Assembly (NCBI RefSeq): GCF_015277515.1
Contig: NZ_CP063767.1
Span: forward strand, 1,612,001 to 1,676,000
DNA from: Thermophilibacter immobilis
Lineage (GTDB): Bacteria > Actinomycetota > Coriobacteriia > Coriobacteriales > Atopobiaceae
Length of the DNA stretch: 64,000 nt
Reading direction: 5' to 3'
The position numbers were made by a program, and so were the translations under genes. Positions 1 through 64,000 of this stretch are shown here, piece after piece. Below the pieces are notes generated by a model, which had not been told where the DNA came from, ran no database searches, and saw only the letters and a program-made list of their open reading frames with translations. The number at the start of each line of letters is the position of its first letter. Within the stretch, counting starts at the first letter, position 1.

Positions 1-6
1 CGGCCC

Positions 7-801
7 CTACGCTCTCAGGCCCCCCGTCAGGTGGCAGAGCGCCTCGAGCACGCCTCCGCCCACGGCGCGCGCCTTGTCGGACGAGGTGAAGCAGTGGGCG
101 CGCTCGCAGCGCGGGTCGATATCGCCGGACTTCATGCCGCAGGTGACCTCGACGCCCTCCTGGAGGAGCCCTCTGAGAACACCGTTGATGGTGCAGGTCA
201 TGGGCACGCCGGAGACTACGGCGGCTACCTGCCCGGCGCGCACGACGTCGCCGATGGCGAGACGCGGCTCGAAGATACCGTCGGCGGGGGCGCGCAGCAC
301 GCGGTCGGCCGAATGCCCCGCGATAACGCCGGGGATGCCCGTATTGGGAGCCGCGGAGCCCTCGTAGATCGCCTGACCGAGGTAGTGGCCGCGCTTGGTC
401 TCCACGACAGCGTGGCAGTCGCGGCCGGCCGTGAAGCCGGGGCCCACACCGATGACCACGGGCGCCATGTCGGGCGTGGTCCCCAGGTTCTTCTTGGCCA
501 GAATCGCGTCCACGAGCGCGTCGGGGACGAGCTCGGCGGCCGAGGAGCCCCCGGGGTCCACGAGCACCGCCACCTCTTCGGACACCACGATCTTGCGAGC
601 GTCCTCAACGTCCTTGGCCCGCACGGCCCGCACGTCCTCGACCTCGCACGAGCCCAGGCGAATCGCCTCCGAGAAGCTCACCGTGCGGCGAATCGACGTG
701 GGCACAGCCAGGTCGCACATCACGATATCGCATCCCGCACGATGCAGCCTGAGCGCGACGCCGGTGGCAATGTCTCCCGCCCCGCGAATCTCGACGAGCA
801 T
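7..801 (-). CDS. yqeB: YqeB, selenium-dependent molybdenum hydroxylase maturation protein
   Basis: A 264-residue protein of the EF2563/YqeB family, which accompanies selenium-dependent molybdenum hydroxylases and is thought to act in making or inserting their selenium-containing cofactor; the reaction is unknown. An N-terminal Rossmann-like start (MLVEIRGAGDIATG) is followed by GVGPGFTAG and a C-terminal biotinyl/lipoyl-like segment with PADGIFEP and IGDVVRAGQ. I chose the ATG at 801 because GGGGAG lies 6 bases upstream and the family starts there; the frame stays open upstream to 906 without a better start. Its partner yqeC lies at 4293, separated by a molybdate-type ABC transporter. The substrate hydroxylase is probably the xanthine dehydrogenase at 56551-60268. 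Confidence 0.88.
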   Translation of the reverse strand: MLVEIRGAGDIATGVALRLHRAGCDIVMCDLAVPTSIRRTVSFSEAIRLGSCEVEDVRAVRAKDVEDARKIVVSEEVAVLVDPGGSSAAELVPDALVDAILAKKNLGTTPDMAPVVIGVGPGFTAGRDCHAVVETKRGHYLGQAIYEGSAAPNTGIPGVIAGHSADRVLRAPADGIFEPRLAIGDVVRAGQVAAVVSGVPMTCTINGVLRGLLQEGVEVTCGMKSGDIDPRCERAHCFTSSDKARAVGGGVLEALCHLTGGLRA

Positions 802-865
802 GAGGCTCTCCCCTCTGCGCGCCCGTCCTCGCGGCCGCGCGTGGCTGAGACGGAACATCTGCCCT

Positions 866-1033
866 GCCTCAGCCGATATAGTAAAATAACAACAACGCAT
901 TCCCACTTGAACCCGTGGTCCTGCTCATAAAACGCCTCGCAAGAACCATTCACACTATAAGTCATGATACCAAATAATTTGTATGGATTCTCTCGAATCC
1001 CCTAGGCGTCACGTCCTTGGCGGGCAGCGGTCT
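866..1033. repeat. Degenerate copy A of the yqeB/yqeC divergent promoter with a yqeC 5' remnant
   Basis: This segment matches 4198-4346 in the same order: a TATAGT-AAAA-AACAACAACG block, then ACTATAAGTCA, then GTATGGATTCTCTCG and GGCGTCACGTCC. The ATG at 983 corresponds to the internal ATG of yqeC at 4302. The remnant keeps about 15 codons with small indels and then loses the P-loop coding sequence, so it is a dead 5' fragment of yqeC. The left part would act as the promoter of yqeB. The matches were aligned by eye. Confidence 0.7.
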
Positions 1034-1039
1034 GTGACC

Positions 1040-2191
1040 CTATGCCGGGTCCTGCGCGGTGAGGATGCGCTCGATCTCGTCGTCGGTGAGCTGATAGTCG
1101 AGGTAGGTCGCGTAGAAGTCGGAGACCTTCTGTCGCATGTCGAGGTCCGAGAAGAGCTCCGGGTGCAGGGTCGCCGCGGCCCACTGAATCTGGAGCAGCT
1201 CTTCGACGCCGTAGCGATCCCAGCCAAAGACCCCCTTCGGGTTCACGTAGACCCGTCCGCTCTTGACGGCGCTGATGTCGGCCCACGCCTCGTCGGCGAG
1301 GATCTGGTCGACCTCGTCCGCCTTGCCCGTGATGATGACGTCGGGATTCCAGCCAATCACCTGTTCGAGCGAGAACGTGGCCTGGGCGTTGCCCACGGTC
1401 GACTCGGTATTGGCGTTTCTGCCACCGGCCACCTCGATCCAGTTGTCGATGATGGTGCCCGTGCCGTCGAGCGTGAGGGTGTAGACGGAGTTGCCATGCA
1501 GCACGCTCGGGCGCTCGTCGTCGGTGAGCCCGTCCGTCTGGGCCTTCGTATCGGAGAGGGCCTGGTCGAGCTCCGCGACGTAGTTCTGCGCGATGGTGGG
1601 AGCGTCCCCGCCAAAGACCTCGGCCGTGAGCGTGACGGACTGCCTCATCTCGTCGAACGTCTTGAACATGCAGTTCACCAGGGGGATTCCGGCGCTCGCG
1701 AGCTTGTCGCGCAGATCGTCGGTGGAGTCGAAGACCACCTGCGGCTCAAGCGCCACAAGGTCCTCGTAGTTGAAGTCCTTGCCGAACATCGTGGTGGCCT
1801 GGCTCATGTTCGGAGCCACCTGGTACATCCAGGGAAAGCTCTTGGGGTCGCAGTGCGTGGCCACCATGCCCTGGGCCTGGTTGAGCATGATGGAGACCTC
1901 GTTGTGTGCGAACCAGCCGTCCGCGTACTGCGTGATCTCCACGGGAAGCTCGACCTCGGTGCCTCCCATGTCCGTCACCGTGTGCGTGGCGGCCGTGGAG
2001 GCGTCCTCGGAAGCACCCGCGTCCGAGGTCGAGTCCGACTGCAAGCCGCCGCAGCCCGCGAGGCTACCCATCGCCGCGAGGCCGCCGAGAAGCCCGCCTC
2101 CCCGCAGAAAGTCGCGACGGGAGAGGCCAGACGCCTGCCGCACGTCGTTCTCGCCGATCTCGTTGTTCGCGTTTCTCTGGTTCTGACCCAT
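1040..2191 (-). CDS. Tat-exported lipoprotein, FecB/MolA-type substrate-binding protein (probably molybdate/tungstate)
   Basis: A 383-residue periplasmic-binding-protein-2-like component of an ABC importer. The N-terminus has a twin-arginine motif (LSRRDFLRGG), a hydrophobic stretch and a lipobox (SLAGC), so a folded lipoprotein exported by Tat is likely. The body has the long-helix two-lobe layout of the BtuF/FecB/MolA class, including IDNWIEVAGGRN and FSLEQVIGWNPDVIITG. AAGGAG lies about 8 bases before the start at 2191. It is the last gene of a permease-ATPase-binding protein operon. The class binds siderophores, cobalamin, haem or oxyanions; the position between yqeB and yqeC makes molybdate or tungstate the best inference, since the Haemophilus MolABC system belongs to this class. 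Confidence 0.75.
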   Translation of the reverse strand: MGQNQRNANNEIGENDVRQASGLSRRDFLRGGGLLGGLAAMGSLAGCGGLQSDSTSDAGASEDASTAATHTVTDMGGTEVELPVEITQYADGWFAHNEVSIMLNQAQGMVATHCDPKSFPWMYQVAPNMSQATTMFGKDFNYEDLVALEPQVVFDSTDDLRDKLASAGIPLVNCMFKTFDEMRQSVTLTAEVFGGDAPTIAQNYVAELDQALSDTKAQTDGLTDDERPSVLHGNSVYTLTLDGTGTIIDNWIEVAGGRNANTESTVGNAQATFSLEQVIGWNPDVIITGKADEVDQILADEAWADISAVKSGRVYVNPKGVFGWDRYGVEELLQIQWAAATLHPELFSDLDMRQKVSDFYATYLDYQLTDDEIERILTAQDPA

Positions 2192-2252
2192 GTCCTGCTC
2201 CTTCTTCTTGTGAGCGCCTTCCGGGCGCTCGTTATAGAAGCGATCTACGATC

Positions 2253-3056
2253 TCAGCCCAGCTCCGGCACGCAGGCGCGCACGCGTGAGCCGTCGCCCAT
2301 GGTGACCTCGCCTATGCGCACGCCCACGCCGTAGGTCGCACGCAGGGCCTCCTCGCGCACGATCTCCTCGACCGGACCGTCCTCGAGATGCCCGTCGGAG
2401 CACAGCAGCACCGCCCGTGAGCAGCACAGAAAGGCGTGCTCCGGATTGTGCGTGGTCATCACGACGCCGCGCCCCTCGGCCACGAGGGAGCGCACGCACG
2501 AGAGCACGCGCACCTGGTTGCCAAAGTCGAGCGAGGCCGTGGGCTCATCCATGAGCACGATGCGCGCGCCCTGCACGAGCGCGCGGGCGATGAGGGCCAT
2601 CTGTCGCTCTCCGCCCGAGACCTCCTGAAAGCTGCGATCGCGCAGCCGCTCGATCCCAAGCTGGGAGAGCACCTCCTCCGTGCGCTCGTACTCCTCGCGG
2701 CCCGGCGCGCCCAGAGGGCCCACGCGCGAGGCACTCCCGGCCAGCGCGACGTCAAGCACCGTGAGGTCGGCAGGGACGTCGGTCGCCTGGGGCACGTAGG
2801 CCACCATCTGAGCGAAATCCCGGTCGGACACGGTCGCGCGATCACGCCCGCCCACGAGAACCTGCCCACTGCGCGGGCGAAGCCGGCCGAGCAGGGTCCC
2901 GAAGAGCGTCGTCTTTCCCACGCCGTTGGGGCCAAGCAGGCAGCAGGCCTCCCCCGCGCGAAACCCCAAGCTCACGTCACGCAGCACGACGTGGCGCGCA
3001 TAGCCGCAGTCCGCATGCCGCAGCTCAAGCTCGGCGGACCTGGGCCGCTCACTCAT
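2253..3056 (-). CDS. ABC transporter ATPase, FecE/MolC type
   Basis: A 267-residue cytoplasmic ATPase powering the importer encoded by its neighbours. Walker A is GPNGVGKTT (about residue 43), the Q-loop is VPQAT, the signature is VSGGE and Walker B is [12 protein letters not shown], with a switch histidine in TTHNPEH. It overlaps the upstream permease by 8 bases, which indicates translational coupling. The fold and length match FecE/FepC/MolC. Substrate follows from context only: molybdate or tungstate rather than iron. Confidence 0.85.
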
Positions 3057-4140
3057 GGCTCCCCCTCCCCTGTGTGCGCGCCAGCACGAGGACGAAGAAC
3101 GGCGCGCCGATAACCGCAGTGAGAATGCCGAGCGGAATCTCGCTAGCCATGAGCGTGCGACAGACGGTGTCTACCACGAGCAGGAAGGCCGCGCCCACCA
3201 CGAGCGAGAGCGGCACCGCCACGCGGTTGTCCGAGCCACCCAGAAAGCGCGCCACGTGCGGGACCACGAGGCCCACCCAGCCCACGACGCCGGCCATGGC
3301 CACCACGCAGGCCGTGAGCAGCGTGGCGCAGAAGACGAGCAGGCCGCGCAGGACGCGCACATTCACGCCGAGCGACGCGGCCGCATCCTCGCCGAACGCA
3401 AGCGTGTTCAGGCGCCAGCGCACGGCCAGGATGGGCACGACCCCCACCACGAGCGGGACGGCAAGCGCGGCGAGGTCGTCCCAGGTGACCTTGGCGATGC
3501 TGCCCATGAGCCAGTACGTAATCTCGGGGAGCTTCGAGTCCGGGTCGGCCGTGTACTTCACGATGGAGACGAACGACTGGAACAACGTCCCCACGACCAG
3601 GCCGCAGAGCACGAGCATGAGCGTGTTCGAGCGTCCCCGAGAAAGGAGGCGCGCCAGCCCCATGGTCAGCGCCACGGCCAGAAACCCCATGCCAAAGGCC
3701 GAGAGCTGCACGAGCTGCGTGCCCAGGCCGAGCAGAAGCGCCAGGGCGGCGCCGAAGCTCGCGCCCGCACTCGCACCGAGGATGTCCGGCGAGACCATGG
3801 GATTGCGAAAGAGCCCCTGATAGGCCGCCCCAGCCACAGAAAGCGCCGCGCCGGCGAGGCACGCCGCGACCAGACGTGGGAGCCGCACGACCATGACCAC
3901 CGTGTGCTCGGCATCCGTGAAGGAGGCGGGAAGGCCCAACAGGTCGTGCCCGAGGATGCCGGCGACCACGCCGGGCGAGATGGACAGGCGCCCGATGCCG
4001 AGCGTCAGAACGAAGAGGACGAGAAGCGCCACGACGCTGAGCCCGAGTATGACCCAACGAGACCAGCGGCGGACGTCGAAGGACGAGGGCTCGTCTCTTC
4101 GCACGGAGTCTTTCGCAGACGATTCTATTTTTGAGACCAT
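3049..4140 (-). CDS. ABC transporter permease, FecCD/MolB family
   Basis: A 363-residue multi-spanning permease with the ten-helix layout of the BtuC/FecCD/MolB family; the family segment RLPRLVAACLAGAALSVAGA and the GxVGWVGLVVPHVAR motif are both present. The frame is open to a TTG at 4197, but the extra N-terminus is polar and unlike the family, so I take the ATG at 4140; its ribosome-binding site is weak. It is the first gene of the transporter operon. The promoter lies in the duplicated segment at 4198-4346, shared divergently with yqeC. Confidence 0.82.
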   Translation of the reverse strand: MVSKIESSAKDSVRRDEPSSFDVRRWSRWVILGLSVVALLVLFVLTLGIGRLSISPGVVAGILGHDLLGLPASFTDAEHTVVMVVRLPRLVAACLAGAALSVAGAAYQGLFRNPMVSPDILGASAGASFGAALALLLGLGTQLVQLSAFGMGFLAVALTMGLARLLSRGRSNTLMLVLCGLVVGTLFQSFVSIVKYTADPDSKLPEITYWLMGSIAKVTWDDLAALAVPLVVGVVPILAVRWRLNTLAFGEDAAASLGVNVRVLRGLLVFCATLLTACVVAMAGVVGWVGLVVPHVARFLGGSDNRVAVPLSLVVGAAFLLVVDTVCRTLMASEIPLGILTAVIGAPFFVLVLARTQGRGSHE

Positions 4141-4197
4141 ACCGCCCCGCTTACGTGACCAAACCCTCTCATAGTCGTGGCTTCCCTCTCCCTGCAA

Positions 4198-4346
4198 TTA
4201 CCGTTATAGTTAAAAAACAACAACGATGCCCCTATGGAGTCCGTCACAATTGTTTGTCGTAGGTCGCCACATACTATAAGTCAGGTTGCCTAATGAATTG
4301 TATGGATTCTCTCGGAATTCCCGTCGGCGTCACGTCCGTGGTGGGG
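4198..4346. promoter_or_regulatory. Divergent promoter region (copy B) between the ABC transporter and yqeC
   Basis: The segment carries the same blocks as 866-1033: an A-rich TTATAGTTAAAAAACAAC stretch facing the transporter and an ACTATAAGTC stretch facing yqeC. On the plus strand TTGTTT followed about 17-18 bases later by ACTATA/CTATAA is a plausible promoter for yqeC. It differs from copy A mainly in the middle. No known regulator site was recognised. Confidence 0.5.
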
Positions 4347-4997
4347 AGTGGAGGTAAGACGACGCTCCTGCGCGCGCTGGCCGAGGAGCTTGTCGCGCAC
4401 GGGCGCTCGGTCATCCTGACTACCACGACGCACATCATGCCCTTCGAGGGCATTGAGCTCGTGAGCTCACCCGACGAGGCCTCGCTCGGCCGCGCGCTGG
4501 CCCGGGCACACGTAGCCTGCGTGGGCTCCTTTAGCGAGAATGGCAAGTTCGGGCCCTCTCCCCTCCCCGTCGAGCGGCTCGCCGAGCTCGCCGATCACGT
4601 GTTGATCGAAGCCGATGGCTCCAAGCGGCTGCCGATCAAGGCTCACGCCCCCTACGAACCCGTCGTGCCCAGCTGTAGCGCGCGCTGCATGCTCGTTGTG
4701 GGCGCGAGCGGTTTTTCGCGCCCCGCGAGCGAGTCCGCCCATCGTCCGGAGCTCTTCTGCGCACGGGCCGCCTGCGCGCCAGATGACCTCGCGACCCCGG
4801 AGCTCGTCGCCCGCGTCGTCGCCCGGGAGTGCCAGGAGGGGCTTCTGGCTCCCGACGTCGTGGTGGTCAACCAGGCCGAGAACCACGAGCTCCTTGACCT
4901 AGCGCGCCGCCTAGCAGCCGAGCTGCACGCAGCGGGCCTCGAGCTCCCCGTCTGGGCTGGCTCCATCCGCGACCACGACCTCCAGCGCGTTGGCTAG
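4293..4997 (+). CDS. yqeC: YqeC, selenium-dependent hydroxylase accessory protein
   Basis: A 234-residue P-loop protein of the YqeC family, found with YqeB in genomes that carry selenium-dependent Mo hydroxylases. The nucleotide-binding loop is VVGSGGKTT (residues 16-24), followed by ILTTTTHIM and the acidic segment VLIEADGSKRLPIKAHAPYEPVVP typical of the family. Two ATGs (4293 and 4302) are possible starts; the 5' remnant at 983 corresponds to the second. It is transcribed away from the ABC operon and ends before a weak terminator. The exact biochemical role in the family is unknown. Confidence 0.88.
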   Translation: MNCMDSLGIPVGVTSVVGSGGKTTLLRALAEELVAHGRSVILTTTTHIMPFEGIELVSSPDEASLGRALARAHVACVGSFSENGKFGPSPLPVERLAELADHVLIEADGSKRLPIKAHAPYEPVVPSCSARCMLVVGASGFSRPASESAHRPELFCARAACAPDDLATPELVARVVARECQEGLLAPDVVVVNQAENHELLDLARRLAAELHAAGLELPVWAGSIRDHDLQRVG

Positions 4998-5329
4998 CCC
5001 GCATAAGCCGCTCGAGATTTTCCAGGGGCACTCATTGGGATCCCGGGGGCATACGCTTCAAGGCCCCCACATCCCCAAGGTTTAGCGCCTCTCACGCACT
5101 CGTCGCGCAATTTTTTGCAGTGCGATTTTTGATTTAGGGGCATCTCTCGGAGAAAGATCGCGGCCCATCTCAAATTGGCATCCACGGACAAAGACACGGC
5201 ACAGGGAGGACGTTCTTCTCCGCAGGTGTCAGCTCAACAAAAAGGCTCCAGCACATGACCTGAAATTGCTCTTGACAAGGCCCTGCACAAGAGCGATGAA
5301 AACGCAGCCGCCAAATCCGCGGCGCACCC
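4998..5329. other. Intergenic region between yqeC and the DUF3841 pair
   Basis: A 332-base stretch without a supported gene; short open frames here have no ribosome-binding site or family resemblance. It holds a GGGGGC/GCCCCC inverted repeat at 5045-5068 and a probable plus-strand terminator at 5103-5135. Confidence 0.6.
5103..5135 (+). terminator. Probable terminator of yqeC
   Basis: A short stem (CGC-GCAA / TTGC-AGT-GCG with a bulge) closing on a T-rich loop is followed by ATTTTTGATTT. The stem is weak, so this is tentative. Confidence 0.35.
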
Positions 5330-5944
5330 CTACTCCGGCAGAAGCCACTCCTTCTTGAGGCACCAGACGCCGCCCTGGAGATACGTCTCGGGGCAGCCGT
5401 CCGCGCTGGTGAGCAGACGCTCCCATGACGCGATGACGCCCCGCTTGACCAGCGGATAGAAAGAGCTGCGCAAGGCCTCTGCAGGGCTCGAGACACCCTG
5501 GCGGGCAAGCTCGGCAGCAAAGGCGTCCTCGTCCCTCTCGTCCTGGCCAAGGTACTCGAGGCTCAGGATGCGTGTCCACGGGCGCAAATCGAACATGACC
5601 AGCTCCTGGGCGGGAATCAGGAGGTGCAGGGTGACGCAGTCCTGTCCGGCTGCGGCCCATGAGGAATCGCGATACAACCACACGGGCGACTCAGCGCCCT
5701 CGGGACGCTCGACCGCACGCGCAAACTCACGCGAGAACCACGCGTAGGCGGTCTTGAACGACCAGGCCGTCTCGCCGTACTTCTTGTCGATGTAGGACAT
5801 CCGCACCATGCTCGACCCGTCGCGCTCGAGCGCGTCGAGAACGACCGGAGTCTGAACGGCCCACATCTCCACGTGCCCGTCGACCACAAGGTCGGGACGT
5901 GCGACCGAGGCCGGGGCAAATGACCTCGCGCCGCCGCTACTCAT
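5330..5944 (-). CDS. DUF3841 family protein (copy 1)
   Basis: A 204-residue cytoplasmic protein of unknown function in the DUF3841 family. Visible family-type segments are EMWAVQTPVVLDAL near residue 27, the aromatic-rich AYAWFSREFARAVE, VTLHLLIPAQELVMFDLRPWTRIL and a C-terminal CLKKEWLLPE. It overlaps the upstream paralogue by 8 bases and is the last gene of the BCCT transporter operon. The two copies share layout (a W-Q/R-x-x-V-V-x-D/E-L-E start and an xTLxLxxPxxxLxxFDxxxW core) but are clearly diverged. No catalytic motif is evident. Confidence 0.65.
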   Translation of the reverse strand: MSSGGARSFAPASVARPDLVVDGHVEMWAVQTPVVLDALERDGSSMVRMSYIDKKYGETAWSFKTAYAWFSREFARAVERPEGAESPVWLYRDSSWAAAGQDCVTLHLLIPAQELVMFDLRPWTRILSLEYLGQDERDEDAFAAELARQGVSSPAEALRSSFYPLVKRGVIASWERLLTSADGCPETYLQGGVWCLKKEWLLPE

Positions 5945-6506
5945 GGCGCACCACGTCCCTCACCCACTCCGGGCGAATCTCCCATATCACGCCCACGTTA
6001 TGGTCCATGTCCTCGTTGGGACCCTCGAAGACGCGCCCCCAGCTGCGCGTGAGCTTGGTGCGCAGCTGGGGGTAGTAGTTACCCTGTCCACCCATTACGA
6101 GCAGGGCCTCGTTGGCGATTCCCATACGCGCGAGCTCGTCGTTGTAGGCCCTCTCGTCGGCAGGGTCGCGGGGGATGTACCAGTTGTTGACCCGATAGCC
6201 CCAGAGGTCGTAGTCGAGCACGAAGAGGCTCTCCTCGGGCACCTCAAGCTCGAGCGTCACGCAACCGGGCGCCGCACCGAGCTTCTGGGCCTCGGTGAGG
6301 GCGAGCCAGATGGGCAGGGTCGCGTCAGACGGCATGGAGACGCGAGAGCGGCATCCCTGCGTGAGCCAGTGATACAGCCCCAGGTAGTAGTCGGATATGG
6401 AGCCATTCTTGATGCGCACGTACTTCTCGCGCACCTGGTAGTGACCCGTACGCTCGAGCTCGTCCATCACCACGGCATCTTGGCGCGTCCACGCGACAAC
6501 TCCCAT
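5937..6506 (-). CDS. DUF3841 family protein (copy 2)
   Basis: A 189-residue DUF3841 protein, paralogous to the next gene. It begins MGVVAWTRQDAVVMDELERTG and contains a central VTLELEVPEESLFVLDYDLWG segment and a C-terminal VIWEIRPEWV. I chose the ATG at 6506 because GGAGGAG sits 8-10 bases before it; the longer open frame upstream is arginine-rich and overlaps the transporter. Only 4 bases separate it from the stop of the BCCT transporter, so the three genes are co-transcribed. Function unknown. Confidence 0.65.
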   Translation of the reverse strand: MGVVAWTRQDAVVMDELERTGHYQVREKYVRIKNGSISDYYLGLYHWLTQGCRSRVSMPSDATLPIWLALTEAQKLGAAPGCVTLELEVPEESLFVLDYDLWGYRVNNWYIPRDPADERAYNDELARMGIANEALLVMGGQGNYYPQLRTKLTRSWGRVFEGPNEDMDHNVGVIWEIRPEWVRDVVRHE

Positions 6507-6510
6507 GGGA

Positions 6511-8136
6511 CTATCTCTCCTCCGCCGTTCCGTTAGCAGACTGGGCAACAGCGGACGCATCCGCAGAGGCGGGAACGTCCTTCTCCGGGGAGTCCCCCTC
6601 GGTGAGCGAGGCCTTGTACGCGGCTTCGATGGCAACCGTGTCCTCGCCCTTGAACGCCTTGATCAGGGCCACCATGGCCACGATGCTGATAATCGCAAAG
6701 GGGAAGCCTACCACGATGGAGAGCGTCTTGAGCATGCCCAGGCCGTCGTCACTCGAGAGCAAAAGCGCTGCCAGAAGCACGGCCAGGAGCACGCCCCACA
6801 CGACCTTGGTGCGGTTGGAGGGATTGAGTGTACCGTTCTCCGAGTACATGCCCAGGGAAGTACAGGCGCCCGTGGCGCTCGCGAGGCAAAACGTGCAGGT
6901 GAGCACGAGCATCACCATGGCGATGATGCGCCCGAGCGGATACTGAGCAATCACGTAGAACAGGGAGGTCGCCGTATCGGCGAGGGCGGCGGCCGCCGTG
7001 TCCAGGCCAAGGTTCATGCCAAGCGTCCCGAAGATCGCGAACCACACCATGCAGACGATGGCAGGCACGAAGAGTACGCCGCCCACGAACTCCTTGACGG
7101 TACGCCCGCGCGAGATGCGGGCGATGAAGGCACCCGTGAACGGGGACCACGCAATCCACCACGCCCAGTAGTAGATGGTCCAGTTCGCGTACCAGTCGTG
7201 GTCGCCGAACGCACCCATCTTGAACGAGTCCGCCACGAAGCTCGAGATGTAGGCCCCGATGCCCTCGACGAGATTGTTGAGAATGTCGACCGTGGGCCCC
7301 ACGAGGAACAAGACGACGGCGACCGCGACGGCGATGATGATGTTGGCGTTGGAGATCTTTCCCATGCCCTTCTCCACGCCGGCGACCGCGAGCGTCACGT
7401 AGACCACCGAGAACACGACGATGATGCCGATCATGAGCGCCATGGACTGGGGAACGCCAAAGAGGTACGTGAGGCCGGAGTTGATGAGCAGCACGCCCAT
7501 GCCGAGCGTGGTGCACACGCCGCCGGCGGAGGCCAAAAGCGCGCAGACGTCCACGACCTTGCCCAGGGGACCGCGGCTGCCCTTCTCTCCGATGAGCGGC
7601 GTGAACAGCGAGCTGATGAGTGTGGGCTGCTTCTTGCGGAACTGCATGTAGGCGAGTCCAAGGGCGATCACCACGTAGCAGGCCCAGGGATGCAGGCCCC
7701 AGTGCAGGAAGTCCTTGGAGAACGCGAAGCGCATGGCGTCACCCGTGCCGGGCTCGGCGCCCAGGGGGTTCACGAAGAAGCCGAGCGGCTCGGCGACGCC
7801 CCAGAACACGAGGCCCACACCCATGCCAGCGGAGAACAGCATGGCAAACCACGCGCCCGTGCTATGCTCGGGACGTGAGTCGTCCGGACCCAGGCGCATG
7901 TTCTTGTACTTGCTAAAGAAACCCACCCATATGGAGAAGACCACGAAGAGCGTCATGGCGAGTGGGTACAGCCACCCGAAGCCATTCGTGATTCCCGAGA
8001 AGGCCGCGTTCGCGACCGCGGCAAAGGTCCCCGGAGCCACCAGACCAAAGACGGCGGCCACGAGCACGAGCGCCGCAGCCGCGGCGAATACGACGTTTGG
8101 TTTCTGGCTCGTAGCTTTTTCTTTGCTCGAACTCAT
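6511..8136 (-). CDS. BCCT family betaine/carnitine/choline-type transporter
   Basis: A 541-residue, twelve-helix secondary transporter of the betaine-choline-carnitine family. The glycine stretch GMGVGLVFWGVAEPLGFF and the tryptophan-rich helix YYWAWWIAWSPFTGAFIARI (about residues 325-345) are diagnostic. The ATG at 8136 has AAGGAG eight bases upstream; the much longer open frame to 8865 runs through the divergent regulator and is spurious. The GMGVG stretch resembles Na+-coupled members, but coupling cannot be fixed from sequence. A quaternary-amine substrate such as glycine betaine would fit a glycine-reducing anaerobe, although no betaine reductase genes are present here. A divergent TetR gene probably regulates it. 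Confidence 0.9.
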   Translation of the reverse strand: MSSSKEKATSQKPNVVFAAAAALVLVAAVFGLVAPGTFAAVANAAFSGITNGFGWLYPLAMTLFVVFSIWVGFFSKYKNMRLGPDDSRPEHSTGAWFAMLFSAGMGVGLVFWGVAEPLGFFVNPLGAEPGTGDAMRFAFSKDFLHWGLHPWACYVVIALGLAYMQFRKKQPTLISSLFTPLIGEKGSRGPLGKVVDVCALLASAGGVCTTLGMGVLLINSGLTYLFGVPQSMALMIGIIVVFSVVYVTLAVAGVEKGMGKISNANIIIAVAVAVVLFLVGPTVDILNNLVEGIGAYISSFVADSFKMGAFGDHDWYANWTIYYWAWWIAWSPFTGAFIARISRGRTVKEFVGGVLFVPAIVCMVWFAIFGTLGMNLGLDTAAAALADTATSLFYVIAQYPLGRIIAMVMLVLTCTFCLASATGACTSLGMYSENGTLNPSNRTKVVWGVLLAVLLAALLLSSDDGLGMLKTLSIVVGFPFAIISIVAMVALIKAFKGEDTVAIEAAYKASLTEGDSPEKDVPASADASAVAQSANGTAEER

Positions 8137-8403
8137 AGAACCAGCTCCTTTTTTTTTCCTCGATACCGGCGACGGCGATAGGACAGCCTTTTGCCAATCG
8201 CGTTTACTAATCTTGATTATCGTATCGCGCTCCGCCTTGAGTGCAAGAATCGTTCCGCCAGCGGATGCACCCGCATGCGCGAACGGCTCACTTATTCTGC
8301 CCATACGTCCTATGGGGGGAAATTTGCAAAATGCGCCTTGAGCACTATGATTGTGGCGTTTGGGCATGAGGGGGCACGCGATAAGCCACGTGACGCTTGG
8401 GGT
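8137..8403. promoter_or_regulatory. Divergent BCCT/TetR control region with palindrome
   Basis: The palindrome TAATCTTGATTA lies at 8208-8219, directly after TTTACT (8203-8208) on the plus strand. Facing the transporter, TTGCAC followed by 16 bases and TACGAT is a plausible minus-strand promoter whose -10 is next to the palindrome. The arrangement -35 box/TAAYC-N2-GATTA recurs before other operons in this window, so this may be the operator of the TetR protein or of a shared regulator. Confidence 0.5.
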
Positions 8404-9114
8404 ATGGGTTTGAGCAGAAAGAAATACACGACCGAAGAGCGCATCCGCATCATAGCGAGCTTCGTGCGCGCAGCGGCACATATCATCGAGACGGACGGCT
8501 TCGGGGGAATCTCCATCCGTCGCGTTGCCTCCGACGCCGGGTACAACAGCGCAACCATGTACCTCTACTTCAAGGACCTCGACGAGCTCATCACGCTCGC
8601 CTGCGTGACCTACCTTAAGGACTACTGTCACGAGCTCGCCAACACCGCTGACCAGATGCAGACCGCCGAGCAGACCTACGTGCACACCTGGGAGGTCTTC
8701 TGTCGCTATGCCTTCTCGCTGCCCGAGGTGTTCCACCACCTCTTCTTTGCCGAGCATAGCGTGGACCTCAACAAGACGGTAGACCGCTACTATCGCATCT
8801 ATCCCAACTTTCTTGACAGCCTCGATGGTGTGATCAACGACATGCTGCACGCGGGCGAGCTTCACGACCGCAACCTGAGCGTGCTCGAGCCCCTCGCCGA
8901 GGAGGGCCTCATCAGGTCATGCGACGTCGCCCTTATCAACGAGCTCACGGTCGCTTACTTCGGAAAGATGCTCGCACAGCGCTGCAAGCAACTTCACGAC
9001 AAGAGCGGCGGTCCCGGAGAGTCCCCCGAGGACGTGGGGACCTGCGACGTTGAGATCGTCAGCGAGCTCACCGCCAAGTTCATGGAGGCCGTACACTTCC
9101 TGCTCGTGAAGTAG
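8404..9114 (+). CDS. TetR family transcriptional regulator
   Basis: A 236-residue regulator with an N-terminal TetR helix-turn-helix (SIRRVASDAGYNSATMYLYFKDLDELITLA, about residues 35-64) and a helical ligand-binding domain of no assignable specificity. The ATG at 8404 is the likeliest start, though its ribosome-binding site is weak and an upstream ATG at 8347 cannot be excluded. It is divergent from the BCCT transporter operon and so is the likely local regulator. It is the only classical stand-alone transcription factor I see in the window. Confidence 0.85.
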   Translation: MGLSRKKYTTEERIRIIASFVRAAAHIIETDGFGGISIRRVASDAGYNSATMYLYFKDLDELITLACVTYLKDYCHELANTADQMQTAEQTYVHTWEVFCRYAFSLPEVFHHLFFAEHSVDLNKTVDRYYRIYPNFLDSLDGVINDMLHAGELHDRNLSVLEPLAEEGLIRSCDVALINELTVAYFGKMLAQRCKQLHDKSGGPGESPEDVGTCDVEIVSELTAKFMEAVHFLLVK

Positions 9115-9165
9115 GCGCCGGCCGGCACTAGAGGCTCTGCTCGCGCAGACGCCCCTCACAAAAGA

Positions 9166-9197
9166 CGGCTCCCCCATCACACAGGACGAGGGAGCCG
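9166..9197. terminator. Bidirectional terminator between TetR and the ABC binding-protein gene
   Basis: CGGCTCCC (9166-9173) pairs with GGGAGCCG (9190-9197). Read leftward, the hairpin is followed by TCTTTTGTG, so it best serves the operon ending at 9239. Confidence 0.6.
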
Positions 9198-9238
9198 CTC
9201 TCACGAAGAGACCATGCCAGCGGAATCGGAGCCGTGCC

Positions 9239-10339
9239 CTACGAGTCCGACACGACCTCCTTGCCACTCGTGACCTCGTCCCACGTGGCCAGGATGTCAT
9301 CGCGCTCGGAGCCCAGCAGGCTCAGGTCCTCGTCCATGAGCTGCGAGGCATCGAAGTCGAGCTCGAGGCCCTGGACGTCGGGAAGGGCCAGGAGCATGGT
9401 GGTCTTCTTGTCGATCTCGGCAAGGGCCTTGAGGTTGTCGTCGCTCGAGAAGAGCCACTCGATGAAGAGCTTGGCGTCCCCGACGTCGTCGGCCCCGGCG
9501 AAGGCGGCCACGCCGTCGGGGATGTAGGGCATGCCCTCCTCGGGGTACACGAGCTCGAGCGCGCTGTCGGCCAGGATGTCGTCAAGCGTGTTGTCGATGT
9601 AGGTGATGCCCACGGCGGCCTCGCCGGCGGCGACGCGCACCGAGGGGTCGCTGCCGCGCTTGGTGTAGAATGGGATGTTCTCATTAAGGGCCTTGAGGTA
9701 CTCCCAGCCCGCGTCCTCACCCATGGTCTGGAGCAGCGCGGCCACGGCGGCGTAGTTGGTCCCGGAGACCGCGGGGCTCGACATCATGATCTCGTCCTTG
9801 TAGGAGGGTTCGATGAGGTCCGCCCAGCTCTTGGGAACAGACGCTCCGATCTCAGAGAGGATGTCGTTGTTCGCGATGAAGCCCACGACGGTGGCGCCCT
9901 TGGAGAACCAGTCGTTGTTGTCGCTCTTGAAGCCCGGGGCGAAGGACTGGGCGCGGTCGAAGTCGACCCGCTCGAGCAGGCCCGCGTCGGCGGCGCTGAT
10001 GAACGAGTCGATGCCGCCCCCGAACCACAGGTCCGCCGAGGGCTTGCCGCCCTCGGCCTTGAGCTTGGAGAGGACCTCGCCCGAGGACATCGAGACGAAC
10101 TCTACCGGTGCGCCGACCTCCTTGGTGAAGACATCGAAGAGCGCCTGGTACGACTCGTTGGTGCACAGGACCTTGAGGGTCTTGCCCGAGGTGGACGCGA
10201 GGCCCGCGTCGTCCGTCGCCGCCTCGTTGCCCTTGTCGGTAGCCTGGTCGCTGCCGCACCCGGCCAGGCCGAGCGCGCCCGTGCCAAGCGCTGCCCCCAT
10301 GAGACGGACAAACGCCCTTCTCGATACGTGCTTTGACAT
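9239..10339 (-). CDS. Tat-type lipoprotein, family 1/6 solute-binding protein of the selenium-operon ABC transporter
   Basis: A 366-residue extracellular binding protein of the FbpA/AfuA/PotD-like type. The signal has twin arginines (VSRRAFVRL) and a lipobox (GLAGC) and is followed by a Thr/Ala/Asp-rich linker. The mature part has LKVLCTNESYQALFDVFTKE, ADLWFGGGIDSF and AAVGITYIDNTLDDI, typical of ferric-ion, 2-aminoethylphosphonate or thiamine binders. It is the last gene of a long operon that also encodes the selenocysteine machinery. The class is clear but the ligand is not; a selenium or sulfur compound is an inference from context. Confidence 0.75.
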   Translation of the reverse strand: MSKHVSRRAFVRLMGAALGTGALGLAGCGSDQATDKGNEAATDDAGLASTSGKTLKVLCTNESYQALFDVFTKEVGAPVEFVSMSSGEVLSKLKAEGGKPSADLWFGGGIDSFISAADAGLLERVDFDRAQSFAPGFKSDNNDWFSKGATVVGFIANNDILSEIGASVPKSWADLIEPSYKDEIMMSSPAVSGTNYAAVAALLQTMGEDAGWEYLKALNENIPFYTKRGSDPSVRVAAGEAAVGITYIDNTLDDILADSALELVYPEEGMPYIPDGVAAFAGADDVGDAKLFIEWLFSSDDNLKALAEIDKKTTMLLALPDVQGLELDFDASQLMDEDLSLLGSERDDILATWDEVTSGKEVVSDS

Positions 10340-10355
10340 GTTTGCTTACCTTTCC

Positions 10356-11294
10356 CTATACGCTGAACGTCTCTGCTATAGCAAGGGGCACCGTGTCGCC
10401 CCTCGTATACCTGCACTGCCTCGGCGCGCGGGCCACGACCTCGCTGCCGCCCACGTCGAGCCGATACTCCCAGATCGGCCCCAGATAGGACGCATCCGTG
10501 ACGCGTCCCGTAAGCCCTCCCTCGCGACCGAGGAGCACGTCCTCGGAGCGAAACAGCAGACGGCGGCCGCCGACCTCCAGCTCGTTCACGTGACCGAGGA
10601 ACCGCGCGCAGTAGAGGTCAGCCGGGTGGCGATACACCTCCTGCGGGTTCCCCACCTGGGAGAGGGACCCCTCGCGCATGATGGCCACGCGGTCGCCAAA
10701 GGCCAGGGCCTCCTCGCGGTCGTGCGTGACGAACAGCATCGTCACGCCGAAGCGCCGCTGGATCTGATGGACCTCCTCGCGCATGCGCAGGCGCAGGTTG
10801 GCGTCGAGGTTGCTGAACGGCTCGTCGAGCAGCAGCACCTTGGGACCGACGACCAGGGCGCGCGCGAGGGCCACGCGCTGCTGCTGGCCCCCCGATAGCT
10901 CGTCCACGTGAGCGTCCCCCTGGTCGGACAGGCCCACGGCGTCGAGCATCTCGCACACGCGACCCTCGGCCTCGCGCCGTGCGACGCCCACGAACCTGAG
11001 GCCGTAGGCGACGTTTCCCGCCACCGTGAGGTGGGGGAACAGGGCGTAGGACTGAAAGACCGTCGCCGTGGGGCGCACCTCGGGGGACAGGCGCGTGACG
11101 TCGACACCGTCCACGCGCACGCTTCCCACATCGGGAGCCAGAAAGCCGCCCACCAGGCGCAGCGTGGTGGTCTTGCCGCAGCCGGAGGAACCGAGCAGAC
11201 ACACGACCTCGCCCTGGTCCACATTGAGCGTGAGGTCGCGGATGACCTTGGTTCCATCGAAGGACCTAGAGAGCCCCGAGAGTTCCAGAAACAC
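10356..11294 (-). CDS. ABC transporter ATPase, FbpC/PhnT/PotA type
   Basis: A 312-residue ATPase with Walker A (GSSGCGKTT), signature LSGGQQQR, Walker B (VLLLDEPFSNLD), a switch histidine in VTHDREEAL and a C-terminal TOBE-like domain that includes LFRSEDVLL. A GTG at 11294 preceded by AAGGAGG is the start; the ORF upstream of it is not coding. It overlaps the permease gene by 29 bases. It energises the transporter with the permease at 11266-12960 and the binding protein at 9239-10339. Confidence 0.85.
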   Translation of the reverse strand: MFLELSGLSRSFDGTKVIRDLTLNVDQGEVVCLLGSSGCGKTTTLRLVGGFLAPDVGSVRVDGVDVTRLSPEVRPTATVFQSYALFPHLTVAGNVAYGLRFVGVARREAEGRVCEMLDAVGLSDQGDAHVDELSGGQQQRVALARALVVGPKVLLLDEPFSNLDANLRLRMREEVHQIQRRFGVTMLFVTHDREEALAFGDRVAIMREGSLSQVGNPQEVYRHPADLYCARFLGHVNELEVGGRRLLFRSEDVLLGREGGLTGRVTDASYLGPIWEYRLDVGGSEVVARAPRQCRYTRGDTVPLAIAETFSV

Positions 11295-12960
11295 GCGAGC
11301 GCCTCCTTCCAAGCAGGAGCTGGTAGAAGATAACGTTGACGAGCGTCGTGACGACGATGAGCGCAAGCGAGATCATGGCAGCGTCACCGTACTTGCCGCC
11401 CGAGAGGGCGTCGAACAGCTGGAAGACGGCCGTCTTGTGACCGGGGGTGATAAGAAAGAGCACCGCGCTGTAGCTCACCATCGCGCTCGAGAAGCCGTTC
11501 ACGAGGCTCACCCCCACGGCCGGCAGCAGGTTGGGAAGCAGGACATCCCCCAGGACCTGCGGATCCGAGGCTCCCAGGTCGCGCGCGGCCAGGTCGAGCT
11601 CGACCGGTACCTGCGCCAGGGCGGATGAGAACGCGCGCGACGAGATGGTCAGCTGCTTCGCGGCGAGCACCGCCACGATGATGACGTCGGTGCCCACGAG
11701 CTCAAGCGGAGCGGCGTTGAACGCCAGGATGTAGCCCAGCCCCAGGCAGATGCCCGGCAGCGTGTAGGGCACCGTGGCCACGAAGTCGAGCAGCAGCGAG
11801 AAGAGCGCGCGCCTGCGATGGGCGTAGTAGGCGACCAGGGCCCCGAGCGCCGTGGAGATCGCGGCCGCGGCGAGCGCGTAGACCCCGCTGTGCCACAGGG
11901 CCCCCAGGTCAAACTTCACCAGATGGGTGAGCTGGTCGAGCGTGAAGGGGGCGCTCCACCCCATCCCCTTCGTGAACGCGGAGTGCACGATGGTGAGGTA
12001 GAGCACAACAAGGAATCCCGAGAAGAGCGCGCAGACCAGGTGCGCGCAGACGCCCAGGGGGCCTTTGAGCGCGAAGCCCGCCTCGCCGGCGCGGGGGCGC
12101 ACGCCCGCGTCGAGCGTCTTGGAGCCCGCCGCGCCGTCGCGCGCGTCGAACCTGCGAAAGAAGACGAACACGACGCCCGAGACCACGAACAGGAGCCCGT
12201 TGAGCACCGCGGCGGCGCGCAGGTCCACGTAGCCGACTACGCGCACGTATATCTCGGTTGCTATGGTCTCGAAGCTGCCTCCGATGACCACCGGGGTGCC
12301 ATAGTCAGAGATGGAGCGCACGAAGGTGAGCAGGAGGCACACAGACAGGGCCGGCCGCAGAAGCGGCATGATGACATCCAGGAAGACGTGGCCCATGGGG
12401 GCGCCCAGGTCCAGGGCGGCCTGGACGGCGCTGCGGTCAACGCGACCCAGCACGCTCGTGATCAGCATCACGTTGATGGCCGCGAAGAACAGCGACTGCA
12501 TGAGCACGACGCCCCACCACCCGTACGGGCTTATCGAGAGCCCGAGCAGCCCGTGCGTGATGAGACCGCGCCGTCCGAACAGCTCGATGTAGGCGAGCGA
12601 GGCCACGAACGGCGGGGAGATCATGCTCACGGCGACGAGCCCCGAGGTCACCGAGGACCAGGGGCGCGAGCCAAAGGTGATCACGAGCGCGACGGCGAGC
12701 CCCACGACCGTGGACAGCACGGCCGAGAGCACGCCCACGAAGGCGCTGTTGGCGAGCAGCCCCGCGCTGGACGAGAGCACGCCCCACACGCCGGCGAGGC
12801 CCTCGGAGGGCACCAGCCCCTGGGCGACGATGCAGACGATGGGCCACACGATGAAAACGGCGCAGCAGACCACGACGGTGCCGAGAAGGGCCGCGTCCAA
12901 GAGGCGACCGCGGACGCCCAAGCCTCGCACGCCAAGACCCCGCGTACCAGACAGTCTCAC
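11266..12960 (-). CDS. Two-domain ABC permease, FbpB/PhnU-V type
   Basis: A 564-residue permease made of two fused BPD_transp_1 domains, each with about six membrane helices. EAA-like loops are seen at ALDLGAPMGHVFLDVIMPLLRPAL and AARDLGASDPQVLGDVLLPNLLPAV. The GTG at 12960 overlaps the stop of the desulfurase gene as GTGA, showing translational coupling. The single fused permease is typical of ferric iron, phosphonate and some polyamine importers. Its tight linkage to selA/selB-associated genes is unusual and is the main reason to suspect a selenium or sulfur substrate. Confidence 0.82.
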   Translation of the reverse strand: MRLSGTRGLGVRGLGVRGRLLDAALLGTVVVCCAVFIVWPIVCIVAQGLVPSEGLAGVWGVLSSSAGLLANSAFVGVLSAVLSTVVGLAVALVITFGSRPWSSVTSGLVAVSMISPPFVASLAYIELFGRRGLITHGLLGLSISPYGWWGVVLMQSLFFAAINVMLITSVLGRVDRSAVQAALDLGAPMGHVFLDVIMPLLRPALSVCLLLTFVRSISDYGTPVVIGGSFETIATEIYVRVVGYVDLRAAAVLNGLLFVVSGVVFVFFRRFDARDGAAGSKTLDAGVRPRAGEAGFALKGPLGVCAHLVCALFSGFLVVLYLTIVHSAFTKGMGWSAPFTLDQLTHLVKFDLGALWHSGVYALAAAAISTALGALVAYYAHRRRALFSLLLDFVATVPYTLPGICLGLGYILAFNAAPLELVGTDVIIVAVLAAKQLTISSRAFSSALAQVPVELDLAARDLGASDPQVLGDVLLPNLLPAVGVSLVNGFSSAMVSYSAVLFLITPGHKTAVFQLFDALSGGKYGDAAMISLALIVVTTLVNVIFYQLLLGRRRSRVSGTLGAL

Positions 12961-14114
12961 GCCGCCTCGGCGATCTCGCGTACGGCGTCCACGGCGGCGT
13001 CGACCTCGGCCTCGGTCGTGAACCAGCTCACGCTCAGGCGCACGATGCCCTGCTCCTTGGTGCCCAGCGCCTCGTGCATGAGCGGCGCGCAGTGGGCACC
13101 GGGCCTGCAGGCGATGCCCCAGCCCTCCATGAGCATGTCGGCGACGGATGACGAGTCGAGCGCGCCCACGTTGAGCGCCACGATGCCGGCGCGCGGGGCC
13201 GCGGGGTCCGCGTCGGGCCAGTCTCCGTAGACGGTGACGCCCGGCAGGTCCCGCACGCCCTCGTAGAGGCGGCGTGCCATCGCGCGGTCGTGAGCACCCA
13301 CGGCATTGACGCCGCCCCGCCCCTCGATGAAGTCCAGGCCGGCCGAGAGGCCGGCGAGGCCGTGGGCGTTGAGCGTTCCCGCCTCGAGGCGCGTGGGCCA
13401 GCCTAGGGGCTGGCGTCGGTCGAAGCTGTGCACCCCCGTCCCCCCCTCGCTGTACGGCCGCACGTCCACGCCCTCGGCGCAGGCGAGCCCGCCCGTGCCC
13501 TGAGGTCCCATGAGGCCCTTGTGCCCGGTGAAGCAGACCACGTCCAAGCCCATGGCACTCATGTCCACGGGGACGCAGCCCGCCGTCTGCGAGGCGTCCA
13601 CCACGCACAGGGCCCCCGCCGCGTGCGCGATCCGGGCCACGCGCGCCACGTCCACCACGTTGCCCGTGACGTTGGAGGCGTGGGTCACCACCACGGCCCG
13701 GGTGTCGGGGGCAACCAGGCGCTCGAGCTCACCCATGTCAAGCCGACCCCGCGCGTCGCAGCCGGCGTGCTCCACGCGCACCCCCTTCTCGTCGACGAGG
13801 CGGTTGAGCGGGCGCAGCACCGAGTTGTGCTCGAGCACGGTCGTGACCACATGGTCCCCAGGGCCCACCAGGCCGCGAATGGCGCAGTTGAGCGCGGCGG
13901 TCGAGTTGGCTGCAAAGGCCACGTGGTCGGGGACGGAACAGCCCAGCAGCCGTGCCACGCGCTCGCGGCAGCCGTGCACCACGCGCGAGGCGTCGAGCGA
14001 CTCGGAGGTGGCGCCACGACCGGCGTTTCCGAGCGAGCCCAGGGCCGCGACCACGGCGTCGATGACGCTCTGGGGCTTGTGCAGGGTCGTGGCGGCATTG
14101 TCGAGGTAGATCAT
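12957..14114 (-). CDS. Cysteine desulfurase-family PLP enzyme (EF2568-like), copy 1
   Basis: A 385-residue class V aminotransferase related to NifS/CsdB. The N-terminus MIYLDNAATTLHKP, the PLP lysine in CFTGHKGLMGPQGTGG, and the catalytic cysteine in CRPGAHCAPLMHEALGT are all present. This subfamily is found with selenium-dependent Mo hydroxylase genes and probably mobilises sulfur or selenium from (seleno)cysteine. The ATG at 14114 overlaps the TGA of the glycosyltransferase (ATGA), and the gene in turn overlaps the permease. A paralogue is encoded at 39812-41002. Confidence 0.85.
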   Translation of the reverse strand: MIYLDNAATTLHKPQSVIDAVVAALGSLGNAGRGATSESLDASRVVHGCRERVARLLGCSVPDHVAFAANSTAALNCAIRGLVGPGDHVVTTVLEHNSVLRPLNRLVDEKGVRVEHAGCDARGRLDMGELERLVAPDTRAVVVTHASNVTGNVVDVARVARIAHAAGALCVVDASQTAGCVPVDMSAMGLDVVCFTGHKGLMGPQGTGGLACAEGVDVRPYSEGGTGVHSFDRRQPLGWPTRLEAGTLNAHGLAGLSAGLDFIEGRGGVNAVGAHDRAMARRLYEGVRDLPGVTVYGDWPDADPAAPRAGIVALNVGALDSSSVADMLMEGWGIACRPGAHCAPLMHEALGTKEQGIVRLSVSWFTTEAEVDAAVDAVREIAEAA

Positions 14115-15349
14115 CGGAGCGCTCCAGACTCGGGAGTAGATCCCGGTTTCAGGTGCGAAAGGATGCGCGCGGAGACGGCAGCCCACGAGGCGGCGCTGGT
14201 GTCGAAGGGCTCGGACGGCGCGCGCAGGGCGTCGAGGATCGCATCGGCGAGACGCCGCTCGAAGGAGGGCAGCTCAGCGGGATCCGGCGTGTCCACGCCC
14301 ACCAGGGTGGGCGGCGCCACCCAGCGCAGGGGATTTCTCGGCAGCAGGGCTTCCATCCCCTGGCAAAGGCCGGGCAGGTCCGTCATGACCACCTTGCACC
14401 CACAGGCCAAGGCCTCGATGCCCACGAGGGGCATCCCCTCGTAGAAGGAGGGCAGCACGAAGACCTCGCTCGCGCGATACGCGCGCACGACCTCTTCCTC
14501 GGGGACGCGACCCGCAAGCCTGACCGGCCAGCGGCAGGCGCGGGCGCGCCGCTCGATGCGAGCGTAGTCGCTCGAGGCGGGGTCGTGGCCGCCCACGAGC
14601 GTGAGCGAGAGGCCCTCGAGGCCCACATCCTCAGGACCTATGAGGTCGAGCGCGGCGATCAGGGACTCGACCCCCTTCTTGAAGCTCATCTTGCCCACGA
14701 ACGCAAGGGAGCCCGGCCTTCTGGGCACGCGCCCGTCCCCCGGGCAGAAGATCCGGTGGTCATAGCCCGTACCCATCATGTGAACGCGCGCCCAATCCAC
14801 CCCGTAGGTCTTCACGACCTGGGCAGCCTGGGTTTCGTGCAGGGCAAAGACGGCATCCATGCGACGCATCGCGCGCACGATGCGCTCGTGCTCCAGGCCG
14901 TGCAGGGCCATCTGCCGCAGGTCCGTGGCATGGCAGAGCACCCCCACGGGAACGCCGCGCACCCGTTCGCGCACGAAGGAGCTCACCAGGTAGAGATGGT
15001 GACAGATCACCAGGTCGGGCTCAAACTCGAGAAGGGCCCGGTCAAGGGCGGCTCCAAAGGCGCGCTCGAGGGCCGCCTCCATCGCAGGCGTGAGGTCGCA
15101 GTAGCGCGTGGCCGGATAGGGCATCTCGTCCGACATCCCGCACACGTGAAACGGCAGCTCGGACGTGTCGAAGCGCACGCTAAACACGCGCGTCTGCGCG
15201 GGCAGGCTCTCGATCGCGTCGCTGTTTGAGACCCCGCAGATGACGGCCGTCTCATGGCCGGCCGCCACCTGCGCCGCAACCGTCTGGGCGAGGAAGGTCC
15301 CGCTGCCCGTGCCATCCGGCTTCTGCGCGGACACGCTGAGGATGCGCAT
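14111..15349 (-). CDS. GT4-type glycosyltransferase within the selenium operon
   Basis: A 412-residue cytoplasmic GT-B fold enzyme. The N-terminus MRILSVSAQKPDGTGSGTFL gives the GxGxF glycine loop; the C-terminal domain has FVGKMSFKKGVESLIAAL and the donor-site ESxxxxE-type segment FYEGMPLVGIEALACGCKVV. It lies between a Se/S carrier gene (5-base gap) and a desulfurase-family gene (ATGA overlap). No cell-wall or polysaccharide genes are nearby. GT4-like enzymes can use selenophosphate as acceptor in selenoneine biosynthesis (SenB), so a selenosugar or related low-molecular-weight thiol product is possible. A generic sugar transferase remains possible. Confidence 0.75.
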   Translation of the reverse strand: MRILSVSAQKPDGTGSGTFLAQTVAAQVAAGHETAVICGVSNSDAIESLPAQTRVFSVRFDTSELPFHVCGMSDEMPYPATRYCDLTPAMEAALERAFGAALDRALLEFEPDLVICHHLYLVSSFVRERVRGVPVGVLCHATDLRQMALHGLEHERIVRAMRRMDAVFALHETQAAQVVKTYGVDWARVHMMGTGYDHRIFCPGDGRVPRRPGSLAFVGKMSFKKGVESLIAALDLIGPEDVGLEGLSLTLVGGHDPASSDYARIERRARACRWPVRLAGRVPEEEVVRAYRASEVFVLPSFYEGMPLVGIEALACGCKVVMTDLPGLCQGMEALLPRNPLRWVAPPTLVGVDTPDPAELPSFERRLADAILDALRAPSEPFDTSAASWAAVSARILSHLKPGSTPESGALR

Positions 15350-15354
15350 CGGCC

Positions 15355-15609
15355 TCACCGAACGAACTCGAGCAGCTCGACTACGGTCATGGCCTCGAAG
15401 GGCACGCCGGCCTCGGACAAGGCGGCCTCGTAGGCCCCCCGGTCCTCCGGGGCGGCCTTCCAGGCCAAGCCGCAACCAGCGGAGATCTGGGCGGGCACGG
15501 GAATCATGCGCCCCCCCAATCCCCGCTTGCCGCAAAGCTCCTCGCAGCTCATGGCTGCTGCCGTGGTGGGAAACGTCATCACGAGCGAAGGCTTGCGCAC
15601 GCGTGGCAC
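15355..15609 (-). CDS. DUF3343 Se/S carrier-like protein, copy 1
   Basis: An 84-residue protein of the DUF3343 family, small putative selenium/sulfur carriers co-occurring with YedF and selenium-related desulfurases. It contains Cys in MSCEELCGK and the family motif SAGCGLAWK near residue 46. Translation begins at a GTG that shares its G with the TAG of yedF, so the two are coupled. A paralogue with an SCGTC motif is at 38023-38280. Confidence 0.78.
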   Translation of the reverse strand: MPRVRKPSLVMTFPTTAAAMSCEELCGKRGLGGRMIPVPAQISAGCGLAWKAAPEDRGAYEAALSEAGVPFEAMTVVELLEFVR

Positions 15610-16229
15610 TACGGCCTCACGACGCGGCTCGCATCGGAGAGCTTCTGGGCGATCACGTACATGTTGGTGACCTCGCCCACGGCCAGCGTGTCGGTAATGC
15701 CGTAGTGGTCGAGGCAGGTGCCGCAGGTGAGAACCTCAACGCCCTGGTCGGCCAGGCCCTTGATGTCATCGAGGCAGGAGGAGCCCTCGCAGGTCAGGTG
15801 CGCGCCGCCGTTGTAGAGCAGTATCGTCTGGGGGAGCTCGTCGAGCTGCGTGAGGGCATAGAAGAAGCTCTTCATGAGCTTGTGCCCCAGGGCGTCGTCG
15901 CCCACGCCCATGACCTCGGAGGAGACCTGCACCACGAACTTGCCCGTGGGCTCGACCTCGCACGTCGCGGACTCGGGCTCGCCCTCGGCGACGTCGACGG
16001 CCTTGTCCGCGGTGATCGTGAGGCGCCACTCCTTGTCGCCCACCTGCTCGGTCGAGATGGCGCAGCCCTTGCCCGTGGCCATCCTGGTCACGTTCTTGAC
16101 GGCCGTCTGGTTGTCCACGCTGGTCACCACGGTGCCGGCCCCACCCAGGGCCTTGAGTGCCTTCATCGTCTTGACCACGGGGATGGGACACGCGTCACCC
16201 ATTGCGTTGATCTCGATCTTCTCTGCCAT
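15609..16229 (-). CDS. yedF: YedF, sulfurtransferase-like selenium metabolism protein
   Basis: A 206-residue two-domain protein. Residues 1-75 form a TusA-like domain with the CPIP motif (DACPIPVVKTMKAL); residues 100-206 form a DsrE-like domain with CEGSSCLDDI and VLTCGTCLDHYG. YedF occurs almost only in selenium-using organisms and is thought to carry persulfide or perselenide. The ATG at 16229 is preferred; two GTG codons just upstream are less likely. The 18 bases before the start closely resemble those before the OsmC gene at 29446. Confidence 0.88.
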   Translation of the reverse strand: MAEKIEINAMGDACPIPVVKTMKALKALGGAGTVVTSVDNQTAVKNVTRMATGKGCAISTEQVGDKEWRLTITADKAVDVAEGEPESATCEVEPTGKFVVQVSSEVMGVGDDALGHKLMKSFFYALTQLDELPQTILLYNGGAHLTCEGSSCLDDIKGLADQGVEVLTCGTCLDHYGITDTLAVGEVTNMYVIAQKLSDASRVVRP

Positions 16230-16316
16230 TGCCACCACGCTCCATTCAGATTGTGAGAACGACCTCTTAATCTCTTATATTCTACTCTGCTCCCGTGCGA
16301 GCGCTCGGACCGTCCG

Positions 16317-18236
16317 TCATGAGCCCTCCCTTCTCAGCAGCACGCGGGCGTCTCCAACGAGCTTGGAGATCCTCAGGTGGTCGAAGTGATCGAGCAGCAG
16401 CTGGGCGTACTTGCGAGAGACCCCGACGCGCGTGCGGAAGTCCCCGAGCGTCACGGTCTCGGCGTCGTCGAACATATCCGTGAACACGCCGAGCGCCTCG
16501 TCGCAGGCAACCCTGCTCACGAACGCCTCCGGCGTGAGCGAGACGATCTCGTCATCGCGGGCAAGGCGGGCGAGCACCCCGGCGAGCGTGCGGGCGTCGC
16601 AGCTCGCAGCCTGCGCGAGCTCGTCGGGAGAGCGGGCCTCGAGGCCCGACGCGGCGAGCTCCTTGCGCACGCGAGCGGCAATGCGCTCCTGCTCAGGCGC
16701 GTAAGAGGGCTGGAAGCCCGGAAGCGCCACGCAGTCCCCCCTCGTCTCGAGGGTGCCCGACGAGCCAAGCCAGCTCACGAGGGCCTCAACCGCACGAGGG
16801 CCGGGGCGCCCGGGAAGCCCGCTCGCAAGGCGCTCGCGCAGCTCGGACAGGCGCATGCCCTCCTCGAGCCCGCGCTCCGCGTGATACTTCCTCACGAGTT
16901 TCTGGGCCAGGGAGCGCGTGCGCTCGAGGGCGCTCGGGGCAACCAGCCCCGGACCCATGTGAACGAGGCTCCCGGCGCGCACGAGCACGTCCACCGTCGC
17001 CGAGAGGTCCACGGGCGAGCATGCGCTGGCTCCCACCAGGTCCTCCTGCGACGGGCAGGCACAGCCGGCGTCCTCTGCGAGCTGCCGCACGCGTCCCTCG
17101 AGCGGACCGGCGAGCACCGAGAGGCGCGAGAGCACGTCCTCGCTGCGGCGCTTCTCGCGGTGGGCACCCATGTCCAGCACCACGCCGCCGCCCACGGTCA
17201 CCATGGGAGAGAGGAAGCGCACCACGAAGTGGTCGAGGTTGCGTGCCGCGAGCGGCTGCTCGAACGTGAGCTGGGCGAAGCCCGACTCACCCGCCTCGAG
17301 CACGTCGGCGTCGAGCAGGCGCACACGACAGACGAGCTCCTGGGTCCCCGCATAGAAGTGCAGCTGGGAGGTATTGCGCACCAAGAAGGGGGCGTCGGAG
17401 GTGAGTTGAAGCCGCACGCTGACGCAGCGCCCCTGCGCGAGCGTGCCGGGGGCCGCGAGCGTGCAGCCGCGCTCGAGCTCCTTGCGCTCCATGCCCGTGA
17501 GGTTCATGGCCACGCGCATGCCCGCCTCCACGGAGTCGACCGTGACGTCGTGGTTCTGGAGCTCGCGCACGCGCACGGTCTTGAGCTGCGGATAGGCCAT
17601 GAGGGTGTCGCCGGTCTTCACCCGCCCGTCGATGAGGCTGCCGGTCACCACGGTGCCGTGGCCGCGCACCGTGAAGACGCGGTCCACGGGCAGTCGCGCG
17701 GGCAGGTCCACCCGACTGTCCTCGTCTTTGGCCACCGCGCGGGAGATGAGCTCCTTGAGCTCCTCGATGCCCTCCCCCGTCTTAGCCGAGACCGCCACCA
17801 CCGGGGCCCCCTCGAGGAAGGTCCCCGCCACATGCTCGGCCACGTCCTCCCGCACGACCTCGAGCCACTCCCTCTCGACGAGGTCGACCTTAGTGAGCAC
17901 CACGATGCCGTGGCGCACCCCCAAAAGCTGCAGGATTTCCAGATGCTCGACGGTCTGGGGCATGAAGCCCTCGTCGGCGGCCACCACGAGCAGGGCGATG
18001 TCGATGCCGGTGGCACCGGCGAGCATGTTCTTGATGAGCCGCTCGTGGCCGGGCACGTCGACGATGCCCGCGCTGCGGCCGTCCGGAAGCTTGAGCTGCG
18101 CGAAGCCGATGTCGATAGTGATGCCGCGCTCGCGCTCCTCCTTGAGCCGGTCGGTATCCGTGCCCGTAAGGGCACGCGTGAGCCAGGTCTTACCATGATC
18201 CACGTGGCCTGCGGTGCCTATGACGACGTGTCTCAC
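16317..18236 (-). CDS. selB: SelB, selenocysteine-specific elongation factor
   Basis: A 639-residue GTPase that delivers Sec-tRNA(Sec) to UGA codons marked by a SECIS hairpin. The G motifs are [13 protein letters not shown] (G1), the [10 protein letters not shown] switch I, DVPGH (G3) and TKVD (G4). Domains II and III follow, and the C-terminal third contains the winged-helix repeats that bind SECIS RNA, ending [18 protein letters not shown]. It starts with GTG overlapping the TGA of selA, so the two are translationally coupled. Length is normal for the family. Confidence 0.95.
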
Positions 18237-19657
18237 GAGTGTGTCGCCTCGCCCCCGGCCGCATGGGCTCGAGCCGTGGAGACGAGCGCCTCTAGGAGCA
18301 CGTCCTCATCGCCAGCGAGCAGCGTGCGCGGGCTCACGAGCACCGCGCCCTCGTGCACGCGGCAGATGATGGGGGTCCTCCACGCGCGCAGCGCCCGCTC
18401 GAGGTCGCTCACCTCCATGCCGCGCACGCGCACGCTCACGGCCGCGCCGGGAAGCTCGACGCCGGGAAGCGAGCCTCCACCCGCCTCGTCCACGGTGTCG
18501 AGCACCTCGCTGGAGAGCCCGGGCGCAGCACCCGCCAGACGTCGCGCGAGCGCGGTTGCGCGCTGGCGACACTCCTTACGCGTCATGGCGAGCATGCCAA
18601 GCGTGGGGATGCGCTCGAGCGCGGTACGCTGATCCACGCAGTAGGCCAGCGTCATCTCGAGCGCGGCGAGGGAGAGCTTGTCGATGCGCAGGATGCGGGC
18701 GAGCTGGTTCTTCTTGATGCGCTCGATGAGATCCCTGCGGCCCACGAGGATGCCCGCCTGCGCGCCGCCGAGGAGCTTGTCCCCCGAGAAGCACGCCACG
18801 TCGACGCCGTCCCTGAGGGCGGAGCGCGCCGTGTGGCCCTCGGTGAGTCCCAGGGCCTCTGCGGGCAGGGGCAGGGCGCTGCCGATGTCATAGAGGGCGT
18901 AGACGCCCGCCTCATGGGCAATGGAGACGAGCTCAGTGGGCTCGACCTCCTCGACGAAGCCCGTGACGCGAAAGTTCGAGGTGTGCACCTTGAGCAGGGC
19001 GCTCATCTGCTCGCGGCCCACCACTTCGCGATAGTCGAAGGCGTGCGTCTTGTTGGTGGTGCCCACCTCGACGAGCGAGGTACCGCTGCGTGCCATGACC
19101 TCGGGCACCCTGAACGATCCGCCGATCTCCACGAGCTCCCCGCGCGAGACGGCGACCTCGGAGCCCGCGCACAGGGTGTTGAGCATGAGAAAGACCGCGC
19201 CGGCGTTGTTGTTGACCACCATGGCGGCCTCGGCCCCCGTGAGCTCGCAGGCAAGGCGCTCGACATGCGTGAAGCGGCTTCCGCGCGCTCCGGCCTCGAG
19301 GTCGTACTCGAGGTTAGAGTAGCCGCGCGCGATCTCGGCCACGTGCGCGGCGACCTCGTCACCCAGGGGGGCGCGTCCGAGGTTGGTGTGCAGCACCACG
19401 CCAGTAGCGTTCACCACGCGCCTCAGGCTCCAGACCCCCTGGTCGCGCAGGCGACGCAGCACCTCGGCGCCCGCCTCGTCCAGGTTGGGCACATCTGTGC
19501 GGCCACGTTTAAGAACGCTCTCGCGTGCGTCATCGAGAACGGCCTGGACCACGCCGCGCACCTGTGCGCGCGTGTAGCGATCGCAGGCAGCAGCGACCTC
19601 GGGAAGTGCCAGCACGACATCGGTCTTGGGAATCTGACGCAGCACGTCGCTTACCAT
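18233..19657 (-). CDS. selA: SelA, L-seryl-tRNA(Sec) selenium transferase
   Basis: A 474-residue PLP enzyme that converts Ser-tRNA(Sec) to Sec-tRNA(Sec) with selenophosphate. The N-terminal tRNA-binding region is followed by NATGVVLHTNLGRAPL, ANSxE-type YSNLEYDLEAGARGSR, and the PLP lysine in CFSGDKLLGGAQAG. The ATG at 19657 has GGAG six bases upstream, with a GTG just before it. A strong hairpin separates it from the tRNA-Sec gene upstream, and selB follows with overlap. Confidence 0.95.
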   Translation of the reverse strand: MVSDVLRQIPKTDVVLALPEVAAACDRYTRAQVRGVVQAVLDDARESVLKRGRTDVPNLDEAGAEVLRRLRDQGVWSLRRVVNATGVVLHTNLGRAPLGDEVAAHVAEIARGYSNLEYDLEAGARGSRFTHVERLACELTGAEAAMVVNNNAGAVFLMLNTLCAGSEVAVSRGELVEIGGSFRVPEVMARSGTSLVEVGTTNKTHAFDYREVVGREQMSALLKVHTSNFRVTGFVEEVEPTELVSIAHEAGVYALYDIGSALPLPAEALGLTEGHTARSALRDGVDVACFSGDKLLGGAQAGILVGRRDLIERIKKNQLARILRIDKLSLAALEMTLAYCVDQRTALERIPTLGMLAMTRKECRQRATALARRLAGAAPGLSSEVLDTVDEAGGGSLPGVELPGAAVSVRVRGMEVSDLERALRAWRTPIICRVHEGAVLVSPRTLLAGDEDVLLEALVSTARAHAAGGEATHS

Positions 19658-19683
19658 CACACACTCCGTCTCGGATTAAAGAA

Positions 19684-19709
19684 GGGCGCCGGGCGATCAC
19701 CCGGCGCCC
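19684..19709 (-). terminator. Strong hairpin between tRNA-Sec and selA
   Basis: Arms 19684-19693 and 19700-19709 form a perfect 10-bp GC stem with a 6-base loop, followed leftward by TTCTTTAAT. It probably ends or attenuates the tRNA transcript so that selA/selB are made at lower level, or it marks a 3' processing site. Confidence 0.7.
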
Positions 19710-19718
19710 CCTAGCAGT

Positions 19719-19815
19719 TGGCGAGAGTAGGTGGGAATCGAACCCACCCGAGCAGGCTGTCCTGCCCGCACTGGTTTTGAAGACCAGAAGGCACACCAGT
19801 TACCCTTCTACTCTC
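19719..19815 (-). tRNA. selC: tRNA-Sec (UCA anticodon)
   Basis: A 97-nt tRNA including an encoded CCA end. The 8-bp acceptor stem GAGAGTAG/CTACTCTC, an anticodon arm CTGGT-CTTCAAA-ACCAG with anticodon TCA, a long extra arm built on GGGCAGG/CCTGCTC, and a T-arm GTGGG-TTCGATT-CCCAC are all visible. The discriminator base is G. It lies upstream of selA in the same direction. Confidence 0.95.
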
Positions 19816-19847
19816 ATATGTGGTTATCCCTCGCGGGCACCTCATAA

Positions 19848-19893
19848 ACCCTAATCGCAGGCGGGTGACCTGTCAATAGAATAACCGCGATTA
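19848..19893 (-). promoter_or_regulatory. Promoter and palindromic operator for tRNA-Sec/selA/selB
   Basis: On the minus strand TTGACA (19871-19876) is followed after 17 bases by TAGGGT (19848-19853). A palindrome TAACCGCGATTA lies just upstream of the -35 (19882-19893), and a half-site TAATCGC overlaps the -10 region (19852-19858). The palindrome recurs before grdE and the second desulfurase gene. Confidence 0.6.
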
Positions 19894-19921
19894 GAAAATG
19901 AAGCTCGCAAGCGGTCGGATT

Positions 19922-20965
19922 CTACGGACGAACCGTCACCGCATGCGCGCCGAGCTCCTCGACACGGCCTATGACCACGGCAAGGCGACCCTCCGCTTCA
20001 AGGCGGCCGCACAGCGTGCGCGCGTCATCCTCAGGCAAGGACACGAGCAGCCCGCCCGCGGTTTGGGGGTCGTAGAGCAGCTCCGGCATGGCGTCCGGGA
20101 GCCCCTCGTCCATGGCCACGCGCGAGGCGAAGTAGTCCTGGTTGCGATAGGTGCCTCCGGGGATGATGCCCATCTGCGCGAAGTCCATGGCCTGGTCCAG
20201 GAGCGGCACGGAGCTCGCCGTGAGCTCGATCGTGACGCCGCTGGCCTCGGCCATCTCGCAGGTGTGCCCCGCCAGGCCAAAGCCCGTGATGTCGGTGCAC
20301 CCGTGCACGTCAAGCCCCTCAGCGAGGCGGATGGGCGCCTCGTTGAGCGTGCGCATGGCCTCCCAGACGTAGGCGGCCTCCGCCTCCGACATGAGCTCGC
20401 CCTTCACCGCTGTGGTGAGCACGCCCGTGCCGATAGCCTTGGTGAGCACGAGCACGTCTCCCGAACGGGCACCGCCGTTGGCGAGCACCTTGTCGAGCGG
20501 GACCAGCCCCGAGACGCACAGACCGTACTTGGGCTCCTTGTCCTCGATGGTGTGGCCCCCGGCGACCGGGCAGCCCGCCTCCACGCACTTGTCGGCACCG
20601 CCCTTAAGGATCTGCCCTGCGACCTCGATGGGCAGGCAGTCGGGGACGCACAGCAGGTTCATGGCCAGAACCGGCTTGCCGCCCATGGCGTAGACGTCTG
20701 AGAGCGAGTTGGCCGCCGCGATTTGCCCGAAGAGGTACGGGTCGTCCACCATCGGCGGAAAGAAGTCCACGGTCTCGATGAGGCCGAGGTTGTCCCCCAC
20801 CTGGTAGACGCAGGCGTCGTCGGCCGTGTCGAAGCCGATGAGGAGGTTGTCGCTCTGAACGTTAGGCAAGTCGCTCAGAACCTGAGCGAGGGCCCCGGGG
20901 GCCAGCTTGGCGGCTCAACCGGAGGCGGTGGTCATCTGGGTGAGACGGACCTTCTTGGAGCTCAT
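19922..20965 (-). CDS. selD: SelD, selenide water dikinase (selenoprotein)
   Basis: A 347-residue enzyme that makes selenophosphate from selenide and ATP. The start at 20965 is preceded by GGGAGGAGG. Codon 17 is an in-frame TGA (20915-20917) in the context MTTASG-U-AAKLAPGAL, the known Sec/Cys active-site position, so the protein is itself a selenoprotein. A GC-rich inverted repeat directly after the UGA could serve as the bacterial SECIS. Downstream motifs include ETVDFFPPMVDDPYLFG and GFGLAGHTCEM. It sits between grdD and tRNA-Sec and supplies SelA and possibly the Mo-hydroxylase pathway. Confidence 0.95.
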
Positions 20966-21018
20966 GCGGCACCTCCTCCCTCTGCTCGATTTCAGCTCAT
21001 AGACATGTTCAGTATACG

Positions 21019-21057
21019 CCCCGGGCCGGACGGCATGGCAGGGCGTCCGGCCCGGGG
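21019..21057 (-). terminator. Hairpin between grdD and selD
   Basis: CCCCGGGCCGGACG (21019-21032) pairs perfectly with CGTCCGGCCCGGGG (21044-21057). There is no T-run after it on the minus strand, so it may protect the 3' end of the grd message or partly terminate it. Confidence 0.5.
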
Positions 21058-21085
21058 TTGGGGGGTGACCAAGATGCGTGGGGCT

Positions 21086-22237
21086 CTACGCCACGTATCC
21101 GGCCTTACGAAGAAGTTCGATTGAGCGCTCGTGGTTGGCCTCGGACGTGAGGACGATGGGACCGGTGCAGCCCATGCCGCTCTCGGCGTAGACCTTCTCG
21201 CGCCAGAGGACCTTGACCGCGTCCTCGAGGTCCATGACGTCGATGCCGGGGATGCCCGAGGGCACCGGCTCCTTGGGCGGGGCGCTGACCTCCTCGGCCG
21301 TCGCTGCGGGCTTGGAGGCCTCGCGACGGGCGGTCAGGATGTCCTGGAGCCCGGCAGCGTCGGCGGCGGCGAGCTCCTGCTCGACCACGTCGAACACGTG
21401 GTTGCGCACGAGATCGCCCGCGTAGACGAGGGCGTTGGCGATCACGGGAGCACCCGAGGCGCGCGAGACGATAAGCACGAGCTTGTCGTAGCCGCGCCCG
21501 ATGCCGGGGCCGTAACCGGAGCCCACGGCCTCGAAGCTCCCGCCGGTGGCGCAGCTGGAGAGCATCTTGGTGAGCACGTTGCCCGTGAGCGAGTCGCAGA
21601 CCAAGACGTCAGCCGTGGCCTGCAGCACGTCGTTTCCGCGCAGCACGCAGCCGCCGTCGGCGCGGCTCGACTCGGCGAAGCGCAGAGGGTAGCCGCCGTC
21701 GGCGAGCTGCTTGAGCGCCATCTCGCACTGACGTGCCCCGTTGACGTTGAGGATGCCCACGCTGGGGTCGGACATGCCGGACGCCTTGGCGGCGATGACG
21801 CCGTAGACGGCGTTCAAGATCATGCCCTCCACGAGGTCAGCGCTCGAGGTGCCGGTCGTGGTGGCCAGGAGCATCTCGCGGCCGCGGGCGGGCGTCACCA
21901 CGCGCCCCACGGTGGAGACGCCGATGGGGAACGGGAAGTGCATCGTGACGGCACCGTCGATCTCGTGTGCGTCGAGAAGCTCGACCATCTTGGCGTGACC
22001 CGCCTCGTCGTCGTCCACGTGAACGCACTCGAGGCCCTCGACCTCCTGGCTCCCGATGTAGACCACGTGCACGCCACGCTCCTGGGCCGCGAGCGCGGCC
22101 TCGATGGCGTTGGTCTCGCCGTGCTCCGAGCCCATGCCCGTGAGGGCGATGCGCGGCGCAGGGACGAGCTTTCCGCTCTCGAGGCCGTCCGCCATGAGCT
22201 GGAAGGCCTCGGCAACGGTCTTCTGAAGGTTACTCAT
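21086..22237 (-). CDS. grdD: GrdD, glycine/sarcosine/betaine reductase component C subunit alpha
   Basis: A 383-residue subunit of component C, which receives the carboxymethyl-selenol from GrdA/GrdB and releases acetyl phosphate. The Pta-like core has ALTGMGSEHGETNAIEAALAAQ and GYGPGIGRGYDKLVLIVSRASG, with ESGMGCTGPIVL near the C-terminus. It starts 10 bases after grdC and ends before a hairpin and selD. Length and motifs match the family. Confidence 0.93.
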   Translation of the reverse strand: MSNLQKTVAEAFQLMADGLESGKLVPAPRIALTGMGSEHGETNAIEAALAAQERGVHVVYIGSQEVEGLECVHVDDDEAGHAKMVELLDAHEIDGAVTMHFPFPIGVSTVGRVVTPARGREMLLATTTGTSSADLVEGMILNAVYGVIAAKASGMSDPSVGILNVNGARQCEMALKQLADGGYPLRFAESSRADGGCVLRGNDVLQATADVLVCDSLTGNVLTKMLSSCATGGSFEAVGSGYGPGIGRGYDKLVLIVSRASGAPVIANALVYAGDLVRNHVFDVVEQELAAADAAGLQDILTARREASKPAATAEEVSAPPKEPVPSGIPGIDVMDLEDAVKVLWREKVYAESGMGCTGPIVLTSEANHERSIELLRKAGYVA

Positions 22238-22246
22238 GCCTACCCC

Positions 22247-23800
22247 CTACTCCTTGTCCGCGTCGGAGGCGAGCAGGGACGCGGCGAAGTCGCGCATGGT
22301 CGAGGCGATCATGGAGCGCACCTCGTCCTCGCTCACGCCGGCTGACTTGTCCTCCTGGACGCCCTCGTTGGCCTGGATCATCACGGAGACGCCGTCGAAC
22401 AGGTTGGTGAGACGCCCCAGGAACAGGGAGCCCTTGCCCACGATCATCACGCGCTTCATGGAGCCGTCGAGCATGCGATCACGGGCAAAGCCGATGGAGG
22501 GCACGCCGGAGGGAATGTGGCCCTGCGTGGGGGCGTAGCCCTTGATGCCGCGCTCGGCAACGAACGTCGGGATGTCCGTGCGGGCGAGCTCGCCGCGCTT
22601 GACGCCCAGGGCCGCGATCATCTTGTAGTTGGCCAGGGGCACGTCACCGGCGCCTGCGGGCTTGGTGATGTCGGGGTTCTGCATCTCGGGAGAGAACCGG
22701 TCGACGTCGGTGACCTTGAGGCCGGCGCGCTCGAGCGGGTCGTAGACGAGGCTCTGGATGACGGCCTGCGGGGCCGATCCGGTGCCCACCGTGTGACGAC
22801 CGAGGATGTCGAGGTTGATCTCGGGGTTCACGCCGTCGTTCTGGGTGACGACCACCGAGAAGCCGCCGAGCATGTCCTCGAGGATGGGCAGGCCCTTCTT
22901 CACGTGGTCCTTGCCGTTCATGCCGAGCTTGGCGGTGCAGCCGCCGGCGGTGACCACGACGCACTTGTAGGCGCCGGACTGCACGAGGGCGGCCGCCTCG
23001 ATGAGCGAGTGCGTGGGGCCGGCGCAGAAGCCGCGCGCGTCGGAGCCGGTGGCGTTCATGAGTCCCGCGACCTCGGCCGCGGCCTTGGCGAAGTTGCCGC
23101 CGCCGCGCTGGTTCATGTCGCCGCAGGCCTCCTCGCAGCAGTCGATGACGTACTCGACCTCGCCCTTCTCGATGCCGGCGTTCTTCACGCCGGTGAGTAG
23201 AGCGAGCACGCTCGACGCCTTGGCAACGAGGTTCTCGAGCATCACGTGGGCCGAGAGGTTCACGTCGATCTCGTGCGCGCGCTTGACGCAGCCCACCATC
23301 TTGTCATTGAAGTAGAGGGCCTCGGCCTGCTCCTCGTCGACGAACTTCTTGATTTGCGCGGCGTCACAGGGCTTGGGGATGCGTGCGACGATGGTCTCGT
23401 CAATCAGGGGGTTGGCCTTGAGGGCGGGCAGGGTCGCCTCGATGAAGTCCGCCCCGAGCTCGACGAGCTCGAAGACGTCGCACGCGGCGAGAAGCAGCGT
23501 GAACTCGTCCTCGGGCATCATCTGGCCGAAGCGGCCGTAGCGCCCGGTCACGTCACAGGGCTTGTCGTACCAGGGCTCAGCGACCTCGGCGAGCTCGTCG
23601 GGCGTCTTGTTGCCAATGTAGACCTGGTTGGGCCAGTACGCGAGCGCCTCCTCGAAGGAGCGCAGATGGCTCGGGAGCTCCTTGAGGTACTCACCGTCGG
23701 GATTGACGATGCGCTCGGTGGTCTGGGTCGTGCCGTTGTGAATCACCATGTCGGGGGTGTGCACAAGCACGTAACCCGCTCCCTTGATGACGCTCCTCAT
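22247..23800 (-). CDS. grdC: GrdC, glycine/sarcosine/betaine reductase component C subunit beta
   Basis: A 517-residue FabH/thiolase-like subunit of component C. It begins MRSVIKGAGYVLVHTPDMVI with GGAGG just upstream and contains the active-site region VVVTAGGCTAKLGMNGKDHVKKGLP, with the family's catalytic cysteine. Together with GrdD it forms an acetyl-thioester and phosphorolyses it to acetyl phosphate. It follows grdA after a stable hairpin, a layout that usually lets the small selenoprotein be made in excess. Confidence 0.93.
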   Translation of the reverse strand: MRSVIKGAGYVLVHTPDMVIHNGTTQTTERIVNPDGEYLKELPSHLRSFEEALAYWPNQVYIGNKTPDELAEVAEPWYDKPCDVTGRYGRFGQMMPEDEFTLLLAACDVFELVELGADFIEATLPALKANPLIDETIVARIPKPCDAAQIKKFVDEEQAEALYFNDKMVGCVKRAHEIDVNLSAHVMLENLVAKASSVLALLTGVKNAGIEKGEVEYVIDCCEEACGDMNQRGGGNFAKAAAEVAGLMNATGSDARGFCAGPTHSLIEAAALVQSGAYKCVVVTAGGCTAKLGMNGKDHVKKGLPILEDMLGGFSVVVTQNDGVNPEINLDILGRHTVGTGSAPQAVIQSLVYDPLERAGLKVTDVDRFSPEMQNPDITKPAGAGDVPLANYKMIAALGVKRGELARTDIPTFVAERGIKGYAPTQGHIPSGVPSIGFARDRMLDGSMKRVMIVGKGSLFLGRLTNLFDGVSVMIQANEGVQEDKSAGVSEDEVRSMIASTMRDFAASLLASDADKE

Positions 23801-23908
23801 GAATCCTCCATCTTGTTTCAACTGGGATGATTAGATGGTGCCTGAACGAGGAGAACCCCAGGTGCCTGGACGCTCTCCCTCGAGACGCATAGATTTTCCT
23901 CTAGCAGA

Positions 23909-23936
23909 GGGGGCGACGGCGCAGGCCGCCGCCCCC
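23909..23936 (-). terminator. Intercistronic hairpin between grdA and grdC
   Basis: A 12-bp GC stem (23909-23920 with 23925-23936, one G-U wobble) with a 4-base loop. It lies just after the grdA stop and could stabilise the upstream message or reduce read-through into grdC. Confidence 0.5.
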
Positions 23937-23950
23937 AGACGCAAGTACGA

Positions 23951-24427
23951 CTACTTGTTGTACTTACAATACTGGTCGCGAATGTCCGTCATCTCGGAAA
24001 CGATGTCGTCAACATCCAGGACCATCTCCATCATGCTTACCTGATCGTCGTAGACGGCAGGATCAAACTCCGCCTTGATTTCAGGCTCGCACACGTGATA
24101 CACGCTGAGTCCCAACTGGACCCCTGTCAATGGACCGGCGTACGTCGGGTCACCATTAGTGACCGTCTCAGCAGCGAGACCGGCAGCTTCGCCTTCGGCA
24201 GCACCCACGACAACAACTACGTTCTCGGGGCCGTACTGCTCGGCGAACTCCTTAACTCGCCTCTGGTTCTCCAGATCCATTGCACCGGCGGCCGTTCAAA
24301 CGAAGCACTCCGTCGAGGAGAACACAGGCTCGCCACCCGCACTCTCGACGCACGCAGCAATCGCAGGACCGGGCACACCATCGCGATCGCCAATAATGAC
24401 AACCTTCTTACCAGCTAGAATGGCCAT
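23951..24427 (-). CDS. grdA: GrdA, glycine/sarcosine/betaine reductase selenoprotein A
   Basis: A 158-residue selenoprotein. The start ATG at 24427 has AAGGAGGG four bases upstream. Codon 44 is TGA (24296-24298) in the CxxU redox motif STECFV-U-TAAGAM, exactly where GrdA carries selenocysteine. It is the small redox carrier linking component B, component C and thioredoxin. Without Sec insertion the gene would be split into an unused 5' piece and an internal ATG start, but the frame and family similarity are continuous across the UGA. Confidence 0.96.
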
Positions 24428-24501
24428 TTTACCCTCCTTCCCTCTTCTATCGAACAAAACGTACCTTACTATGTGGTCGCCGCAGATGCGGCGGTTCCAC
24501 C

Positions 24502-24828
24502 CTACGCGTAGTGACGCTTGATCATGGCCTCGACGTTCTCGGGCGTGGCGTCATCCTTGACGCACTCGTCGACCTTCTCACCGTTCTCGTAGATAGCGAT
24601 GACCGGCAGGCCCAAGATCTTCTGGCCAATGGCCAAACGACGTGCCTTGGTGGTGTTGAGCTGGCAGAACTTAATCTTGTCACCGTAGGTCTCGGCGAAC
24701 TCGTGCACATGCGGCATCAGCGCGGCGCAGGGCACGCAGCCGTCGCCGTAGTAGTCCACGAGCACCTTGCCATCTGCCTTGAGGACCTCATCCTCAAAGG
24801 TCTTCTTGTCAACTTCGAGCATGGACAT
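24502..24828 (-). CDS. trxA: Thioredoxin of the glycine reductase operon
   Basis: A 108-residue thioredoxin with active site [16 protein letters not shown] replaces the common WCGPC and is typical of glycine-reductase-linked thioredoxins. The start at 24828 has GGAGG six bases before it. It reduces oxidised GrdA and is recycled by TrxB, encoded just upstream. Confidence 0.92.
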
Positions 24829-24854
24829 GAAAATCCTCCTTCTTCTCGACCGGG

Positions 24855-24878
24855 GCGCGGGCCGCAGGCGGCCCGCGC
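24855..24878 (-). other. Intercistronic hairpin between trxB and trxA
   Basis: GCGCGGGCCG (24855-24864) pairs with CGGCCCGCGC (24869-24878), a perfect 10-bp stem. No T-run follows on the minus strand, so RNA stabilisation is more likely than termination. Confidence 0.45.
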
Positions 24879-24886
24879 GAGGGTTA

Positions 24887-25825
24887 TTACCGTGAGAGGT
24901 ACTTCTCGGCCTGCATAGCGGCTATGGCACCGTCGGAGGCCGCCGTGACCACCTGGCGCAGGCTCTTGACGCGCATGTCGCCTGCAGCAAACACGCCGCC
25001 GACGTCGGTGTGCATATCGTCATCGGTGATGACGTAGGCACGCTCGTCCGTCTTCACCTTGCCGTCCAGAAGGGTCGTGGACGGGAGCAGTCCGATAAAG
25101 CCGAACAAACCAAAGAGACCGTCATCTTCGTCCGCCTCGATCCGGCGCAGCTCGCCGGTCTTGGTATCGCGAACGACCATCCACTGGAGGATCTCGTCGC
25201 CGCCGACCTCGTCCACCACGGAGTTCCACATGAAGTGGAGGTTCTTGACCTTGAAGGCCTTCTCCTGGATGGACTTGGCGGCGCGCAGCTCGTCGCGCCG
25301 GTGGATGACGGTGACCTCGCGAGCGAACTTGGTGAGATACATGGCCTCTTCGACGGCAGCGTCGCCGCCGCCCACCACGTAGACCTCAAGGCCTTCGAAG
25401 AAGTTGGCGTCGCAGGTGGCACAAAACGAGATGCCACGACCCACGTACGTCGCCTCGTTCTTGCAGCCGATCGAGCGTGGGTGGGCGCCCGTGGCCAGAA
25501 TCACGGCCTTTGCCTGGTAGGTAGCCTTGGAGCCCGTGAGCGTCTTAACGTCTCCGTCAAGTTCGACGGAGTTGATGGTGTCGCTGACGCGCTCGCAGCC
25601 GAACTTGGCCGCCTGCTGCGTCATGCGGGCGACGAGGGACGGACCGCTCTCGCCCTCCAGCTCCTGACCGGGATAGTTCTCGATGTCGTTCGTGATGGCA
25701 ATCTGGCCGCCGTCTTGGCTCTTCTCGATGATGAGCGTGTCAAGACGGTTTCGCCCGGAGTACAGGCCAGCAGACAGGCCAGCGGGACCGGCACCCAGAA
25801 TGATAACGTCGTAAATCTTAGCCAC
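24887..25825 (-). CDS. trxB: Thioredoxin reductase
   Basis: A 312-residue FAD/NADPH flavoprotein. The FAD-binding GAGPAGLSAGLYSGR, the redox pair CATC in SFCATCDANF (about residues 138-141), the NADPH-binding VVGGGDAAVEEAMYL and the C-terminal GVFAAGDMR are all present. It passes electrons from NAD(P)H to TrxA and then to selenoprotein GrdA. It lies between grdB and trxA, an arrangement found in many grd operons. Confidence 0.93.
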   Translation of the reverse strand: MAKIYDVIILGAGPAGLSAGLYSGRNRLDTLIIEKSQDGGQIAITNDIENYPGQELEGESGPSLVARMTQQAAKFGCERVSDTINSVELDGDVKTLTGSKATYQAKAVILATGAHPRSIGCKNEATYVGRGISFCATCDANFFEGLEVYVVGGGDAAVEEAMYLTKFAREVTVIHRRDELRAAKSIQEKAFKVKNLHFMWNSVVDEVGGDEILQWMVVRDTKTGELRRIEADEDDGLFGLFGFIGLLPSTTLLDGKVKTDERAYVITDDDMHTDVGGVFAAGDMRVKSLRQVVTAASDGAIAAMQAEKYLSR

Positions 25826-25847
25826 GGAACGCCCCCCTCTTCTTCCT

Positions 25848-27176
25848 TTATCTGCGTACCTTGAACACGGTCTGCTCGGTCACCGGAGTGGCGAGCGCGT
25901 CAAGCGCGACGCCCACGCGGTAGTAACGGAGCTTCCACTGCTCCTCCATCGGAGTGGCAGGGTCACCGAGGGGGTACGGGATGGAGATCGTCGGGACGAT
26001 CCTGTTAGCGCCCACCGTCGTGGAGACGGGGACGAGGTTGCACATGTGCACGACGGGGTAACCCGCGCGCTCGAACACCTTCACCATCGTTGCGCCGCAA
26101 CGAGTGCAGGTGCCTCAAGTGCTGCCGACTATGATGGCGTCGACACCATCCTCCTTGAGATACGGAATCATCTCGGTGGCCATGCGTGCGGCCTCGGCTT
26201 CGGTGGTTCCCGTGCCCACGGTGGAGTAGAAGTACGGATGGAGCTTGCCGATCTTGCCCTCGCGCTCGTAGGCGCGCATGGCGTCGAGCGGCACGACGCG
26301 GTTGGGATCGTCGTCGGCGGCGGCAGGGTCGTAGCCGGCGTGGATGGTCTTAAAGCCGTTCGCGGCACGGTTGGGCAGCTTGTCCAGACCGGTCATGTCG
26401 TAGCGGCCCCAGCGGGTGGCGGAGGCGGACTGGATGCGGTCAGGGTTGTCCACGGGGACGATGCCGCCTGAGGTAACGAGCGCGATGTTGGCCTTGGAGA
26501 GGTCAGCCACGGGCTCGGCGATGGGCACGATGTCCTTCTTGGGGATGACGAGCTCAGTCTGGTACGGCTGCTTGTTCATCTTCTTGATGAGCATCTGAAC
26601 GCCGCGATAGGCAGCGGTGTTCTCGCGCGTGTTCTCTAGGAAGGCCTGGTGGCGACAGCCGCGGACGAAGTAACCCTCAGCCTCGGCGCCACCGGTGGGC
26701 TCGCCGGCGAGAACTTTGTTCACGTAGCCAATCATGATCTTGACGTCCTTGCGCATCTTCACGGCGCCGTTGCCGCCCTTGAAGATGATGACGTCCTTCT
26801 TGAACATGTCGACGCCGGGGTTCTCCTCGTTCATGGAGGTGACCACCGGCACGCCGAGCTGCTCGTGAACGGCCTTGCAGATGTTTCCGCAGGCCACACC
26901 GTAGCGGCCGGCTTGGAACGCAGGCCCGGCGATGAAGAAGTCGCAGGGCTTGCCCTCGAGCATCTTCATAATGCGGCTCACGGCCTCCTCGGTGTTGGAG
27001 CCCATGAAGTTGTCGCCGCAGACGACCGTATAGGTGACCTCGGCGTCCTTGAGTGCAGCGTTGATGGCCATGGAGGGGCCTACGACGCCCTCGACGATAT
27101 AGGGCTCGGTGTCGGCCTTGTCCTCGCCGCCCACGCCGCCGAAGAACTGGTTGAGATAGCAGATAACACTCTTCAT
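25848..27176 (-). CDS. grdB: GrdB, glycine reductase component B selenoprotein subunit gamma
   Basis: A 442-residue substrate-specific selenoprotein. The ATG at 27176 has AAGGAGGT ten bases upstream. Codon 354 is TGA (26115-26117) inside VGST-U-GTCTRCGATM, giving the UxxCxxC motif of GrdB; reading continues in frame for 88 more codons to 25848. The residue before Sec is Thr. It acts with GrdE to bind glycine as a Schiff base and transfer the carboxymethyl group to Sec. Because grdE and grdB occur once, the complex is most likely glycine-specific. Confidence 0.95.
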
Positions 27177-27210
27177 ATTGATTCTTACCTCCTTCGCTAG
27201 CTCGGCTTGT

Positions 27211-28539
27211 TTAGACCTCAAGCATCGTCTTGACGGAATAGCCTGCGATGTGATCGCCGCAGAACCAGTTGTTGTCCTCCATGATGATGGAGCCGTCGTC
27301 GCGTCCGGACTTGCCCAGCTTCTCGTCATAGCCCCAGGAGCCGGACATGCCGTCGCGGTTCATGGCCTCCAGGTTGCCGATGACGGTCTTGCAGGCCGGA
27401 AGCTCGCAGAGCTCGGAGACATTGCCCGTGGAGACGAGCGCGGTCATCTTCTCGTCCAGGGTGACCAGCGGCTGGCTCATCCCGTCGCGGCCGGTGCACT
27501 CGTTGGAGATGCCCACGACGGGGATGCCGGCATCCTCCAGGATGACCTGGCAACGCACGTAGTCGGCGTCGGGGTTGCCGTAGCCCTCCTCGGTCACGAT
27601 GGCATAGTCGACGCCCAGGTTCAGCGCGATGTTGCGCACCATAATGGCCGAGCGCTCCTTCTGGTCCAGCGCCACGTTGAGGTTGGACAGAATGACGCCC
27701 ACGAAGTTGAGGGTCTTGCCGTCCTCGGCGAAGAGCTCCTTGATGGTGGGGAAGTTCTGCATCTCATAGGTGGCCCACTTGGAGGAAGAGGGCATGAACG
27801 AGCCGGAGATCAGGCAGCCGTCGAGAATCTCGGTGGGGCTGACGAAGGTCGGCACGAAGTGGTTCATGTCCCAACCGTAGATGAGGTCGTTGTAGCCCAT
27901 GGCCTCCATCTGGGACTGAGGCTGCAGCACGATGGCCACGTTGGGCAGGGCGTTGCGCTCTGCCGAGCGCTTGAGGACCGGGTCGAACACGTAGGTCTCG
28001 GTGTCCTCGACCTCGACGTCGGTGGCAATCTTGCCCACGTACTCGGCTAGGCGGTGAGCCGCCCAGCGCATGGCGTGGTTGCACTTCTGCTGCTCGTGAT
28101 ACTCGAATTCCTCGTCCGTCTCGCCGACGAGGCAGATGTTGATGAGCTGGGACCAGTAGGTGAACTTGGCACCCTCCCCGCCCATGTCGATGACGCCGTC
28201 ACCAAACGAGCCATAGGTGCCACCCACGGAGGTGATGCAGCAGCCCTTGAAGGCCTTGAGCTCACCGTCTCCCGCGGGGACGAGCTCGTCGGTGACGCCG
28301 GGGAACAGGCAACGCCCGTCCGTGCGCACGCGCGGCTCGACGATCTCGATAACCGGGACGATGCGCGTGTCATCACCCGGATGGGCGATGACGATGTCTA
28401 GTGAGGTGATGTGGTCGTCCTCGCCCATCAGATAGTCGATGGCGGCTTGCTTGTCGATAGTCAGCACGCCGCCGGCAAAGCCGTTAGCCTCGCCGAGCAC
28501 AACATCCTTGACATAGATGTTTCCAATAGAAAGCTTCAT
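27211..28539 (-). CDS. grdE: GrdE, glycine reductase component B proprotein (alpha/beta)
   Basis: A 442-residue proprotein, first gene of the grd operon. It begins MKLSIGNIYVKDVVLGEANG. Cys242 lies in ILDGCLISGSFMPSSSK, the position where the family is cleaved to give a pyruvoyl-type group that forms the Schiff base with glycine. The C-terminal part has GISNECTGRDGMSQPLV. A 260-nt GC-rich leader and a promoter with two palindromes lie upstream. Confidence 0.93.
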   Translation of the reverse strand: MKLSIGNIYVKDVVLGEANGFAGGVLTIDKQAAIDYLMGEDDHITSLDIVIAHPGDDTRIVPVIEIVEPRVRTDGRCLFPGVTDELVPAGDGELKAFKGCCITSVGGTYGSFGDGVIDMGGEGAKFTYWSQLINICLVGETDEEFEYHEQQKCNHAMRWAAHRLAEYVGKIATDVEVEDTETYVFDPVLKRSAERNALPNVAIVLQPQSQMEAMGYNDLIYGWDMNHFVPTFVSPTEILDGCLISGSFMPSSSKWATYEMQNFPTIKELFAEDGKTLNFVGVILSNLNVALDQKERSAIMVRNIALNLGVDYAIVTEEGYGNPDADYVRCQVILEDAGIPVVGISNECTGRDGMSQPLVTLDEKMTALVSTGNVSELCELPACKTVIGNLEAMNRDGMSGSWGYDEKLGKSGRDDGSIIMEDNNWFCGDHIAGYSVKTMLEV

Positions 28540-28810
28540 ACGATGGCACTCCTCTCTTTGTTAAGAACTGGCGCTTCCGATTGCACTCCCTTCTCCTCGA
28601 GACGTACGTTCTATGCGGGGTTGCGAGCCCCAAGCCTCCGGTACCGGGCGGCTTCCCAATGGACCATGGCATGTGGTCTCCCGCACGCGCGCGATTGCCG
28701 AAGACCGTGGCCACACCCTTGACAGCCAGCAACCTCCGTACGCGTCTCCCCGCGACAGCTCGAGTCGACATCGCTCATGGCAGTTCCCTGTTGACCCTTC
28801 GGCCAACAGT
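28540..28810 (-). other. Long structured leader of the grd operon
   Basis: About 270 bases between the promoter and grdE contain no supported gene. The transcript could form a 9-bp hairpin at its 5' end (28788-28809), a GACCA/TGGTC hairpin around 28661-28678 and a GGGG/CCCC hairpin at 28617-28631; GGGAGAC occurs twice. Read on the plus strand, the first hairpin is followed by TTTTTCT and would be a terminator. I could not match the leader to a riboswitch class. Confidence 0.4.
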
Positions 28811-28815
28811 TTTTC

Positions 28816-28856
28816 TAACCGCGATTATTGTTTGTTTTCTAACCGTGATTAGTCAA
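28816..28856 (-). promoter_or_regulatory. grd operon promoter with two palindromic sites
   Basis: On the minus strand TTGACT (28851-28856) overlaps by one base the palindrome TAACCGTGATTA (28840-28851, plus-strand reading); a second copy, TAACCGCGATTA, lies 24 bases downstream at 28816-28827. An AACAAT or AAACAA -10 lies between them. The geometry suits repression, or control of RNA polymerase access, by a dimeric regulator. Confidence 0.6.
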
Positions 28857-28948
28857 GCCAGAACCGCTTTATTCACCAATGAATTTGGCAGACGGTAGAA
28901 ACGCATGGACGAATGGCGACAGATTCTCGGGAGGTATTTCCACAGAAA

Positions 28949-28979
28949 GGCCCCGAGCAGACGAGGTCTGCTCGGGGCC
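28949..28979 (-). terminator. Terminator of the OsmC gene
   Basis: GGCCCCGAGCAGAC (28949-28962) pairs perfectly with GTCTGCTCGGGGCC (28966-28979); on the minus strand TTTCTGT follows. It lies 45 bases after the osmC stop. Confidence 0.8.
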
Positions 28980-29023
28980 AGCGGAGCCAAACTGTTATGC
29001 CAGATGATACGCGGCCGGAAAGT

Positions 29024-29446
29024 CTAGTCCTTGACCGCGGTGCTGCGCACGAGCTTGACGCCTTTTTCGGGCGTCAGTGCCACGGGACAGAGCTTAGCGA
29101 CACGCTCGGCGAGCTCGTCGACACGCTCCTGTGGCTCATCGGTCATGAAGTGCAAGGCATAGCGAATCTCCTTCATGCCGGGCCGAACGTCCGGGTCGAA
29201 GTCGCCCTCTATCTCGATGTGACACTCCTCATAGGCAAATCCCATCTCACGAGCAATGCCGACCGCGCCTATCACCTGGCAGCCGCCAAGCGCGCTCAGG
29301 AGTGCCTCAACGGGGTTCATGCCCTCGTTGTCGCCGTCCGACTCCTTAGGCTCGTCCATGATCATGCGAAGCCCGCGCGCGTTGGCCTCGACCTTGTCCT
29401 TGCCCTCGACGCACTTACGGACGCTCACCTTGAATGTTGCCGCCAT
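29024..29446 (-). CDS. OsmC family protein
   Basis: A 140-residue OsmC/YhfA-like protein. MAATFKVSVRKCVEG begins the first strand, GMNPVEALLSALGGCQVI gives the central helix with a conserved Cys, and the C-terminal CPVALTPEKGVKLVRS supplies the second family cysteine. Members reduce organic peroxides or carry sulfur-type ligands; here it lies between selenium operons. The start at 29446 is preferred. The bases around the start closely match those of yedF. Confidence 0.8.
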   Translation of the reverse strand: MAATFKVSVRKCVEGKDKVEANARGLRMIMDEPKESDGDNEGMNPVEALLSALGGCQVIGAVGIAREMGFAYEECHIEIEGDFDPDVRPGMKEIRYALHFMTDEPQERVDELAERVAKLCPVALTPEKGVKLVRSTAVKD

Positions 29447-29550
29447 TGCCACCACGTTCCCCTCTCTTGTTGATGTAACGTATCATCAGCACCTTCGGGA
29501 TGTGCGAAACCCCAGGATTTTGAATCCGAACGAGGGTGTCTCAGAGCAAC

Positions 29551-29686
29551 TTTGGACTTGTCAATAGATTTTCGAATACCTCCCGAGTAGCGGCCGCTTC
29601 ATTACTGAAGAAATTGCAGTTAGACGCTTTGCTGATTTTGCTGCTATTCGGGCTGTCCTCCAAAAACTACTGACAAGTCTCCAAAC
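29551..29686. repeat. 136-bp imperfect inverted-repeat element
   Basis: The left end TTTGGACTTGTCAATAG and the right end CTACTGACAAGTCTCCAAA are inverted copies, and similarity continues inward through TTTT and CCCGAGTAGC/GCTATTCGGG for about 46 bases per arm. The centre holds a small CTTCA/TGAAG hairpin. The element is visibly less GC-rich than its surroundings and has no open frame of note. It could be a MITE or a structured RNA. Confidence 0.55.
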
Positions 29687-29693
29687 GACTCGA

Positions 29694-30638
29694 TTAGGCC
29701 CGATTTGTCACCGGATTGGAGGTCTCCTCGGATGCGCGGACGAACATCACGTAGCGCACGAGCACGTAAATCACCAGTGCGGCCGCGATTACGGTCTCCA
29801 CGAGGACCACCGGGGCAAGCCAGGCCTGCGGCGAGCCCAAGTTGGCCAGGCAGGCCATGGTCTGCTTGGAGGCGATGGCGCTGATGACGAACGGGAAGGT
29901 GAGCGACGCCCAGCTGGGGAAGAACTTCCCCCTCAAGACGCCAACCGCCTGCGCCAGAGCAAACACGTACAGGACGCTCGCCACCGCGTAGAGGACTAGG
30001 AGCAGCCCAATCGACTTGGGCGTGACGCTCTGCACGTAGGCGGCGACGCAGAGACTGGTCGGAGCCGCGTAGATGCAGATGAGAGGTACTGCGGGCGCGG
30101 GAACCTCGGGCTTCTTGACGTAGCGCACCGTGACGAGGACCAGAAGGATCACGAGCGTGATCAGGCCGAACCAGAACGAGAGGGCGCCAACCCCCTCCTG
30201 CCCGAAGGCCGGAGCAGAGACACCTGCCACGGCGATGCCCACATACACGATGTAGTAGCTCGCAAACACCTTCGAGAGGTCGAGCTTGAGGATGAACTTA
30301 ATCGTGAAGTACACGATGAGCGCCAGGTGGATCGCAATGGCAATGAACCACAGCACCTGGGCCGCAGCTCCCAGCACGGACTTGAGGTAGGCGGCGAGGA
30401 GCATGAGCGCCATGGGAAACGTCGCCGCCACGCTCGCCATGATCGGGCTCTTGAGATCGTCGGCGAGCGTCTTGGGATAAGCCAAGCACTTGATGAGGAA
30501 GAGCACGAGCAGAAGGCCCGCTATCACGCCGCACGCCGCCCGCATCCCCTCGGAGTAGCTCTGTAGCAGGTTCCCGAGGGCGGCCAGCCCCAGGGCCACG
30601 CCGCAGACGGGAAGGGGAATCTTCTTGATGAGGTTCAT
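29694..30638 (-). CDS. TDT family transporter (TehA/SLAC1-like)
   Basis: A 314-residue membrane protein with about ten hydrophobic helices, resembling the tellurite-resistance/dicarboxylate transporter family. It starts MNLIKKIPLPVCGVALGLAALGNLL, a typical family opening, and has FPMALMLLAAYLK and FPSWASLTFPFVISAIA. Family members move organic anions, sulfite, tellurite or chloride. It is the last gene of the cassette with the HgdB-like proteins; export of a sulfur or selenium oxyanion is a contextual guess. Confidence 0.75.
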   Translation of the reverse strand: MNLIKKIPLPVCGVALGLAALGNLLQSYSEGMRAACGVIAGLLLVLFLIKCLAYPKTLADDLKSPIMASVAATFPMALMLLAAYLKSVLGAAAQVLWFIAIAIHLALIVYFTIKFILKLDLSKVFASYYIVYVGIAVAGVSAPAFGQEGVGALSFWFGLITLVILLVLVTVRYVKKPEVPAPAVPLICIYAAPTSLCVAAYVQSVTPKSIGLLLVLYAVASVLYVFALAQAVGVLRGKFFPSWASLTFPFVISAIASKQTMACLANLGSPQAWLAPVVLVETVIAAALVIYVLVRYVMFVRASEETSNPVTNRA

Positions 30639-30655
30639 TCGCTGTCCTTATCTGT

Positions 30656-31171
30656 CTAGGCGCTCTGGAGCTGAAGGGTCGGGTCTTCGGCGCCGTTAAC
30701 GACCGTGAGGCCGAGCTCGCGCGCCACGATCTGACCGACCTTCCAGGCAGCGAGCCCCGTGAAACGAATGCACTGCTCCTTGTGCTCGCCCTTACCCATG
30801 TCGAACTCACGGGTGAGGATCCGGCAGCATACGGCGTTCTTGCCGGTAGCCTTCCGGAACCAGTCGTGGAGCTCGTTGGTGAGCCGCATGACCTTGACCG
30901 ACTGCGGGTCCTTGGGCCCCTTGGGCTCGTCGCGCCCGAAGAGCAGGCCGAGCACCATGACCCCTCCGTTGAGGGCACCGCACAGGCAGCCGGAATGGCC
31001 CACGCCCACGGCCATGCCGGAGGTCATGCGCACGATCTCCGGGGAAACGTCAAGCTCAAGGTCCTTGACGACGGCGCTCATGAGCGCCTCGCAGCAGTAG
31101 AAGCCACCGCGAAAGTTGTCCTCCGCGTCCTTCTGAAGCTTGGTCAGATCGACCTCTTGCGTAACGTGCAT
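30656..31171 (-). CDS. C_GCAxxG_C_C family redox protein
   Basis: A 171-residue small cysteine-rich protein. The family pattern is visible as GGFYCCEALMSA, then HSGCLCGALNGGVMVLGLLFG, then CCRILTREFD and QCIRFTG. Such proteins are often near redox and sulfur/selenium genes but have no proven function. The start at 31171 has AGGAGAAGG upstream. It lies between the activator ATPase and the TDT transporter. Confidence 0.75.
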   Translation of the reverse strand: MHVTQEVDLTKLQKDAEDNFRGGFYCCEALMSAVVKDLELDVSPEIVRMTSGMAVGVGHSGCLCGALNGGVMVLGLLFGRDEPKGPKDPQSVKVMRLTNELHDWFRKATGKNAVCCRILTREFDMGKGEHKEQCIRFTGLAAWKVGQIVARELGLTVVNGAEDPTLQLQSA

Positions 31172-31192
31172 AGCCTTCTCCTGTCTTTTCGG

Positions 31193-31217
31193 GTCGCGAC
31201 TGCTTGGGTGTCGCGAC
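31193..31217 (-). other. Palindromic hairpin between the activator and the C_GCAxxG_C_C gene
   Basis: Two copies of the self-complementary octamer GTCGCGAC (31193-31200, 31210-31217) are 9 bases apart and can form an 8-bp stem. It may be an intercistronic RNA hairpin. Confidence 0.35.
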
Positions 31218-31274
31218 GCTCCTATCGCCTCTGTCGCAACCCCTCGACGCGACAAAAGACACCTCGTTCATGCG

Positions 31275-32042
31275 CTAGGGCAGCTCGAGCGCGGTGAGCG
31301 CCGCCCCGAGAGCCCCAGCGTATCGTGCCTCGGGGCACGTCGTCACCGGAGAGCCAAGGGCGGCACCCAGGCGCTCCACCACGTAGTCGTTCTCGCAGAG
31401 GCCACCCGTGAGATAGTACGGAGCCTTGCCGCCCGTCGACCCGGCGAGCGTGGCCACGCGAGAGATCACGCTCTCGATCACGCCGTTGGCTATGTTGGGC
31501 CGCGGCTCGCCACGACCCACGAGGCTGATGACCTCGCTCTCGGCGAACACGGTGCACATGCTGGAGATTTTCGTGAGCTCACCTGAGCGCGCAAGGTCGG
31601 CGAGCTCGTCGTGCGAGACGCCCAAGCGGTCGGCCATGACCTCCAGGAAGCGCCCCGTACCGGCAGCGCACTTGTCGTTCATGGCAAACTTGATGACGCG
31701 CCCGGCCTTGAGGCGGATGACCTTGGTATCCTGGCCGCCCACGTCGATGACGGTGCCGTCCGGGCCAAAGAGCCGCACGGCGCCGCGCCCGTGGCAGGTG
31801 ATCTCAGTCACGACCTTGTCGGCGAACGGCACGGCTACACGACCGTAGCCGGTGGCCACCACGCGCGTGTCCTCACCGAGCTCGATGCCCTTACTGGCAA
31901 GACCGGCGCGCGCCCGCTCGGCGGCGTCGACGCTCGAGAAGCCCGTGGGCATGAGGAGCTGCTGCCTGATCGCACCGCCCTCCCCCGCCACCACGACCTT
32001 CGTCGCCGTGGACCCGATGTCAATGCCTATGCCTACTGCCAT
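31275..32042 (-). CDS. BadF/HgdC-type ATPase activator (YjiL-like)
   Basis: A 255-residue ASKHA-fold ATPase. MAVGIGIDIGSTATKVVV gives the phosphate-1 loop; VIDVGGQDTKVIRL the phosphate-2 region; and the [4Fe-4S] cysteines are in NDKCAAGTGRFLEVM and SSMCTVFAESEVISL. These proteins drive ATP-dependent low-potential electron transfer to 2-hydroxyacyl-CoA dehydratases or double-cubane cluster proteins. The two partner-like proteins are encoded at 34911-37413. The ATG at 32042 is the family start. Confidence 0.88.
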   Translation of the reverse strand: MAVGIGIDIGSTATKVVVAGEGGAIRQQLLMPTGFSSVDAAERARAGLASKGIELGEDTRVVATGYGRVAVPFADKVVTEITCHGRGAVRLFGPDGTVIDVGGQDTKVIRLKAGRVIKFAMNDKCAAGTGRFLEVMADRLGVSHDELADLARSGELTKISSMCTVFAESEVISLVGRGEPRPNIANGVIESVISRVATLAGSTGGKAPYYLTGGLCENDYVVERLGAALGSPVTTCPEARYAGALGAALTALELP

Positions 32043-32140
32043 GACCAATTCACCTTTAGTAACTTCGCTTCTGCATTTTCGAGTAATTACGTTGTGCAAA
32101 TCCTTCTATATGTTCTTACTTGAGACTCTTTAATGCCATC

Positions 32141-32890
32141 CTATATGGTCCAACGCAGCAAATGCGTCTTGATATTTTCAAAAATTTGCATAATAATTAC
32201 AAGTATGAATGCCATAAAAATCACGCCGGCCCATGTATTGGCATAAATGCCAAACTCGGCGTACTTCTTAACAAAGAAACCCATGCCCTGCTGAGCACCA
32301 TACATCTCAGCAAATACAAGCATGACAAATGAGCTACGAAGCGAATTGACAAACCCAGCTATGATCGATGGGCTTGCTGCTGGCAGAATAACCCGAAAAA
32401 CCAGCTTTATTCCTGTAAGATTGAGCGTCTTCGCCTTATCAAGATAACGTTTATCAATTGTCATAATACCTGTTATAGTGGCGAACAGTGTTGACCAAAT
32501 CGTCCCATACACGATCAAAAAAATTGAGGCAACCGTAAAGCTGGGCGAGAGGAGCAAGGCAAACGGTGAAAGCAAGATAGCAGGAATTACGCTAAAGATA
32601 TAGATAATTGGATGAAGAGCATCCCGAAGTCTCTTATTGAGCCCAAGCAGTGTCCCAATCGCAAGAGCAATGAGAAGCGATATGGCAATAGCGGGAATAA
32701 TCAGACTGAATGAGAAGAACATGTTACTAATCATGAGCTGCCAGTTTTGCGCAAATGCCGCCCCTATTGCCTCGACTTTTGGGAAAAGGAACGAGTTAGC
32801 CACGCCAGTCTCAGTAGTCACCACATAGATGGTCACTAATGCGGCGATTACGACTACAGTTATCCAATACTTTTTTATAAATTTTATCAT
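32141..32890 (-). CDS. NitT/TauT-type ABC permease (SsuC/TauC-like)
   Basis: A 249-residue, about six-helix permease of the sulfonate/nitrate/taurine importer class. The EAA loop is seen as DKAKTLNLTGIKLVFRVILPAASPSIIAGF. The gene is much richer in A/T than those around it, using many ATA, AAA and TTT codons, so recent transfer is likely. The ribosome-binding site is weak, only 18 bases after the binding-protein stop. It works with the products of 32909-34039 and 34104-34886. Confidence 0.85.
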   Translation of the reverse strand: MIKFIKKYWITVVVIAALVTIYVVTTETGVANSFLFPKVEAIGAAFAQNWQLMISNMFFSFSLIIPAIAISLLIALAIGTLLGLNKRLRDALHPIIYIFSVIPAILLSPFALLLSPSFTVASIFLIVYGTIWSTLFATITGIMTIDKRYLDKAKTLNLTGIKLVFRVILPAASPSIIAGFVNSLRSSFVMLVFAEMYGAQQGMGFFVKKYAEFGIYANTWAGVIFMAFILVIIMQIFENIKTHLLRWTI

Positions 32891-32908
32891 AATAATTCTA
32901 TGTATCTC

Positions 32909-34039
32909 TTAGACACAGCAGCTAGATGCTGGCTGCGTAGTCTGAGTATCTATATTTTGCTCCGTATAGAAGGACTCCATCTTAGTAAAGAAGTCGGCGT
33001 AATCATCACCATAGGATTGCTTCGCCTCGTCGAGAGCCGACCTGTAGAGCTCAGTGTTGATATGGTCATTAATGTCCATCTGCTTGGCTTTCTCGTCCAG
33101 AAAGTCTGTCTCATCAAGAATATCCCAAGCACGATTGACTGACGCCCTAAGGGGGTCAACATTTACCTGATAATGGTCATCAAGCATGAAGGCAGAGACG
33201 TAATCATCATCAGTACCAGTTGCTTCAGCATGCAGAGAAACGGCTTCTTCTTTGTTGGCCTCATAGTAGGCTTGAGCACGTAGTAAAACGACCAGGAGTT
33301 TCTGGGCAGTCTCTTTGTTTTCTTCAAGCCAAGAGCCTTGGCATTCCATGCGACAACAGGAGTAATCGGCCATGATGTCACTTTGATAGCACATAATGTC
33401 GACATCTTGGGAATTTTTCACCGCCTGTACTTGTCCAGTACCCATGAGTGCATAGTCAGCATCGCCCCGCACCACAGCAGCCATGGCCTCGGTATAGTCA
33501 GTGTATGTTTGCCAGTCCACAGCCGTCAGTGGATCGTCATAGCCTAAGTCCATCACCGCTCCGGTTAGGGCAAAATAGCTGGGATTTGCGGCTACTTTCT
33601 TGCCGATAAAGTCCTGGACCCCATTCCATGTTGTTCCTTTCTTGGCAATGATGGGCATGCATCCCGTGAGCATATGGCCACCAAAGATAGTGAAGTCCTG
33701 CCCAGCTGCAATTTGCTGTAGGGGAGCAGCTGTTCCCGCATTGGAGACAACATCGGTCTTCCCTGTTGAGAGCATGGTAAGGGCATCTGAGTTGGCATTG
33801 GCCTGTACCATATTTATCTTTATGCCTGCCTCATCAAAGTAACCCTTGGCGTTAGCGATAGTGAGCAAGACATTGCCACTCGTGCCCGCGTTCCAGTTCA
33901 CAGTTGCGATCCTGTCTGATGAAGAACCGCCATCAGAAGTGGTTCCAAAATCTGATGCTGCCTGTGAACTACAACCCACCAGGGGTAACGCCGTCATAGA
34001 ACCAAGGGCGACCTTTACGAAATTCCTTCTGGTAAGCAT
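32909..34039 (-). CDS. Tat-type lipoprotein, SsuA/TauA-like substrate-binding protein
   Basis: A 376-residue NMT1/SsuA-type binding protein. The signal has TRRNFVK, a hydrophobic core and a PLVGC lipobox. The mature protein shows VNWNAGTSGNVLLTIANAKGYFDEAGIKINMV and DVVSNAGTAAPLQQIAAGQDFTIFGG, typical of sulfonate/nitrate/taurine binders. It ends in a cysteine pair (PASSCCV), which is unusual. Base composition is more A/T-rich than the neighbouring HgdB-like genes. The substrate is unknown; a sulfur or selenium compound would fit. Confidence 0.82.
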   Translation of the reverse strand: MLTRRNFVKVALGSMTALPLVGCSSQAASDFGTTSDGGSSSDRIATVNWNAGTSGNVLLTIANAKGYFDEAGIKINMVQANANSDALTMLSTGKTDVVSNAGTAAPLQQIAAGQDFTIFGGHMLTGCMPIIAKKGTTWNGVQDFIGKKVAANPSYFALTGAVMDLGYDDPLTAVDWQTYTDYTEAMAAVVRGDADYALMGTGQVQAVKNSQDVDIMCYQSDIMADYSCCRMECQGSWLEENKETAQKLLVVLLRAQAYYEANKEEAVSLHAEATGTDDDYVSAFMLDDHYQVNVDPLRASVNRAWDILDETDFLDEKAKQMDINDHINTELYRSALDEAKQSYGDDYADFFTKMESFYTEQNIDTQTTQPASSCCV

Positions 34040-34103
34040 ACAGAGCCCTTCTTTTTGTGGGATCACATTTTGCACACTCGTGAACAGCCAGCTAGACAGC
34101 CCC

Positions 34104-34886
34104 CTATTCCATCCGCTCGGAAACGTTGTCGTTAATCTTCTCAAGCAGTTCATTGCGCAGGTCCAGAAACCGTTCATTCCTGAAGAGAGTTTGACGCGTA
34201 GGTCGATTCGCCTCGTCAATGTGAGTGTCATAGATCACGCTACTGGGCGTTTGTCCAAGCACGACGATGCGCGTACCCAGAAGCAGTGCCTCGTCGACGT
34301 CATGTGTCACAAAGAAGACGGTTTTTCGCTCCCCGGATCCCCCCCACAGCCTGCGAACGAGATCCTGAAGTTTTGCACGTGTGATAGAGTCCAACGCGCC
34401 AAACGGTTCATCCATAAGTAATACGGGAGGATCAATGGCTAGCGCCTGAGCAATGGCGCATCGCTGCTGCATACCACCGGAGAGCTCCTTGGGTAGTTTG
34501 TTAAGTACATCCGGAGTCAGTCCCACATGTAACAGCATCTCGGTAGCACGTATCTTTAACGCAGTTCGGGACATTTCTGGAGAGCTCTGTTCAAGAGCAA
34601 GAGTGATATTCTTGCCTGTGCTCATCCAAGGATAGAGTCCATAATCCTGGAAGACCACTCCACGATCGAGTCCAGCCCCCATAACGGGACTTCCATCAAG
34701 CATTATCGATCCAACCGTTGGCTGCTCAAGACCAGCAATAAGACGTAGCAATGTAGACTTGCCACAGCCTGAGTGGCCTAAGATGCAGACGAACTCCCCG
34801 GGGTCGACATCTAGGTCAATGCCACTCAGCACGCACTTACTACCCGCGTATGAAAAATCGAGGCCTTTGATGTCCACTCTCTTCAT
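34104..34886 (-). CDS. NitT/TauT-type ABC ATPase (SsuB/TauB-like)
   Basis: A 260-residue ATPase with Walker A GHSGCGKST, Q-loop VFQDYGLYPWM, signature LSGGMQQR, and Walker B VLLMDEPFGALD, followed by the family's SITRAKLQDLVRRLW. It is the first of the three transporter genes, 24 bases after the HgdB-like gene. A truncated relative of this ATPase lies at 37671-37878. Confidence 0.88.
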   Translation of the reverse strand: MKRVDIKGLDFSYAGSKCVLSGIDLDVDPGEFVCILGHSGCGKSTLLRLIAGLEQPTVGSIMLDGSPVMGAGLDRGVVFQDYGLYPWMSTGKNITLALEQSSPEMSRTALKIRATEMLLHVGLTPDVLNKLPKELSGGMQQRCAIAQALAIDPPVLLMDEPFGALDSITRAKLQDLVRRLWGGSGERKTVFFVTHDVDEALLLGTRIVVLGQTPSSVIYDTHIDEANRPTRQTLFRNERFLDLRNELLEKINDNVSERME

Positions 34887-34910
34887 GATGAATATAATCC
34901 CTTCGCGCCG

Positions 34911-36095
34911 CTACAGCGTCTCGATGAACGCGGCGATGCGCGTGTCGATCTGGCCCTGGTCACCGGAGCTGTAGTCGGTCTCAATCTTCATGTACGGGAC
35001 GCCCTTCCCCTCGACGGCGCGCTCCATCTTGGAGGACTCCACGTTGAAGGGGTGGCAGGCCTGGAGCACGCTCTCTATGACGCCGTCGACGTGGTACTTC
35101 TCGATCATGCCAAGCGTGTTCTCGAAGCGTCCCTCGTTGGGCGTCATAACCGCGCAGTTGATCTCCAGGTAGCGGTCGGCGATGGCGCGCAGGATGTCGT
35201 CGGCATCCTCGTCGACCATCATGCGGGCGGTACGCTCGCCGGCGCAGTCATCCTGGCAAACGATCACGCCGCCATTAGTCTCCACGGTGCGGCCGATCTT
35301 GTTGATGACGCCGCCGACCGGACAGCCCGTGATCAGGACGCGCTTGGCCGTGGGGTCGACCTTAGAACCGTTCTTGACGGCCTCGGCCCTGCGTTCCTCG
35401 TAGAGCTTCTCGAGGCTTTCCGTGTAGGCGGCCACGTCAAAGTTGAACGTGCCCGCGAACATCGTGCTCATGAGCTCCACGCCGCTGATCACAGGCGGCT
35501 GCTGCTCCTGCAGGCTGAAGAGGGCGAGCTGGGCGCGGCGCAGGCGGTTGCGCTGACGCGCGGCGACACGCAGGTCGTCGTCGGTAATGGTGATGCCGTA
35601 GATCTCTTCGAGGTGCTCCTTGAGCAGCCTGCACTCTTCGTACCAGCCCTCGCGCTCGTAGGTGCGGGCGCGGCTCTGGGGCAGGTGCAGAACGTGGGTA
35701 GGCTTGAGCTCGTTCAGGAGCTCGTACATCTTCTTCTTGCCGTCGCAGGTGGTCTCGCCCACGATGAGATCCGAGAAGTAGGTGAACGGGCACTTCTGCG
35801 AGTAGGCGAAACCGTAGGTAGACTTGATGAGCGGGCAGAGGTTGGCCGGCAGGACCTCCTCGGCCGCGGGAATCACCTCGTCGGACGTGCCGCACAGGCC
35901 GACCGCGCTCACGCCGGCCGCCTCAATGATCTCGAGCGGCGTATAGCTGCAGAGGTAGCCTATAAGTCGGCCGCCACCCTGCTTGAAGTCCTTCACCTTG
36001 ATGAAGCTTGCCTTGCGCTGCTCGTTGAACTCCTCGAAGGTGCGAGGAAGCGGCGGAAGAGCTGTAGTCCTAGGTCGGGTCAGGGCCTCAGGCAT
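34911..36095 (-). CDS. HgdB/YjiM-like 2-hydroxyacyl-CoA dehydratase-family (double-cubane type) protein 1
   Basis: A 394-residue iron-sulfur protein. Conserved cysteines appear in [39 protein letters not shown], in [12 protein letters not shown] and in [11 protein letters not shown]. The pattern matches the YjiM/double-cubane-cluster group rather than true acyl-CoA dehydratases, since no CoA-transferase or matching alpha/beta dehydratase set is nearby. With the activator at 31275 it should perform an ATP-driven, very low-potential reduction. The reading frame follows the sister gene after a single base. Confidence 0.78.
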
Positions 36096-36096
36096 G

Positions 36097-37413
36097 TTAG
36101 ATCGTCTCCAGGAACGCCTCGACGCGCGTGGTGAGCTGACCCGCGTCCTCGTTGGCGTAGTCCGTGGTGACGTGCATGAAGGGGATGCCGGCCTCCTCGG
36201 CCGCCTTCTCCACCGTGAACGCCTCCGTCTCGTAAAGGGTGCAGAACTGCAGGGAGCAGTCGATGATGCCATCGGCGTGAAGGTCGCGCGCCATGTTCAC
36301 GATGTCCGCCATGCGCTGGTCGTTTGGGGTGAACACGGCGCAGGAGATCTTGAAGTAGCGTTCGGCGATGGCGTCGAGCATCTGGTCGACCGTGGTGCCG
36401 GACTCGTCGACGAGGTCCCTGTAGTAGCGCGAGCCGGTGCAGGACTCCTCGCCCACCACGATGCCGCCGGCCTTCTCGATGATGTTGAAGAACTTCCAGT
36501 TGGGAACGGCCATGGGCGTGCCCGTGTAGAGGATGCGCTTGGTGCCCTTGGGCACGACGCCCTCGCCTACGGCAACGCGTGCCTCGCACTCGGCGGCCAT
36601 GTCGTTGACGGCGCCGGTGAGGCGTACGGGGTCATCCATGAGGGCAGCCTGTACCGTGAGCAAGCTGTCAAGGCCCGAGATGGGCGCGGGGTCGGCGGCA
36701 CGCGTTGCCGAGAGGCGCTGGAGGGCGCGGCGCTTGTCGTTGGCGATGCGGATGGCCTCGGCCAGGGACTCGGCCGTGATGGGCTGGCCGCAGAACTCCT
36801 CAATCTTATGGGCAAGCTTCTTCACCTCGCCCTTCCAGACCTCGACCGTCGCGTCGTTGTGAACGTTGGGGATGTCCACGATGTACATGTTGGCGAGCGT
36901 GGAGAAGTACTCGTAGGCCTTCTTCTTGCCATCGCAGGTATTCTCGCCCACCACGAGGTCGCTCGACTCGATGTAGGGGCAGACGTGCCCGAGCTTGAAG
37001 CCCGTGAAGCTCTTGATGAGGGGGCAGGTGTTGCGCGGCAGGTGCTCCTCGACCTTGTCGGTGGCCCAGTCCGCGCCGGAGCACAGGCTCACGGCAATGC
37101 CGCCCGCAGCCGTCACGACCTCCTCGGGCACGTAGAGACAGAACGACCCCACGATCTTGGTCGCCTCTCCGCTCTCCTTCTTGTCCAGCATCTCCCTGAT
37201 GCGCCCCGAGTGGATGTTCGAGGCAACGAAGTCCAGGTAGGACGTGGCCTTGGGACGGTTACTCTGCGTGAGGAACATGTCACCGTACATCTGCCCCACG
37301 GCACCCAGGAGCATGTCGTGATCCTCCACGTTCATGCCGAGCGACTTCCACATGGGATGGTAGTCGTACTCCTGCGCCGGCTGCTGCTCGTTCTCCACCA
37401 GTGTCTCTGCCAT
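36097..37413 (-). CDS. HgdB/YjiM-like 2-hydroxyacyl-CoA dehydratase-family protein 2
   Basis: A 438-residue paralogue of the preceding protein with a longer N-terminus. It keeps [39 protein letters not shown] and [17 protein letters not shown], but where protein 1 has ITGCPVGG it has YTGTPMAVP, so one candidate cluster cysteine is replaced by Thr. The two could form a heterodimer with one complete and one altered cluster site. The start at 37413 has AGGAG six bases upstream. A hairpin at 37433-37460 precedes it. Confidence 0.75.
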
Positions 37414-37432
37414 GGTTCTCTCCTGTCTTCTG

Positions 37433-37460
37433 GTCCGGTGCCACCCCTCAGGCACCGGAC
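37433..37460 (-). other. Hairpin before the HgdB-like operon
   Basis: GTCCGGTGCC (37433-37442) pairs perfectly with GGCACCGGAC (37451-37460). It sits just after the stop of the methionine-gamma-lyase remnant and upstream of the next ribosome-binding site, so it may be that lost gene's terminator, without a T-run on this strand. Confidence 0.45.
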
Positions 37461-37466
37461 GCTTAC

Positions 37467-37670
37467 CTACTTTTTAGTCAAAGCAGAAAATGCCTGATCA
37501 AAATCAGCGATGATGTCCTTAACGTCCTCGAGACCCACCGAGAGTCGAATGAGTCCGTCAGTGATTCCCATCTCTTCGCGCACGGATTCGGGTACACCAT
37601 GATGAGTCATACCAGCGGGAACCTCGATAAGGCTCGCCGGGTCTCCCAAGCTCACGGCAGCTGGTCCCGC
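37467..37670 (-). pseudogene. 3' remnant of a Cys/Met-metabolism PLP enzyme (methionine gamma-lyase/OAH sulfhydrylase-like)
   Basis: The last about 63 codons read AVSLGDPASLIEVPAGMTHH, GVPESVREEMGITDGLIRLS and VGLEDVKDIIADFDQAFSAL, which is the standard C-terminus of methionine gamma-lyase, cystathionine gamma-synthase or O-acetylhomoserine sulfhydrylase. The catalytic lysine domain is missing. The piece is joined, out of frame, to a truncated ABC ATPase. The junction lies near 37670. Confidence 0.75.
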
Positions 37671-37878
37671 ATATGGACTCTCCCCCGACGGAAAGCGATC
37701 CAATGGTCGGGTCCTCAAGTCCCGCAAGCAGACGTAGAAGCGTGCTCTTGCCACAACCCGACTGCCCCAGAAGACAGACGAAGTCTCCTTGGTCAACCTC
37801 CATGCACACATCACGAAGAACCAGCTTTTCCGAGCCTGGGTAAGAAAATGAAACGTGGTCTATGCTTACATAACTCAT
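37671..37878 (-). pseudogene. 5' remnant of an SsuB/TauB-like ABC ATPase
   Basis: About 69 codons beginning MSYVSIDHVSFSYPGSEK with a good AAGGAG site include Walker A (GQSGCGKST) and stop resembling an ATPase after IGSLSVGGESICG, where the sequence passes into the PLP-enzyme remnant. Everything from the Q-loop on is missing. It resembles the intact ATPase at 34104-34886 in family type. A deletion fusing two ancestral genes is the simplest explanation. Confidence 0.75.
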
Positions 37879-38022
37879 GAACACTCCTTGTAAAAACCCA
37901 GGCGTCGACAATTGGTGTCGAACTAAACACGCACGATTTGCCCAAGAGAAATTAAAATAGCAACTGTTGTTAGAGGTAGAACCCTAAACAGACTGAACTT
38001 ATACAGAGTGCACTCCTATCTT
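37879..38022. other. AT-rich intergenic segment
   Basis: This 144-base stretch is clearly A/T-richer than the region and contains no gene. It may hold the promoter of the truncated ATPase/HgdB-like operon, but I could not fix a box pair. Confidence 0.35.
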
Positions 38023-38280
38023 TTAGCTGCCACCCTTCCGGTAGATCTCTTCGTACGTCACTGCCGCTCCTTCGCCAACCGTACGGGCCACGAGCTCTAT
38101 CCCCTCGGGCCAGTCCTCGCCTTCATCGAGCGGTGAGGCCTCGAAGAAGGCGCAGGTGCCGCAGCTGCTCGAGAGCGAACGGGGAACCGGGGCAAGCTCG
38201 CACGCCACACCCCGATCCCGACAGAAGCGGCGAAACCGCAGCGCCCCAAAGTGCGAATAGAAGGTGGCAACGTTGCGCAT
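38023..38280 (-). CDS. DUF3343 Se/S carrier-like protein, copy 2
   Basis: An 85-residue DUF3343 protein with MRNVATFYSHFGALRFRRFC at the start and the motif SSSCGTCAFFE near residues 38-48. It is thought to carry or hand over persulfide or perselenide sulfur/selenium. It follows the TusA-like gene by 7 bases and belongs to the yedE module. The ATG at 38280 is preferred over the GTG at 38283. Confidence 0.72.
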   Translation of the reverse strand: MRNVATFYSHFGALRFRRFCRDRGVACELAPVPRSLSSSCGTCAFFEASPLDEGEDWPEGIELVARTVGEGAAVTYEEIYRKGGS

Positions 38281-38287
38281 CACGCCT

Positions 38288-38497
38288 CTAGGCCTTCGTG
38301 ACGTCGAGGGTCCACTCGCCGTCGGACTCGCTCATGCTCACCTGATAGCCCTGGTGCTCCGCATAGCGGGTGACGTTCTCACGCGGGGCGGGCGCGTCGA
38401 CCACCATGCGGCAGAAATCGGGCTTCTTCTCCAAAGCACGGCTCATCATCACGACCGGCTCGGGACACGAGAGCCCGCGCGCATCAAGCGTTTCCAT
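38288..38497 (-). CDS. TusA/SirA-like sulfur carrier
   Basis: A 69-residue TusA-family protein beginning METLDARGLSCPEPVVMMSR, with the CPxP-type motif CPEP whose Cys carries the persulfide. AAGGAG lies 8 bases before the ATG at 38497. It begins 2 bases after the yedE stop and is followed by a DUF3343 gene, the usual YedE-associated order. Confidence 0.85.
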   Translation of the reverse strand: METLDARGLSCPEPVVMMSRALEKKPDFCRMVVDAPAPRENVTRYAEHQGYQVSMSESDGEWTLDVTKA

Positions 38498-38499
38498 GT

Positions 38500-39585
38500 C
38501 TACTTCTCCTTTCCGAAGGTGTTGGCACACGCGATGCCAATGACCACCACAAGTCCGAGAACCACGGCAATCTGTCCCGCCATCGTGGTGCCGTCGGCAC
38601 TCGAGGCAAGACCGAAGTTATGGCAGAAGGCCGCGCCCACGGCGAGGCCCAGGATCGCGATGGCCGAGTCGCCGTTGCCCTCACCGGAGAGCACAAGCTG
38701 GCGCAGCGGGCAGCCACCCAGAAGCACGCAGGCAAAGCCCACGAGGAACATGCCCAGAAAGTTCCACAGGCCGTCGGCGTGAGCGATGGGCTGGCCCTCA
38801 AAGCCAAGGTTGAAGTACGAGGTGCCGGTGGCAGCGGTGAGCACGAGGTTGCCCACAAGAGCCGCGACGAAGATGGCGATGAAGCCCATGAGGAGCTTGT
38901 TCTCACGGAACAGGATCATGTCGCGGATGCCCCCCACCATGCATAGGCGCGTGCGCTGGGCGATGGCACCTACGATAAGGCCCGCGATAAGGCTAATGGC
39001 AATCGCAGCGTGCTTGGCGCCGGGACCGGCACCGGCCTCGGTGAAGAAGATGAACGCGGGACCCGCTATGACGAGCACGAGCAGAATCACCTGGATGATG
39101 GGCCAGATAACGCCCTCGAGCTTGCTCGCGCGATACGTGCGACCAAGCGAGTATCCCTTGTTGAGGAAGAAGGTGCCCGCAGCGATTCCCGCCGTGAAGC
39201 CCACGAGGCCCACCAAGGCGTTGAGATCACCGCCGGCAAGGCGCAGAATCATGCGAAACGGACAGCCCAGGAACATGAGGCAGCCCACCATGACGCAGAA
39301 GCCGAGCACGAAACGAGTAATGGGGGCCGAGCCACCACGCGCGGTGAACTCGCCCTTGCCCACGGCGAGAAGAAAGCTCCCAAGTACCAGCCCAAAGATC
39401 TCGGGTCTGATGTACTGTACGGCTGCGGCCCTATGAAGCCCCAGGCCGCCCACGGTGTCCCTGATGAAGCACGCGACGCAAAAGCCCATGTTGGCGGGGT
39501 TGCCAAAGAAGACCAGCATGACGGCTATGACGCCGATGACAAGCCCTCCCCCAATGATCGTAGCCCGTTCCTTCGTGAGGTTCAT
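38500..39585 (-). CDS. yedE: YedE family putative selenium transporter
   Basis: A 361-residue membrane protein of the YeeE/YedE class with about nine helices and the duplicated family motif seen as GCPFRMILRLAGGDLNALVG and GCPLRQLVLSGEGNGDSAIA. The subfamily that travels with TusA-like and DUF3343 genes is annotated as a selenium importer; YeeE itself imports thiosulfate. The ATG at 39585 gives the family start MNLTKERATIIGGG. The substrate is probably a selenium or reduced-sulfur anion. Confidence 0.85.
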   Translation of the reverse strand: MNLTKERATIIGGGLVIGVIAVMLVFFGNPANMGFCVACFIRDTVGGLGLHRAAAVQYIRPEIFGLVLGSFLLAVGKGEFTARGGSAPITRFVLGFCVMVGCLMFLGCPFRMILRLAGGDLNALVGLVGFTAGIAAGTFFLNKGYSLGRTYRASKLEGVIWPIIQVILLVLVIAGPAFIFFTEAGAGPGAKHAAIAISLIAGLIVGAIAQRTRLCMVGGIRDMILFRENKLLMGFIAIFVAALVGNLVLTAATGTSYFNLGFEGQPIAHADGLWNFLGMFLVGFACVLLGGCPLRQLVLSGEGNGDSAIAILGLAVGAAFCHNFGLASSADGTTMAGQIAVVLGLVVVIGIACANTFGKEK

Positions 39586-39752
39586 CGCATGCTTCCCTTC
39601 GCTTCCCAATGACCTGTCATGACCGTTCCGCAGACAAACGAAAAAGAGCAAAGTATTCGCTCGAAGAGCCGTGGAAGGTGTGTGATCGTGCTCTGCAAAC
39701 CCGATTCGACAAGGAGCCGCACGCATTGCCCGACCACCGTCAGGCAACGAGG

Positions 39753-39804
39753 GCGTAGGCAGGATTGCCACCTACGCGACCGACGGCCAAGACACGCTTG
39801 GCCG
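39753..39804 (-). terminator. Hairpins after the second desulfurase gene
   Basis: CGGCCAAG (39784-39791) pairs with CTTGGCCG (39797-39804), and a GCGTAGG/CCTACGC pair lies just beyond. They sit 8 bases after the desulfurase stop. T-runs are absent, so termination may be partial. Confidence 0.4.
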
Positions 39805-39811
39805 ATGCGTC

Positions 39812-41002
39812 CTAATCGATTGGATGGTTTAGTTGGGAGCAGATTTTTCGAAGCGCGGTCAGAACCGCGTCGACATCAGCCTCGGTACCTGCGAAGCCGA
39901 ACGAGAAGCGAATAGTCCCCACGGGGAAGGTGCCCAACGTTTTGTGGGCACTCGGGGCGCAATGCAGGCCCACGCGCGTCTGGATGCCAAAGTCGACGTC
40001 AAGGCGGCGGGCGACCTCGGCCTCGTCGAGAAGAGGCGTGCACACGGAGACGACGCCCGTGCGATTGGTTGTGTCGCGCCTTCCCACGATGCGTACGAGC
40101 CCGTCTTCCTCGAGCGGGAAGAGCCCGTCGAGGAAACGCTGCGTCAGCGCGAGCTCGTGAGCGCGGATGGCGTTTATCCCCTGCTCGCGCAGCCACAGGA
40201 GACTCGCGCGCAGGCCCATGATCCCAGGCAGGTTGAGGGTGCCCGCCTCGAAGCGGTCAGGCATGAAGCAAGGGGTCTCCTCAGAGTCGCTCACCGATCC
40301 GGTGCCTCCCACCACGAGGGGCTCGAGCGTGGCGGCGAGCTCGGGAGAGAGCACGACACCGCCTATCCCCTGAGGACCCAAGAGTCCCTTATGACCCGTG
40401 AAGCAAAGGGCGTCAGCATGAAGCTCGTCCATGCGCGTGGGCACGAAGCCCGCCGTCTGAGCGGAGTCCACCATAAAGGCAATGTGGCGCTCCTGGCACA
40501 GGGCCCCCACCTCGGCGAGCGGGAGCATGGTTCCGCAGACGTTGCTTGCGTGGGTCATTACGACTATGCGCGTGGCGGGCGTGAGAGCTTGGACTACGTC
40601 AACAGGGTCCAGACTGCCATCGGCCGCGCAGGCGATGCGCGTAAAAGTGACGCCCCTCTGCGCTAGTTGCGTGAGCGGGCGCATGACGGCATTGTGTTCC
40701 ATCGAGGAGACCACGACGTGGTCTCCCGGCGTGAGAAGCCCCTTGAGCACGAGGTTGAGGGACTCGGTAATGCAGCGCGTGAACACAACGTCGCTTGGGT
40801 CGGGACCGCCGAGAAGCTCGCAGAGCAGCTCGCGACACTCGAGCACGCCGTCCTCCGCGTCGAAGGCACCACCGTAGCTCCCGCGGTTAACGTTGTAGCC
40901 GCCCTCAGTCATAAAGCGCGTCATGGCCTCGACAACACAGGGAGGCTTGGGGAACGTCGTACATGCGTTGTCTGCGTAGATGCCCACGTGCCCCCCTGTC
41001 AC
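39812..41002 (-). CDS. Cysteine desulfurase-family PLP enzyme (EF2568-like), copy 2
   Basis: A 396-residue paralogue of the enzyme at 12957. It has IYADNACTTFPKPPCVVEAM, the PLP lysine in CFTGHKGLLGPQGIGG and the catalytic Cys in TRVGLHCAPSAHKTLGT. It starts with GTG at 41002. A promoter with a perfect palindrome precedes it, and yedE, tusA-like and DUF3343 genes follow, so it probably delivers Se or S to that module. Confidence 0.85.
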   Translation of the reverse strand: MTGGHVGIYADNACTTFPKPPCVVEAMTRFMTEGGYNVNRGSYGGAFDAEDGVLECRELLCELLGGPDPSDVVFTRCITESLNLVLKGLLTPGDHVVVSSMEHNAVMRPLTQLAQRGVTFTRIACAADGSLDPVDVVQALTPATRIVVMTHASNVCGTMLPLAEVGALCQERHIAFMVDSAQTAGFVPTRMDELHADALCFTGHKGLLGPQGIGGVVLSPELAATLEPLVVGGTGSVSDSEETPCFMPDRFEAGTLNLPGIMGLRASLLWLREQGINAIRAHELALTQRFLDGLFPLEEDGLVRIVGRRDTTNRTGVVSVCTPLLDEAEVARRLDVDFGIQTRVGLHCAPSAHKTLGTFPVGTIRFSFGFAGTEADVDAVLTALRKICSQLNHPID

Positions 41003-41034
41003 TTTTAAAATTCCCTCATGTACGAGTAAAGCTC

Positions 41035-41063
41035 ATTCTTGTTTGATAATCGCGATTAGTCAA
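41035..41063 (-). promoter_or_regulatory. Promoter with perfect palindrome TAATCGCGATTA
   Basis: TTGACT (41058-41063 on the complement) and AAGAAT (41035-41040) are 17 bases apart. The 12-bp perfect palindrome at 41047-41058 fills the upstream half of the spacer and touches the -35, an operator position expected to block RNA polymerase. The same arrangement is found before grdE. Confidence 0.7.
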
Positions 41064-41157
41064 GAGAAAAACCGTCTGTGGCATACAGAGCAACGTAGGC
41101 GGTAGCGCCCACGGCAAACTCGTCCGAGACGGGTCATTCAGGGGTGCCCAAGAGAGC

Positions 41158-41213
41158 AGAAGCCCCCGAGCTTTCTCGACAAGAGCTCTCTTGCCTAGAG
41201 GTCCCGGGGGCTT
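41158..41213 (-). terminator. Terminator of the ridA/purine operon
   Basis: AAGCCCCCG and CGGGGGCTT at the two ends pair, with an inner AAGAGCTCTCTT-type stem. It lies 28 bases after the ridA stop. Confidence 0.6.
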
Positions 41214-41240
41214 ATCCACGTATCTGGACCAGAGCGATCG

Positions 41241-41621
41241 CTACAGGTACGCGACGACCTCGATCTCGACCTTGGCGCCCTTGGGCAGCGCGGCGACCTC
41301 GAAGGCGGCGCGGGCGGGGTACGGCGCAGAGAAGAACTCGCCGTAGACCTCGTTCATGGCGCCGAAGTCCGCGATGGAGTCCAGGAGGACCGTGGCCTGG
41401 GCCACGTTGGCCATCGTGGCACCGGCGGCCGCGAGGACGCTCTTCACGTTCGTGAGGCTCTGACGCGTCTGCGACGTGATGTCGTCGCCGGCGAACTCGC
41501 CGGTCGCGGGGTCGATGGGCAGCTGGCCGGACACGTTGATGACGTTGCCGGACTTGATGGCCGCCGAGTAGGGGCCGATGGCCGCAGGAGCGTTGTTGGT
41601 GACGATTGCCTCGTTTGCCAT
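41241..41621 (-). CDS. ridA: RidA family reactive-enamine deaminase
   Basis: A 126-residue RidA/YjgF/YER057c protein: IVTNNAPAAIGPYSAAIKSGN at the N-terminus, VSGQLPIDPATGEF, and the catalytic arginine in PYPARAAFEVAALPKGAKVEIE. It hydrolyses 2-aminoacrylate and related imines. This fits the operon, whose first gene product (YgeX) releases 2-aminoacrylate from diaminopropionate. It is the last gene before a terminator. Confidence 0.93.
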   Translation of the reverse strand: MANEAIVTNNAPAAIGPYSAAIKSGNVINVSGQLPIDPATGEFAGDDITSQTRQSLTNVKSVLAAAGATMANVAQATVLLDSIADFGAMNEVYGEFFSAPYPARAAFEVAALPKGAKVEIEVVAYL

Positions 41622-41674
41622 GATGGTGTTTCTCCTTCTCCTTTTGTTGCCCGTCGTCCGGCGGGCAGGGATGC

Positions 41675-43042
41675 CTATCTTGCCACGTACTGGCCGGGCT
41701 GGGCGCCGGTGGGCTCGCCGTCTTGGGCCGCAAGCACGCCGTTCACGAACGTGAGGTGCGCGCGCCCGCAGCACTCGAAGCCCTCGTAGGTCGTGTGATC
41801 CACGTTCTGATGCTGCGTGGCCGCGTTGATGGTCCACTCGGCGGTGGGGTCCCACACGCACACGTCGGCGTCCGCGCCCTCGGCCAGCTGGCCCTTCTGG
41901 GGCCACATGCCGAAGACCTTGGCGGGCATCTCGCTCATGAGGCGGCACAGGTCGGTGGGGCCAAGCTCACCGGCGAAGCTCGTGGCGATAAGCGCGGGCC
42001 GGTGCTCGACGCCGGGGCCACCGTTGGGGATCTTCCTGAAGTCGCCCCTGCCGCGATCCTTCTGGCCGTGCAGGTTGAAGCTGCAGTGGTCGGTCGCGAT
42101 CGTGTCGATCTCGCCCGTGAGCACGGCCTCACGCAGGGCCGCGCGGTCGGAGGGCTTGCGCGGAGGGGGGCTCATCACGTATTTGGCGCCCGCGAAGCCA
42201 TCGGCGCCCCTCTCGAGGTAGCAGGTGTCGTCGAGCAGCAGGTACTGCGGGCAGGTCTCCACGAAGATGTTCTTCTGGCCGCGCGCCTTGGCCGCGCGGA
42301 TGGCGTCGAGGCCCATCTTGGTGGAGAGGTGCACCACGTTCACGCGCGCGTCTCCCGCGAGATGGGCGAGGTAGAGAAAGCGCGAGACGGCGTCGGCCTC
42401 GGCCTCGACGGGGCGGCTCAGGGGATGGCCCTCGGGACCGGTGATGCCCCGGGCCACCACGCGCTTCTGCATAGCGTCGATGATGCTGCCGTTCTCGCAG
42501 TGCACGCACAGGGTGGCGCCCAGCGGCTTCAGGGCCTCCATGAGCTCGAGGAGCTCGGAGTCCTCGAGCTTCAGGTGGTCGTAAGCCAGGTACGCCTTGA
42601 AGCTCGCCACGCCGGCGTCGCGCATGACCTTGAGGTCGGCGCGGTTGCGCTCGTTCCACTCGGCGAGCGCCATGTGAAAGGCGTAGTTGGCCGTGCAGGT
42701 GCCATCGGCGCGGCGGTGCCACTCGGCGAGGCCGTCGGGCATGGTCACGCCACGGTCGGCCGTGGCGTAGTCCACGATCGTCGTGGTGCCGCCGCAGGCA
42801 GCGGCGCGCGTGCCCGTCTCGAAGCTGTCGGCCGTCCAGTCCATGCCGGTCCAGCACTGCATGTGCGTGTGGGCGTCGATGAAACCCGGGAACACCCAAC
42901 AGCCCGAGGCATCGTAGACCTCGTCCGCCTCCGTGGGCTCGACCGCAGCGGCCATGCGCGCGATGTGGCCCCCCTCGAGCGCGACGTCGCCGTAGCGCAT
43001 GCCGTCAGGGCAGACGAGCGCCCCGTTTTGAATGATGACCAT
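41675..43042 (-). CDS. hyuA: Dihydropyrimidinase/D-hydantoinase-like amidohydrolase
   Basis: A 455-residue cyclic amidohydrolase. Metal ligands are seen in GFIDAHTHMQ, the carboxylated lysine in GVASFKAYLAYDHLKL, later His in VVHLSTKMG-type and the metal Asp in TIATDHCSFN. In anaerobic purine clusters the hydantoinase opens a ring intermediate. The ATG at 43042 with GGGAG is the start; the TTG at 43057 is less likely. It is co-transcribed with the MocA fusion and ridA. Confidence 0.88.
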   Translation of the reverse strand: MVIIQNGALVCPDGMRYGDVALEGGHIARMAAAVEPTEADEVYDASGCWVFPGFIDAHTHMQCWTGMDWTADSFETGTRAAACGGTTTIVDYATADRGVTMPDGLAEWHRRADGTCTANYAFHMALAEWNERNRADLKVMRDAGVASFKAYLAYDHLKLEDSELLELMEALKPLGATLCVHCENGSIIDAMQKRVVARGITGPEGHPLSRPVEAEADAVSRFLYLAHLAGDARVNVVHLSTKMGLDAIRAAKARGQKNIFVETCPQYLLLDDTCYLERGADGFAGAKYVMSPPPRKPSDRAALREAVLTGEIDTIATDHCSFNLHGQKDRGRGDFRKIPNGGPGVEHRPALIATSFAGELGPTDLCRLMSEMPAKVFGMWPQKGQLAEGADADVCVWDPTAEWTINAATQHQNVDHTTYEGFECCGRAHLTFVNGVLAAQDGEPTGAQPGQYVAR

Positions 43043-43063
43043 GCGGTCTCCCTTCAACGGGCC

Positions 43064-44029
43064 TCAGGCACGCCCGAGGCCAGCCTCCATAACCTCGCGA
43101 ATGCGCTCCAGGTCCGAAGGCGTGTCAACGTCCCAGAGCTCCCAGGGCCACGTCGCCTCGACGCTCATGCGCGCCACGGCGTCTCCCAGGGCCGCCCGTC
43201 CGCCCACGTCGCCCGTGAGCGCCTCGAGCCGAGGCAGAACCCGCGCCGGAAAGAGGATGGGAGAGCCCGCGCGCCCGCGCCACGCAAGGCGCACGCAGGC
43301 GTCCGGGTTCGCACGGGAGGCACCAAGCAGCGAGCGCACGCTGGCAGGCTCGACGAGCGGCTGATCGCCGGGCACGAACAGGCAGGCGTCCCAGCCTGCC
43401 TCGAGCGCATAGGCGGCCAAGGCGCGCGTGGAGTCCGATTGATCGGGCCCGCCCGGGCGCGCGACGTCCGCGCCGCGCCCGCGAGCGAGCTCGTCGACCT
43501 CGGACGAGACAGAGGTCACGACCAGGGGCAACGCGCTGGGCACGCAACCGAGCGTACGGGCGAGCACGGGCTCGCCAAGAAGGGGCTCCACGAGCTTGTC
43601 CGCGCCAAAGCGCGTGGCGTGACCGGCCGCAAGGACCGCCACGCCCACGGTGCGCCGCGCCTCCTTCGAGGCATCGTCGCGAGACAGGTCGTCCAGCCCC
43701 GCGAACGCGGAGGCGTAGCGCACGGCGGCCGTGGCCTCCACGACGGAGGTCCACCGCTCGTAGGCCTCCAGGAGCGCGTCCGCCTCGGGCGTGGGCGTGG
43801 AGCCGCCGCCGCCCGCCCCTCCCACGACGCGCGTGGTGAGCGGGTGGCCGACGGCGGCCTCAGCGTTCTTCACGAGCGCGAGGGCCTTGGTGTAGGCCAT
43901 ACCCATCGACTGGGCAGCGGCACGCAGGCTCCCGTGCTCGCGTATGCGGCGCAGAAGCTCAGCGGGGCCGGAGCCAAAGGCGCGCTCCCCCTTGTCGTCG
44001 ACGAGGTATGTCCTCACATACGGTCTCAT
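43064..44029 (-). CDS. mocA: Fusion of a ModE-like HTH domain and a MocA-type molybdopterin nucleotidyltransferase
   Basis: A 321-residue protein. Residues 1-110 look like a ModE/LysR-type winged helix (ELLRRIREHGSLRAAAQSMGMAYTKALALVKNAE; then GGAGGGGSTPTPEADALLEAYE). Residues 125-321 are a MobA/MocA-like transferase: VAVLAAGHATRFGADKLVEPL, ACLFVPGDQPLVEP and a C-terminal DVDTPSDLERI. It probably adds CMP to molybdopterin for a xanthine dehydrogenase-class enzyme, and may regulate or sense in addition. The start at 44029 has a weak ribosome-binding site and lies 7 bases from the kinase stop. Confidence 0.78.
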   Translation of the reverse strand: MRPYVRTYLVDDKGERAFGSGPAELLRRIREHGSLRAAAQSMGMAYTKALALVKNAEAAVGHPLTTRVVGGAGGGGSTPTPEADALLEAYERWTSVVEATAAVRYASAFAGLDDLSRDDASKEARRTVGVAVLAAGHATRFGADKLVEPLLGEPVLARTLGCVPSALPLVVTSVSSEVDELARGRGADVARPGGPDQSDSTRALAAYALEAGWDACLFVPGDQPLVEPASVRSLLGASRANPDACVRLAWRGRAGSPILFPARVLPRLEALTGDVGGRAALGDAVARMSVEATWPWELWDVDTPSDLERIREVMEAGLGRA

Positions 44030-44036
44030 GAGGTCA

Positions 44037-44987
44037 TTATGCCTCTTCGGCACGCACGACCGTGCCCGTCTTGCCCGCCAGGCCGTCGGCGGCCTTCTCG
44101 AGTAGGGTGATGAGCGCGGAGCGCCCGGGCTTGGACTCGGCGAACTTGGAAGCGGCGAGGACCTTGGGCTCCATAGAGCCCTTGCCGAACTCGCCTGCGG
44201 CGGCGAGCTCGTGGGCGCGCTCGGGGGCGAGCTCGGAGAGCCACTCCTGGTCGGGGGCGCCAAAGCGGATGGCGACCTTCTCGACGGCGGTGAGGATCAC
44301 GAGGTAGTCGGCATCAAGCGACTCGGCGAGAAGCTCGGCCGCGAAGTCCTTGTCGATAACGGCCGCAGCGCCCTTGAGGTGGGTTCCCTCGGTGCGATAG
44401 ACCGGGATGCCGCCGCCCCCGCAGGCGATGACCACGTGATCGGCCGCCACGAGCGAGGTGATCGTGTCGAGCTCGACGATGCGCTGGGGCAGGGGCGACG
44501 CCACGACGCGACGATAGCCCTGCTTGGCGTCGTGCATGAACTCGTAGCCGCGCTCGCGGGTCAGAACGTCGGCCTCTTCCTTGGTCATGAACGAGCCGAT
44601 GGGCTTGGTCGGCTCCTTGAACGCGGGGTCTTCGGGATCGACCTCGACCTGCGTGAGGACCGTGGCCACGCCGTGGTCGATGCTGCGGCGCTCCATCTCC
44701 TCGCGCAGGGCGTTCTGCAGGTCGTAGCCGATGTAGCCCTGGCTCATGGCACCGCAGACCGAAAGCGGGCACGGGATGTACTTCTCGGGGTCCGAGCGGG
44801 TGAGCTCGGTCATGGCGTTGGCGATCATGCCCACCTGCGGGCCGTTGCCGTGCACGACGATGACCTCGTTGCCCCGCTCGATCAGGTCGGCGATGGCCTT
44901 GGAGGTCACCTGGACGGCCTTCATCTGCTCGGGTAGGTTCTTGCCCAGCGCGTTGCCACCCAGTGCAACCACGATTCTTCTACTCAT
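44037..44987 (-). CDS. arcC: Carbamate kinase
   Basis: A 316-residue amino-acid kinase. It begins MSRRIVVALGGNALGKNLPEQ, with VIVHGNGPQVGMI-type segment VVHGNGPQVGMIANAM, IACGGGGIPVYR and KFGKGSMxPK-type EFGKGSMEPKVLAASKF. It makes ATP and carbamate (then CO2 and ammonia) from carbamoyl phosphate. Its neighbour YgeW is a carbamoyltransferase homologue, so the pair can extract ATP from the ureido group of purine breakdown. Confidence 0.93.
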   Translation of the reverse strand: MSRRIVVALGGNALGKNLPEQMKAVQVTSKAIADLIERGNEVIVVHGNGPQVGMIANAMTELTRSDPEKYIPCPLSVCGAMSQGYIGYDLQNALREEMERRSIDHGVATVLTQVEVDPEDPAFKEPTKPIGSFMTKEEADVLTRERGYEFMHDAKQGYRRVVASPLPQRIVELDTITSLVAADHVVIACGGGGIPVYRTEGTHLKGAAAVIDKDFAAELLAESLDADYLVILTAVEKVAIRFGAPDQEWLSELAPERAHELAAAGEFGKGSMEPKVLAASKFAESKPGRSALITLLEKAADGLAGKTGTVVRAEEA

Positions 44988-45020
44988 GTAACTTCCTCTC
45001 CGCTGGATTGTGAACGGCGG

Positions 45021-45089
45021 GGCCACCGAGCATCGCACGCGACATTCTGAGCGCAAAGCGCGAAGATGAGCGCGAGACGCTCGGTGGCC
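45021..45089 (-). other. Hairpin between ygeW and the carbamate kinase gene
   Basis: GGCCACCGAGC (45021-45031) pairs perfectly with GCTCGGTGGCC (45079-45089), enclosing a 47-base loop with shorter stems. It fills most of the 124-base gap. No T-run follows. Confidence 0.5.
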
Positions 45090-45111
45090 ACCACCCGAAC
45101 GAATCTAGCTA

Positions 45112-46311
45112 TTATGCCTGGTGCCAGCGAGGCTTCGCAGCCCCCTCGAGGGCAGCGAGCGTGGCCGCGGGGTCCTTGGCCTTCTGCAGGAAGACCATGG
45201 CCGCGATGGCGTACGGCTTGTAGGAGGCCTCCTTGTACATGCCGTCGCGGTGCAGGTCGAAGACGTCGGCCATGACCTCGCCGTGCTCGCAGGAGACGCC
45301 GGAGATGTCGGCGGGCAGCGGGTGCATGAAGATGGTGTCGTCGCCCTTGGCGGTCGTGGCCATGAGCTCCTGCGTGGAGCACCAGTCCTGGTGCGTGGCG
45401 TTCTGGGCGAGAAGCTCCTGCTCGAGCGCGTTGATGCCGGCGTCGTCGCCCTGGGCGTAGAGCTTGGTACGACGCTCCATGGCGGCATATGAGGCCCAGC
45501 TCTTAGGAATCACGATGTCAGCGCCCTCGAAGGCCTCGGCCATCGAGTTGGTCTGCGCGAAGGTGGCGCCGGACTCGGTCGAGTAGACCTTGGCCTTCTC
45601 GACGAGCTCGGGCATGAGGTCGTAGCCCTCGGGGTGCGCGAGCGTCACGTTCATGCCAAAGCGGGGAAGCAGCGAGATGAGCGACTGCGGGCAGGACAGG
45701 GGCTTGCCGTAGGAGGGGGAGTAGGCCCAGGTCACGGCAACCTTCTTGCCGCGCAGGTTCTCGAGGCCGCCGAACTCGTTGATGAGGTAGAGCAGGTCGG
45801 CCGAGGACTGCGTGGGGTGGTCGGAGTCAGACTGCAGGGAGACCAGCGTGGGACGGTGGTCGAGCACGCCGTCGGCGTAGGCCTGCGCGACGGACTCGGA
45901 GACCTCCTTCATGTACGCGTCGCCGGCACCGATGTACTTGTCGTCGCGGATGCCGATGACGTCGGACATGAAGCTGATCATCGTGGCGGTCTCGCGGACG
46001 GTCTCGCCGTGGGCGATTTGGGACTTGCCCTCGTCGAGGTCCTGGAGCTGCATGCCCAAGAGGTTGGTGCCCGAGGAGAACGAGAAGCGCGTGCGCGTGG
46101 AGTTGTCACGGAACAGTGACACCGCGAGGCCCGAGTCGAAGATGCGTGTGGAGATGTTGCGCTCGCGCAGGTCGCGCAGGGCGTTGGCCACGGCGTAGAG
46201 GGCGCGGAGCTCGTCGGTGGTCTTGTCCCACGTGTGCAGGAAGTCGTTCTCGTACATGTTCGAGAAGTCAAGGCCAGAAAGCTGGTCAAGATAGGTGCGG
46301 AACTTGCTCAT
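45112..46311 (-). CDS. ygeW: YgeW, knotted carbamoyltransferase
   Basis: A 399-residue member of the aspartate/ornithine carbamoyltransferase superfamily, of the YgeW type. The carbamoyl-phosphate motif is FRDNSTRTRFSFSSG, and HPLPADISGVSCEHGEV gives the HPLP motif. The natural acceptor is not established. Within purine-degradation clusters it is expected to make carbamoyl phosphate from a ureido intermediate for the carbamate kinase encoded next. Confidence 0.92.
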   Translation of the reverse strand: MSKFRTYLDQLSGLDFSNMYENDFLHTWDKTTDELRALYAVANALRDLRERNISTRIFDSGLAVSLFRDNSTRTRFSFSSGTNLLGMQLQDLDEGKSQIAHGETVRETATMISFMSDVIGIRDDKYIGAGDAYMKEVSESVAQAYADGVLDHRPTLVSLQSDSDHPTQSSADLLYLINEFGGLENLRGKKVAVTWAYSPSYGKPLSCPQSLISLLPRFGMNVTLAHPEGYDLMPELVEKAKVYSTESGATFAQTNSMAEAFEGADIVIPKSWASYAAMERRTKLYAQGDDAGINALEQELLAQNATHQDWCSTQELMATTAKGDDTIFMHPLPADISGVSCEHGEVMADVFDLHRDGMYKEASYKPYAIAAMVFLQKAKDPAATLAALEGAAKPRWHQA

Positions 46312-46356
46312 GTCTGATTCCTCTCCAAGGTTGGTGTCATGCGCCCGAGGGCAGGG

Positions 46357-46407
46357 GCGTCCGGGCGGGGCTCCTCTCCCCTGAAAGGAGGGGCCCCGCC
46401 CGGACGC
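46357..46407 (-). terminator. Strong hairpin between ygeY and ygeW
   Basis: A 15-bp perfect stem (46357-46371 with 46393-46407) encloses a TCCTCTCC/GGAGG inner pair. It lies 13 bases after the ygeY stop. Without a T-run it may be an attenuator or an RNA stabiliser. Confidence 0.55.
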
Positions 46408-46419
46408 ATCCCTAGGAAA

Positions 46420-47805
46420 CTACTTGATGTCGTTGTCCGTGAGGTCGGCGCGGAACTCGGTCGCGTCGTCGTCGCTGGCGGCGGAGCCGTCATACAGGTT
46501 GAGCGCGGCCACGTAGAGGGCGGCAGAGGTCACGAGGTCGTCCTTGTAGGTAATCTCGTTGGGCGCGTGCGCCTGGCTCTCGGCGCCAGGACCAAAGCCC
46601 ACGCAGGGGATGCCGTAGCGACCCTGGATGGCGACGCAGTTAGTCGAGAAGGTCCACTTGTCCACGAGGGGACGGTTGCGCAGGTCCATGGAGGCCTCGC
46701 AGCCGATGCGCTTGTCGCCGAAGAGGGCCTTGTGGGCGTCGACGAGGGCCTTGACGTGCGGCGCGCTCTCCTTGTTGATCCAGGTCGGGAAGTAGCACTC
46801 GGTCTCGTAGACCTCACCGGTCCAAGCTGGACGGTCGTACATGTACATGGTGACCTTGACGTCGTCACCGTACTTCTTGACGGCCGGAAGGTTCTTGACC
46901 TCCTCGAGGCAGCCCTCCCAGGTCTCGCCGGCGGTCATGCGGCGGTCGATGGAGATGGCGCAGGAGTCGGCCACGGCACAGCGGCTCGGGCTCGTGTAGA
47001 AGATCTGCGAGACGGTGCAGCTGCCGCGACCGAGGAAGCGAGCGTCCTCGTAGTGGTCGGGGTTGAACTTGGGGTCGAGCATCTTGGCCAGGCCCTTGAT
47101 CTGGGTCGACTCGGCATAGCCGTTGTTGTTGAGCTCACGCACGTCGTTGACGACGTCAGCCATCTTGTAGATGGCGTTGTCGCCGCGCTCAGGCGCGGAG
47201 CCGTGGCAGGACACGCCGCGGACGTCGACGCGGATCTCCATGCGGCCGCGGTGACCACGGTAGATGCCGCCGTCGGTGGGCTCGGTGGAGATGACGAACT
47301 CGGGGCGGATGCCGTCCTTGTTGACGATGTACTGCCAGCAGAGGCCGTCGCAGTCCTCCTCCATGACGTCGCCGGAGACCATGACCTTGTAGCCCTCGGG
47401 GATGAGGTCGAGGTCCTTCATCATCTTGGCGGCGTAGACGGAGGCGCACAGGCCGCCCTCCTGGTCGGAGCCACCGCGGCCGTAGATGAGGTCGTCGGTC
47501 TCGTAGCCCTCGTAGGGGTCATGCGTCCAGTTGTCGCGGTTGCCGATGCCCACGGTGTCGATGTGGCCGTCGAGGCACATGATCTTGTCGCCGGTGCCCA
47601 TGAAGCCGATGACGTTGCCGAGGCCGTCGATCTGGACCTCATCGAAGTCGAGCTTCTCCATCTCCTGCTTGATGCGACGGATGACGCCCTCCTCCTCGGC
47701 GCTCTCGGACGGAATGGCGATCATCGCACGCAGGAATGCCGTCATGTCCTTGCGGTAGCCCTCGGCGGTCTTCTTGATGAGCTCGTAGTCCAGTTCCCTT
47801 GCCAT
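46420..47805 (-). CDS. ygeY: YgeY, selenium-metabolism-linked M20 family hydrolase
   Basis: A 461-residue M20-type metal hydrolase. Metal ligands are seen in [14 protein letters not shown] and [11 protein letters not shown], with the catalytic/ligand pair in [11 protein letters not shown] and a dimerisation domain following. YgeY co-occurs with selenium-dependent Mo hydroxylases and is part of the anaerobic purine/urate cluster described in gut bacteria. The substrate is probably an N-substituted diaminopropionate-type intermediate. Confidence 0.9.
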
Positions 47806-47841
47806 AGTTCATGTCCTTTCTCGTAAAACGTTGGATGGGGA

Positions 47842-47898
47842 CCGCCTCGCCCCTCCCTCGGATGTGTGTCATGCGGAGCTGCGGGCAAGGCGAGGCGG
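47842..47898 (-). other. Hairpin between ygeX and ygeY
   Basis: CCGCCTCGCC (47842-47851) pairs perfectly with GGCGAGGCGG (47889-47898) across a 37-base loop, 25 bases after the ygeX stop. Confidence 0.45.
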
Positions 47899-47923
47899 CG
47901 CCTCGCTCGCAGCATACGTTGAC

Positions 47924-49135
47924 CTACTTGGCCCAGGCACCGTCCCAGACGATCTGGCGATAGCGCTCGGGATCGGTGTCACCCTCGGTCGAGAAGAGCA
48001 GAACCTGGGAGTTCTTGTCCAGCTCGAGGGCCTCGCGCAGCTCGGCATAGGCGGGGTCGCACATGAGGGCGCTGATGGCCCCCATGCCCACGGCTCCGGA
48101 CTCGCCGGACGTGACCGCAGGATCGCCCTTCACGGGAGCGGCGAGCTTGCGCATGCCCTCGGCGCTGACCCAGTCGGGGCAGGAGAGGAAGGCCGTGGCG
48201 TGGTTTCTGAGGATGTCCCAGCCGATGGTGTTGGGCTCGCCGCAGGCGAGGCCGGCCATGATGGTCTGGAGGTCGCCACCCACGATGCGGGGGCTGCCGT
48301 CGGCGGCCTTGGCACCCTGGTAGAGGCAGTCGGCCGCGGCGGCCTCCATGATGACGAACTTGGGGGGGTTGGAGGGGAAGAGGTTGGTGAAGTAGCCCAC
48401 CATGGAGCTTGCGAGCGAGCCCACGCCGGCCTGGACGAAGACGTGCGTGGGGCGGTTCACCTCGAGCGAGCGGAGCTGCTCGGCGGCCTCGGCGGCCATG
48501 GTGCCGTAGCCCTGCATGATCCAGGCGGGAATCTCCTCGTAGCCGTCCCAGGCGGTGTCCTGGACCACGACGCCGTGCTCGGTCTTGGCAGCCTCGGCGG
48601 CGGCCATGCGGACGCAGTCGTCGTAGTTGACGTCCTCGATGGTGACCTCGGCGCCCTCCTTGGCGATGTTATCGAAGCGCGTCTTGGTCGAGCCCTTGGG
48701 CATGTGCACGACGGCCCTCTGGTGCAGCTTGTTGGCCGCCCAGGCGACGCCGCGCCCGTGGTTGCCATCGGTGGCGGTGAAGAACGTCGCCTGGCCGAAG
48801 TCGTCCTGGAACTGCCGCGAGGTGAGATAGTCGTAGGTCATCTCGGACACGTCCTTGCCCATCTCCTGGGCGATGTAGCGCGCCATGGCGAAGGAACCGC
48901 CGAGCACCTTGAAGGCGTTGAGACCAAAGCGGTAGCTCTCGTCCTTGACGAAGAGCCCGCCCAGTCCCACGTGCTTGGCCATGCCAGACAGGTTGGCAAG
49001 CGGCGTCACCGAGTACTGCGGAAAGCCACGGTGAAAGGCCTGCGCCTTGGCGACGTTGTCCGTCGTCATTACGGCAAGCTTCTCATCCTCGCTCTTGGGC
49101 ATGTGGTTGGTGACCCACTCGATCTTTTCGCTCAC
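47924..49135 (-). CDS. ygeX: YgeX, 2,3-diaminopropionate ammonia-lyase
   Basis: A 403-residue fold-type II PLP enzyme that splits diaminopropionate to pyruvate and two ammonia. The PLP lysine lies in YRFGLNAFKVLGGSFAMAR, the phosphate-binding region includes ATDGNHGRGVAWAA, and FVQAGVGSLASSMVGYF follows. I chose the GTG at 49135, preceded by GGGAGG, because the family begins near SEKIEWVTNHM; the ATG at 49183 lies in the promoter. It is the first gene of the purine operon. The 2-aminoacrylate intermediate explains the ridA gene at the operon's end. Confidence 0.92.
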   Translation of the reverse strand: MSEKIEWVTNHMPKSEDEKLAVMTTDNVAKAQAFHRGFPQYSVTPLANLSGMAKHVGLGGLFVKDESYRFGLNAFKVLGGSFAMARYIAQEMGKDVSEMTYDYLTSRQFQDDFGQATFFTATDGNHGRGVAWAANKLHQRAVVHMPKGSTKTRFDNIAKEGAEVTIEDVNYDDCVRMAAAEAAKTEHGVVVQDTAWDGYEEIPAWIMQGYGTMAAEAAEQLRSLEVNRPTHVFVQAGVGSLASSMVGYFTNLFPSNPPKFVIMEAAAADCLYQGAKAADGSPRIVGGDLQTIMAGLACGEPNTIGWDILRNHATAFLSCPDWVSAEGMRKLAAPVKGDPAVTSGESGAVGMGAISALMCDPAYAELREALELDKNSQVLLFSTEGDTDPERYRQIVWDGAWAK

Positions 49136-49519
49136 GGCGTCCTCCCCGACTCGCGTGTTTCCTACTTTTTGTCTGATTATCAAACAGAAAGTTTGTTACT
49201 CCATATGTTGGCACATTTTTTGTTTGTTGCAAGCCCTATTTCCCTGACCCGGCAAACGTCACATTTGCGCCCGTGGGCGGTCCCAGACGACGACCGTCAG
49301 AGGCGTTGCACGGGGCCGAGGGAGCCCCGAGACAAACGCGTACGGCCATCCACGTGCTTTTAGTTTTCTGTTTGGCGAGGTCTGCTCCCGCACGTTGTGC
49401 CCGGACGGGGCAGGCGCGCCACTCCTGCCTGGGACGTCCTCAATCTCTCGTCTGACAAGACCGGGTAGCCGCCGCCTCGCGTTTGGTGGCCCTTGTGACG
49501 GTGCCCCCGTTCCAGAAAA
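49136..49519. promoter_or_regulatory. ygeX upstream region
   Basis: This 384-base gap has no supported gene. Near 49170-49190 the minus strand reads TTTGATAATCAGAC, sharing TTTGATAATC with the palindromic promoter at 41035-41063 but lacking the second half-site. GATAAT is a plausible -10. The rest (49260-49519) is GC-rich and featureless to my eye. Confidence 0.35.
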
Positions 49520-49562
49520 CCCCGCCGTGGGCACCCGACGCACACGGGTGCCCACGGCGGGG
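49520..49562 (-). terminator. Terminator of the BMP transporter operon
   Basis: CCCCGCCGTGGGCACCC (49520-49536) pairs perfectly with GGGTGCCCACGGCGGGG (49546-49562); on the minus strand TTTTCTGG follows. A second GC hairpin lies at about 49656-49692, closer to the stop at 49706. Confidence 0.8.
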
Positions 49563-49705
49563 CGAGCGAGACTCAGCGACCGGATAGCCGCGAAAAATCA
49601 CTCAAGACACTCTTTTCGGCGCTCTCGCCGACGTTCTCTGACTTGGCTACGTCGGCCGCCGCCTGAGGCGCGACCCCAGGCGGATGGCGGCCGTAAATGC
49701 CTTCC

Positions 49706-50707
49706 CTACAGGAAGGTTCCCGCCTTGATCTGATCGACGTAGCCGTTGTAGGCGGCCTGCTGGTCGGTCGTCACGATGCTGGAGAAGGTCCCTACGGAGA
49801 CGCCCCCGTTGGAGAGGTCGCCGTTGATAACCTTGTTGCCGTAGGAGTCGGCCTCAACGTCCTTCATGGCTTGGAGCAGCATAGTCTTGTTGTCCGTTAC
49901 GACGCTGTTGGCGATTAGCGGGTCGTCTGGACCGCCCAGGTCGGCCGGCTGGCCGATGTCATAGACGCCGTCGAAGCCGCTGAGCGCCTCGCGCACGCCC
50001 GTGTCCACGATGGAGGCGTCGCCAAACATGACGTCGACGCCGCTGCCGGTCACCATCGAGGTTCCGAGCTCCTTGCCCTTGGCCGCGTCGGAGAACGAGC
50101 CTGCGTAGGCGCTTGTGACCTGGATGGCCGCGTTGACCTTCTGCGCAGCCTTCGTGTAGTTCTCGAGCTTGCTCTTCGTGGTATCAAGCTCGACTCCGCC
50201 CACAAAACCTATGCTCTCCTTCTTGGACAGGACGCCCGCGAGGGCGCCCGCGAGCAGCCCGATCTGCTCGGTGTTGGGCATGAGGCTCTCAATGTTGTCG
50301 GTCTGGACGGTGTCGTTCAGAATGACGAAGCGGGCGTCGGGGTTGTCGGAGGCCACCTGCTCGACCGTGTCGCTGTACTGGTTGCCGGGCGCGAAGATGA
50401 GGTCATAGCCCTGGTCGACGTAGTTCGTCATCGTGGTGGCCCAGTCGGACTGCGCGACGGACTCGGAGTAGGCCGTGTCCCAGCCCAGCTCGGCAGCCCC
50501 GTCGACCATGGCCTTGTAGCAGCTCGCCCCCCAGCCGCCGTCGTTGATCGGCCCATCGAGAAAGATCGCGATCTTCCGCTTGGCGGTCGTGTCGGCGGCG
50601 CCCGTGCCCTCCTGGGCGTCCGTGCCGGAGTCCGAGCCGCAGCCAGCAAGGCCTAGCCCGAGGACGGTGGCGCCCACGACGCCAATGAACTGTCTTCTGT
50701 CAAGCAT
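49706..50707 (-). CDS. BMP family Tat-type lipoprotein (nucleoside/purine-binding)
   Basis: A 333-residue PnrA/BmpA-like binding protein. The signal has LDRRQFIG and the lipobox GLAGC. The body has the family segments KIAIFLDGPINDGGWG, YDLIFAPGNQYSD and IGFVGGVELDTTKS. PnrA-type proteins bind nucleosides, which fits the purine genes around it. The ATG at 50707 has AAGGGA upstream. A related partial gene is at 63192-64000. Confidence 0.85.
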   Translation of the reverse strand: MLDRRQFIGVVGATVLGLGLAGCGSDSGTDAQEGTGAADTTAKRKIAIFLDGPINDGGWGASCYKAMVDGAAELGWDTAYSESVAQSDWATTMTNYVDQGYDLIFAPGNQYSDTVEQVASDNPDARFVILNDTVQTDNIESLMPNTEQIGLLAGALAGVLSKKESIGFVGGVELDTTKSKLENYTKAAQKVNAAIQVTSAYAGSFSDAAKGKELGTSMVTGSGVDVMFGDASIVDTGVREALSGFDGVYDIGQPADLGGPDDPLIANSVVTDNKTMLLQAMKDVEADSYGNKVINGDLSNGGVSVGTFSSIVTTDQQAAYNGYVDQIKAGTFL

Positions 50708-50756
50708 GGTGAATCCCTTCGTCGAAGTGTCGCTTCCCAGATCCCCGCGCGCCGAG

Positions 50757-51692
50757 CTAGCGCTCCTCGCGGAAGTAAGGCCGGCCGTTGGCCTTGGGCC
50801 CCGCCCGCCCGCTCCCAAAGAAGACGAGGACAACGAGCGTGACCACATAGGGGATCATCTGAAAGAACTGGTAAGGAATCCCCTGCGCGTGAATCTGCAG
50901 CACGATCTGTAGGGCGTCGCAGAAGCCAAAGAGCAGGCAGGCGCAGAGGACGCCAGGAGAACGCCAGCGGCCAAAGATGACCGCCGAGAGGGCGATGAAG
51001 CCGCGACCGGCCACGATGCCCTCGGCGTAGGTACTCGTATAGCACAGCGTCAGGAACGCACCACCGAGACCGGCGAGGGCGCCGCAGATGACGCACGCGA
51101 CGTACTTCGTCTTGAGGACATCGATGCCAAGCGTCTCGGCCGCATGGGGATTCTCGCCAACGGAGCGAAACGACAGCCCCGCGCGGAAGTGACCAAAGAA
51201 GACGGCCGAGAGGGGCACGAGCAGATAGGCGAAGTAGGCCAGCGGCGTCTGCTGAAAGAACGCAGGACCGACGACCGGAATGCCGCTCAAGAGCGGGATG
51301 CCCGCGACGGCCATCTGCGTGCCCTGGACGAGCGTCGACGAGTCGCCGAACGCAACCTTGTAGACGAACGTCGCCACTGCGGGGGCCAGGATATTCAGGG
51401 CCATGCCGGTGACCACCTGATCCACGCAGAGCGTCACCGTGCAGAGCGCGTAGATGAGGTTGAAGAGGACACCGGCAACCATGCCCACGGCGAGGCCCAC
51501 CCAGGCGTTGCCGGTGTAGTATCCCGCGAGGAAGCCAAAGAGCGCGCCGATGGACATGAGCCCATCGAGGCCTATGTTGACCAGGCCTGCCCGCTCGCTG
51601 AACAGCTCGGCAATGGCCACGAGCAGAAGCGGGACGGCCATGCGGATGGTCGCGGAGAGGACGTCGGGGCCCATCGAGACAAGGTCTCCCAT
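50757..51692 (-). CDS. ABC permease of the BMP transporter, subunit 2
   Basis: A 311-residue BPD_transp_2 permease with about nine helices. GLVNIGLDGLMSIGALFG and GENPHAAETLGIDVLKTKYVACVICGALAGLGGAF are family signatures, as in NupQ/BmpC-type nucleoside importers. Its ATG overlaps the TGA of the preceding permease gene (ATGA). Confidence 0.88.
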   Translation of the reverse strand: MGDLVSMGPDVLSATIRMAVPLLLVAIAELFSERAGLVNIGLDGLMSIGALFGFLAGYYTGNAWVGLAVGMVAGVLFNLIYALCTVTLCVDQVVTGMALNILAPAVATFVYKVAFGDSSTLVQGTQMAVAGIPLLSGIPVVGPAFFQQTPLAYFAYLLVPLSAVFFGHFRAGLSFRSVGENPHAAETLGIDVLKTKYVACVICGALAGLGGAFLTLCYTSTYAEGIVAGRGFIALSAVIFGRWRSPGVLCACLLFGFCDALQIVLQIHAQGIPYQFFQMIPYVVTLVVLVFFGSGRAGPKANGRPYFREER

Positions 51693-52798
51693 CAGGCGCT
51701 CGCCTCCGCCCTCTCGGAGCTCTTTCTCGACGAGCGCGCCTGAGAAAGGAGCTGCTTGATCTGGGGGAGCCTGAGCAGGGCCATGCCCGCCACCGAGAAG
51801 ATGATGATAAGGGCGCGCATGATCTCGACGATAGCCGTGGGCACCAAGATGCCCACCTGCATGGAGGAGGCCCCCGTCTGCAGGATGCCGAAGAAGATGG
51901 CCACCACGACCGACGCGATGGGATTGAGCTGTGCTATCAACGCGATTGCCACGCCATCGAAGCCAAAGCCCGCCCCGAATCCACTCATGAGCCGATACTG
52001 CTTGCCAAGGAGCTCCACGGCTCCTCCCATACCCGCGATAGCGCCGGAGATCACAAACGAGAGCATGACGAGCCTCTTCACGGGGAAGCCGTTGACACGC
52101 GAGGCCACCGGGTTCAGGCCGACGGCCCGTATCTTAAAGCCGAACGAGGTCCTGGTGATCACGTAGGCCACCACGAGACCGAGCGCGATCGCCATGACGA
52201 CGCCAACATGCATACGTAGGCCGGGAATCTTGCAGAGCATGACCGAGTCTGCGACGGAGGGGGTCTGCGGGTTGCCCCCGTCGCGAAAGAGGCTCGTGTA
52301 CACATACCCCATGAACAGGGTCGCCACGTAGTTGAGCATGATCGAGGTGATCATCTCGTTGAGCCCTCGGGCTATCTTCATGACCCCCGCGATGGCGGCC
52401 CACAGGGCTCCGGCGGCGATTCCGGAGACGATTGCCAGAGCGGTGCCGGCGGGCCCGGTGGAGCCGGTGACGACGAGCACCGAGGCGGAGGCCACGCCGC
52501 CGATGATGAACTGCCCCTCGCCGCCAAGGTTGAACACGCCGCAACGATACGCGAACGCGGCGCACAGCGAGGTGAAGATGAGGGGACACGCCGCCACGAG
52601 AGAGCTCGCAATCTTCTGGGGCGATCCGATGGACCCCGAGAACAGCAGCGCGTAGCCCTCGAGCGGGTTCTTTCCAAGGCACGCGATGATGATGCCGCAC
52701 GCAACGAATGCCAGGAGCGTCGACCCCAGCGGCACGAGTACCGTGAGCAGGCACTCGCGGCGTTGGCCTGCCCCCTCGGCAAACTTCTCTTCAACCAT
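51692..52798 (-). CDS. ABC permease of the BMP transporter, subunit 1
   Basis: A 368-residue BPD_transp_2 permease of the NupP/BmpB type. RCGVFNLGGEGQFIIGGVAS and FGFKIRAVGLNPVASRVNGFPVKR are the characteristic motifs. It follows the ATPase gene by 8 bases and is translationally coupled to the second permease. Confidence 0.88.
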   Translation of the reverse strand: MVEEKFAEGAGQRRECLLTVLVPLGSTLLAFVACGIIIACLGKNPLEGYALLFSGSIGSPQKIASSLVAACPLIFTSLCAAFAYRCGVFNLGGEGQFIIGGVASASVLVVTGSTGPAGTALAIVSGIAAGALWAAIAGVMKIARGLNEMITSIMLNYVATLFMGYVYTSLFRDGGNPQTPSVADSVMLCKIPGLRMHVGVVMAIALGLVVAYVITRTSFGFKIRAVGLNPVASRVNGFPVKRLVMLSFVISGAIAGMGGAVELLGKQYRLMSGFGAGFGFDGVAIALIAQLNPIASVVVAIFFGILQTGASSMQVGILVPTAIVEIMRALIIIFSVAGMALLRLPQIKQLLSQARSSRKSSERAEASA

Positions 52799-52806
52799 GC
52801 TTCCCC

Positions 52807-54312
52807 CTACTTGCCGGCCATGGCCAGGGAGATCTCCTTGACCGGGGCGCCTTTTCCGGGATACGTGCCCATGACCCGTCCCTCGAACAGAACGATGATG
52901 CGATCGGAGAGCTTGAGAACCTCGTCGAAGTCGGCGCTGATGAGGATGATCGCGCAGCCGTTGTCGCGCTCGGAGATCATGACGTCATGGACGAAGTTCG
53001 TAGCGCTCACGTCAAGACCACGTGTGGGGTAGACCGCCACGAGGATCGAGGGATTCCCGTAGAGCTCACGGGCCAGGATGACCTTTTGCTGGTTTCCGCC
53101 GGAGAGGCTGCGGGCCGCCTGGCCAACAGAGACGCAGCGAATGTCGTTCTTCTCGCGCATCTCCTCGGCGAAGGCGCGAATCGCGCCGGTCTTGAGCCAG
53201 GCACCACGCGCATAGGAGAAGCGCTTGCTGTCCGTCTTCTTGAGCACAAGGTTCTCGGCCACGGACATGTCTCCCACGAGCCCCATCGCGTTGCGATCCT
53301 CGGGGATGTCGGCCATGCCGGCCTCGATGAACGCCTCGGGGCTAAAGACGGATACCGGGCCGTCGGGGGCGACTACCGTACCGCCCTCGGGAGCCTCCAG
53401 GCCCGTGATGACACGAGCGAGCTGCGACTGGCCGTTGCCGTCGATGCCCGCGACGCCCAGAATCTCCCCGCGACGCAGCGTGAGGGACACGTCGCGCAGG
53501 CCGCCGTGCTTGAGCGAGGGATGCAGGGACACGTCAGCGAGTCTCATGACCTCCTCGCCCGGGGCCTTCGCCTTCTCGTAGACGCTCTCCACGAACTCGT
53601 GACCGATCATGAGGTTCGCGAGGCTTTGCGCGGAGGCCCGCCCGACCTCGACCGTGGCGACGGACTTGCCCGCGCGCAGGACGGTGATGCGATCGGATAT
53701 TCTCATGACCTCGCGCATTTTGTGCGAGATGAAGACGGCGGACTTGCCCTCGGCGGTGAGCGAGCGCATGACGTCGAACAGCCTCTCGACCTCGGGGTCG
53801 GTGAGGACGGCAGTTGGCTCGTCGAGCACGAGCAGATCCGCGCCGCGGTAGAGGGCCTTGAGGATCTCGACGCGCTGCTGCGCGCCAATCGAGAGCTCGC
53901 GCACGGGGGAGTCAAGCTCGACGTCGAGGCCATAGCGCTCGGAGAGAGCCCCGATTCTCGCACGATCGGCGGAGCGGGAGAGCAGGGGCGATTCCCCCTT
54001 GACGCCAAGCACCACGTTCTCGAGGGCTGTCATGGCCTCGACGAGCATGAAGTGCTGGTGGACCATGCCAATGCCAAGCCCTGCCGCATCACGCGGGCAG
54101 TTGATGCGGACCTCTCTGCCGCGATGCAAGATCTTCCCGCCCGTGGGCTGGTAGAGTCCGACGAGGATGTTCATCAGGGTCGACTTGCCAGCCCCGTTCT
54201 CGCCAAGCAGGGTGTGGACCTCCCCCTCCCGGATGCTCAGAGAGACGTCTCGGTTCGCATAGAACGAGCCGAAGCGCTTGCTGATGTGCTCCATTCTCAG
54301 CATCTCGACCAC
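52807..54312 (-). CDS. Two-domain ABC ATPase of the BMP (nucleoside) transporter
   Basis: A 501-residue protein with two ATPase domains. The first has GENGAGKST, LSIGAQQR and LLVLDEPTAVL. The second has GIDGNGQSQ in place of a canonical Walker A, and LSGGNQQK with ILVAVYPTRGLD, the degenerate second-domain pattern of sugar and nucleoside importers. Start choice is uncertain: the GTG at 54312 has GGGGG five bases upstream, with ATGs at 54303 and 54294 close by. A phased repeat array lies 80 bases upstream. Confidence 0.87.
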   Translation of the reverse strand: MVEMLRMEHISKRFGSFYANRDVSLSIREGEVHTLLGENGAGKSTLMNILVGLYQPTGGKILHRGREVRINCPRDAAGLGIGMVHQHFMLVEAMTALENVVLGVKGESPLLSRSADRARIGALSERYGLDVELDSPVRELSIGAQQRVEILKALYRGADLLVLDEPTAVLTDPEVERLFDVMRSLTAEGKSAVFISHKMREVMRISDRITVLRAGKSVATVEVGRASAQSLANLMIGHEFVESVYEKAKAPGEEVMRLADVSLHPSLKHGGLRDVSLTLRRGEILGVAGIDGNGQSQLARVITGLEAPEGGTVVAPDGPVSVFSPEAFIEAGMADIPEDRNAMGLVGDMSVAENLVLKKTDSKRFSYARGAWLKTGAIRAFAEEMREKNDIRCVSVGQAARSLSGGNQQKVILARELYGNPSILVAVYPTRGLDVSATNFVHDVMISERDNGCAIILISADFDEVLKLSDRIIVLFEGRVMGTYPGKGAPVKEISLAMAGK

Positions 54313-54394
54313 GGTTGCCCCCTCGAGCCGCATCTTCCACCGGAAGCCAAGGCTACCCCATGGCCCGAGGCTCGGAGGCAGGCGCACGCCTGCC

Positions 54395-54463
54395 GTAACG
54401 TGGGGTAACGCTGGAGTAACGTGGGGTAACGAGGGGGTAACGCTAGGTAACGAGGGGGTAACG
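54395..54463. repeat. Seven GTAACG repeats alternating 10 and 11 bp apart
   Basis: GTAACG begins at 54395, 54405, 54416, 54426, 54437, 54447 and 54458, so spacings alternate exactly 10, 11, 10, 11, 10, 11 (a 21-bp unit, average 10.5 bp). The fillers are G-rich (TGGG, CTGGA, AGGGG, CTAG). It lies in the leader or promoter of the BMP transporter operon, with all copies on one face of the helix. Confidence 0.85.
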
Positions 54464-54559
54464 AGGGGGCAAAGCTCGCCGGCCTGGCGGCCCTGGCGCC
54501 GGACCACGCCCCACTCCAAGGCGGGCCCCTTACGTCGCGTTCGTTTCGCGCAGAAAGAG

Positions 54560-54588
54560 GGCGGCGGGACCGTCTTGGTCCCGCCGCC
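54560..54588 (-). terminator. Terminator of the alcohol dehydrogenase gene
   Basis: GGCGGCGGGACC (54560-54571) pairs perfectly with GGTCCCGCCGCC (54577-54588); CTCTTTCTG follows on the minus strand. It lies 32 bases after the adh stop. The stretch 54464-54559 up to the repeats shows nothing else. Confidence 0.75.
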
Positions 54589-54619
54589 GTGAGATCAGGG
54601 CTCTAGGAGACGCACCTGG

Positions 54620-55678
54620 CTACCACTCGATGTGCACGATCGGCTTGATTAGGTCGCGAGGCTTCTCGTCCATGACCTTGAAGGCCTCCTCGATCTTGTC
54701 GAAGCCGTCATAGGTGTAGTTGAGCATCTTGCCCGGATGCACGCGCCCGGCGCGGATGACGTTGAGCAGCCGACCGATGCGGTAGGCGCCGCCAGGACAG
54801 AACCCGCAGTGAATGCTCACGTCGGACATGCCGAGGCCCCACTGCATCGTGGGCACCTCGAAGGTGTCGGCCACGTCATAGAAGTTGATGCTCGAGACGG
54901 TGCCGCCAGGACGCGTGAGCGACAGGGCCTTGTTCATGCTGTCGGTGCCGCCGCCGGCGATGATGCAGGAGTCAACCTGGCCGACGAGGTCGAGGATCTG
55001 CTCGACGACGTCACCCTCCTTGTAGCTCACGATGTCGGTCGCACCGTATTCGCGGGCGAGCTCGGCGCAGTTGGGGCGCGTGCCGATTCCGATGACGCGA
55101 CCGGCACCGAAGAGTGCCGCGCCCGCCGTGGCCATGAGGCCCACGGGACCGATGCCAAAGACGACCACGGTGTCGCCGAACTTGATATCAGCGTTCTCGG
55201 CCCCATAGAAGCCCGTGGACATCATGTCGACCGTCATGAGGGCGTCCTCGACCGAGACGTCGTCGGTAAGGGGCACGAGGTTGGCGTCGGCGTTATTCAC
55301 CGTAAAGAACTCGGCAAAGATGCCGTCCTTGCTGCCCAGGAACTTGAAGCTCGCCATGAGCCCCTGGTCATGGGCATTGTTGCTGTCACGGCGCTGCAGC
55401 TGGGGGGACTCCCAGTCAGGCGTGCAGCACGGCACGACCACGCGATCGCCCGGCTTGAAGTTGCGCACGAGCTCGCCGACCTCGACGACCTCGCCAAGAG
55501 CTTCATGACCCAGGATGAGGTTTTGCTTGGGGCCGGAGCCCCCGTGGCTGGCGTGGGTGTCGCTCGAGCATGGTGCCACGGCGATGGGGCGCAAAAGGGC
55601 GTCGAGCGGGCCCGCCTGGGGCTTGTCCTTCTCGAGCCAGCCAGGCTTGTTGACGTCAATCATTCCATATCCACGCAT
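54620..55678 (-). CDS. Zinc-dependent secondary alcohol dehydrogenase
   Basis: A 352-residue MDR-family enzyme close to NADP-dependent isopropanol dehydrogenases of clostridia and Thermoanaerobacter. Catalytic zinc ligands are expected in VAPCSSDTHASHGG and LGHEALGEVVEVG; the Rossmann motif is VFGIGPVGLMATAGAA, and GIGTRPNCAELAREYGATDIV fits NADP binding. It begins MRGYGMIDVNKPGWLEKDKP, a typical start. TTTACG-16-TATCCT is a possible promoter. It is monocistronic. Confidence 0.9.
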   Translation of the reverse strand: MRGYGMIDVNKPGWLEKDKPQAGPLDALLRPIAVAPCSSDTHASHGGSGPKQNLILGHEALGEVVEVGELVRNFKPGDRVVVPCCTPDWESPQLQRRDSNNAHDQGLMASFKFLGSKDGIFAEFFTVNNADANLVPLTDDVSVEDALMTVDMMSTGFYGAENADIKFGDTVVVFGIGPVGLMATAGAALFGAGRVIGIGTRPNCAELAREYGATDIVSYKEGDVVEQILDLVGQVDSCIIAGGGTDSMNKALSLTRPGGTVSSINFYDVADTFEVPTMQWGLGMSDVSIHCGFCPGGAYRIGRLLNVIRAGRVHPGKMLNYTYDGFDKIEEAFKVMDEKPRDLIKPIVHIEW

Positions 55679-55929
55679 GCGCCTCTCCCCTTTCAGGAGG
55701 ACGGCCAGCCTGGTGCCAGCCGTATTGGACCTCCTTAGGATAGCACAAAGAAACCGCACGTAAACACCCATGAAGTACGCCCGCTGGGTTGTTCAACCGG
55801 CGGCATGCCCTCATGTTGCCGCACCCCGGGGAGCGACCAACGCCATGAATAACTATTTGTCAACCATATTTTCTTATTTTTATCGTATCTTATATGGAAA
55901 CGCAGTCGTCTCCAGAAAGGAAGCGGAGG

Positions 55930-56403
55930 ATGGACATGATATCCGCCAGGGAGGCCAAGGCGCTCACAGCCTCTTCCAGGTCCAATCGCGAGCACGCCGA
56001 ACCGGACACCCTCTCGGAAAACGCCATGTCATGGGCACTCCATAACGCCGAGGGCCGTACCCACACGCGCATTAGTCTTTTTGCAAAGTACGGGAGAACC
56101 TCGCTTTCCGTCAAGTTCGCTCCCGGCACCAAGGATGGCAAGGGAAGTGGGAACTCCTTCTACAGCGACCTTGCAGCCAATAGCAGCACAGCCATAGCCG
56201 ATGCTATTTGTGACATCATCTACAGTCGCACTCAGAGCCTCATCTCCCCGCTTCAGACCGCTCGTCTGCTCAACACCTATAACGCGCGTCTCACAAAGTT
56301 CATTCGCGACCTTGAGAGGCTCGGTTATGACGTGCGCACCGGGGAGGACGAGTACGGAAGCTCCAATCTTGACGACAGCACCATCATCGTGAGCTGGGAG
56401 TAA
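55930..56403 (+). CDS. Hypothetical protein, orphan plus-strand gene
   Basis: A 157-residue soluble protein I do not recognise. It is polar, rich in Ser and Arg, with a central HTRISLFAKYGRTSLSVKFAP, a helical AIADAICDIIYSRTQSL and an acidic C-terminus. The start has AAGGAAG six bases before the ATG at 55930 (another ATG at 55936). TTGTCA-17-TTATCG upstream is a plausible promoter in an AT-rich stretch, and a terminator follows, so a real gene is likely despite its isolation among minus-strand operons. Confidence 0.6.
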   Translation: MDMISAREAKALTASSRSNREHAEPDTLSENAMSWALHNAEGRTHTRISLFAKYGRTSLSVKFAPGTKDGKGSGNSFYSDLAANSSTAIADAICDIIYSRTQSLISPLQTARLLNTYNARLTKFIRDLERLGYDVRTGEDEYGSSNLDDSTIIVSWE

Positions 56404-56458
56404 CCTGAGCGGTATACGCCTACGGTCGTCCGCCAACGAAAACCGAGTCGTAGTGTGC

Positions 56459-56496
56459 AGAGGGCGGTGCCACCCATGAAAGTGGCACCGCCCTCT
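56459..56496. terminator. Terminator between the orphan gene and xdhC
   Basis: AGAGGGCGGTGCCAC (56459-56473) pairs perfectly with GTGGCACCGCCCTCT (56482-56496). TTGGTTT follows on the plus strand, so it mainly serves the orphan gene; it also lies 55 bases beyond the xdhC stop. Confidence 0.7.
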
Positions 56497-56550
56497 TGGT
56501 TTACAAAGCAGCTCTCCTAGGAGCATCGTCTCCCGACTGCAGAAGAACGC

Positions 56551-57045
56551 CTAGTCTTCCACGCCCACGAGACCGTGAACCGCGTCGATGGCCTTCTGCA
56601 CGGCGTTCACGATGTTCTCGTATCCCGTGCAACGGCAGAGGTGACCCGAAAGCTGCTTTCTAATCTCATCGCGCGTGTAGGTCTTGCCCGAGTTCAGCAT
56701 CTCCATGGCGCTCATGATGATCCCTGGGATGCAAAAGCCGCACTGGACGGCGAACTCGTCGACGAACGCCTGTTGGACGGGGTTGAGCGATCCATCAGGG
56801 GCCTGCAGGCCCTCCACCGTGAGTATAGTCTTGCCCTGGGCCCAGTCAGTGAGATAAAGGCAGGTGTCGGTAGCCACGCCATCGATGAGAACGGTGCACG
56901 CCCCACACTCGCCAACTTCACATCCACGCTTGACGCTTGTGAGGTTCATGCGGTTACGCAGGGTGTCAAGAAGCGACTCACGTGGGTCATAGCCCACCTG
57001 GACCCCCCTGCCGTTGACGACGCACTTGAGTATGCGCATGTCCAT
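56551..57045 (-). CDS. xdhC: Xanthine dehydrogenase-type iron-sulfur subunit
   Basis: A 164-residue [2Fe-2S] subunit. The plant-type cluster cysteines are in KRGCEVGECGACTVLIDG, and the second cluster in CGFCIPG and HLCRCTGYENIV. It passes electrons from the molybdenum site to FAD. Start and stop codons overlap as TAATG with the FAD-subunit gene. Confidence 0.93.
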   Translation of the reverse strand: MDMRILKCVVNGRGVQVGYDPRESLLDTLRNRMNLTSVKRGCEVGECGACTVLIDGVATDTCLYLTDWAQGKTILTVEGLQAPDGSLNPVQQAFVDEFAVQCGFCIPGIIMSAMEMLNSGKTYTRDEIRKQLSGHLCRCTGYENIVNAVQKAIDAVHGLVGVED

Positions 57046-57926
57046 TAGATGTCAGCCCCTCCCCTACGTGCCGCCTCAGCAAGGGAGCGGCAGGCCATCT
57101 CCTTGATGAGCTGGAGCCTGAACTCCTTCGAGGCACGCCAGCTGTCGCGCGGATTGGTGTCGGCCTGTGCGAGCTCGCCGATCCTCTCGACCGCCTCGGT
57201 GACGGGCAGGCCCCGCACGCCCTCCTCTGCCCCGAGCGCCCGCATGGGCGTGGGACCGGCGACCCCGAAGGCGAGTCGGACGTCCTTGACCGTCGTCTTG
57301 CCGTCGTCGAGCTTGACGAGACAGCAGCAGCTCATAGTCGCTATCTCGAGGGCGCGGCGCTTGCCGTACTTGAAGTAGTGTCCCGTGAAGCCCTCGTAGT
57401 GGCTTCTGGGGATGCGTATTTTCACCAAGAGCTCGTCACGCTCTCTGAAAGACCGGCCAGGCCCCGCGTACCACTCCTCGATGGGGATGGTGCGCGTGCC
57501 GCGCACGCTGCGCACGTCTAGGAGGGCCCCGTAGGCGTACAGGGTCGGCGCGGAGTCGCCTGAGGTCGCGGCGTTGCAGATGTTGCCCCCTATGGTACCG
57601 GAGACGCGCAGCTGGGGACCGCCGGGGGTGTCGCACGCGTCACCGAGAGTGGGGACGGTCTCCTGGACGACCGGGCTCGTGGTCACGTGATGAAACCAGG
57701 TGATGGGGCCGATCTCCACGGTGCCGTCGTCGGCCAGGGTGACCCCGTCGAGCTCGTCGTGAAGATTGTGGATGGAGACGAGATGGGCCCCCGCCATCTT
57801 GCCGTCGCGCACCTTGACGAGGACGTCCGTCCCGCCTGCGATGGGTATGGCCTCGGGGTCGTTGGCAAGGGCGCTGACGGCGTCGTCGACGCTGGTCGCC
57901 TCGTGCAGCACTTCAATGTCATACAT
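57045..57926 (-). CDS. xdhB: Xanthine dehydrogenase-type FAD subunit
   Basis: A 293-residue FAD-binding subunit. IPIAGGTDVLVKVRDGKM and SGTIGGNICNAATSGDSAPTL are the typical FAD-binding motifs. It overlaps both neighbouring genes by one base (TAATG), so all three subunits are translationally coupled. Confidence 0.92.
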   Translation of the reverse strand: MYDIEVLHEATSVDDAVSALANDPEAIPIAGGTDVLVKVRDGKMAGAHLVSIHNLHDELDGVTLADDGTVEIGPITWFHHVTTSPVVQETVPTLGDACDTPGGPQLRVSGTIGGNICNAATSGDSAPTLYAYGALLDVRSVRGTRTIPIEEWYAGPGRSFRERDELLVKIRIPRSHYEGFTGHYFKYGKRRALEIATMSCCCLVKLDDGKTTVKDVRLAFGVAGPTPMRALGAEEGVRGLPVTEAVERIGELAQADTNPRDSWRASKEFRLQLIKEMACRSLAEAARRGGADI

Positions 57927-60268
57927 TAGATAAGGCCCTCCCTCTTGAAGCCCTCGAACAGGCGCTGGGGCGTCATGGGCTCCTGGTAGAACTTGACGCC
58001 GGTGGCGTCGAGTATCGCGTCGCGGATGGCGGCTGCGGGGGAGATGATCGGCGTCTCGCCCACCGCCTTGTTGCCGTAGGGCCCCGTGGGGTCATCGGTC
58101 TCGACGAACTGGGCCTCGAGGTCGGGGACGTCCATCATGGTCGGCATCTTGTAGTCGAGCAGCGTGGGATTGAGCACGCGCCCCGTCTTGGGGTCTACCT
58201 GCAGCTCCTCGTAGAGGCCGAAGCCGATGGACTGCGCCATGCCGCCATGAACCTGCTGCTCCACAAGCTTGGGGTTGATGAGACGGCCGTTGTCCTGCAC
58301 GTTGATGATTCTGTCGACGGTCACCTTTCCCAAGGGCATGTCCACGGTGACCTCGGCGAAGGTGCATCCGACGGCAATCGCGTTGGTGTGGACCTGGATG
58401 GTCTCGTGCGCATGGAGCTGATCGTTGTGCTCCATGTTGTAATAGGCCTCAAGAGCAAGCTCAGGAAGTGCGCAGACCTTGTTACCGACCACGTCCACGA
58501 TTGCATGGTCGACAAGATCAAGCTCACCTTGTGCATCAGGATGCAAGAATCGGGCATATTCAAGGATTTTACGACGCAGGGTCTCCCCTGTCTTTTTGAC
58601 GGCCGTGCCCGAGACATACGTCTGACGCGACGCATATGCTCCAGAATCGTAGGGAGTGACGTCAGTGTCTTGGAAGGACGTGATGTGAACGTCCTCGGTG
58701 TCAATCCCAATGGCCTCCGCCGCCATCTGACAGAAGACGGTGTCGGCACCCTGGCCGATCTCGGTCGCGCCCATCTGCAGCTGGACGGAGCCGTCCTGGT
58801 TGAGCGTGAGGGCCGCCGTCGCCGTCTCCAGAGCGAAGGGGGCGACCGCCGTCTTGTACACGAAGAGCGAGACCCCCACGCCGTGGCGAACGGGACCCTC
58901 CTCTTGTGCGTACCTGGCCTTGAGGTCGTCCCAGCCGATGTAGCGCCTGCCCTTTTCCACGCATTCGGGCAGCGCGCAGGTGTGGGCCCGTATGACGCCG
59001 CCCGGGGTGAACTCGTCTACGAAGCCCTCCCGTATCGCGTTCTTCATGCGGAACTCCACGCCGTCCCACCCCATGTCATGGGCTATGTCGCCCATGAGAC
59101 ACTCGGCGGCCCAGTTGCCCTCGGGCACGCCATAGGCGCGCATCGCACCGGTGTGCGGGCCGTTGGTGTAGACCGTGTAGGCCTCGCTGCGAGAAGCAAC
59201 CTCGTTTGTATGATAAAGCCAACGAAACGAGTTAACGGAGTTGAGCACGAGGGCATGTCCGTGATGGACATAGCCGCCCGTATTTGAATAGGCCAGAATG
59301 GAGCGCGCCCGCAGACGCATGTCGTCGCCAACCGATGCCTCAACGTCAAAGGTCTTGGGCTGACGTCCGCTGGTCGCATAGAAGAGCTCCTCGCGGCTTA
59401 CCTCAAGCTTCACGCAACGACCGCCAATCTGCGTGCAGAGCCAAGCGTTCAACGGTTCGAAGTGAACGTCTTGCTTGGTACCAAAGCCCCCGCCAATATA
59501 CGGCTTGACCACACGGACGTCACCCCAGGGAATGCCAAGGGCTTGACCAATGACACGACGCACGATGTGGGGAATCTGAGTCGAGGAGACACACACAATT
59601 TTGTCAGATTCCATATAGCAGTATGAGACACACGTCTCTATGTGAACCTGAGACTGCTCAGCGGTTTCCAGGTGAGCCCTGAAGTGATGATAGGAGGGGT
59701 CGTTCAACGCCTCGTCCACGCTCTTGTAGCCGTTACGCGCAAGATCCTCTTCGCTGGTAACGGCACAGGTATGAGCGACGAGATTGTCAGGACACCTGTC
59801 CTGCACCGGATGCCCGGTGCCCTTCAGAGACTCGACGGGGTCGTAGACGACGGGCCACTCCTCATACTCCACCTTAATCTTGGCAAGCGCCCGATCGCAG
59901 GCAACAGAGTCCTCGGCCACGACCGCAGCGATATTGTCTCCGTATATACGGACTCGAGCGTCGAGCAGCTTGCGGTCCATAACGTCGCGCTTGCCACTGC
60001 GGGTATCGGCATACCAAGGGTGACCGGCCACCGGATAGGGTGTATCCGGTACGTCAAAGCATGTGTATACGCCCACGACACCGGGAACTTCCCTCGCCTC
60101 TGAGGCATCAATGGACTTCACCACCCCGTTGCCGATCGTCGAGTGCAGCACCTTTGCCTCAAGACAAGGCTTTGGACACAGGTCGTCGGCAAACATCGCA
60201 CGTCCCGTGACTTTGTCATACGCGTCAACGCGAGTAACGGGCTTTCCGACCTCCCTTAGTTTTTCCAT
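57926..60268 (-). CDS. xdhA: Xanthine dehydrogenase-type molybdenum subunit (probable selenium-dependent purine hydroxylase)
   Basis: A 780-residue molybdopterin subunit. YIGGGFGTKQDVHFEP, GAMRAYGVPEGNWAAE, MGATEIGQGADTVFCQM and the C-terminal GNKAVGETPIISPAAAI with the catalytic Glu are the family landmarks. The ATG at 60268 has AAGGAG eight bases upstream. yqeB, yqeC and MocA-type genes in the window are the partners expected for a selenium-containing hydroxylase. Clustering with guanine deaminase and purine permease points to xanthine or hypoxanthine; nicotinate-like substrates are less likely. Confidence 0.88.
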   Translation of the reverse strand: MEKLREVGKPVTRVDAYDKVTGRAMFADDLCPKPCLEAKVLHSTIGNGVVKSIDASEAREVPGVVGVYTCFDVPDTPYPVAGHPWYADTRSGKRDVMDRKLLDARVRIYGDNIAAVVAEDSVACDRALAKIKVEYEEWPVVYDPVESLKGTGHPVQDRCPDNLVAHTCAVTSEEDLARNGYKSVDEALNDPSYHHFRAHLETAEQSQVHIETCVSYCYMESDKIVCVSSTQIPHIVRRVIGQALGIPWGDVRVVKPYIGGGFGTKQDVHFEPLNAWLCTQIGGRCVKLEVSREELFYATSGRQPKTFDVEASVGDDMRLRARSILAYSNTGGYVHHGHALVLNSVNSFRWLYHTNEVASRSEAYTVYTNGPHTGAMRAYGVPEGNWAAECLMGDIAHDMGWDGVEFRMKNAIREGFVDEFTPGGVIRAHTCALPECVEKGRRYIGWDDLKARYAQEEGPVRHGVGVSLFVYKTAVAPFALETATAALTLNQDGSVQLQMGATEIGQGADTVFCQMAAEAIGIDTEDVHITSFQDTDVTPYDSGAYASRQTYVSGTAVKKTGETLRRKILEYARFLHPDAQGELDLVDHAIVDVVGNKVCALPELALEAYYNMEHNDQLHAHETIQVHTNAIAVGCTFAEVTVDMPLGKVTVDRIINVQDNGRLINPKLVEQQVHGGMAQSIGFGLYEELQVDPKTGRVLNPTLLDYKMPTMMDVPDLEAQFVETDDPTGPYGNKAVGETPIISPAAAIRDAILDATGVKFYQEPMTPQRLFEGFKREGLI

Positions 60269-60315
60269 TGCACACACTCCTTTTTTGACAAAGTTTAACA
60301 CTGAGACTCGCGAGC

Positions 60316-61602
60316 CTAAAGAGCCCTCTTGCCCGCCACGTACTTCTCGACGATTCTGCCGCCCTCCTCGGCCAGATAGACGTAGCGAGCCACGCGGTCG
60401 TCCACCCCCAGGTCGAGCGGGGTACGGATGTGAGAGTCATCGAGGACGAGGGCGTCGAGCTCGTAGCCCTCGTCGAAGGAGCCCACGCGTCCGAAGAACG
60501 ACCCGCCGCCGACCGTGGCGAGCCAGAACGCCTCCTCGGTGGACAGGGGCGCGAGCGACTGGTCCACGACGCGCCACCGGAGCTTGGAGACTGCCACGGC
60601 ATCGGCGGCGGCACGGAACATCGAGAGCGTGGCGCCGCCGGCGACGTCGGTGCCAAGCCCCACGTTCATTCCCAGGTCGAGATAGCGGCGCACGGGCGCA
60701 ATTCCCGACGAGAGCTGGGCGTTCGACTGCGGGCAATGGGCGACGAAGACGCCGTGCTCGCGCAGGATCGAGACCTCCTCGTCGGTGGAGTAGTTGCAGT
60801 GCGCCATGACGCATGCCCCGTCTCCCGACAGGTGGCCGAACCGCTCGTAGGTCTGCCCGTAGCAGCTCGACCAGGGACACAGCTCGTGCACCCAGTCGAT
60901 CTCGGAGAGATTCTCCGAGAGATGCGACTGCAGGGGCACGCCCCGCTCCTCCCTGATGCGCCCCAATCCCGCCATCAGCGCGTCAGAGCAGGTGGGGGTG
61001 AAGCGAGGCGTGAGAATGGGGCGCGTGTTGACGTAGTGCTTGGCCTCGCAGTCGTCGAGCCAGCGCTCGACGTCTGCGAGGGCCTCCTCGGCGGACCCCT
61101 CGCAGAGGTAGTCGGGGCTGTTGCGGTCCATGCTCACCTTGCCGACGTACGTCTTGAGGCCGCTCCTCTCGAGCTTGTCCATGAGGGCCTCGGTGGCGCC
61201 CACGTGCATGGTGCCGAACACGACCGCACGCGTGGTGGGAGAGTGCAGGAGGTCGTCGGAGAAGATCTCATACGCCTTGTCAGCGTACGCCGCGTCCCGG
61301 TACTTGCTTTCCTCGGGGAAGGTGTGCGTGTTGAGCCAGTCCAGGAGCTCGAGGTTCATGCCAAGGCCGCGGAAGGCGTACTGGGGCGCATGGATGTGTA
61401 TGTCCGTCATCCCGGGAATCACCAGCCGCCCGCTCTGATCGATGACCTTGATGCCGGCGTACCTCTCGGGGAGCTCCGCGAACACGCCCTTCGAGATGCC
61501 GTCCAGGCAGACGAGGTAGCCATCGTGCACGCTGGCAAACTCGGTCCGGCTCTTCGACCAGCAGATGTCACCCTTGATTGCGAAAGTACGATCGTCCAAC
61601 AT
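60316..61602 (-). CDS. guaD: Guanine deaminase
   Basis: A 428-residue amidohydrolase that turns guanine into xanthine. Metal site and family motif GMTDIHIHAPQYAFRGLGMNLELLDWLNTHTFPEE, then LQSHLSENLSEIDWV, MAHCNYST and VGLGTDVAGG. The start at 61602 has AAAGGAG six bases upstream. It directly precedes the xanthine dehydrogenase genes in the operon. Confidence 0.92.
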   Translation of the reverse strand: MLDDRTFAIKGDICWSKSRTEFASVHDGYLVCLDGISKGVFAELPERYAGIKVIDQSGRLVIPGMTDIHIHAPQYAFRGLGMNLELLDWLNTHTFPEESKYRDAAYADKAYEIFSDDLLHSPTTRAVVFGTMHVGATEALMDKLERSGLKTYVGKVSMDRNSPDYLCEGSAEEALADVERWLDDCEAKHYVNTRPILTPRFTPTCSDALMAGLGRIREERGVPLQSHLSENLSEIDWVHELCPWSSCYGQTYERFGHLSGDGACVMAHCNYSTDEEVSILREHGVFVAHCPQSNAQLSSGIAPVRRYLDLGMNVGLGTDVAGGATLSMFRAAADAVAVSKLRWRVVDQSLAPLSTEEAFWLATVGGGSFFGRVGSFDEGYELDALVLDDSHIRTPLDLGVDDRVARYVYLAEEGGRIVEKYVAGKRAL

Positions 61603-61672
61603 TGCCAACTCCTTTCACAGAAACGCATCCCTGAACTTGCGTCGCCCCATTCATGGGGCTCAAGACGAACGC

Positions 61673-63055
61673 CTATATGAAGAAGTACTTCACAACGAAC
61701 AGGAAGAAGAGGACCCACATGACGCCAGAGATCTTAGAATGCCCCTCCTTTCCGCTGAAGAAGTTAATGACCACGTAGGAGATGATGCCCAGGGAGATCC
61801 CCTCGGCGATCGAGTACATAAACGGCATGGCGATGATGGCCACGAAGGAGGGGATGGCCTCGGTCACGTCGGCCCAGTCAATCTTGACGATAGCCGTGAT
61901 CATCATGAATCCCACTATGATGAGGGCCGGCGAGGTGGCGAACGAGGGTATGGCCAGGAAGAGCGGCGAGAGGAAGAGGGACAGAAGGAAAAGTACCGAG
62001 ACGACGACGGACGTGAGGCCCGTGCGACCCCCCTCGGAGATGCCTGCGGTGCACTCGACCGCGGTGGCCGTCGAGGAGGTGCCAACGGCACCAGCGATGA
62101 GCGTGCCAAAGGACTCGGCAAGGAGGGCGCCCTTCACGTTGGGAAGCTGGCCGTCCTCGTCGAGCAGGTCAGCCTTGGCGGCCGCTCCGATGAGCGTTCC
62201 AATGGTGTCGAAGAGGTTCGTGAACAGAAACGCACAGACGACGACGACAAACCCGACCGAGAGCACGTTGGAGAAGTCCATCTTGAACAGGGTCGGCTGC
62301 AGCGAGGGGATCGAGATGCCGTGAGAGAAGTCCGGCAGCAAGCTGTTGAAGCCTGCGGAAGAGTCGGGGACATACCAGCCGAGCAGCTGGCAGACGATAC
62401 CCATCCCCCAGGTGATGAGGATGCCCAGCAAGATATTGCCCTTCACGTTGCGGCACACGAGAATCGCGGTGACGAGGATTCCTATGAGGGCGAGGAGAGC
62501 CGTGATCCCCTGCGTGGCCCAGGTTCCCTGGGCCACGCTCCCATGGAACGAGAACATTGCGACGAGCGTCGACGGCGACGACACCACGAGGCCCGAGCCC
62601 TTAAGACCGATGATGGTGATGAATAGGCCCACACCGGACGTGATGGCAAACTTGAGGTTGAGGGGTATGGCCTCGAATATCTTCTCGCGAACGTTCGTAA
62701 GGGAGAGGATCACGAAGAGGATGCCCTCGACGAAGATGGCCGCGAGCGCGACCTGCCAGGTGTACCCCATGCCAAGGCACACCGTATAGGCGAAGTACGC
62801 GTTGATGCCCATGCCCGGGGCGAGGATGAACGGATAGTTGGTGAGCGCCGCCATGATGAGGGTCCCGATGAAGGAGACGACCGCGGTCGCCGTGAACACT
62901 GACCCCTGGTCCATGCCCGTCACGGAGAGGACCGACGGGTTGACGGCGAGGATGTACGCGATGGTCACAAAGGTCGTGAGGCCGGCCACCACTTCCGTGT
63001 GGACGTCCGTATGGTTCTCCGATAGGTGGAAGAACCTCTCAAGCACATCTTTCAT
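61673..63055 (-). CDS. NCS2/AzgA-like purine permease
   Basis: A 460-residue permease with about 13-14 helices, of the AzgA/PbuG adenine-guanine-hypoxanthine type. TFVTIAYILAVNPSVLS, NYPFILAPGMGINAYFAYTV and GTSSTATAVECTAGISEGGRTGLTS are diagnostic. It is the first gene of the guaD-xdh operon and is preceded by a palindromic AT-rich promoter. Confidence 0.92.
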   Translation of the reverse strand: MKDVLERFFHLSENHTDVHTEVVAGLTTFVTIAYILAVNPSVLSVTGMDQGSVFTATAVVSFIGTLIMAALTNYPFILAPGMGINAYFAYTVCLGMGYTWQVALAAIFVEGILFVILSLTNVREKIFEAIPLNLKFAITSGVGLFITIIGLKGSGLVVSSPSTLVAMFSFHGSVAQGTWATQGITALLALIGILVTAILVCRNVKGNILLGILITWGMGIVCQLLGWYVPDSSAGFNSLLPDFSHGISIPSLQPTLFKMDFSNVLSVGFVVVVCAFLFTNLFDTIGTLIGAAAKADLLDEDGQLPNVKGALLAESFGTLIAGAVGTSSTATAVECTAGISEGGRTGLTSVVVSVLFLLSLFLSPLFLAIPSFATSPALIIVGFMMITAIVKIDWADVTEAIPSFVAIIAMPFMYSIAEGISLGIISYVVINFFSGKEGHSKISGVMWVLFFLFVVKYFFI

Positions 63056-63078
63056 AGTACGTGTATCTCCCTAATGTT

Positions 63079-63107
63079 TATATAATATAATTAATTATAT
63101 TAGTCAA
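63079..63107 (-). promoter_or_regulatory. Promoter of the NCS2-guaD-xdh operon with a 20-bp perfect palindrome
   Basis: TTGACT (63102-63107 on the complement) is followed by a 17-base spacer and TATATA. The palindrome TAATATAATTAATTATATTA occupies 63083-63102, touching the -35 exactly as the TAATCGCGATTA sites do elsewhere. The centre differs, so another regulator, or a variant site, is possible. Confidence 0.6.
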
Positions 63108-63140
63108 AAGAGCCCCGGTGGGACAACTAGGGGCATAGGT

Positions 63141-63170
63141 GACGGGCTGGGGCGGACGCCCCAGCCCGTC
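63141..63170 (-). terminator. Hairpin after the partial BMP lipoprotein gene
   Basis: GACGGGCTGGGGC (63141-63153) pairs perfectly with GCCCCAGCCCGTC (63158-63170), 22 bases after the stop at 63192. No T-run follows. Confidence 0.55.
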
Positions 63171-63191
63171 GGTTGCGAGCGCGACGGCGCC

Positions 63192-64000
63192 CTACCCCAG
63201 AGTCCCCATGATGTCACTGATGTCCTCGTCTGCCAGAAGCGAGCCAGACTTGATCTGGTCCGAGTAGTCCGCAATCTTGGCCTGGATGTCAGCAGAAACC
63301 TTGTCGGAAAACGAGCCGAGCATGATGCCACCGTTCTCCATATTGGCCTCTATGACCTTGCCGTCTCCGAACGAGCCCGCCTCGACCTCGTCCATCGCCT
63401 GGCCGATCATCCAGTCAATAACGGTAGACGTCACGACGGTCGGCTGATCGGGGCCAACGATGTCAATTGGCTGGGCGATATCGAAGTGCGTGTCCTCTCC
63501 GGCATGCTCGAGCGCCTGGCGAGCGCCGTCATCGACCACAGAGGCATCCCCCCACATAACGTCAACGTCGTTCGTGCTAATCCACTGCTCGGTCAGCTTG
63601 GTTCCCAGCGACGCATCCGTGAAGCCGGCCTCGAAGTTGTACTGCCCCTCGATGGATGGGTCAATCTTCCTAGCTGCGGCAAGATACGCAGAGAACTTCT
63701 TGAGGGATGACGGGAGCTTCATCCCGCTGATAAACCCAATGTTCTTGGTCTGGGTCATGAGACCAGCGACCACACCGGCAAGAGCTCCGGTCTGCGTGAA
63801 ATCGGGGAGCACCGTCTCGACGTTGGCAAGGCTCTCATAGTCTGTCATCTCGGTGACAGGATCGGTGTTGGTAATCAGGAAGTGAACATTGGGATGACTC
63901 TCAAGAGCGTCAGCCACGACCTCCATCCAGTCCGAGGCGAATTGGTTACCGTTGCCGATGATGAGGTCAACGTCCTGGTCGACATAGGACTGCGCGGCGG
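63192..64000 (-). CDS. BMP family substrate-binding protein, partial (runs off the window)
   Basis: The last about 269 codons of a BmpA/PnrA-like binding protein; the N-terminus and signal lie beyond 64000. Visible family segments are DLIIGNGNQFASDWMEVVADAL, NIGFISGMKLPSSLKKF and WGDASVVDDGARQAL. It resembles the lipoprotein at 49706 in layout but is clearly diverged. A nucleoside or purine ligand is inferred from family and location. Confidence 0.85.
   Translation of the reverse strand, partial: AAQSYVDQDVDLIIGNGNQFASDWMEVVADALESHPNVHFLITNTDPVTEMTDYESLANVETVLPDFTQTGALAGVVAGLMTQTKNIGFISGMKLPSSLKKFSAYLAAARKIDPSIEGQYNFEAGFTDASLGTKLTEQWISTNDVDVMWGDASVVDDGARQALEHAGEDTHFDIAQPIDIVGPDQPTVVTSTVIDWMIGQAMDEVEAGSFGDGKVIEANMENGGIMLGSFSDKVSADIQAKIADYSDQIKSGSLLADEDISDIMGTLG

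Follow-up and report, generated by a model that had tools for sequence, protein, structure and literature searches.

A conserved palindrome as candidate operator of a TetR-family protein in a betaine reductase and selenium gene island of Thermophilibacter immobilis

The window analysed here, 64,000 nucleotides of the Thermophilibacter immobilis contig NZ_CP063767.1 (positions 1,612,001 to 1,676,000), carries a short palindrome at promoters of an island of reductase and selenium genes. Our sequence comparisons suggest that the TetR-family protein encoded at 8404 probably represses the betaine and selenium promoters through this palindrome and is released by a betaine-like ligand.

The palindrome TAAYC-N2-GRTTA occurs five times in the window, at the positions given in an earlier note on this DNA, against 0.05 copies expected by chance. 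None of 100 shuffled windows reached five copies, and the exact count in the real window is 100-fold the mean over shuffles. All five candidate operators are on the minus strand: TAATCAAGATTA (8208-8219), between the BCCT and TetR genes and over the -10/start region of the BCCT promoter; TAATCGCGGTTA (19882-19893), upstream of the -35 box of the tRNA-Sec/selA promoter; TAATCACGGTTA (28840-28851), next to the -35 box (TTGACT) of the grdI promoter; a second copy of TAATCGCGGTTA (28816-28827), over the -10/start of the grdI promoter and 24 bp from the first operator there; and TAATCGCGATTA (41047-41058), next to the -35 box (TTGACT) ahead of the second desulfurase. A scan of the whole genome (2,163,714 bp, one contig), as the earlier note had proposed, returned these five exact matches only, confined to one 33-kb island (p about 3e-7 for five uniformly placed sites to cluster so), while a reversed-pattern control gave two. 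With one mismatch permitted, 27 places were found versus 30 for the control; it is therefore the exact copies alone that exceed background, and the idea that the regulon extends to other parts of this genome was rejected. The core is TAATC-RC-GATTA, usually followed by an A-tract, and no clear pairing was found in the flanks of 36 sites hand-picked from the promoters of named targets, a set that is informative only for centres, Y/R positions and flanks.

The genes of the island were called by a codon-usage method, so that start codons are approximate. The minus strand encodes a BCCT transporter (6511-8136; the BCCT family model is passed, and the best single model is glycine betaine BCCT at 537 bits, under its cut-off of 650), selA and selB (16317-19660; TIGR00474 and TIGR00475 passed), tRNA-Sec (19719-19815), selD (19922-20869; TIGR00476 passed), the selenoprotein gene grdA with grdC and grdD (21086-24412; NF040748, NF040746 and NF040747 above their cut-offs), trxB and trxA (24502-25825; TIGR01292 and NF047697 above theirs), the selenoprotein B gene grdH with its in-frame TGA (25848-27173, start approximate) and grdI for the protein B alpha subunit (27211-28539). 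Further along are the Sec-lyase-like cysteine desulfurase (39812-41002; TIGR01977 passed, SclA model not reached), the selenium transporter YedE (38500-39771; TIGR04112 passed) and, in the same gene run, a double-cubane-cluster reductase (36097-37455; NF040772 passed), all on the minus strand.

The grdI/grdH operon had been labelled grdE and glycine reductase, but its best model is betaine reductase. With TGA read as U, the window grdH gives a full-length match, and tRNA-Sec, selA, selB and selD are all present. Of six models, GrdH scores highest for both the window protein and its ortholog in genome G035: the former scores 767.9 bits with NF040795, narrowly missing the cut-off of 775 (sarcosine model 559, glycine model 493), and the latter passes it at 790.7 bits. 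The adjoining gene, whose best model is GrdG at 301 bits and under the cut-off of 780, is named grdI because its partner is grdH. Judged from these matches, the substrate of the reductase is most likely betaine, not glycine. According to excerpts of PMC6964529, betaine reductase is one of the ways in which bacteria form trimethylamine, from which TMAO arises, and TMAO is associated with disease of the heart and kidneys.

The protein encoded at 8404-9114 on the plus strand, whose start lies 185 bp past the 8208-8219 site, has an N-terminal TetR_N helix-turn-helix (PF00440, 29.2 bits, cut-off 24) and matched none of the LysR families. Its predicted structure (pLDDT 91) consists of twelve helices, and the fold comparison gave 18 PDB matches with E no higher than 0.001, among which all those with a function in the title are TetR-type regulators. 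A BetI identity was rejected (TIGR03384, 26.1 bits, cut-off 201.3), and deducing the ligand from the fold was abandoned, with 10-18% identity among the 50 PDB matches listed. The recognition helix is almost invariant among orthologs. A site at the regulator's own promoter, common in the TetR family, is weakly represented: among 18 orthologous genes of relatives, only three have one upstream with at most one mismatch (p 0.08; p-values in this work ignore kinship among genomes). The likeliest binder of the palindromes would be this TetR-family protein.

To relate the regulator to its putative targets, we compared 395 genomes of the order, 20 of which have strong TetR orthologs. All 13 genomes with a GrdI ortholog are among them, as are 14 of the 16 with GrdC and 16 of the 120 with SelA; SelA gave no match in four TetR-positive genomes, of which two are only 70-72% complete. 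The motif TAATCRYGATTA is present in 40 copies spread over 16 of the 20 TetR-positive genomes (not found in G101, G109, G136 and G304), versus 11 copies in nine of 80 SelA-positive, TetR-negative genomes (Fisher 5e-9). Those 80 are taken from 104, omitting 20 of one genus together with G239, G290, G351 and G374, and TetR-negative denotes genomes in which no match reached 5.5e-42, some of which have weaker relatives. Its rarity there led us to reject a motif tied to Sec use in general. Nor is the motif as common inside genes as at their starts: all 39 placed copies in TetR-positive genomes (the exception among the 40 is G303:C1:712123) lie within -120 to +400 of a called start, compared with four of 11 in TetR-negative ones.

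The site is also conserved before the same operons, as the earlier note had expected. With at most one mismatch, it stands ahead of grdI in nine of 12 cases (not found in the other three), trxB in seven of 13 and selA in seven of 11, against 13 of 253 other genes. These controls comprise all genes without a label at 34 listed loci, and some of the 13 matches belong to divergent neighbours of true targets (e.g. at L035, L071 and L079); genes in relatives were otherwise named by best blastp match to the window, and many loci were sampled for holding the motif, others by protein match instead. The grdI of G101, missed by the gene caller and outside the 12, has TAATCGCGATTG upstream. In some relatives, the genes for acetate kinase, a formate channel and formate dehydrogenase likewise have sites in front of them. 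A Flavonifractor MAG of another phylum, among the first 80 stretches listed, has the order BCCT - site - TetR - site - grdI, with one of its six motif copies inside selD; TAATCNNGATTA was not found at the TetR or grd locus in four of six Clostridia-type genomes. A 35% Bifidobacterium relative (L248) has a site upstream, but with one other copy elsewhere in its genome it was not taken as clear evidence.

Together, the co-occurrence of TetR and reductase, the TetR-dependent frequency of the motif, its copies at gene starts and the layout in another phylum give good comparative support to the earlier note's core prediction of one dimeric repressor. The proposed link by the 8404 protein between selenium supply and the reductase is thereby strengthened, while glycine as its substrate is not upheld.

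At the promoters, TTGACT directly abuts TAATC on the coding (minus) strand at 28840 and 41047, exactly in both cases, with passable -10 boxes (AACAAT after 18 and AAGAAT after 17 nucleotides, respectively). The earlier note had described the same phasing at a third place, TTTACT at 8203 on the plus strand, but inspection found no -10 box at the right distance and a promoter on that strand is doubtful; on the minus strand, towards the BCCT gene, TTGCAC-N16-TACGAT places the 8208 site at about -7 to +4. The phasing is local rather than a general rule; overlap with the -10 box is frequent among relatives, and that position still fits a repressor. An independent test of the -35 spacing gave p 0.055. 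The tRNA-Sec site lies at about -52 to -41, upstream of the -35 box, and the half-site described over the -10 of that promoter is present as GATTA. Ten of the 36 mapped sites are at -10 to +1, and most others are between -35 and about +20. The TAAT inside the motif inflates the calling of -10 boxes.

We therefore keep to a repressor model in conditional form. The 8404 protein would have the palindrome as its operator, and a TetR dimer on or beside the -35 box, the -10 box or the start point would block RNA polymerase at the promoters of BCCT (betaine uptake), of grdI/grdH with trx and grdACD (betaine reductase), of tRNA-Sec, selA and selB (selenocysteine synthesis) and of the desulfurase and YedE (selenium supply). 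TetR would be released by a small molecule, for which betaine or a methylated glycine akin to it is the likeliest candidate, and the trimethylamine-forming reductase would be made together with the selenocysteine machinery that it draws on; in some relatives, acetate kinase, the formate channel and formate dehydrogenase may be added to the regulated set. We infer binding, repression and ligand from the observed sites, their positions, their conservation and their co-occurrence with TetR. With a defined operator and a candidate repressor, the control of trimethylamine formation and the matching of selenocysteine supply to demand become directly testable. More tentatively, it is tempting to speculate that Actinomycetota and Bacillota share an island with its own substrate-sensing TetR switch, in which conversion of betaine to trimethylamine is coupled to selenocysteine supply, to the electron donor (formate channel and formate dehydrogenase) and to energy conservation by acetate kinase; a single ligand would switch on an entire fermentation dependent on selenium.

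The same TetR and operator could respond instead to selenium status (selenide, selenophosphate or a seleno-amino acid), which we consider less likely. Genes for selenocysteine and for selenium supply are abundant among the targets, genome G109 has TetR, selA, selB, yedF and a Sec-lyase-like gene with no GrdE, GrdC or BCCT match, and TetR adjoins a LysR_Se-type regulator in G109, G035, G093 and G257. However, TetR tracks grd far more than sel in the genome counts above, and sites are found at the promoters of BCCT and acetate kinase, for which we know of no selenium role. That TetR acts as an activator or dual regulator is improbable: the position of the tRNA-Sec/selA site, upstream of the -35 box and resembled by a few others, would suit activation, but the distribution of the mapped sites suits blocking. 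Slightly less probable again is that another island regulator such as LysR_Se binds the sites and TetR is a passenger. In G324, a LysR_Sec_metab protein (NF040786 passed) is encoded between a selA promoter that carries a site and the operon that follows, and relatives lie by selA in several genomes, but a search of the window, of 20 kb on either side of it and of the Flavonifractor locus found none, although window and Flavonifractor locus carry sites. LysR sites follow a T-N11-A pattern, unlike this even 12-bp palindrome, and the rarity of the motif in SelA-positive, TetR-negative genomes also argues against LysR_Se. Chance matches in AT-rich intergenic DNA, with which the control-level number of one-mismatch copies would agree, are very improbable given jointly the confinement and excess of exact copies in the own genome, the dependence on TetR, the gene-start placement and the way in which the sites recur ahead of these genes in other families and in a second phylum.

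A search of the open-access literature returned no description of this regulon. The same search found no described regulator of betaine reductase; LysR_Se was the one candidate that it gave for Sec genes in bacteria. BetI is a TetR-family choline-responsive repressor. The 8404 protein resembles it in family, in weak helix-turn-helix similarity and in the betaine-related transport genes nearby, and differs in falling far under the BetI cut-off and in its targets, which are reductase and selenium genes. The FadR-type TetR repressors of Thermus (3anp) and Bacillus (3whb) are among the closest solved folds, but with 12-15% identity and TM-scores near 0.5 they give no guide to the ligand. LysR_Se/HrsM is a predicted selenium regulator whose gene lies in selenium islands and which was proposed to control Sec genes (PMC5322559, in excerpts that give no operator); like the TetR of the window it is a factor tied to selenium genes, and it occurs in several TetR-positive genomes too, but it is a LysR protein. 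In Candidatus Betaina sedimentti, a figure legend labels tetR, with lysR and gntR, beside grdHI (PMC6716910); in the excerpts of that source the gene is drawn and labelled without an operator, and we liken it to the window's TetR by label. The same betaine reductase cluster also has opuD (BCCT), trx and selA (PMC6716910).

All five copies of the palindrome TAAYC-N2-GRTTA that the earlier note had placed in the window (8208-8219, 19882-19893, 28816-28827, 28840-28851 and 41047-41058) were recovered; 0.05 are expected in shuffled window sequence, and none of 100 shuffles contained five. The whole-genome scan proposed in that note found zero exact copies elsewhere in the single 2,163,714-bp contig, and the probability that five uniformly placed sites fall inside 33 kb is ~3e-7. 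One-mismatch copies are not enriched genome-wide (27 vs 30 for the reversed control pattern).

The operon behind site 28840 had been labelled 'glycine'. For its selenoprotein B the top-scoring model is GrdH of betaine reductase (767.9 bits vs a cut-off of 775), ahead of the sarcosine (559 bits) and glycine (493 bits) models, and the ortholog in genome G035 exceeds the GrdH cut-off with 790.7 bits. The operon is thus most likely a betaine reductase operon, grdI/grdH. It also contains trxB, trxA, grdA, grdC and grdD, followed by selD, tRNA-Sec, selA and selB. Two paralogous B proteins were scored: that of G093 exceeds the glycine cut-off (657 vs 602 bits) and, against a sarcosine cut-off of 800, reaches 686, and that of G360 passes the general model alone. 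The best model for the BCCT gene is a glycine betaine transporter, with a score under the cut-off, and a Sec-lyase-like desulfurase, YedE and a double-cubane reductase lie behind site 41047.

A group-1 glycosyltransferase (14111-15535, minus strand) within the sel gene run recurs in relatives and matches the selenosugar synthase SenB very weakly (20 bits, cut-off 300). The binding protein of an ABC transporter between the TetR and sel genes (9239-13608, minus strand) has 2-aminoethylphosphonate types as best models, all below cut-off. For an OsmC-family protein (29024-29455, minus strand) the nearest model is that of OsmC-related (seleno)proteins, whose cut-off it does not reach; a site lies upstream of an OsmC relative in G260. 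A tandem DUF3841 pair (5330-6635, minus strand) has relatives at loci L112, L101, L161, L162, L117 and L227; such pairs recur across selenium/reductase islands, often adjoining the TetR gene.

Strong orthologs of the TetR-family protein (8404..9114, plus strand; E 5.5e-42 or better, next match 1.6e-25) were identified in 20 of the 395 Coriobacteriales genomes. By hand count, 16 of these 20 carry 40 copies of the tight motif TAATCRYGATTA, which is missing from the other four. Among 80 of the 104 genomes with SelA and no TetR, 9 carry 11 copies, with 4 for the reversed control (Fisher 5e-9). In TetR-positive genomes, 39 of the 40 copies could be placed, and all 39 lie at gene starts (-120..+400 of the called start); of the 11 TetR-negative copies, 6 lie within genes, 4 at starts and 1 at neither. 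The motif and TetR go together across genomes. GrdI orthologs (78-83% identity to the window GrdI) occur in 13 genomes, all TetR-positive, the G260 copy being split over two contigs, and 14 of 16 GrdC genomes are TetR-positive (exceptions G333 and G340). SelA is much wider (120/395) and has no match in 4 of the 20 TetR-positive genomes. The TetR gene adjoins or lies near grd, sel or yedE genes in many islands, and the recognition helix is almost invariant among 19 sequences.

A diverged TetR paralog (25-26% identity) adjoins a paralogous reductase B operon in G303 (L204, 7578-8294) and G304 (L205, 1792-2508), with TTATCACGATTA before the operon; this is perhaps a sister switch.

Sites recur before the same operons in relatives. 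Sites with at most one mismatch precede 9 of 12 grdI genes (three lack one), 7 of 13 trxB and 7 of 11 selA genes, vs 13 of 253 other genes. Glycine/sarcosine-type paralogs have a one-mismatch site in 2 of 11 cases and an exact site in none (Fisher 0.009). Further genes with a site upstream in relatives are acetate kinase (G324, G255), formate dehydrogenase (G260, G255), a formate/nitrite channel (G324) and a PRK12771-type oxidoreductase (G324, G258, G260), as well as some without evident link, such as a V-ATPase subunit (G103) and an NhaC-like antiporter (G324). Betaine-reducing fermentation proceeds from uptake through electron donor and reductase to ATP from acetyl phosphate, and depends on selenocysteine supply; the target set fits this scheme.

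The site positions suit a dimeric repressor, and the candidate TetR dimer would sit on promoter-overlapping palindromes. Relative to the best-scoring promoter, window sites lie at -31..-20, -30..-19, -7..+4 (twice) and -52..-41. Among 36 hand-picked sites, the commonest position is -10..+1, fused to the -10 box (10/36). In the direction of transcription the core reads TAATC-RC-GATTA, with A at positions 15-17 in 27, 27 and 30 of the 36. Two sites bracket the grdI promoter, and a terminator-like hairpin (28979-28949) separates it from the upstream operon. Betaine is favoured as the ligand because betaine uptake, reduction and energy conservation are among the targets. A selenium compound is the rival, since G109 keeps TetR and sel genes with no Grd or BCCT matches. 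Several points speak against the repressor reading: a site precedes few of the TetR genes themselves (3 of 18), the tight motif is missing from four TetR-positive genomes and a site from three grdI genes, TAAT inside the motif inflates -10 box calls, and p was 0.055 in the independent -35 test.

In the open-access literature covered, LysR_Se/HrsM is brought up as a candidate regulator of selenium genes (PMC5322559, PMC9312934), the label 'selR' is used (PMC10418091), a figure legend places tetR, lysR and gntR genes beside grdHI (PMC6716910), and a TetR gene is absent (PMC8547467). The open-access passages covered describe neither an operator nor a TetR regulon that controls betaine reductase.

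A TetR-alignment scan of the genome collection returned at least 25 loci, including six strong matches in Clostridia-type MAGs of another phylum (Flavonifractor, Oscillospiraceae, Lachnospira, Faecousia). Exact copies are absent from two of these six genomes, and in two others the single copy lies away from the TetR locus. At L230, one-mismatch sites occupy the two positions around TetR that carry sites in Flavonifractor, and at L238 an exact site lies between TetR and grdI, 0.7 kb upstream of grdI. The Flavonifractor order is BCCT (minus strand), site, TetR (plus strand), site, grdI, grdH, trxB, trxA, grdA, grdC, grdD, selD, site, selA, with a further site before a double-cubane-like operon; all six TAATCNNGATTA copies of this genome lie on the TetR/grd contig, one within selD.
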